DNA from: Kiritimatiellia bacterium
GTDB lineage: Bacteria; Verrucomicrobiota; Kiritimatiellia; RFP12; UBA1067
NCBI GenBank assembly: GCA_024405255.1
Contig: JAKSOY010000056.1
Span: 1 to 20,586 of the forward strand
Reading direction: 5' to 3'
Length of the DNA: 20,586 bases
Both the position numbers and the translations under genes were made by a program. Shown one piece after another: positions 1-20,586 of this stretch (the first letter of the stretch is position 1; each line of letters begins with the position of its first letter). The notes under the pieces are model-generated. The model was not told where the DNA came from, made no database searches, and saw only the letters and a list, made by a program, of their open reading frames with translations.

Positions 1-870
1 GACTATCATCTCTACGATGAATTCGTGAAACGGGAATATGTGTTCTTGGGGAAGAAACGGCAACATTATAAAGACTACCAAGACTATTCGATTGGGTTCC
101 TGACACGTGGTTGTTTCCGGCGGTGTTCATTTTGCGTAAACAAACACCACAAGTATGTTCGGCCACATGCGCACCTTGAAGAATTCTTCGATCCAGATCG
201 GAAATACATTTATCTTTGGGATGATAATTTCCTCGCATTGATAGATCATGCCGACCCTAATTCAAAAGAAGTAAAGAACGGAAGTTTGACATGGCAGTCG
301 CTACTTGGAGAATTGAAGGCGTCGGGACGTGCCTTTCAATTCCGTCAGGGGATGGATATTCGATTGGTCACACCTGAATTGGCTCGTACATTGGCAGACT
401 GTTATTACCATGGTGATTACATTTTTGCGTTTGATCACGTTCAGGACGCCAAACTGGTTGCTCGTAACCTCGACGTCTGGCGGCAATACAATCACAAGCT
501 CACAAAATTCTATGTCCTTTGTGGATTTGACAGCATTGACGAGGTTGATATTGCAAACACCTTAGAGAGGATTAGAATCCTGATGGAACATGGGGCCATT
601 CCCTACATCATGCGTCATAAGAATTACGAGAACAGTCGTTATCGTGGATTGTACGTGCAGCTTGCCCGTTGGTGCAATCAACCGCAATTCTTCAAGAAGA
701 AATCGTTTCGGGAGTATTGCGAGGCGTGCCAGGATTACTACATTGCGAATAGTAAGAATCCACGAAATGAGATCTGTGCACCGCTAGCAGAAATGCGATT
801 GTTCGAGTCTGAACATCCTGAAATCGCAAGAAAATACTTTGACATTCGCTTTGACAGACAAGGACAGTAA
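1..870 (+). CDS. Radical SAM enzyme, 5' partial
   Basis: The frame is open from the first base, reading DYHLYDEF before the GTG at 25, so the gene very probably begins upstream of the window and the GTG is internal. A CX3CX2C motif (RGCFRRCSFC, visible residues 38, 42 and 45) is the radical SAM 4Fe-4S/SAM signature. It is followed by a barrel-like region with YLWDDNF, FRQGMDIRL and a cysteine-rich C-terminal third (RWCNQP, YCEACQ). Radical SAM enzymes make a 5'-deoxyadenosyl radical for difficult C-H chemistry; the substrate here is unknown. I do not see the features of QueE, MoaA or SPASM maturases. Proteins of this look are, from memory, common in phages and mobile elements. The stop overlaps the AAGGAG that serves the next gene 11 bases downstream, so the two are probably co-transcribed. 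Confidence 0.85.
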   Translation, partial: DYHLYDEFVKREYVFLGKKRQHYKDYQDYSIGFLTRGCFRRCSFCVNKHHKYVRPHAHLEEFFDPDRKYIYLWDDNFLALIDHADPNSKEVKNGSLTWQSLLGELKASGRAFQFRQGMDIRLVTPELARTLADCYYHGDYIFAFDHVQDAKLVARNLDVWRQYNHKLTKFYVLCGFDSIDEVDIANTLERIRILMEHGAIPYIMRHKNYENSRYRGLYVQLARWCNQPQFFKKKSFREYCEACQDYYIANSKNPRNEICAPLAEMRLFESEHPEIARKYFDIRFDRQGQ

Positions 871-881
871 GGAGAAATCTC

Positions 882-1880
882 ATGGAATATGTTAAACTTC
901 CCGTCGAGAATATTCAACTCGACGTTGATAATCCTCGTATTCGCCACTGGATGGAATTGCATGGTGGGGAGATTACTGCTGAGGATCTCGCGCTTGCTTT
1001 GTCAGGAGGTGACAGCAATGGTTATCGTGCTTTGCATGAGTCAATTGTTGCAAACGGCGGAATCATTACACCGATCTTAGTCAATCGGACGAAGGATGGA
1101 ACACACGTTGTTGTCGAAGGCAATACCCGTGTTCAGATTTATAAAGAAATGTTTGGACAAACCTACGATCCCAAATGGGAGACTATCATATCGGTAGTGT
1201 ATGAAGATCTCCCGAAGGAAAGCATTCATGCGATCCGCCTGCAATCTCACCTCGTAGGTGCACGTGACTGGATTCCGTTCTCGAAGGCGAAATACCTCTA
1301 CTACTTGAGTGAAGAGAAGGAAATGCCATTGTCACAAATCATTTCTATTTGTGGTGGAACGGTTAAGTCGACTGAGATCAAGAAATTAATTGAGGCATAC
1401 AAGGATTATACGAGTTATTATGTTCCTGCGGCGGAAGCGGTTGACATGGATCCCGATCCACAAGAGTTTTCAAAGTTCGTTGAATGTCAGCGGCAAACTG
1501 TGCTAGATGCGCTTTTGAAAGGTGGATTTAACAAGTCAAATTTTGCGAAATGGGTTGTTGAAGAGCATGTTGACACGGCTATGAACGTTCGTCTTCTTCC
1601 TTCTGTTCTTGCCAATAAAGATGCTCGGCGACAGTTCCTAAAGACGAATATCAAGGATGCTTCGGATTTACTTGTTCGTGCGAATGTAGTACAAACGGAC
1701 CTTTCTTCGTTCTCGCTTTACGACCTTTCACAAGAGGTTTACAAAAAGTTAAAAGCCCTACCTTATGAAGAGTTCAAGTTGTTGAAGTACGACCCAACCT
1801 ACGTGCGAGAACGTGACATACTACACGTGCTTGGCGAACAACTTCAAGATAAGCTTGCTGACATTGATGACGAGGATTGA
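882..1880 (+). CDS. ParB/Srx-fold N-terminal domain protein (first copy)
   Basis: 332 residues; the ATG lies 7 bases after AAGGAG. Residues 8-110 resemble a ParB N-terminal domain: VDNPR near 15-19, a helix ending VANGGIITPILV (57-67), then VVVEGNTR (76-83). EGNTR occupies the place of the ParB GERR nucleotide-binding motif. Residues 120-145 contain HLVGARDWIPFSKA, a pattern shared with the second ParB-like protein of this operon. The remaining two thirds are helical with an acidic tail (DIDDED) and have no recognised domain. ParB-fold proteins range from CTP-dependent DNA clamps to nucleases and regulators, so the activity cannot be read from sequence. No ParA ATPase lies alongside, which argues against ordinary plasmid partition. 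The stop is 2 bases before the next start. Confidence 0.8.
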   Translation: MEYVKLPVENIQLDVDNPRIRHWMELHGGEITAEDLALALSGGDSNGYRALHESIVANGGIITPILVNRTKDGTHVVVEGNTRVQIYKEMFGQTYDPKWETIISVVYEDLPKESIHAIRLQSHLVGARDWIPFSKAKYLYYLSEEKEMPLSQIISICGGTVKSTEIKKLIEAYKDYTSYYVPAAEAVDMDPDPQEFSKFVECQRQTVLDALLKGGFNKSNFAKWVVEEHVDTAMNVRLLPSVLANKDARRQFLKTNIKDASDLLVRANVVQTDLSSFSLYDLSQEVYKKLKALPYEEFKLLKYDPTYVRERDILHVLGEQLQDKLADIDDED

Positions 1881-1882
1881 GA

Positions 1883-2287
1883 ATGAGTGAGTCGGCAAAG
1901 CATATCGAGCTTGTTGAGATGATCCGGCGTTTTGCTGTCGGTGTCGTAACATCTCAATATGCGTCGCTGATTCTTGTTGACAACCAGGAGTCGACAGAAA
2001 GGATTCGGATTGGAAGATATTATCCTGATGTGTATTTCAACTATAGTGGGATGCTTGTTATAGGAGAGGCGAAGACACTTGAAGATTTTTCGAGAAAGCA
2101 TAGTCGGGACCAATTTGAGGCGTATCTTGCCGCATGTTCTTCGTATCAAGGTGAGGCCACGTTGATTGTTGCGGTTCCCTGGATGCTTACGGCCACGGCG
2201 AAGAACTATTTTCGACATTGTGCTTCAATTCGCGGAAATACGAATATCGTCATTATTGAAGATTCCGGAAGGTGGTGTGAACTATGA
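1883..2287 (+). CDS. Small PD-(D/E)XK nuclease-like protein
   Basis: 134 residues from ATG 1883. A TTG six bases earlier is possible but would overlap the preceding stop. The core reads YYPDVYF (PD at residues 48-49), then after a hydrophobic strand IGEAKT (E62, K64), then a helix with Q77. This is the PD...(D/E)XK...Q layout of restriction-endonuclease-fold nucleases. The length fits stand-alone VRR-NUC or Holliday-junction-resolvase-like members. It ends in a 4-base ATGA overlap with the helicase, so the two are translationally coupled and probably act together as a DNA-cleaving and translocating pair. Identification rests on the motif alone. Catalysis is plausible because every core residue is present. 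Confidence 0.7.
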   Translation: MSESAKHIELVEMIRRFAVGVVTSQYASLILVDNQESTERIRIGRYYPDVYFNYSGMLVIGEAKTLEDFSRKHSRDQFEAYLAACSSYQGEATLIVAVPWMLTATAKNYFRHCASIRGNTNIVIIEDSGRWCEL

Positions 2288-3762
2288 GCATTGTCTTCCA
2301 TCATCCTGGTAGGCTCGAAGCCAAGAAGACGGCCTTCCCGTACCAGGTACAGGCTGTTGAGTCCGTGCGAGATTTACCGTATGCGGCAATTTTCCATGAA
2401 CCGGGACTCGGAAAAACCAAGATTGCCGTTGATCTCATGTTGTATTGGCTTGCGATGGGACGCGTTGATACCGTTCTCGTAATTACCAAAAAACAACTTG
2501 TCGCGAATTGGATAGGTGAACTTCAAGATCATACATTCCTTCGTCCAACCATATTGAATGCGGATAAGCGGAATAACTTCTTTGTGTTGAATGGAACTGC
2601 GCGGGTCGTTGTCACGAACTTTGAAATGGTCTCAACTGAGAAGAGGCGCATTTTGTTGTTTGCGAAGACTCGAAAGGTTGGTGTCATCATAGATGAATCA
2701 ACCAAAATCAAGAATCCCGATTCGCGATTGACGCGAGATTTTTTCGACCTTTCACCGCTTTGCGCCGTGAAGGTCATTATGACGGGGACACCCGTTGCGA
2801 ACCGTCCTTATGATATTTGGGCACAGGTGTATTTCCTAGATCAAGGAAAGAGTCTTGGTACGGATTTCAAGGCGTTTAAGAGAGAGACGGATCTCTCAAA
2901 CGAACTCTCGTCAGATCCGATTGCGAGTGATGCGTTTGAGGATGCGGTTGCGTCAATCTTTGATCGCGTCCGTCATTTCTCGATCCGCGAGACAAAGAAG
3001 ACGGCTGGGATTGTTTTGCCGGATAAAGTATATGAGACTGTCGTGGCGAAAATGGAGCCATTACAGCGTTCCATCTATGACAAAATTGTCCAAGACATGC
3101 AACTTGAAGTTGAACGCGATGGGGCGGTAGTGTTGGATGATGATAGTGCGGCCCTTAAACGGTTACTTCGTCTTGACCAGATAGCATCAAATCCAAAGCT
3201 TGTTGATGAACGATACAATAAAGTACCTTGTAAGGAAAAGCTTCTTGAAGATTTGCTTTCAAAGATCATCGCGGAAGGCGAGAAGTGTATCGTGTGGAGT
3301 TGTTTCATTGAAAACGTCGACTGGTTTTGGAAAAAGTATGCGCAATACAAGCCGCGGCGTATTCACGGCAAGTTGTCCATAGATGATCGTGACATGGCTG
3401 TGAAGGTGTTCAAGACTAATCCTGAATGTAAGGTCCTGTTTGCGACTCCCCAAGCGGCCAAAGAAGGGTTAACTTTGACCGTCGCGAATCATGTTGTTTT
3501 CTACGATCGAGGCTTCAACCTTGACGACTACCTTCAAGCGCAAGATCGTATTCACCGTATCTCGCAAAAGAAGGTTTGTTATGTCTATAACTTGATGGCG
3601 GCCGACTCGATTGATCAGTGGGTCGATCAGCTTCTTCAGGCCAAACAGCGTGCGGCGTTTCTTGCGCAAGGAGATATGAATCGAGAGGATTATGCCAAGG
3701 TCGCGGATTACAGCTACGGAGATTTGATTAGGCAGATTTTGTCTGGTAGAAATGGTATTTAA
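2284..3762 (+). CDS. SNF2-family DNA helicase/translocase
   Basis: 492 residues, an entire two-RecA-lobe SF2 core. Residues 16-22 (FPYQVQA) are the Q-motif region, HEPGLGKT (38-45) is Walker A, IIDEST (135-140) is a DEAH-box variant, and MTGTP (166-170) is motif III. The second lobe has VLFATPQAAKEGL (about 384-396) and QAQDRIHRISQ (about 418-428), the SNF2 motifs V and VI. No extra nuclease, bromo or zinc-finger domain is fused, and the size matches compact phage/mobile-element SNF2 proteins. These enzymes use ATP to move along duplex DNA and usually do not unwind it. The start overlaps the stop of the nuclease-like gene. In phages a VRR-NUC plus SNF2 pair is a known neighbourhood, and a nuclease plus SNF2 translocase also fits restriction-type defence. 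Confidence 0.9.
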   Translation: MSIVFHHPGRLEAKKTAFPYQVQAVESVRDLPYAAIFHEPGLGKTKIAVDLMLYWLAMGRVDTVLVITKKQLVANWIGELQDHTFLRPTILNADKRNNFFVLNGTARVVVTNFEMVSTEKRRILLFAKTRKVGVIIDESTKIKNPDSRLTRDFFDLSPLCAVKVIMTGTPVANRPYDIWAQVYFLDQGKSLGTDFKAFKRETDLSNELSSDPIASDAFEDAVASIFDRVRHFSIRETKKTAGIVLPDKVYETVVAKMEPLQRSIYDKIVQDMQLEVERDGAVVLDDDSAALKRLLRLDQIASNPKLVDERYNKVPCKEKLLEDLLSKIIAEGEKCIVWSCFIENVDWFWKKYAQYKPRRIHGKLSIDDRDMAVKVFKTNPECKVLFATPQAAKEGLTLTVANHVVFYDRGFNLDDYLQAQDRIHRISQKKVCYVYNLMAADSIDQWVDQLLQAKQRAAFLAQGDMNREDYAKVADYSYGDLIRQILSGRNGI

Positions 3763-3775
3763 AGGAGAAAACATT

Positions 3776-4780
3776 ATGGCTATAACTGATACGTACAAGG
3801 TAAATGGCAAGGGAATACCCTTTGAGGTACGCGATATTCCTCAGGACCAGCTTCAGTTCTATCCCGAGAACCCTCGTGTGTTTAGTATCATTGCGGCGAA
3901 GGGGATTGAGTCTCAAGATGAGATTGAGAATTGCATGCGTTCAATGGAACATGTCAAGCTACTCAAGACACAGATTCAGACACATGGAGGGTTGATTGAT
4001 CCCATTGTGGTACGTGATGGGGACTTTGTTGTCCTTGAAGGTAATAGCCGATTGGCGGCTTACCGTATGTTGCATGACATTGACCCGATTTCATGGAATT
4101 ACGTCAAGTGCCATGTCGTTCCGGCGGACATCAGTGCTGACGATGTCTTTGAACTGTTGGGCAATTGGCATATCAGTGGAAAGACAGCATGGACGCCTTA
4201 CGAACAGGCGGCGTTTTTGGTTCGCCAACTCAAAGCGAGTAAGAAACCGTTGCTTGCCCATGCGAAGTCACTTGGATTGACGAAGGCAATTGCCGAACAA
4301 TATGTTGAAACCTATGAGTTTATGGTCGAACATGGGGACGACAATGCGCATCACTGGAGTCACTATCTTGAGTTGCACAAGAACCGTGCTATTGACAAAT
4401 TCGCTGAACAGGTTCCCGTACTTAAGGAAACTGTTGCGGGGCAGATCAAAAGTGGTGCAATCCGTGATGCTAAAGACATCCGCAAACTTGGGGATATGGC
4501 CAAGGTTACATCCAAAGCAGCTAAGAAAATCATGGCCAAGGTGGCAGAGGGTGAATTGTCAATTTATGAAGGCTATGAGCAGATAAAGGATTCGGGAGCC
4601 CTTGACGATGTCCTTAAGAAGATTGAGAAATTCAGAGTTGCGATCAATGAGGAGACCTTTGAGGTTCAATGTGTCACACACAAGGACATTGCCAAGATTC
4701 AGTACGACTTGAAGAATATCAATAAGGTCATTGTCAAATTGATGGAAAAACTTTCTAAGGTCAAGGATGCCAAAAAGTAA
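3776..4780 (+). CDS. ParB/Srx-fold N-terminal domain protein (second copy)
   Basis: ATG 3776 is chosen over an upstream ATG at 3752 because AAAGGAG ends 8 bases before it and the upstream start overlaps the helicase gene; this gives 334 residues. Like the first copy it has FYPENPRV (28-35), a helix ending in THGGLIDPIVV (69-79), and VVLEGNSR (85-92), then WHISGKTAWTPYEQA (131-145), matching HLVGARDWIPFSKA of the first copy. The C-terminal half is rich in lysine and helix-forming residues and could bind DNA. The two proteins are divergent paralogues. Keeping both in one operon, on either side of the nuclease-helicase pair, suggests different partners or different DNA sites. Confidence 0.8.
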   Translation: MAITDTYKVNGKGIPFEVRDIPQDQLQFYPENPRVFSIIAAKGIESQDEIENCMRSMEHVKLLKTQIQTHGGLIDPIVVRDGDFVVLEGNSRLAAYRMLHDIDPISWNYVKCHVVPADISADDVFELLGNWHISGKTAWTPYEQAAFLVRQLKASKKPLLAHAKSLGLTKAIAEQYVETYEFMVEHGDDNAHHWSHYLELHKNRAIDKFAEQVPVLKETVAGQIKSGAIRDAKDIRKLGDMAKVTSKAAKKIMAKVAEGELSIYEGYEQIKDSGALDDVLKKIEKFRVAINEETFEVQCVTHKDIAKIQYDLKNINKVIVKLMEKLSKVKDAKK

Positions 4781-5565
4781 TGGACTCGAATCTCTCGACA
4801 TTCTTCCATCGATCCTTTGAGGCATCGCTCAACGAGGCGCTCTTGGAACGAGACTTTGTATTGAATCGAAAGATGGTTAGAACATATCTCACTACAATAT
4901 CGGAGATTCCTTGTTCTGCGTTTGTCGACTTTGCAATCTACAAAATGGCCAGGGATGGCCTAACGACGAATGATGTTCCTCAGTTCAGCGATTGGAGGGA
5001 TGGAACGGATGTTATCTGCGATAGGATTCGTGAGGCAGGTGATTCGGGGTTTGATCATTTTGCGATAGGAAAGTTACTTCGTGGTTTGGTTGCTGCGGAG
5101 GAGATGACGAAGTCACAAAGGTTTGTGATTGCTTGTCGCAAGTATGGAGAAGGGCACGCGAAGCTAGCACAATCACTTGGGCTACTGCAAGAATGCGAGA
5201 GGTTGTATTTCTTGAGTTGCATCGGGCAGTGTTGGCATGAACTCTCTGATGAGTTTCAAAAGAAGCTTTACACGCGATTCCTTCTTCGGACACGATTTGT
5301 TCGTGCACTTTTGCAACGGGCCGCCTTAGGATCGGTCTCGGTAAAGGATTTAGCGCTCCAGCTTGGATTGAGCAGATGGTCTGTTTACCGGCGTCATAGT
5401 AATGTAGTCTGTCTCTTGCGAAAGCTTTGCTCAACGGACGAGTATGACTTCTCGTTGCTGGTGGGGAGAATCAATACTGAAACGATGCTTGAACGACCTG
5501 ATGATCCCGTTGGAAAATTACGTTTACGGCGCGGGACCGATGGGGGTTTGGGTTTTGAGAAGTAA
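4780..5565 (+). CDS. Helix-turn-helix protein of unknown function, last gene of the operon
   Basis: 261 residues, starting in a TAATG overlap with the ParB-like gene, so translationally coupled to it. I recognise no full-length family. Residues 115-165 (CRKYGEGHAKLAQSLGL ... YFLSCIG) look like a winged-helix domain. Residues 184-216 (GSVSVKDLALQLGL then SRWSVYRRHSNVV) look like a second helix-turn-helix. From memory, paired winged helices ending in an RRxSN-type recognition helix occur next to restriction-enzyme-like proteins; sigma-like late regulators of phages are the main alternative. It has no transmembrane segment or signal peptide. The base composition matches the five genes before it rather than the chromosome to the right, so it appears to be the last gene of the foreign block. 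Confidence 0.6.
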   Translation: MDSNLSTFFHRSFEASLNEALLERDFVLNRKMVRTYLTTISEIPCSAFVDFAIYKMARDGLTTNDVPQFSDWRDGTDVICDRIREAGDSGFDHFAIGKLLRGLVAAEEMTKSQRFVIACRKYGEGHAKLAQSLGLLQECERLYFLSCIGQCWHELSDEFQKKLYTRFLLRTRFVRALLQRAALGSVSVKDLALQLGLSRWSVYRRHSNVVCLLRKLCSTDEYDFSLLVGRINTETMLERPDDPVGKLRLRRGTDGGLGFEK

Positions 5566-5680
5566 TCGGTCGGTGCGCGGGGCTGTGAGGACTCATAGGG
5601 TGGTTCTCAATGTTTCATCGTTAGATAATAGACCGCATCGCGGGATCTCATTCAAAGGATGCCGTTCCGATAAGCTTTGG

Positions 5681-5959
5681 CCCATTATCCAAATCAATCC
5701 CATAGAAACTATCCGACCTATCATTAATCAATCCCATCAAACCTATAGTACCTATCACAGGAGATCGGTCCCATCGGTCCGATCCGTCCCATCAGTCCCA
5801 AGACAAAAAAACAGGCACTCTGCATTGCGTGATGAATGCCTTGGTTTTTTCGTTGGGACGGATGGGACCGATTCTTTTTGTTGATAGGCTTGATGGGGGA
5901 GAAGGGATTGATTCTGATCGGTCTTATAGGCTTAGGATGGGATTGATTTCCATAATGGG
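5681..5959. repeat. 279-bp palindromic repeat element
   Basis: The outer 23 bases, 5681-5703, are the reverse complement of 5937-5959 at 21 of 23 positions. Within each arm the core AATCAATCCC occurs twice, 34 bp apart on both sides (5692 and 5726 on the left, mirrored at about 5903-5912 and 5939-5948). Nearer the centre both arms carry GGTCCCATC/GATCCGTCCC-like decamers in mirror orientation (about 5766-5800 and 5854-5871). No credible coding region lies inside. It could be a non-autonomous transposon-like element, a large intergenic hairpin repeat, or a multi-copy REP-like sequence. It sits just outside the last gene of the low-G+C operon. Confidence 0.75.
5805..5850. terminator. Possible bidirectional terminator at the palindrome centre
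   Basis: A run of seven A (5805-5811) and AGGCA (5813-5817) face TGCCT (5837-5841) and a run of six T (5845-5850). This gives a short GC-containing stem with an A-tract on one side and a U-tract on the other, so it could work in both directions. An alternative inner pairing GCATT/AATGC also exists. It lies about 240 bases after the last stop of the left operon, with no gene between. Confidence 0.45.
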
Positions 5960-6106
5960 GTCGTTGAGTTTGCAATGGACGACCGTTGGCCGGTTCTCGC
6001 GACGGTTGAGCGCAACGCATTTGATTTCGCTTCGTGTCCGGCAAATACCAGTCACGCCATCATCCCGTCACTCAAGGTTGCGCAGTCACGACGTCACGCG
6101 GTGAAC

Positions 6107-6133
6107 ATCCGTGGAATCCGTGTCATCCGTGGA
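6107..6133. repeat. Triple 9-bp direct repeat ATCCGTGNN
   Basis: ATCCGTGGA, ATCCGTGTC and ATCCGTGGA follow each other without spacing. The third unit overlaps the stop codon of the minus-strand remnant at 6123-6125. Such ATCCGTG tandem repeats are, from memory, common intergenic repeats in Verrucomicrobia/Lentisphaerae-type genomes. Confidence 0.6.
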
Positions 6134-6634
6134 CAAGATTGGCCTGGCTCTGCGGCGCGGCCTCGGGGTTGCGCCTCACCTGCGCGTAGAGCGCGCGGAT
6201 GGCGTCCAGCGACGGCCGCGGGTTCGTCGTCGCGCGGCGGCCCTGCCGACGGCGCCCGCGCGCACTCTCCGCCGCGTAGTAGGAGGGGCGGCTCTTTTGA
6301 ATTGAAAACGGAAAATGTAGAATGAAAAATGCCTGGTGGACTACGAAGGCCGTTTTACATTTTCCATTTTAAATTTTCCATTCGAATGGATCTCGCCCGG
6401 ACGCGCGGCGGGATGGACGCCCCGCTCTCGCTGCCAGCTCTCGATCGTGCGCGGGGTGCGGCCGATCGAGTGGCCCGTGCGGTTGACTTCGCGCCAGAAG
6501 GCGCGGCGGTACTCCTCCGAGTCGAGGCCGAGCACGTCCTGCTCGAACCACGCGAAGAAGGGCTTCGCGGGCGGTTCGTCCGGGGCGAGGGCGTGGCCGG
6601 CGGCGAGGAGGCGTTTCTGGATTGTGCGGTTCAT
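6123..6634 (-). pseudogene. GC-rich hypothetical gene split by an AT-rich repeat
   Basis: On the minus strand an ORF runs from ATG 6634 to 6341. Its first 80 or so codons (MNRTIQKRLL ... AFWREVNRTGHSIGR) show strong G/C third positions and a globular composition, so it is very likely truly coding. It then runs into an AT-rich repeat and stops. Beyond the repeat, in another frame, codons from about 6297 to 6123 again look coding (KSRPSYYAAES ... LDAIRALYAQVRRNPEAA). The simplest reading is one gene interrupted by a repeat insertion of roughly 95 bp that also shifted the frame. A functional 98-residue protein with a repeat-derived tail is the alternative. I recognise no family. The fragment GRTPRTIESW may belong to a small DNA-binding helix, but this is weak. 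It has its own promoter. Confidence 0.45.
6299..6386. repeat. AT-rich inverted GAAAATG repeat inside the minus-strand gene
   Basis: The left half carries GAATTGAAAAC and GGAAAATGTAGAATG on the plus strand. The right half carries the mirror elements ACATTTTCCATTTT and AATTTTCCATTC. The block is much richer in A+T than the coding sequence on both sides and separates two coding-looking stretches in different frames. It looks like an inserted small repeat, but I cannot define target-site duplications. Confidence 0.5.
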
Positions 6635-6642
6635 CGGGTACG

Positions 6643-6671
6643 AGTATAGCAAAGCGGGCGGGATGGTTCAA
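6643..6671 (-). promoter_or_regulatory. Minus-strand sigma70-type promoter of the split gene
   Basis: Reading the minus strand, TTGAAC (6671-6666) is followed by exactly 17 bases and TATACT (6648-6643). The ATG at 6634 is only 8 bases after the -10 box, so transcription would begin almost at the start codon. Confidence 0.65.
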
Positions 6672-6782
6672 GGAGAAAGTTTGATTTTGTTGCGGAACGG
6701 TTGAAGTGTGGCAAACGACGAAGGGGAGACCGCTGTGAATCATTCAGATGTGCCCAGTGAATTGTTTGGAAGTTGATATCGC

Positions 6783-6811
6783 TTGAAAAAAGTCTGCCGA
6801 CAAGGTATACT
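6783..6811 (+). promoter_or_regulatory. Strong sigma70-type promoter
   Basis: TTGAAA (6783-6788), a 17-base spacer and TATACT (6806-6811). This is the best promoter match upstream of the membrane protein gene at 7039 and of the possible small ORF at 6853. A hairpin starts directly after the -10 box. Confidence 0.7.
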
Positions 6812-6850
6812 AATCACCGATCTCCTTTGGAAAAAGAGGGGGCGGTGATT
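6812..6850 (+). promoter_or_regulatory. Leader hairpin just after the promoter
   Basis: AATCACCG (6812-6819) pairs perfectly with CGGTGATT (6843-6850). The inner TCTC/GAG part can extend the stem around an A-rich loop. Most of it would be transcribed at the 5' end of the mRNA, or it could be a dyad operator. The T run after it is short, so it is not a convincing terminator. Confidence 0.5.
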
Positions 6851-6852
6851 TT

Positions 6853-6966
6853 ATGGCACAATTCAAAGACGAGAATTTTGTTTGGAACAAACTTGAATTC
6901 CATTATGCGAATGGTTTACATGAAGGATTGAGGGTCAATCAACATCTTGCGCGGATTGGCGGGTGA
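6853..6966 (+). CDS. Possible 37-codon small ORF
   Basis: ATG 6853 opens a frame MAQFKDENFVWNKL ... HLARIGG ending in TGA 6964-6966. It follows a strong promoter and hairpin at the expected distance, with a purine-rich AGAGGGGG as a weak ribosome site about 10 bases upstream. I recognise no family. It could be a leader peptide for the membrane protein gene, a small protein, or chance. The rest of 6653-7038 shows no other gene. Confidence 0.3.
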   Translation: MAQFKDENFVWNKLEFHYANGLHEGLRVNQHLARIGG

Positions 6967-7038
6967 TGAGTTGAAGGAGGTGACTTGAAAAGTCGTGAGA
7001 GGCCAAATGGTAGAAGGCGTTGAGGAAAGGAGTTTAAG

Positions 7039-7458
7039 GTGAAAGCTAAAGTCAGATGGATTCGGATGGTGTGCGGGTTGCTGCTCGCTGATGTCTATTT
7101 GCTCGTTCCTTTGTTTCTTTTTGCCGGTCTCAGGTATGGCGGGTTAATGGGAAGTACAAAGAACGGCGCGGGATTCCATGCGTTCATGACGAACTCGGTC
7201 CTCATTCTTTTGGGGTTGAACGCCGTTGTCGTGTTGTTCGCGCATGGACTGCGATGGTTGTTTGTAATGACCACCTTTGTGCTGGGTTTTGTGTTTATTC
7301 CTTATCTCGGGGAGGCCTTCCTGGACATTTTCAAGTACGACAACAATGTCTTTTCCGAGGCCGTATTCCTGGTTTTGGGGATGTTTCTCTGGGGACTCAC
7401 TTTGTGGTGGCTGGCCACGGGTGTCGAATCCGGTTCCGACAAGGCCCCGAAGGAATGA
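7039..7458 (+). CDS. Small integral membrane protein of unknown function
   Basis: 139 residues from GTG 7039, preceded by AAAGGAG about six bases upstream. Four hydrophobic segments are visible at about residues 10-32, 52-69, 72-92 and 107-127. Loops are short and the C-terminal tail is charged and polar (ESGSDKAPKE). There is no signal-peptide cleavage motif and no motif that I can assign to a family. Base composition is intermediate between the foreign block and the chromosome. The nearest promoter is at 6783-6811, about 230 bases upstream, so the transcript would carry the leader hairpin and the small ORF. The next gene lies 195 bases on and has its own promoter-like sequence, so this gene is probably monocistronic. 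Confidence 0.65.
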   Translation: MKAKVRWIRMVCGLLLADVYLLVPLFLFAGLRYGGLMGSTKNGAGFHAFMTNSVLILLGLNAVVVLFAHGLRWLFVMTTFVLGFVFIPYLGEAFLDIFKYDNNVFSEAVFLVLGMFLWGLTLWWLATGVESGSDKAPKE

Positions 7459-7570
7459 GGAACGGATTTCGAACACGCCCTGTCAGCGCCGTAGGCCGTA
7501 GGCTCAAACGAGAGGAGAGAATGGCGAATGACTCAGATGCGCCCCCCTCAGGCAGGTTGTGAAAATAGAA

Positions 7571-7605
7571 TTGTACGGAGCGGGCCGATTTGGTAAGATT
7601 ATACT
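7571..7605 (+). promoter_or_regulatory. Probable promoter of the phosphodiesterase-like gene
   Basis: TTGTAC (7571-7576), 17 bases, then TAAGAT (7594-7599); a better -10 match, TATACT (7600-7605), overlaps but lacks a good -35. It is the only promoter-like sequence that I see in the 195-base gap. Confidence 0.4.
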
Positions 7606-7626
7606 GAAGCGCTTGGAGGGCGCTTC
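7606..7626 (+). promoter_or_regulatory. Perfect 7-bp stem hairpin in the leader
   Basis: GAAGCGC (7606-7612), loop TTGGAGG, GCGCTTC (7620-7626), directly after the -10 box and 27 bases before the ATG at 7654. It may stabilise or regulate the mRNA or be an operator. The exposed loop GGAGG resembles a Shine-Dalgarno sequence but is too far from the start to be the normal site. Confidence 0.5.
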
Positions 7627-7653
7627 GATGGATCGTCAGAAGGAAAAGGACAA

Positions 7654-9342
7654 ATGAAAAACTTGGTTTCTCGAATCGGTGTGGGCTCGGTGGCGGGTCT
7701 TGTGGTTTTGTGTACGGCTGTTCAGGCGGAGGGGGCGGCGTTGAAGCCGAAGGCGCTCTTGATCATGCTGGATGGTTTTCGGGCCGATGTGATGCTTAAC
7801 GGGTCGATGCCGAATGTGGATCGTCTGCGGGAAGGCAAATGGCAGCCGGGCTACTCCTGTGCCTGGTCGGCGAACGGCCAGACGATTGTCGACGCCCCCA
7901 CCGTGAGCGCCCCCAACCACACCGCCATTGCAACCTGTGTGAACGCCCAGAAGACGAAGGTCTTCGACAACGGTCAAACGCAGAAGGGGCTTTTCGACCA
8001 GTGGCCGACGTGGCTCATGCGCCTTGCTCGCGCGAATCCTTCTTTCAAGGCCTATTCGGTCTACTCCTGGAACGATGGCGACAACTATCCGCGCCATCCG
8101 CAGATTACGCACATCCGTACGCCTGAAGGCGTCCATTCCTGCGATGCCGACGAGAACAATGCGGCCGCGGTGGCGAAATTGCTCGCGGCGGCGGATGGTC
8201 CGGATGCAATTCAATACTTCGTCAACATGCCCGATTCCTATGGCCATCGTACGGGATACTATCCCTACGGTACCGGCTATCTCAATTCGATTGCCACGTG
8301 CGACCGCTACATCGGCGGCTGCCTCAAGGCGATCGCCTCGCGTCCCACTTTCGCCGAGGAGGATTGGGTGATTACGCTCACGGGCGACCATGGCGGCTAT
8401 GGTCGCGGCCACGGACAGTGCGGCGGCCACGCCTCCACGGTTCCTGTGGTGATTACGAGCCGCCATGTGCCGCAAGGACGCATCCCCGGCGTACCGCGCC
8501 ACTACGACCTCACGGCCACGGTGCTTGCCCACTTCGGACAGGATCCCGTGAAACTGAATCTCGACGGTCGCCCCATCACCCGCGTGGCGCCGCAACAGCC
8601 GGCGCGCGCCCTCACCGATTCCCTCGTCGCCTATCTGCCATTTAATACGCCCACGCCAGAGAATGCGATTGCAGGTGGACCGGTGGCCAAGGCGATTGGT
8701 CCGCGCGTGGTGATGGGCGACCGTTATTCCGGTTTCGCGAAAGGGTGCCTGTGCCTGCGAGACGCCAAGGGACCTGCAAGCGCCGTCCTGTTGGAAGGCA
8801 GCGACAAACTGCCTTTCGAGAACGGCAACAATTTTACGGTCACCCTCTGGGTACGTCATGGTGCCATTGAAAAGGACATGGGCGACCCTGCGATCTTCGG
8901 CAACAAGGATTGGAGCAAGGGTGTCAATCCCGGTGTCGTTCTCGCGGCCGGACGCCGGGCCTTCGGCGCGCATCGTCCGGGCATCTGCTTCAATACGGGC
9001 GTGACGGGTAACCGCGTGCAGCGCATCGACCTTGGAACCTACGATGTCGTGCCGGGTAAATGGACTTTCTACGCGGTGACAATGGACGCCGAAGGCACGC
9101 TCACGTTCTACCAGGGTGCGCCGGACGGCTACCTCTACTGGTTGAGCGACCGTGCGCCCGACATGGCCCTTCATGCGCTGCCGTTCTGCATTGGACAGGA
9201 CGGCACGGGCCACTACGCGAAGACGTTCAACGGCGACATTGACGACTTCGCCCTTTGGACGCGTTCGCTGACACGCGACGAAATCCGCCGCATCTTCGAC
9301 GCCGGCCGTCAAGGGGCCGAACTCGGCGATCTCTTGAAGTGA
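7654..9342 (+). CDS. Secreted NPP-type phosphodiesterase/pyrophosphatase with C-terminal LamG domain
   Basis: 562 residues. Residues 1-25 form a signal peptide (hydrophobic core, then AVQA before E26). The catalytic part, about 30-315, is alkaline-phosphatase superfamily of the nucleotide pyrophosphatase/phosphodiesterase type. LIMLDGFRAD gives metal ligand D40, and APTVSAPNHT gives nucleophile T83 followed by the NPP-like PNHT. PDSYGH gives D194 and H198, TGDHGG gives D245 and H246, and GGHAS gives H259. All ligands expected for two metals are present. Residues about 325-555 form a concanavalin-like LamG/laminin-G_3 domain ending in DIDDFALWTRSLTRDEI. The enzyme would hydrolyse phosphodiester or pyrophosphate bonds of nucleotides or lipids outside the cytoplasm, with the LamG part binding glycan. 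The substrate is unknown. The AAGGAAAAGGA before ATG supports the start. Confidence 0.85.
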   Translation: MKNLVSRIGVGSVAGLVVLCTAVQAEGAALKPKALLIMLDGFRADVMLNGSMPNVDRLREGKWQPGYSCAWSANGQTIVDAPTVSAPNHTAIATCVNAQKTKVFDNGQTQKGLFDQWPTWLMRLARANPSFKAYSVYSWNDGDNYPRHPQITHIRTPEGVHSCDADENNAAAVAKLLAAADGPDAIQYFVNMPDSYGHRTGYYPYGTGYLNSIATCDRYIGGCLKAIASRPTFAEEDWVITLTGDHGGYGRGHGQCGGHASTVPVVITSRHVPQGRIPGVPRHYDLTATVLAHFGQDPVKLNLDGRPITRVAPQQPARALTDSLVAYLPFNTPTPENAIAGGPVAKAIGPRVVMGDRYSGFAKGCLCLRDAKGPASAVLLEGSDKLPFENGNNFTVTLWVRHGAIEKDMGDPAIFGNKDWSKGVNPGVVLAAGRRAFGAHRPGICFNTGVTGNRVQRIDLGTYDVVPGKWTFYAVTMDAEGTLTFYQGAPDGYLYWLSDRAPDMALHALPFCIGQDGTGHYAKTFNGDIDDFALWTRSLTRDEIRRIFDAGRQGAELGDLLK

Positions 9343-9443
9343 CAGGTCGTTGCTTTGACGGCCTTGGATTTCGTGATTCGACATTCCTCATTGGATTGTG
9401 GGAATAGAGCCGAGTCGTCAAGCCAACGGAAGGGGGACGGACA

Positions 9444-10190
9444 ATGGATACTTTTGCGGAATATGATTTTCTCGTGAGGAGCTACGAGTGCGGTCCCGAG
9501 GGGGCGGCCTCGTTCTCTTCCATCTGCAATTATCTGCAGGAGGCGGCAAGTCGGCATGCCGAGAAGCTTGGGTTTTCCAAGGCGAATTTCATGGCGGATG
9601 GCGAGAACATCTCCTGGGTGCTGACGCGGATGCGCGTGAAGATGGTGCGTTATCCGAAGTGGGAAGAGACGGTTTCGGTGATGACTTACCCGCGGGGTGG
9701 GCGGCGGATAACCGCACATCGCGACTTCGTCCTGCGCATCGGCGACGAGACGATCGGCTTCGCGACGAGCGAATGGATGATCATCGATCTCGCCACGCGC
9801 AAGATCGTTCCCGTGCCGGCATCCGTCTATGCGCTGGCCAATGACGTGCGTCCGCCGGTGATCGACGGGGAGCCGTTTACGAAGCTGCGTTGGTCGTGTC
9901 AGGAGACGGCGGGCGAAATGTCGTTCCGTGCGCGGCGGAGCGACATCGATCTCAACGGACACGTCAACAATGTCCATTACATCGAGTGGCTGCTGGAGAC
10001 GTTGCCGGAGGGAACGGCGCCGATCCGCGATTTCGAGATCGCCTTCAAGTCCGAGACTCTGGCCGGCGATGAGGTCTGTGCGGACAGCGTCGAAGTCGAA
10101 CCCGGCGTCTGGGCGGCGCATGTCGCCTCGCCCGACGGACGCGACCACGTCGTCGCAAAGGTCGTGACCGCAGATCGTACGGACTTTTGA
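9444..10190 (+). CDS. Acyl-ACP thioesterase
   Basis: 248 residues with the double hot-dog layout of bacterial FatA/FatB-like thioesterases. The first hot-dog (about 5-130) has SICNYLQEAASRHAEKLG and later TYPRGGRR. The second begins near 145 and carries SDIDLNGHVNNVHYIEWLLE, the catalytic motif with D169, N171 and H173, close to the DxNxHVNN of plant enzymes. It releases free fatty acids from acyl carrier protein in the cytoplasm, for membrane lipid supply or export. GGAAGGGGG lies before the ATG. It sits between genes for secreted proteins, with 101 bases on the left and its own stop inside the next promoter on the right. No fatty-acid synthesis gene lies nearby. Family assignment is firm; chain-length preference cannot be read from sequence. 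Confidence 0.9.
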   Translation: MDTFAEYDFLVRSYECGPEGAASFSSICNYLQEAASRHAEKLGFSKANFMADGENISWVLTRMRVKMVRYPKWEETVSVMTYPRGGRRITAHRDFVLRIGDETIGFATSEWMIIDLATRKIVPVPASVYALANDVRPPVIDGEPFTKLRWSCQETAGEMSFRARRSDIDLNGHVNNVHYIEWLLETLPEGTAPIRDFEIAFKSETLAGDEVCADSVEVEPGVWAAHVASPDGRDHVVAKVVTADRTDF

Positions 10191-10215
10191 CGGATGGGCT
10201 GGAAAATGATAAAAT
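10187..10215 (+). promoter_or_regulatory. Sigma70-type promoter of the giant surface protein gene
   Basis: TTGACG (10187-10192), a 17-base spacer and TAAAAT (10210-10215), with an extended -10 TG at 10207-10208. The -35 box overlaps the TGA stop of the thioesterase gene. The ATG at 10267 lies about 45 bases after the expected start of transcription, behind AGGAGAGGAAGA. Confidence 0.7.
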
Positions 10216-10266
10216 AGGCAGCGTCGTTTTTTCTAAGGTCGTCTGTCGAATCAGGAGAGGAAGAAG

Positions 10267-13200
10267 ATGAACAAGTTTCTGCGAAGAGGATTCCTGCGGC
10301 GTCTTTGGGCGCTCGGCGGGGTGTTCGGCGTGTTTTTTGCGGCGCACGCCTACGATGTGCGAATTGAAGCGCCGACGGTCTGGTACAGTTTCGATCAGGA
10401 CAAGTCAGCTAACGACCTGCATTCGCTCGGCCTGACCCCCTTGACATTCAACAATGGCGTTCTAAAGGCCACCAGTGTGGTGTCCGAGGCCTCGCCGAAC
10501 GGCAAGGCACTCAAGGGGGCGGCCATCATTTACGGGTCGTCCTTCCCCTACGGCGCGGGCGATTGGACCACGGTGACGCGCATCAAGGCGCGGCCGGCGA
10601 GTTCGACCTCGGTCGACTATCCGGTGCTCTGGAGCTACGGCCGCATGACCGATGCGAAGCTCGACAACTTCGGCCTCTACATGAACGGCAAGACGGCGGG
10701 CCGCATGCGCTGGGCGATGGCGAAAAGCAGCAAGTTTACGGCCGGCCAGATCATCGACTTCGACGTGCCGACGGCGAACACGGCCTACCACACCTACGCC
10801 GCCATCTATCGTTCGGCGCGCAAGCAGGTGGACGTCTATTGCGACGGCGTGAAGGTGGGAACGCTCAATTGGACCACCTGCAGTTCGAGCAACGCGAACT
10901 GGTGCTGGTATACGAACTCGGGCGCCAATGCGGCGGGGAGCGGGGCCGCCTTCAATAGCCCCATGGACGACTTCCGCCACTATCAGCGGGCACTGTCGGA
11001 CGAAGAACTCGTTCTCCTCCACAACCAGCTTGATGCGGGCCACGTCTATGGCGGACCGCTCGGCATGACGAGCCTCCTCGTGTGGAAGGACGTGCAGCTC
11101 GCGGACATCAAGAATTTCCAGGCGCTGACCTTTTCGAAGTCGTTCTCCACCTCGGTTGACAATCTCTGCAGACCCTGGACGGCGCACGTGCTTTCCAATA
11201 ACGGAACGACGGCGAATGTGCAGTTCCAGTATGGCGCCATACGTTGGGTGCGCGTGACCTTCACCCAGCAGGGGGACGATGTGTATGCGAGCATTCCCGC
11301 CAAGGGCGTGGGCTATGGCAGTTTCACCGCCGGTGTGGATGTGACCACGAAAACGGCCACGGCTACGTGGGATCCGCTTACGGGCGATTTCTACTACAAT
11401 GTCGTGGGCCTCACCTACGATACGGTCGGCCGTGCAGATGAAGAATCGTACTTCACCTGGTATGCCCCCGAGGGGGGCGTTGCGTCGGCGGTCGGCAACT
11501 ATCGCCAGTACTGGAACACGCCGGCGAATCTCGCCACGGCGAAGCTCTATTTCCCGTATGCGGATGGTTTGCGACACACGGTGACGGTGCGCAACCGGTG
11601 CGTGCTCGGCAATGTGGCGGTGGATGGCGACTACGTGTTCACGGAAGGAGGCGGACTCGACTGTGCGGCGCTCGACCTCGGTGCGACGGCGCGTCTCGAA
11701 TACGATCCGGCGGCCATTCCCGTGCATCTCGCCACGGCGCCGACAATCGCCGAAGGGGCGAAGTTCGCGTTGCCGGCTCGCTACGCCACGGCCACCAAGG
11801 GACGGCTTCTCGTGATGAGCTGGAACACGGGCACGTTCCCCGCCGAGCGCCTCGCCGATTTCTTCAATGCGGCAAGCTGTCCGGCGGTGCATCCGGTTCT
11901 TTCCGTGGAAGGAAATGCCCTGTGGCTCACGCTTGATCCCGACTGGCAGCCGCCGAAGGTGTCAGTGCTCGCGGTGGGCGACTCGATTACGGACGGTGTG
12001 GGCGCGGCGCCGTGTCCGAACTGGCGTCTGCCGCTCATGAAGAGGCTCACCGCGCTCGGCTACGAGCCGACGGCGCTCGGGTTCCGCACGAACAACCACA
12101 CGGACGCCTCGGGCGTTGACGCGCCGGACGCGTGGCGCGCGCATTCGGGCGTGGGCGGGCAGTTCGCCCACACGTCGGCGGCGCAGGGCGGCGTGGTGGA
12201 CACGATCTGCCCCTACCTCGAGCAGGCGGGCGTGCCGGATGTGACGGTGCTGCTCTTCGGCTACAACGACATCAACGGGTCCAACTACACCGGCGAGCAG
12301 CTCTACAACGTGTGGAAGGAAACGCTCGACCGTGCGATCGCGTACCGTCCCACGACGAAATTCGTGTGCGGCTCGGTGATCCCCAACGTTTCCTCGGGTT
12401 TCGCGGCCGCGAAGAAGACGGCGATTCAGGATTTCCGTACGCGTATGATGGCGCAGATCGCGAAGGCGCCCGACGAGCCCGGTGCGTTCCCGGCGAACCA
12501 GGTCTTCCTCGCCGACACGTATCAGGCGATTCCCCAGACGACGGGGTCGTATTCGTCCGACGGGTGCCATCCCGACTGGTACGGACACACCGTGATGGCC
12601 GACTGCTTCGCGACGGCGATCACGAATGTGCTTGCGGCGCCGCAGCCGGTGGGCGTGGTGACGACGAATTTGCTGGAAGGGGCCGTGGCCAACGTGCCGG
12701 CCGCCTATCGCGCGGGCTTCAAGCTCTGCCGCACGCTCCATGTGGCGGAGACGGGCAACTTCACGATGGATGTGCCGCCGACCTACGATCCTGTGAATGA
12801 GACGATGGACGGTCCGACCGCCAATATCTCGCGCGTCGGCTACTATGTGGAACTGCGGCGCAAGGGACGTGCCCACCGGCGGTTCGTGTGGGCCGACATG
12901 GACGCCTTCGGGGCGCGCGACCTCGCCACCGTGGGCGTGCCCACGATGTCCGACACGGCCTTCCAGGGACTCGCCACACGCCTTCACGTGTATAGCAACG
13001 ATCCGGGTGTGGACAACGTGGACGCGACCAACAACACGGTGAGCGCCTGGCTTGAATTCTGGCCGGAGACGAGCGAGAACCGTGCGTGCGGCCTGCCGGG
13101 TTCGCCGGTGAAGACCTTCACGACGGGACTCGACTGGAACGATTCGCGGGGGACGAATCCGCGCGGGTCGATGCAGGTGCACCGCCTGTGCAATGAAGGT

Positions 13201-14859
13201 CCGTTCGCCGCGAAGACCGTCTTCGCGTTCAACGCGTTCGCGACGGGGCGCAACGATCCCTACGAAATCGGCCTCGGCATCTTTCCGCAGCAGTACTATG
13301 CGGTGGAGCAGAATCTCATCGACGGGCACTATACGGACAGCTATCGGTCGATCGACTGGACCTGGACGCAGAACACGCCCACGCTGAGTTCGCGGGCCTA
13401 TGACGAAATCGTGATCCAGATCTGGACGAAGGCGGCGGCCGACGAGACCGACGTGGCCTATGACGCCTGGTGGACGGGCGCAGTGGACGCCGACGTGACC
13501 AATCCGGGCAACTGGGCCTGCACGAACGTGTTCGGTTCCGTGGTGTCCGGAAAGACGCCGCAGGAGTTCTCGCGCGTGCGTCTGGGCGGCTCGGTCGCGC
13601 TCGACATCCCGGCGGATTCGCCGTTCGCGTATGCGATGCTGGAGTTTACGAAGACGGTCACGCTGCAGGCGGACTGCGACTGGCGGGGACTTGACCTCGA
13701 CGACGTGCAGACGGGCGGCGTGATCGACCTCAACGGCCACAAGCTGTTCGTGCGTGGGCGCGACGGTACGAGCGTGGCGGTTTTCACGGTGACGGATTCG
13801 GCGACGGGCGGCGAACTGCATGTCGACGTGGCCGAGGGCGAGACGTTCGTCAATGCGACGATTGCGTTCACGGGGAATCTCAAGCTGGTGAAGGACGGTG
13901 CGGGCACGTTCATCACGATGAAGAAGGCGCAGCTCTATCGCGGCGGCACCGACATCGTGTCCGGCAAGATGCGCAACGGCTTCACCTCGTCGATGGGCGA
14001 CAATCCTTTCGGCGGCAGCGGCATCAGTGTGAACGGCGCCATTCAGGTCGTCGTGCGCGCGGGCGCCACGCTGGACCTGAACGGGTCCTACTGGTGGGGC
14101 TACCATACGATCACGCTCGACGGCGGTACCCTCTATGACGCGACGGGGTATGCGAGCGGCAAGACCTTCAATGCGTTCCTCACGCTCACGGACGATTCGT
14201 TCCTCGCGATTGCCGGCAATGGCAACTACAGCCTGTATTTCGAGGGTGTTCTGGATTTGCAGGGCCATCGTCTGACGGTGACGATTCCCGTCGGTACGAA
14301 CTTCCTGAGGTGGCGGGGGAAGCCGATGACATGTTCCGGCACATTTGATGTCGCGAGCGGCGGCGGGTTCACGACCGAGCTGCCGTTCGATGCGCCGAAT
14401 GTGGATTTTCGTATGAATGCGGCCTTCCAGCCGTCGGTACCGCTGACGGTGAAGGGGTATGAAGCGGTGTTCAACGGTGGCGACTACAATACGGGCACGA
14501 CGAACATGGTCGTGAACGGCGTCTTCAAGCCGATCTCGCCCAATTTCTACGGGTGCACGATGGCGAGCGGGTCCACCATTGACATCTCCGGCAAAACGGC
14601 GGCGTGGTCCACCTCGGGCATCTCCGTGAAATCGCGCAACACGGTGGATTTTGAAACGGATGCGTTGGTGTGGATCGATCTCGGCGAGCGGCGTGTGCCG
14701 CAGGTCTGGACGTATTTCGTCACGTGGAAGAATCCGCCCGAGAACCTGACGACGCTGAAGTTCAAGGTGAAGGGGCTGTATGGGGCCAGTTCGATCGCCG
14801 TGGCGGATGAAACCGGCGTTCGCATTCTCCGCCAGTCGCAAACGATTTTCCTCCGCTGA
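10267..14859 (+). CDS. Giant secreted LamG-SGNH hydrolase surface protein
   Basis: 1530 residues. Residues 1-28 are a signal peptide (RRGFLRRLW, hydrophobic core, AHA before Y29). Residues 30-260 are a LamG-like jelly roll (VWYSFDQD ... PMDDFRHYQRALSDEELV), and 265-560 are beta-rich linkers without a clear family. Residues 563-800 are an SGNH/GDSL hydrolase: VLAVGDSITDG (nucleophile S573), FGYNDING (N667) and SDGCHP (D765, H768). From about 800 to 1060 there is another beta-rich region. About 1065-1530 is a long stretch of strand-turn repeats (AVDADVTNPGNW, VIDLNGHKL, LVKDGAGTF, GGTLYDA), as in autotransporter-associated repeats. No C-terminal beta-barrel or PEP-CTERM anchor is obvious. Likely role: deacylation or deacetylation of extracellular polysaccharide, with binding by the flanking domains. 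Codon use is typical of the right-hand region. It probably shares transcription with the next gene. Confidence 0.8.
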   Translation: MNKFLRRGFLRRLWALGGVFGVFFAAHAYDVRIEAPTVWYSFDQDKSANDLHSLGLTPLTFNNGVLKATSVVSEASPNGKALKGAAIIYGSSFPYGAGDWTTVTRIKARPASSTSVDYPVLWSYGRMTDAKLDNFGLYMNGKTAGRMRWAMAKSSKFTAGQIIDFDVPTANTAYHTYAAIYRSARKQVDVYCDGVKVGTLNWTTCSSSNANWCWYTNSGANAAGSGAAFNSPMDDFRHYQRALSDEELVLLHNQLDAGHVYGGPLGMTSLLVWKDVQLADIKNFQALTFSKSFSTSVDNLCRPWTAHVLSNNGTTANVQFQYGAIRWVRVTFTQQGDDVYASIPAKGVGYGSFTAGVDVTTKTATATWDPLTGDFYYNVVGLTYDTVGRADEESYFTWYAPEGGVASAVGNYRQYWNTPANLATAKLYFPYADGLRHTVTVRNRCVLGNVAVDGDYVFTEGGGLDCAALDLGATARLEYDPAAIPVHLATAPTIAEGAKFALPARYATATKGRLLVMSWNTGTFPAERLADFFNAASCPAVHPVLSVEGNALWLTLDPDWQPPKVSVLAVGDSITDGVGAAPCPNWRLPLMKRLTALGYEPTALGFRTNNHTDASGVDAPDAWRAHSGVGGQFAHTSAAQGGVVDTICPYLEQAGVPDVTVLLFGYNDINGSNYTGEQLYNVWKETLDRAIAYRPTTKFVCGSVIPNVSSGFAAAKKTAIQDFRTRMMAQIAKAPDEPGAFPANQVFLADTYQAIPQTTGSYSSDGCHPDWYGHTVMADCFATAITNVLAAPQPVGVVTTNLLEGAVANVPAAYRAGFKLCRTLHVAETGNFTMDVPPTYDPVNETMDGPTANISRVGYYVELRRKGRAHRRFVWADMDAFGARDLATVGVPTMSDTAFQGLATRLHVYSNDPGVDNVDATNNTVSAWLEFWPETSENRACGLPGSPVKTFTTGLDWNDSRGTNPRGSMQVHRLCNEGPFAAKTVFAFNAFATGRNDPYEIGLGIFPQQYYAVEQNLIDGHYTDSYRSIDWTWTQNTPTLSSRAYDEIVIQIWTKAAADETDVAYDAWWTGAVDADVTNPGNWACTNVFGSVVSGKTPQEFSRVRLGGSVALDIPADSPFAYAMLEFTKTVTLQADCDWRGLDLDDVQTGGVIDLNGHKLFVRGRDGTSVAVFTVTDSATGGELHVDVAEGETFVNATIAFTGNLKLVKDGAGTFITMKKAQLYRGGTDIVSGKMRNGFTSSMGDNPFGGSGISVNGAIQVVVRAGATLDLNGSYWWGYHTITLDGGTLYDATGYASGKTFNAFLTLTDDSFLAIAGNGNYSLYFEGVLDLQGHRLTVTIPVGTNFLRWRGKPMTCSGTFDVASGGGFTTELPFDAPNVDFRMNAAFQPSVPLTVKGYEAVFNGGDYNTGTTNMVVNGVFKPISPNFYGCTMASGSTIDISGKTAAWSTSGISVKSRNTVDFETDALVWIDLGERRVPQVWTYFVTWKNPPENLTTLKFKVKGLYGASSIAVADETGVRILRQSQTIFLR

Positions 14860-14910
14860 CCGAACGGCGGACAGAACTTAAAACAATCAATCAGGAAAAG
14901 AGAGAAGAAA

Positions 14911-16068
14911 ATGAAGACGATGAAGATGACGAAGCAGTTTTTGTTCGCGTGCGCGTTGGCGTGCTCGCTCGTGGCGGGTGTGGCGCAGGCGGGCCAGGAA
15001 GAGATCGCGAAGTGGGATCCGAACATGGCCGAGACGAAGGCCGTGGTGACGGCGGGCACGAAGTGGATCGACGGCCAGTACCTGCCGATCGAAGGGCGCA
15101 TGTTCAACAACGTCGACCACTATTACGACCGTCTGCCGAAGACCGTGACCACGGCGGTGAACGGGGGCGTGCGTTCGATGAAGCACCATACGACCGGCAT
15201 GCAGTTCCGCTTCGTGACCGATTCGACGCGCCTCACCTTCAAGTGGGTGCCGTACAATGCGAATCTTGCGATGGACCATATGCCGGCGACGGGCGTTTCG
15301 GGCATCGACATCTACCGCTGGGACGCGAAGCGCGGCCGTTGGCTGTATGTGAAGACGGGCCGCATCTCGAATGCGAAGGCAGGGGGAAGCATCTCGGTCG
15401 ACTGGACGCCCGGCACGCCGTGCATCGTGAATCTGCCGCTCTACAACGGCATCCGCAGCTTCCAGCTCGGCATCGATGCGAAGGCGAAGGTGGCGGCGTA
15501 TCCGCATCCGAGCGGTGTCACGAAGCCGGTCGTCTTCTACGGCACCTCGATTACGCACGGCGGCTGCTGCAGCCGTCCGGGTCTGTCGTTCGTGAACCGT
15601 GTCGGACGCGACCTCGACGTGCCGGTGGTGAACCTCGGCTTCTCGGGTTCGGGCAGGGGCGAGCTTGAGATGAGCGAACATCTCGCGGCAATCGATGCGA
15701 GCTGCTATGTGATGGATGCCGTGTGGAACATGGTGCCGCAGCACATGACGGAGCGTTACGAGAAGTTCGTGCGCAATCTGCGCCGTCTGCGTCCGAACAC
15801 GCCGATCATCCTCGTGGAAGGGTGTGACGTCTACTGCAAGACGGCGCAGAGCAAGGGCATCATGGATCGCAACACCCTGGTGAAGCCGACCTACGAGAAA
15901 CTGCTCAAGGAAGGCTGGAAGAATCTGTATTTCCTGTCGTCCGAAGCGCAGATGGACGACGACTTCGAAGGTACGGTCGACGGATGCCACCCGAATGACC
16001 TCGGCATGGCTGCGATGGCGAAGGCGTTCGGCCAGGCTGTACGCGAAGCGCTGGGGATGAAGAAGTGA
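14911..16068 (+). CDS. Secreted SGNH esterase with GxDLY-type N-terminal domain
   Basis: 385 residues. Signal peptide 1-27 (MKTMKMTKQF, hydrophobic core, AQA before G28). Residues 30-190 form a beta-sandwich with GIDIY (131-135), the motif after which the GxDLY SGNH-hydrolase N-terminal domain is named. Residues about 200-380 are the hydrolase of the Lipase_GDSL_3 kind: FYGTSITHGG with S213, NLGFSGSGRG for the oxyanion region, and DGCHPND with D357 and H360. The enzyme is probably a periplasmic or surface carbohydrate acetyl-esterase. It follows the giant SGNH protein after 51 bases without a clear promoter or terminator, so the two are likely co-transcribed and may act on the same polymer. 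Start ATG 14911 is preceded by GAGAGAAG; an ATG three codons on is a less likely alternative. Confidence 0.85.
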   Translation: MKTMKMTKQFLFACALACSLVAGVAQAGQEEIAKWDPNMAETKAVVTAGTKWIDGQYLPIEGRMFNNVDHYYDRLPKTVTTAVNGGVRSMKHHTTGMQFRFVTDSTRLTFKWVPYNANLAMDHMPATGVSGIDIYRWDAKRGRWLYVKTGRISNAKAGGSISVDWTPGTPCIVNLPLYNGIRSFQLGIDAKAKVAAYPHPSGVTKPVVFYGTSITHGGCCSRPGLSFVNRVGRDLDVPVVNLGFSGSGRGELEMSEHLAAIDASCYVMDAVWNMVPQHMTERYEKFVRNLRRLRPNTPIILVEGCDVYCKTAQSKGIMDRNTLVKPTYEKLLKEGWKNLYFLSSEAQMDDDFEGTVDGCHPNDLGMAAMAKAFGQAVREALGMKK

Positions 16069-16071
16069 TTA

Positions 16072-16140
16072 GGTTAAAGATTAAAGGTTAAAGGTTAAAG
16101 GTTAAAGATTAAGGGTTGAAGGGTAACGGTTTGAAGGGTA
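16072..16140. repeat. 7-bp-period telomere-like array (GGTTAAA)n
   Basis: Beginning 4 bases after the esterase stop, the units run GGTTAAA, GATTAAA, GGTTAAA three times, GATTAAG, GGTTGAA, GGGTAAC and then decay. The period is 7 bp with GG/GA alternation. The reverse complement of the same pattern is found at 19244-19346, so the two arrays bracket the block 16168-19198. Confidence 0.85.
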
Positions 16141-16167
16141 GGGGAAAATTGGAAGGAGGATGAGAAG

Positions 16168-16974
16168 ATGGACTTTGACGTGAGTGAAAAATGCGTGGGC
16201 TGTGGAGCCTGCGTGAAAGAGTGTCCGATGGGCGTTCTCGCAATGGAAGCCGGACGGCCGACGGTGCGTGCCGAGAAGGCGGCGGGCTGCATGGCCTGCT
16301 CGCACTGTTTGGCGGTGTGTCCGGAAGGGGCCGTGACGCTGAACGGCGTCTCGGCGGCGCAGTGCGAGGCGCTCGCGGGTCTTCCCCTGCCGACTGGCGA
16401 GATGCTGACGAATCTGCTCGCCAGCCGGCGGTCCGTGCGCCAGTATGCGACCGAGGGGATTCCGCGTGCGCGCCTTGACGAACTGATGGAGACGTTGAAG
16501 GCGGTGCCGACCGGCTGCAACATCCGCAATCTTACGTTCAAGGTCGTGGCGACGCGGGCGAAGCTCGATACGCTGCGCCAGGCGATGGTGGACATCCTGC
16601 TCGCGAAAGAGGCGACGTTGCCGGAGTTCCTCAAAGGCGTGGTGGGGGCGATCCGCAAGAAGCCGACGCTTGATCCGTTCTTCCGCGGGGCGCCGCATCT
16701 GCTGATCGTCGAAGGCGATCCGCAGGCGGTGACGCCGCAGGTGGACTGCGATGCGGCCTGTGCGTATTTCGATCTGCTGATGCAGGCGTCGGGCTATGGT
16801 TCGTGCTGGTGCGGATTCCTGCGCATCATCATCGACGCCGTGCCGGAAGTTGCGGACGTCTTCGGGATCCCGCGCGGGGCGCCGTTCTATGCGATGCTCT
16901 TCGGCGTGCCGACGGTTCGTTTCGCGCGGACGGTTCCGCGGGCTGCTGGCGCGAAAGTGGAATTCATCGGCTGA
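16168..16974 (+). CDS. Ferredoxin-nitroreductase fusion flavoprotein
   Basis: 268 residues; the ATG is preceded by GGAAGGAGG, with a second GATGAG between. Residues 1-52 are a 2x[4Fe-4S] ferredoxin with CVGCGACVKECP (C9, C12, C15, C19) and CMACSHCLAVCP (C41, C44, C47, C51). Residues 68-268 are a nitroreductase-family FMN domain: ASRRSVRQY near 68-76 for FMN phosphate contacts, GCNIRN near 115, and a GYGSCWCGF segment near 210. Such fusions are usually cytoplasmic NAD(P)H- or ferredoxin-linked reductases common in anaerobes. The substrate is unknown. It lies 29 bases before the transporter-like gene, so they are probably one operon. The [4Fe-4S] pair implies a low-oxygen lifestyle. Confidence 0.88.
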   Translation: MDFDVSEKCVGCGACVKECPMGVLAMEAGRPTVRAEKAAGCMACSHCLAVCPEGAVTLNGVSAAQCEALAGLPLPTGEMLTNLLASRRSVRQYATEGIPRARLDELMETLKAVPTGCNIRNLTFKVVATRAKLDTLRQAMVDILLAKEATLPEFLKGVVGAIRKKPTLDPFFRGAPHLLIVEGDPQAVTPQVDCDAACAYFDLLMQASGYGSCWCGFLRIIIDAVPEVADVFGIPRGAPFYAMLFGVPTVRFARTVPRAAGAKVEFIG

Positions 16975-17003
16975 CAGACAACGAGAAGAGAGAGGGATCA
17001 TCC

Positions 17004-18386
17004 GTGAAAGGGTTGAAGTTCATCGGCGTGTGCGCGCTTGTGGCGGTGGTGTTGTCCATTGCGCATCTCATCAGCGCGGGCGGGTATGACCGTCCGGACA
17101 ATTTCACGAAGCCGGAAGATCTCAATCGGCAGGACTGCCGTGTGGGCGTGTTGGCGGGGTATGATTCCGAAAAGGTGTCGCGGCGGGCTTTCCCGCGGGC
17201 GCAGATCGTGGGGTTCCACGAATTCGACGATGCGTTCATGGCGCTTCTGGCGGGGAAGATCGAGGCGTTCGTCTACAACGAACACGTGCTCAACGTGGCG
17301 CTCAGGGCGTATCCGCATCGACTGAAAATGCTCGACGAGCCGATTACGCGTTCGGCGGGGGTGGTGCTCGTGTCGCAGAAGCGTCCTGATCTGCTGAACC
17401 GGCTCAACAGATTCATCGCGAACTACCGCAAGTCGGGCTACTATGACGACATGTTCGTCCGTTGGTGCCAGAGCGACGTCTATGTGCCGATGCCGAAGAT
17501 CCCCGTGGACAATACGACGACAAATGTGCTGCGCATCGGTACGAGCGGAACCGAGGAACCGTCCTCGTTCTATGACGACCAGGGGGAACTTGCGGGGTTT
17601 GACATCGAGTTCATCCGGCGCTTTGCACAGGTCGAGCATCTGCGTCCGCAGATCGTGTGCCGGTCGGACGAGGAAATCCTGGGCGAACTCGCGTCGGGCG
17701 AGCTGGACATCGTCATTGACGACTACAATGCGAACGAAGTCGAAGCGGGAATGCTGGCCTCCGACAACTACTTCGATTCCGACGTACGCGTACTCGTGCG
17801 CAACGGCGACGCGTCGGGGATGATGCTGGGGTCCACGCGCCTCGGCTTCAGCAAGACGCTCATCAAGGATCCGCGCGTACGTCTCTTTACGGTCGGATTC
17901 TTCACGACGTTGGCATTGACGGTGCTTTCGGCCGTGTTCGGATTCTTGTGCGCGGTGGTCCTGCGGTTCATGATGCGGCATGTGCCGGGATTCGTGCAGA
18001 AGGGGATCGACGGTTTGCTCGAAGTGGTGCGGCTCCTGCCGCCGCCGGTCGTGATTCTGACGTTCAGTTGCCTGCTGCTGACGACGGCGTCGATGTGGAC
18101 CGTTGCCGTGGCGGCGTTTTCGTTCTGGTTTGCCGCCTTCCTCGTGCCGGCGGGCGACGGGGCGAAGGCGTGGCTGCCGGTCTCGCGCGTGAAGCTCGTC
18201 GAGCTGATGCAGTGGACGAGCGTGGTGGGGTCCATCAGCGTGTGCGACCTTACGATGGCGGCGGATATCGTGTGCGGGCGTACCTTGGCGGCGTTTGGTC
18301 CGCTGCTCTCGGTGGCGGCGGCGTACTGTCTGATGAACTGGATCGTCGACCGGGGCGTGGCGTTCATTGAAAGGAAGCTCGCGTGA
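17004..18386 (+). CDS. Fused solute-binding/permease protein with permuted binding domain and no EAA loop
   Basis: GTG 17004 is chosen because it follows GAGAAGAGAGAGGG and begins a proper signal/anchor segment (MKGLKFIGVCALVAVV); an upstream frame overlaps the nitroreductase gene. This gives 460 residues. Residues 34-156 match the second half of a type-3 amino-acid binding protein: TKPEDLN, VGVLAGYDS, LLAGKIEAFVYN, KSGYYDDMFVRW. Residues 173-268 match the first half: LRIGTSGTEEPSSFYDDQGELAGFDIEFI, ELASGELDIVIDD, NYFDSDVRVLVR. The halves are thus in reverse order. Residues 292-460 resemble the GlnP/HisM permease (LLEVVRLLPPPVV for the usual EVFRGTP region, LMQWTSVVGSIS for LKDTSLVS, IERKL at the end). 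The EAA coupling segment, expected near 380-395, is absent or reduced to VPAGDGAKAW. No ATPase gene lies in the block. It may be an amino-acid sensor or a decayed importer. Confidence 0.75.
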   Translation: MKGLKFIGVCALVAVVLSIAHLISAGGYDRPDNFTKPEDLNRQDCRVGVLAGYDSEKVSRRAFPRAQIVGFHEFDDAFMALLAGKIEAFVYNEHVLNVALRAYPHRLKMLDEPITRSAGVVLVSQKRPDLLNRLNRFIANYRKSGYYDDMFVRWCQSDVYVPMPKIPVDNTTTNVLRIGTSGTEEPSSFYDDQGELAGFDIEFIRRFAQVEHLRPQIVCRSDEEILGELASGELDIVIDDYNANEVEAGMLASDNYFDSDVRVLVRNGDASGMMLGSTRLGFSKTLIKDPRVRLFTVGFFTTLALTVLSAVFGFLCAVVLRFMMRHVPGFVQKGIDGLLEVVRLLPPPVVILTFSCLLLTTASMWTVAVAAFSFWFAAFLVPAGDGAKAWLPVSRVKLVELMQWTSVVGSISVCDLTMAADIVCGRTLAAFGPLLSVAAAYCLMNWIVDRGVAFIERKLA

Positions 18387-19198
18387 AAAACCTTTCGATC
18401 TTGGCGGTCCTCGGATTCCTGGCGATCGTGCCGGTGACGATCTCCTTCCTGACGACGGGAAAGAACGAAGACCGCGTGGCGCCTCCGCCCTTGACGGCCG
18501 CGGAAGAAGAAGAGGAGACGGCGGGTCCGTCGGAGCCCGAGACCGCGTCCGTGGAGACGCCGGGGACACAGAAGGAAACGGACGCGGCACCGACGAAACC
18601 GATTCCGCTCTCGGCGGCGAAGACGGTGAAGAAGGGCGTGCCGGTCTTCAAGGGATTTGAGGACAGCCGCTATCAGATGTACGACAGCGAAATCAAGAAG
18701 TTCGTTGAAGACTTCAACAAGAGCCGTGCGCGCTGGGCGGGTTCCACGCCGGGACAGGCCGAGAAGATCGAGGAACTCACGGCGGCGCAGATCAAGGCGC
18801 ACATGATCCAGGAGACGGGCGGCGGGGATCTGAATTCCCGTACGGCGTGGAAGCACGATCCGCTGCAGGTCAATGTGCCGGGGGACTGGAATCACTACAA
18901 GAAATACCTGGGGCTGCGTGAGCCGCGCCGACGCAACGAGGGGTCGGGCGCCGGTAATCTGAAAGCGGGACTGATGCTGCTGGTGCGCAAAGGCTTCGGC
19001 GTTTCGGGGCAGCCGGCCTCGAACCGTCCGGACGGCGCGTTCGACGGCTGGGCGCGGGCGTTGCAGCGTTACAACGGACGCTCGGACAAAGCCGCGACGG
19101 GCGAACGCTACAGCGAGGCCTATGCCGCGCGAATCTGCAAACGTGCGTCCGATCCGTCCGTCGAAGTCCCGATTCCAATCCCGACCAAGAAAAAATAG
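18383..19198 (+). CDS. Membrane-anchored lysozyme-like (lytic transglycosylase-type) protein
   Basis: 271 residues. The GTG start overlaps the transporter-like stop (GTGA), so translation is coupled. Residues 5-23 are a hydrophobic anchor or uncleaved signal peptide. Residues 28-80 are a low-complexity acidic and proline-rich spacer (EEEEETAGPSEPET). Residues about 95-255 look like a lysozyme-superfamily domain. IKAHMIQETGGGD places E144 as the catalytic glutamate, HDPLQVN (158-164) resembles the GLMQ strand of SLT enzymes, GNLKAGLMLLVRKGF (191-205) resembles the conserved repeat-helix region, and ALQRYNGR with YSEAYAARI close the fold. It would cleave peptidoglycan while tethered to the inner membrane. 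Coupling to a periplasmic binding/permease protein suggests a joint role. The specific family (SLT, chitosanase-like or phage lysozyme) is uncertain. Confidence 0.6.
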   Translation: MKNLSILAVLGFLAIVPVTISFLTTGKNEDRVAPPPLTAAEEEEETAGPSEPETASVETPGTQKETDAAPTKPIPLSAAKTVKKGVPVFKGFEDSRYQMYDSEIKKFVEDFNKSRARWAGSTPGQAEKIEELTAAQIKAHMIQETGGGDLNSRTAWKHDPLQVNVPGDWNHYKKYLGLREPRRRNEGSGAGNLKAGLMLLVRKGFGVSGQPASNRPDGAFDGWARALQRYNGRSDKAATGERYSEAYAARICKRASDPSVEVPIPIPTKKK

Positions 19199-19243
19199 CC
19201 TTCTACTATTCCCTTCATCCCCCTTAGAATCCTTATTCTTAAA

Positions 19244-19346
19244 CCCTCTAACCCTTTAATCTTTAACCTTTAACCCGCTCTCCCCCCTTGGCGTCCGGTA
19301 CCTCTAACCCTCTAACCCTTTAATCTTTAACCTTTAACCCTTTAAC
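19244..19346. repeat. Telomere-like TTTAACC array with a perfect 33-bp direct repeat
   Basis: The 33 bases at 19244-19276 recur exactly at 19308-19340, 64 bp apart, and each is made of 7-bp units TAACCCT, TTAATCT, TTAACCT. The orientation is opposite to the array at 16072-16140. The spacer GCTCTCC ... CCGGTACC between the copies contains no gene. Confidence 0.85.
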
Positions 19347-19364
19347 TTTTTTTCACATCTGCCC

Positions 19365-19393
19365 TTGCCTTTCGTCCTTCATTTTGATACAAT
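19365..19393 (+). promoter_or_regulatory. Sigma70-type promoter of tRNA-Thr and tuf
   Basis: TTGCCT (19365-19370), a 17-base spacer and TACAAT (19388-19393); the tRNA begins 20 bases after the -10 box. No other promoter is evident between the tRNA and tuf, so both probably share it. Confidence 0.7.
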
Positions 19394-19413
19394 AGTCGGG
19401 CTTGTCAAAAAAA

Positions 19414-19489
19414 GCCACTTTAGCTCAGTAGGTAGAGCACATCCTTGGTAAGGATGAGGTCGGCGGTTCGATTCCGCTAGGTGGCTCCA
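19414..19489 (+). tRNA. tRNA-Thr, anticodon GGU
   Basis: 76 bases fold into a full cloverleaf. The acceptor is GCCACTT with AGGTGGC (one G-U pair), the D stem is GCTC/GAGC, the anticodon stem is CATCC/GGATG around loop TTGGTAA, and the T arm is GGCGG TTCGATT CCGCT. The anticodon GGT reads ACC and ACU threonine codons. Discriminator T is followed by an encoded CCA. The tRNA-Thr then tuf order is an old and widespread bacterial arrangement. Confidence 0.97.
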
Positions 19490-19529
19490 GTTTTGACGAA
19501 CAAGGTAACACAACTCACAGGAGTCCAAA

Positions 19530-20586
19530 ATGGCTAAGGAAACATTCGATCGCGGCGGTAAGCCGCACGTGAACGTCGGCACGATCGGCCACGTCGACCA
19601 CGGTAAGACCACTCTCACGGCCGCCATCACGCACGTGCAGGCGCTCAAGGGCCTCTGCAGCGAGATCAAGTACGACCAGGTCGCGAAGGCTTCTGAGTCG
19701 GCTGGTCGTCGTGATGCCACCAAGATTCTTACGATTGCGTCCTCGCACGTCGAGTACGCTTCGGAAAACCGTCACTATGCGCACGTCGACTGCCCCGGTC
19801 ACGCTGACTACGTGAAGAACATGATCACGGGCGCCGCGCAGATGGATGGTGCTATTCTCGTTGTGTCCGCGGTTGACGGTGCGATGCCGCAGACGCGTGA
19901 GCACGTGCTTCTCGCCCGCCAGGTCGGCGTGCCGAAGATCGTCGTGTTCCTCAACAAGTGCGACCTCGTTGACGATGCCGAAATGCTCGACCTCGTCGAA
20001 ATGGAAGTCCGCGACCTCCTCTCCAAGTACGAGTACGATGGCGACAACGCCCCGATCGTTCGTGGCGCCGCCTATCCGGCCACGCAGGCCGCCAGCCTCG
20101 ACGACACCGTCAAGTATGCGACGGGCGAAGAGAAGAAGAGCTGCGACTGCATCACCGAGCTCCTCAGCCAGCTGGATACGTACATTCCTGAACCCGAGCG
20201 TGAACTCGACAAGCCGTTCCTCATGCCGATCGAAGACATCTTCTCGATCGAAGGCCGTGGCACGGTGGTGACGGGCCGCGTCGAGCGCGGTGTCGTCAAG
20301 GTGGGCGACGAAGTCGAGATCGTCGGTCTCAAGCCGACGGCGAAGACGGCCGTCACGGGCGTTGAGATGTTCCGCAAGCTCCTCGACCAGGGCCAGGCCG
20401 GTGACAACATCGGTACGCTTCTCCGTGGTACGAAGAAGGAAGAGGTCTGCCGCGGTCAGGTTCTCGCGAAGCCGGGTTCCATCACCCCGCACACCGAGTT
20501 CAAGGGCCAGGTCTACGTCCTCACGAAGGAAGAGGGCGGCCGCCACACGGCGTTCATGAAGGGCTATCGTCCGCAGTTCTACATCC
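19530..20586 (+). CDS. tuf: Elongation factor Tu, 3' partial
   Basis: 352 codons are visible and the frame runs off the window. The ATG is preceded by AGGAG six bases upstream, 40 bases after the tRNA. The protein delivers aminoacyl-tRNA to the ribosome in the cytoplasm using [11 protein letters not shown] (20-27, G1), DCPGH (87-91, G3, with the catalytic His) and NKCD (142-145, G4) are intact, as is domain 2 ([13 protein letters not shown]). Unusual points: switch I is about five residues longer and reads [15 protein letters not shown], so the usual RGITI is KILTI, keeping the Mg-binding Thr (T68) but not the Gly. The G5 SAL motif is GAAY (179-182), followed by an insertion with [13 protein letters not shown]. 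From memory similar switch-I variants occur in some planctomycete-type EF-Tu. Confidence 0.97.

Follow-up and report, generated by a model that had tools for sequence, protein, structure and literature searches.

Known self-marks used in immunity are methylation, phosphorothioation and 7-deazaguanine, and DpnII-type partners cut DNA that is unmodified. The Dpd (7-deazaguanine) and Dnd (phosphorothioate) systems share one concept, in which a DNA mark is combined with a restriction machine. MORC/paraMORC restriction–modification operons consist of a GHKL ATPase, a SWI2/SNF2 helicase, a nuclease and a methylase (Iyer 2008, PMC2292703), and neither "ParB" nor "radical" occurs in the main text of that paper, figures aside.

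The window analyzed here, the whole 20,586-nucleotide stretch of contig JAKSOY010000056.1 from a Kiritimatiellia bacterium, carries at positions 1 to 5565 a gene set for which no description was found in open-licence papers, in agreement with an earlier sequence-only reading that could match it to no named defence system. We infer a DNA mark and a defence role, and consider the locus, with a probability of roughly 60%, to be a restriction–modification-like anti-phage system whose radical SAM enzyme would mark self DNA while two ParB-like proteins, an SNF2 motor and a nuclease would attack DNA that lacks the mark. The six genes are as follows.

1..870, forward strand: radical SAM enzyme, C-terminal 289 residues, matching phrog_9298; its 5ʹ end lies beyond the window
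882..1880, forward strand: ParB-a, ParB/Srx-like (EGNTR at residues 79-83), matching PHROG ParB families and PADLOC models
1883..2287, forward strand: small predicted PD-(D/E)XK-type nuclease, 134 aa, from motif and AlphaFold model
2284..3762, forward strand: SNF2-family DNA translocase, 492 aa, matching PF00176, PF00271 and structure 1z63
3776..4780, forward strand: ParB-b, a paralogue of ParB-a, matching phrog_3694 and phrog_4715
4780..5565, forward strand: HTH protein, 261 aa, with weak HTH matches

The compact co-directional operon proposed from the sequence is borne out, as all six open reading frames, complete except for gene 1 at the window edge, have overlapping or nearly touching ends. 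The stop codon of gene 1 (868-870) is followed by GGAG and the ParB-a ATG at 882. The nuclease frame is open from a TTG at 1877; the start is most likely the ATG at 1883, judging from relatives that begin MSES. The SNF2 ATG at 2284 overlaps the nuclease stop by four bases, the ParB-b frame is open from 3752 with an ATG at 3776 behind AAAGGAG, and the gene 6 ATG overlaps the ParB-b stop at 4780. Base composition differs from the right-hand region as had been noted, with 44-47% GC over 1-5.5 kb versus 59-67% over 7.5-18.5 kb. That right flank looks like ordinary chromosome, six of its eight proteins having non-phage Pfam matches and two having none. No defence genes were seen as neighbours in the window, whose left side lies beyond its edge. 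Composition and patchy distribution make the suggested foreign origin of the operon likely, but an empty site was looked for and not found.

At the core of the locus are ParB-a, the nuclease, SNF2 and ParB-b, which form a fixed, conserved cassette. All four genes are present in 79 of the 85 loci examined, and their order is the same in 78 of the 79, so the grouping is more than chance; the presence of nuclease and SNF2 in 79/79 follows from how the loci were selected. Median gaps between the core genes are 0, -4 and -4 bases. The full-core loci comprise 66 in genomes, 5 on plasmids, 7 from IMG/VR and the window itself. The cassette is spread over many phyla yet patchy, occurring in 1/395, 1/286 and 2/387 genomes at E 1e-50, with the centre genome counted each time. 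Because it contains ParB-like proteins, the cassette might be thought to serve plasmid or island maintenance or partition, and one locus (L003) does lie near repB, repC and vapBC genes, while another (L005) has a ParA gene about 6 kb from ParB-b. We give this little credence, given the 66 genome loci against 5 on plasmids, the lack of a ParA among the six window genes in Pfam and NCBIfam searches, and the known or candidate modification enzyme, methylase or radical SAM, in every full-core locus.

Every full-core locus examined has either a radical SAM gene (73/79) or an adjoining D12 DNA-adenine methylase (the remaining 6; PF02086, E 6e-50 to 7e-67 in 6/6), and none has both modifiers adjacent or neither. 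A DNA modification enzyme is thus linked to the cassette by family in the six D12 loci, with radical SAM, a candidate modifier, in the same slot in the other 73. The radical SAM family was found in 0/6 methylase-type genomes at E 1e-5, and at the cassette in 4/4 controls. A DpnII or DUF6997 gene is also present in 4/6 methylase-type loci; no such gene was recognised in the other two (L055 and L071). The cassettes of L022 and L023 are embedded in a DpnII operon, in the order D12 methylase, N6_N4 methylase, cassette, DpnII endonuclease (E 5e-108 and 1.6e-109). The six loci form one clade, whose nested position depends on midpoint rooting; a single clade implies one replacement event, so the Fisher value of 3.6e-9 overstates independence. 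Among radical SAM loci, L042 has a C5 methylase gene and L038 a weak D12 match (32 bits), both further off, and one degraded locus, L050, has neither radical SAM nor methylase.

Gene 1 matches phrog_9298 at E 1.6e-29 in PHROG profiles, its Pfam match falling under the Pfam cut-off. The 289-residue fragment compares with 385-475 aa in 18 of 19 relatives of the same locus type and 649 aa in the other, and is 50% identical to the L013 enzyme. It carries the CxxxCxxC motif of the radical SAM superfamily at fragment residues 38, 42 and 45, with cysteines invariant in 114/114 relatives, and D74, N76, F114, Q116, G117 and D119 are conserved as well. Methylthiotransferases (MiaB/RimO) bind a second cluster through three additional conserved cysteines; that subclass was rejected, no cysteine outside the motif exceeding 50% in both subtypes among the 114 relatives. 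Since no DNA-binding domain was recognised in the protein, and the L003 enzyme weakly matches B12-type radical SAM enzymes and RimO, which have other substrates, the locus could be a defence system whose radical SAM enzyme has a partner protein, tRNA or a small molecule as its substrate, with the methylase clade following another logic. This is unlikely, because a DNA methylase can stand in the enzyme's slot and viruses keep the enzyme beside DNA methylases. Prokaryotic viperins are antiviral radical SAM enzymes (PMC12926258), so the enzyme might instead make a chain-terminating nucleotide, as viperins do in the form of ddh-nucleotides, with the cassette as an independent nuclease arm. Several points render such a role highly improbable: the enzyme is present at no fewer than 80 viral loci, which would be odd for an antiviral poison; a methylase replaces it in one clade; and neither the window fragment nor the full-length enzymes of L003, L009, L016 and L048 match any PADLOC model, with no viperin model among the PADLOC and NCBIfam matches, although PADLOC may hold none.

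The sequence-only reading had offered as its rival an ordinary phage replication or recombination module stranded in the chromosome, for which the gene order would be limited to complete prophages. In three phages (L001, L002 and L172), radical SAM and SNF2 genes do lie in a common region, L172 adding a VRR-NUC gene; of the four cassette genes, only SNF2 has matches among 50,697 phage records (2,188, all below 60% identity); and in seven viral contigs, outside the 80 loci analyzed below, the cassette occurs together with radical SAM. The full core was nevertheless found at 66 genome loci, and ParB-a, ParB-b and the nuclease have 0 matches in the same 50,697 records (E 1e-5), so the phage module fails its own test. 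Moreover, the nuclease profile finds no match in L001, L002 or L172 and does not align with the L172 VRR-NUC (a weak test, with one sequence), and to the right of the operon the window does not resemble phage. On these sequence comparisons, the module appears largely refuted, and its chances are slim.

Among the best 80 of 166 viral radical SAM relatives, none has ParB-a, ParB-b or the nuclease at its locus; only 35/80 extend 5 kb to both sides, so the cassette can be called absent with certainty only from the immediate surroundings of the gene. Of 37 non-redundant viral radical SAM loci, 20 have a DNA methylase no more than two genes away, against a permutation mean of 6.4 and a maximum of 16 in 2000, and none was recognised within that distance in the other 17. 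In the radical SAM tree, viral and host sequences interleave. The abundance of these viral genes (166 relatives) raises another scheme, similar to type IV restriction, in which the cassette attacks DNA that bears the radical SAM mark, a possible target, and the resident enzyme is regulatory or a decoy; the SBD-like region of L021 gene 6 would fit it. Such an arrangement is improbable, as the resident enzyme in 73/79 cassettes would make self a target, and the DpnII-type partners introduced above act on the opposite state of DNA. Taken with the D12 replacement, the viral copies beside methylases indirectly support the suggestion that the radical SAM enzyme could modify DNA.

The other proteins are those proposed from the sequence, the radical SAM, ParB-like, SNF2 and HTH proteins by profile matches and the nuclease by motif and model. 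ParB-a and ParB-b match PHROG ParB families at E 3.6e-6 and 3.2e-6, the latter to phrog_4715 (ParB-like), with ParB-b also matching phrog_3694 (1.3e-10). Pfam finds no ParB domain in either window copy, but PF02195 is present in many relatives, and a profile from an alignment of 31 ParB-a sequences picks up structures of Noc and ParB at E 0.002-0.025. In 12/12 genomes searched, the ParB-a profile finds a second copy about 3 kb from the ParB-a start. The small protein is predicted to be a PD-(D/E)XK-type nuclease from its P50-D51/E64-A65-K66/Q79 motif (all 58 sequences share D51, E64, A65 and Q79) together with an AlphaFold model of alpha/beta type (pLDDT 92.4). It has no Pfam or NCBIfam match and nothing significant in the PDB, where the best hit is an unrelated design (E 0.16) and Hjc comes at 0.91. 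The SNF2 protein matches PF00176 (2.2e-26), PF00271 (1.3e-18) and the Snf2/Rad54-family helicase structure 1z63 (3.9e-31), conserves the GLGKT, DE, TGTP and QAQDRIHRISQ motifs, and is 66% identical to that of L012.

Accessory genes vary between loci. Gene 6 has weak HTH matches only in Pfam, and 20/79 full-core loci, counting the window, have a gene of its type; fusions to sigma-70, S24 or SBD-like regions occur in some relatives (L036, Sigma70_r2, 1e-15; L021, Peptidase_S24, 9.5e-10, and NCBIfam NF045808, 3e-6). A GHKL ATPase is found in 39/79 loci, a DndB-like protein in 18/79 and both in 17/79; the former is absent from the six window genes and the latter from the visible window, whose left flank lies beyond the edge. 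The L003 accessory genes match PF14072 (1.8e-11), DpdB (1.5e-17) and HATPase_c_3 (2.3e-10). Cassette neighbours include AAA_21/AAA_15, RhuM, YhcG, Fic, Schlafen and serine-recombinase families as well as ordinary genes, listed as raw occurrences.

The locus shares parts with several described systems. Like MORC/paraMORC operons, it pairs an SNF2 helicase with a nuclease, and some loci have GHKL, but none was found in the window. The connection to DpnII consists of the six methylase-type loci, whose cassette adjoins a D12 methylase and in two cases lies within a complete DpnII gene set, whereas in the window and in 72 further full-core loci the methylase slot is taken by radical SAM. Classical DpnII systems are not known to include the cassette. 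Resemblance to Dpd and Dnd lies in the DndB/DpdB-like protein of one cassette subtype, in the window SNF2, which is similar to DpdE (1.5e-35, PADLOC), and in the general idea of pairing a DNA mark with restriction; however, no Dnd or Dpd modification enzyme is among the matches of the six proteins, which leaves radical SAM as the only candidate modifier. The window SNF2 also matches ZorD1 (1.6e-44), DrmD (3.1e-21) and BrxH (1.1e-13), although this 492-aa motor covers only part of those longer models, and both ParB-like proteins hit PD-Lambda-5_A and PDC-M38A, with E values of about 2e-5 to 3e-6 (ParB-a, 9.5e-6 and 2.1e-5; ParB-b to PDC-M38A, 3.1e-6). No other component of Zorya, DISARM, BREX, PD-Lambda-5 or PDC-M38 is found among the six window proteins. 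Similarity to MZA is seen in the sigma-70 region of the L041 gene 6 relative, whose best NCBIfam match is MzaA (6e-44), and in a weakly MzaB-like GHKL in L048 (2e-4). Finally, phage family phrog_9298 is the same family as gene 1; its viral copies differ in context, as described above.

Under the restriction–modification-like reading, the radical SAM enzyme would mark host DNA chemically, the two ParB-like proteins helping to select the sites, much as HsdM/HsdS do in type I systems. Where the mark is missing, the ParB pair would load the SNF2 motor, which would translocate and recruit the small nuclease for nicking or cutting. The HTH protein, in loci of the window type, and the GHKL ATPase with or without the DndB/DpdB-like protein, in the other type, may be accessory readers or regulators. 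Phages with orphan copies would, most simply, wear the mark themselves. The fuller claim, that bacteria of many phyla carry an undescribed DNA modification installed directly by the radical SAM enzyme and policed by this cassette, and that phages have repeatedly captured the enzyme, is tentative, and we hold it at somewhat less than even odds.

If true, bacteria would have an undescribed route to self-marking of DNA, with a radical enzyme doing the job that usually falls to a DNA methylase. The mark would join the short list of immunity self-marks, define a restriction–modification class by radical chemistry on DNA and point to a nucleoside findable by mass spectrometry. The exchange of methylase for radical SAM makes the idea directly testable in soil bacteria that are harmless and in culture. 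The finding would also give a function to viral family phrog_9298, now annotated by domain only, and would explain why phages keep radical SAM genes beside methylases.

Positions 1 to 5565 of the window hold six genes that run in one direction, with ends that overlap or almost touch. The open reading frames and junctions over this stretch bear out the packing described in the sequence-only reading, and base composition likewise differs as it claimed, with a GC content of 44–47% in the operon region against 59–67% at 7.5–18.5 kb. The genes are, in order:

Gene 1: radical SAM enzyme, 5ʹ-truncated at the window edge
ParB-a: ParB-like protein
Nuclease: PD-(D/E)XK type, 134 aa
SNF2: motor protein, 492 aa
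ParB-b: ParB-like protein
Gene 6: HTH protein

The radical SAM CxxxCxxC motif, the PD, EAK and Q motifs of the nuclease, and the SNF2 motor motifs are intact. Eight right-flank proteins were scanned with Pfam; six have non-phage matches (phosphodiesterase, acyl-ACP thioesterase, two GDSL esterases, nitroreductase, and solute-binding protein) and two have none, and the next genes beyond them are tRNA-Thr and EF-Tu. This EF-Tu shares 94% identity with the EF-Tu of 2/288 genomes from a sample of the phylum of L051 (Opitutia by record name), which makes Verrucomicrobiota the probable host phylum. The single tRNA of the window lies 14 kb from the boundary at 5565. In a comparison aimed at an empty site, the stretches of four sampled genomes (G894, G944, G970, and G889) share only EF-Tu with the window, so insertion of the operon at this place is not demonstrated. 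The right-hand region also contains intergenic short tandem repeats with 7–8-base units, such as AGGTTAA and CCTTTAAC, at 16071–16140 and 19300–19350, and a protein of 1530 aa with LamG and GDSL domains at 10267–14859; a long opposite-strand open frame at 11962–14841 is probably a GC-rich shadow.

ParB-a, the nuclease, SNF2, and ParB-b form a conserved cassette. Scans with the ParB-a alignment A1 gave 71 genome loci and 7 viral-contig loci, and tblastn gave 7 plasmid records, 6 of which were taken (H37, whose organism and match are those of H38, was left out); with the window, these 84 make 85 loci. Co-occurrence elsewhere, the check proposed in the sequence-only reading, holds for most of them: all four core genes are present in 79 loci (66 genome, 7 viral-contig, 5 plasmid, and the window), and in 78 of the 79 they follow the same order on a single strand, with median gaps between successive genes of 0, −4, and −4 bases. 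The sole full-core locus with a rearranged order is L074. Six loci were left out for an incomplete core (L007, L025, L050, L068, L072, and L079); L025, L068, L072, and L079 stop at a contig edge, and L007, L025, and L072 retain the radical SAM gene. Degraded copies are seen in L050 (7622–9509), with a shortened SNF2, no ParB-b, and neither radical SAM nor methylase, and in L052 (10001–11014), with ParB-a broken into two frames. The phages L001 and L002 stood outside the candidate loci.

By record name, the hosts include Lachnospiraceae, Bacteroidales, Fibrobacteraceae, Bacilli, Rhizobiales, Acidobacteria, Dehalococcoidia, and Saccharibacteria. In the soil symbiont Rhizobium leguminosarum bv. 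trifolii WSM1325, plasmid pR132505 bears the cassette together with DndB-like, radical SAM, and GHKL genes. The distribution is rare and patchy; at E 1e-50, three taxon samples had carriers in 1/395, 1/286, and 2/387 genomes, with the centre genome counted in each. Neighbour-gene scans covered 142 and 140 of 285 genes (three were excluded, namely a pair of system genes and an ORF that overlaps one of them). Among the 25 commonest families listed per batch (of 137 and 115), no family exceeds 4/142 and 6/140, respectively, and because these counts are small and have no background rate, the label of defence-island neighbours is only qualitative. In L082 (7970–17464), an IMG/VR contig, the cassette comes after an amidase/glucosaminidase lysin gene, an arrangement resembling cargo carried downstream of prophage late genes; the preceding tail-like genes were judged only by eye.

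The rival raised in the sequence-only reading, a phage replication module, finds some support in SNF2, which matches 2,188 of 50,697 named-phage records at <60% identity. It was set aside because the other three cassette proteins, ParB-a, ParB-b, and the nuclease, match none of these records. Single-sequence scans of viral contigs with ParB-a and with SNF2 returned no relatives. The kind of phage module that had been suggested does occur in Bacteroides phage BKO1-TP3 (L172), where the region 3771–12590 holds SNF2, VRR-NUC, and PAPS reductase genes and a methylase gene together with a more distant radical SAM gene; unlike the cassette, this region lacks ParB-a, ParB-b, and the cassette nuclease. 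Kinship between the cassette nuclease and this single VRR-NUC sequence was considered and dropped, as no alignment was obtained. A partition module was also considered and set aside.

The cassette has a near-constant partner. In 73 of 79 full-core loci it occurs with a radical SAM gene, always from a single family, and in the other six (L022, L023, L030, L033, L055, and L071) a D12-class adenine methylase adjoins it, confirmed as PF02086 by Pfam in 6/6. With D12/N6_N4 matches >100 bits as the adjacency test, no full-core locus has neither modifier (0/79) and none has both adjacent (0/79); other methylase genes lie at greater distance from the cassette in the radical SAM-type loci L042 (C5) and L038 (weak D12 match). 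A C5 motif search of host loci had no match, and the C5 gene of L042 came from a second scan. The full-core loci fall into these types:

Subtypes among the 79 full-core loci
Radical SAM and GHKL: 22/79
Radical SAM and HTH protein (window type): 20/79
Radical SAM, GHKL, and DndB/DpdB-like protein: 17/79
Radical SAM alone: 13/79
Radical SAM and DndB-like protein only: 1/79
Methylase: 6/79
Methylase type, L022 and L023: D12 methylase, N6_N4 methylase, cassette, DpnII endonuclease, in this order
Methylase type, L030 and L033: DUF6997 protein (L030 via Pfam, L033 via similarity to the L030 protein)
Methylase type, L055 and L071: methylase alone recognised (no DpnII or DUF6997 call)

The radical SAM-type locus L003 encodes a DndB-like protein with matches to PF14072 (1.8e-11) and DpdB (1.5e-17), along with a GHKL protein that matches HATPase_c_3. 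Relatives of gene 6 are fused to a sigma-70 region in L041 (13861–16917) and L036 (13862–16201) and to S24 and SBD-like regions in L021 (8074–9771); against the DUF6997 protein, gene 6 gave an hhalign probability of 62.

Gene junctions overlap or almost touch in L022, L023, and L033. The radical SAM family is absent from the genomes of the methylase-type loci (0/6 at E 1e-5), and the same search found it at the cassette in 4/4 control genomes. In a midpoint-rooted tree of 1280 concatenated columns, the six methylase loci group in a single clade with a support of 1.0 that lies within the radical SAM loci, which points to a single natural replacement of radical SAM by methylase. Fisher's test for the exchange gives 3.6e-9; it ignores kinship, and since the six loci represent one replacement, the value is no independent evidence. 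A suspected D12 relic in L082, a 99-aa ORF that by eye has only an N-terminal HTH region in common with the L055 protein, was dropped.

The radical SAM enzyme also occurs in viruses. A viral-contig scan with the window-type alignment gave 166 relatives, of which the best 80 (46–72% identical) were analysed; a further listing of at least 368 relatives and the scanned loci L088–L091 (~4 kb each) are outside all counts. ParB-a, ParB-b, and the nuclease were found at 0/80 of these best loci, only 35/80 of which have 5 kb on both sides. All seven viral contigs found by the ParB-a scan hold the cassette together with radical SAM, so the viral copies are not all orphans. Collapsed at 80% identity, the best 80 of 166 leave 37 loci. 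Among these, a DNA methylase lies ≤2 genes from radical SAM in 20/37 (2000 permutations: mean 6.4, maximum 16) and ≤1 gene away in 16/37 (mean 3.25, maximum 12). Less certain is a MetK-like gene, ≤2 genes away in 6/37 (reached in 25/2000 permutations) and not enriched at ≤1 gene (2/37; 821/2000); SNF2 is not enriched either (1/37 at ≤2 genes). Terminase and PAPS-reductase-like genes are also found near the best 80, and Pfam confirmed one example per neighbour label (C5, N6_N4, MetK, PAPS reductase, small terminase, and large terminase). Across the viral loci L092–L171, radical SAM often has as neighbours genes for MetK-like proteins, methylases of the N6/N4 and C5 types, PAPS-reductase-like proteins, and terminases, in what looks like a phage DNA-modification block. 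In L030, one of the methylase-type loci, a MetK-like gene resembling the viral ones (4249–5031) also lies upstream of the methylase, at a distance of ~2.7 kb.

Viral and host sequences interleave in the radical SAM tree: viral L092 falls among Lachnospiraceae and related enzymes, with L093 beside them (support 0.998), and viral L157 stands beside L016 at a weak node (0.249). Among named phages, 15/50,697 records have a relative, which in NatCom_21982 comes after a methylase. Orphan methylases carried by phages counter host restriction, and the viral radical SAM copies may be a parallel to them. A viperin-like reading was set aside on the viral copies and the methylase replacement.

Only the three cluster cysteines are common to all 114 radical SAM relatives, which argues against a methylthiotransferase. 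A PDB profile search with the alignment gave no significant match (best E 0.045). The L003 enzyme weakly matches RimO (2.3e-3) and B12-type enzymes (E 2e-4 to 3.5e-3), and because of the latter, C-methylation is one candidate for its putative chemistry. In the group of window-type and viral enzymes, 64/66 have an extra cysteine; the window protein has an alanine at that position, so the cysteine is not essential.

The sequence-only reading knew of no named defence system with this gene set, and no earlier description was found in the open-licence PMC literature. MORC/paraMORC restriction operons contain GHKL and SWI2/SNF2 genes; unlike the present operon, they are described with neither ParB nor radical SAM in the main text (PMC2292703). 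Passages from surveys of Dnd (PMC10853773) and BREX (PMC12839542) likewise lack this gene set. Gene content and order, the constant partner and its replacement, the viral copies, and the motifs are observations from which a DNA mark, a role for the ParB pair, and DNA destruction may be inferred. The radical SAM enzyme would mark self DNA, the ParB-like pair would supply site recognition or clamp loading, and the SNF2 motor and nuclease would destroy unmarked DNA. Judged by its genes, the system would thus work like restriction-modification, with a putative protective mark.
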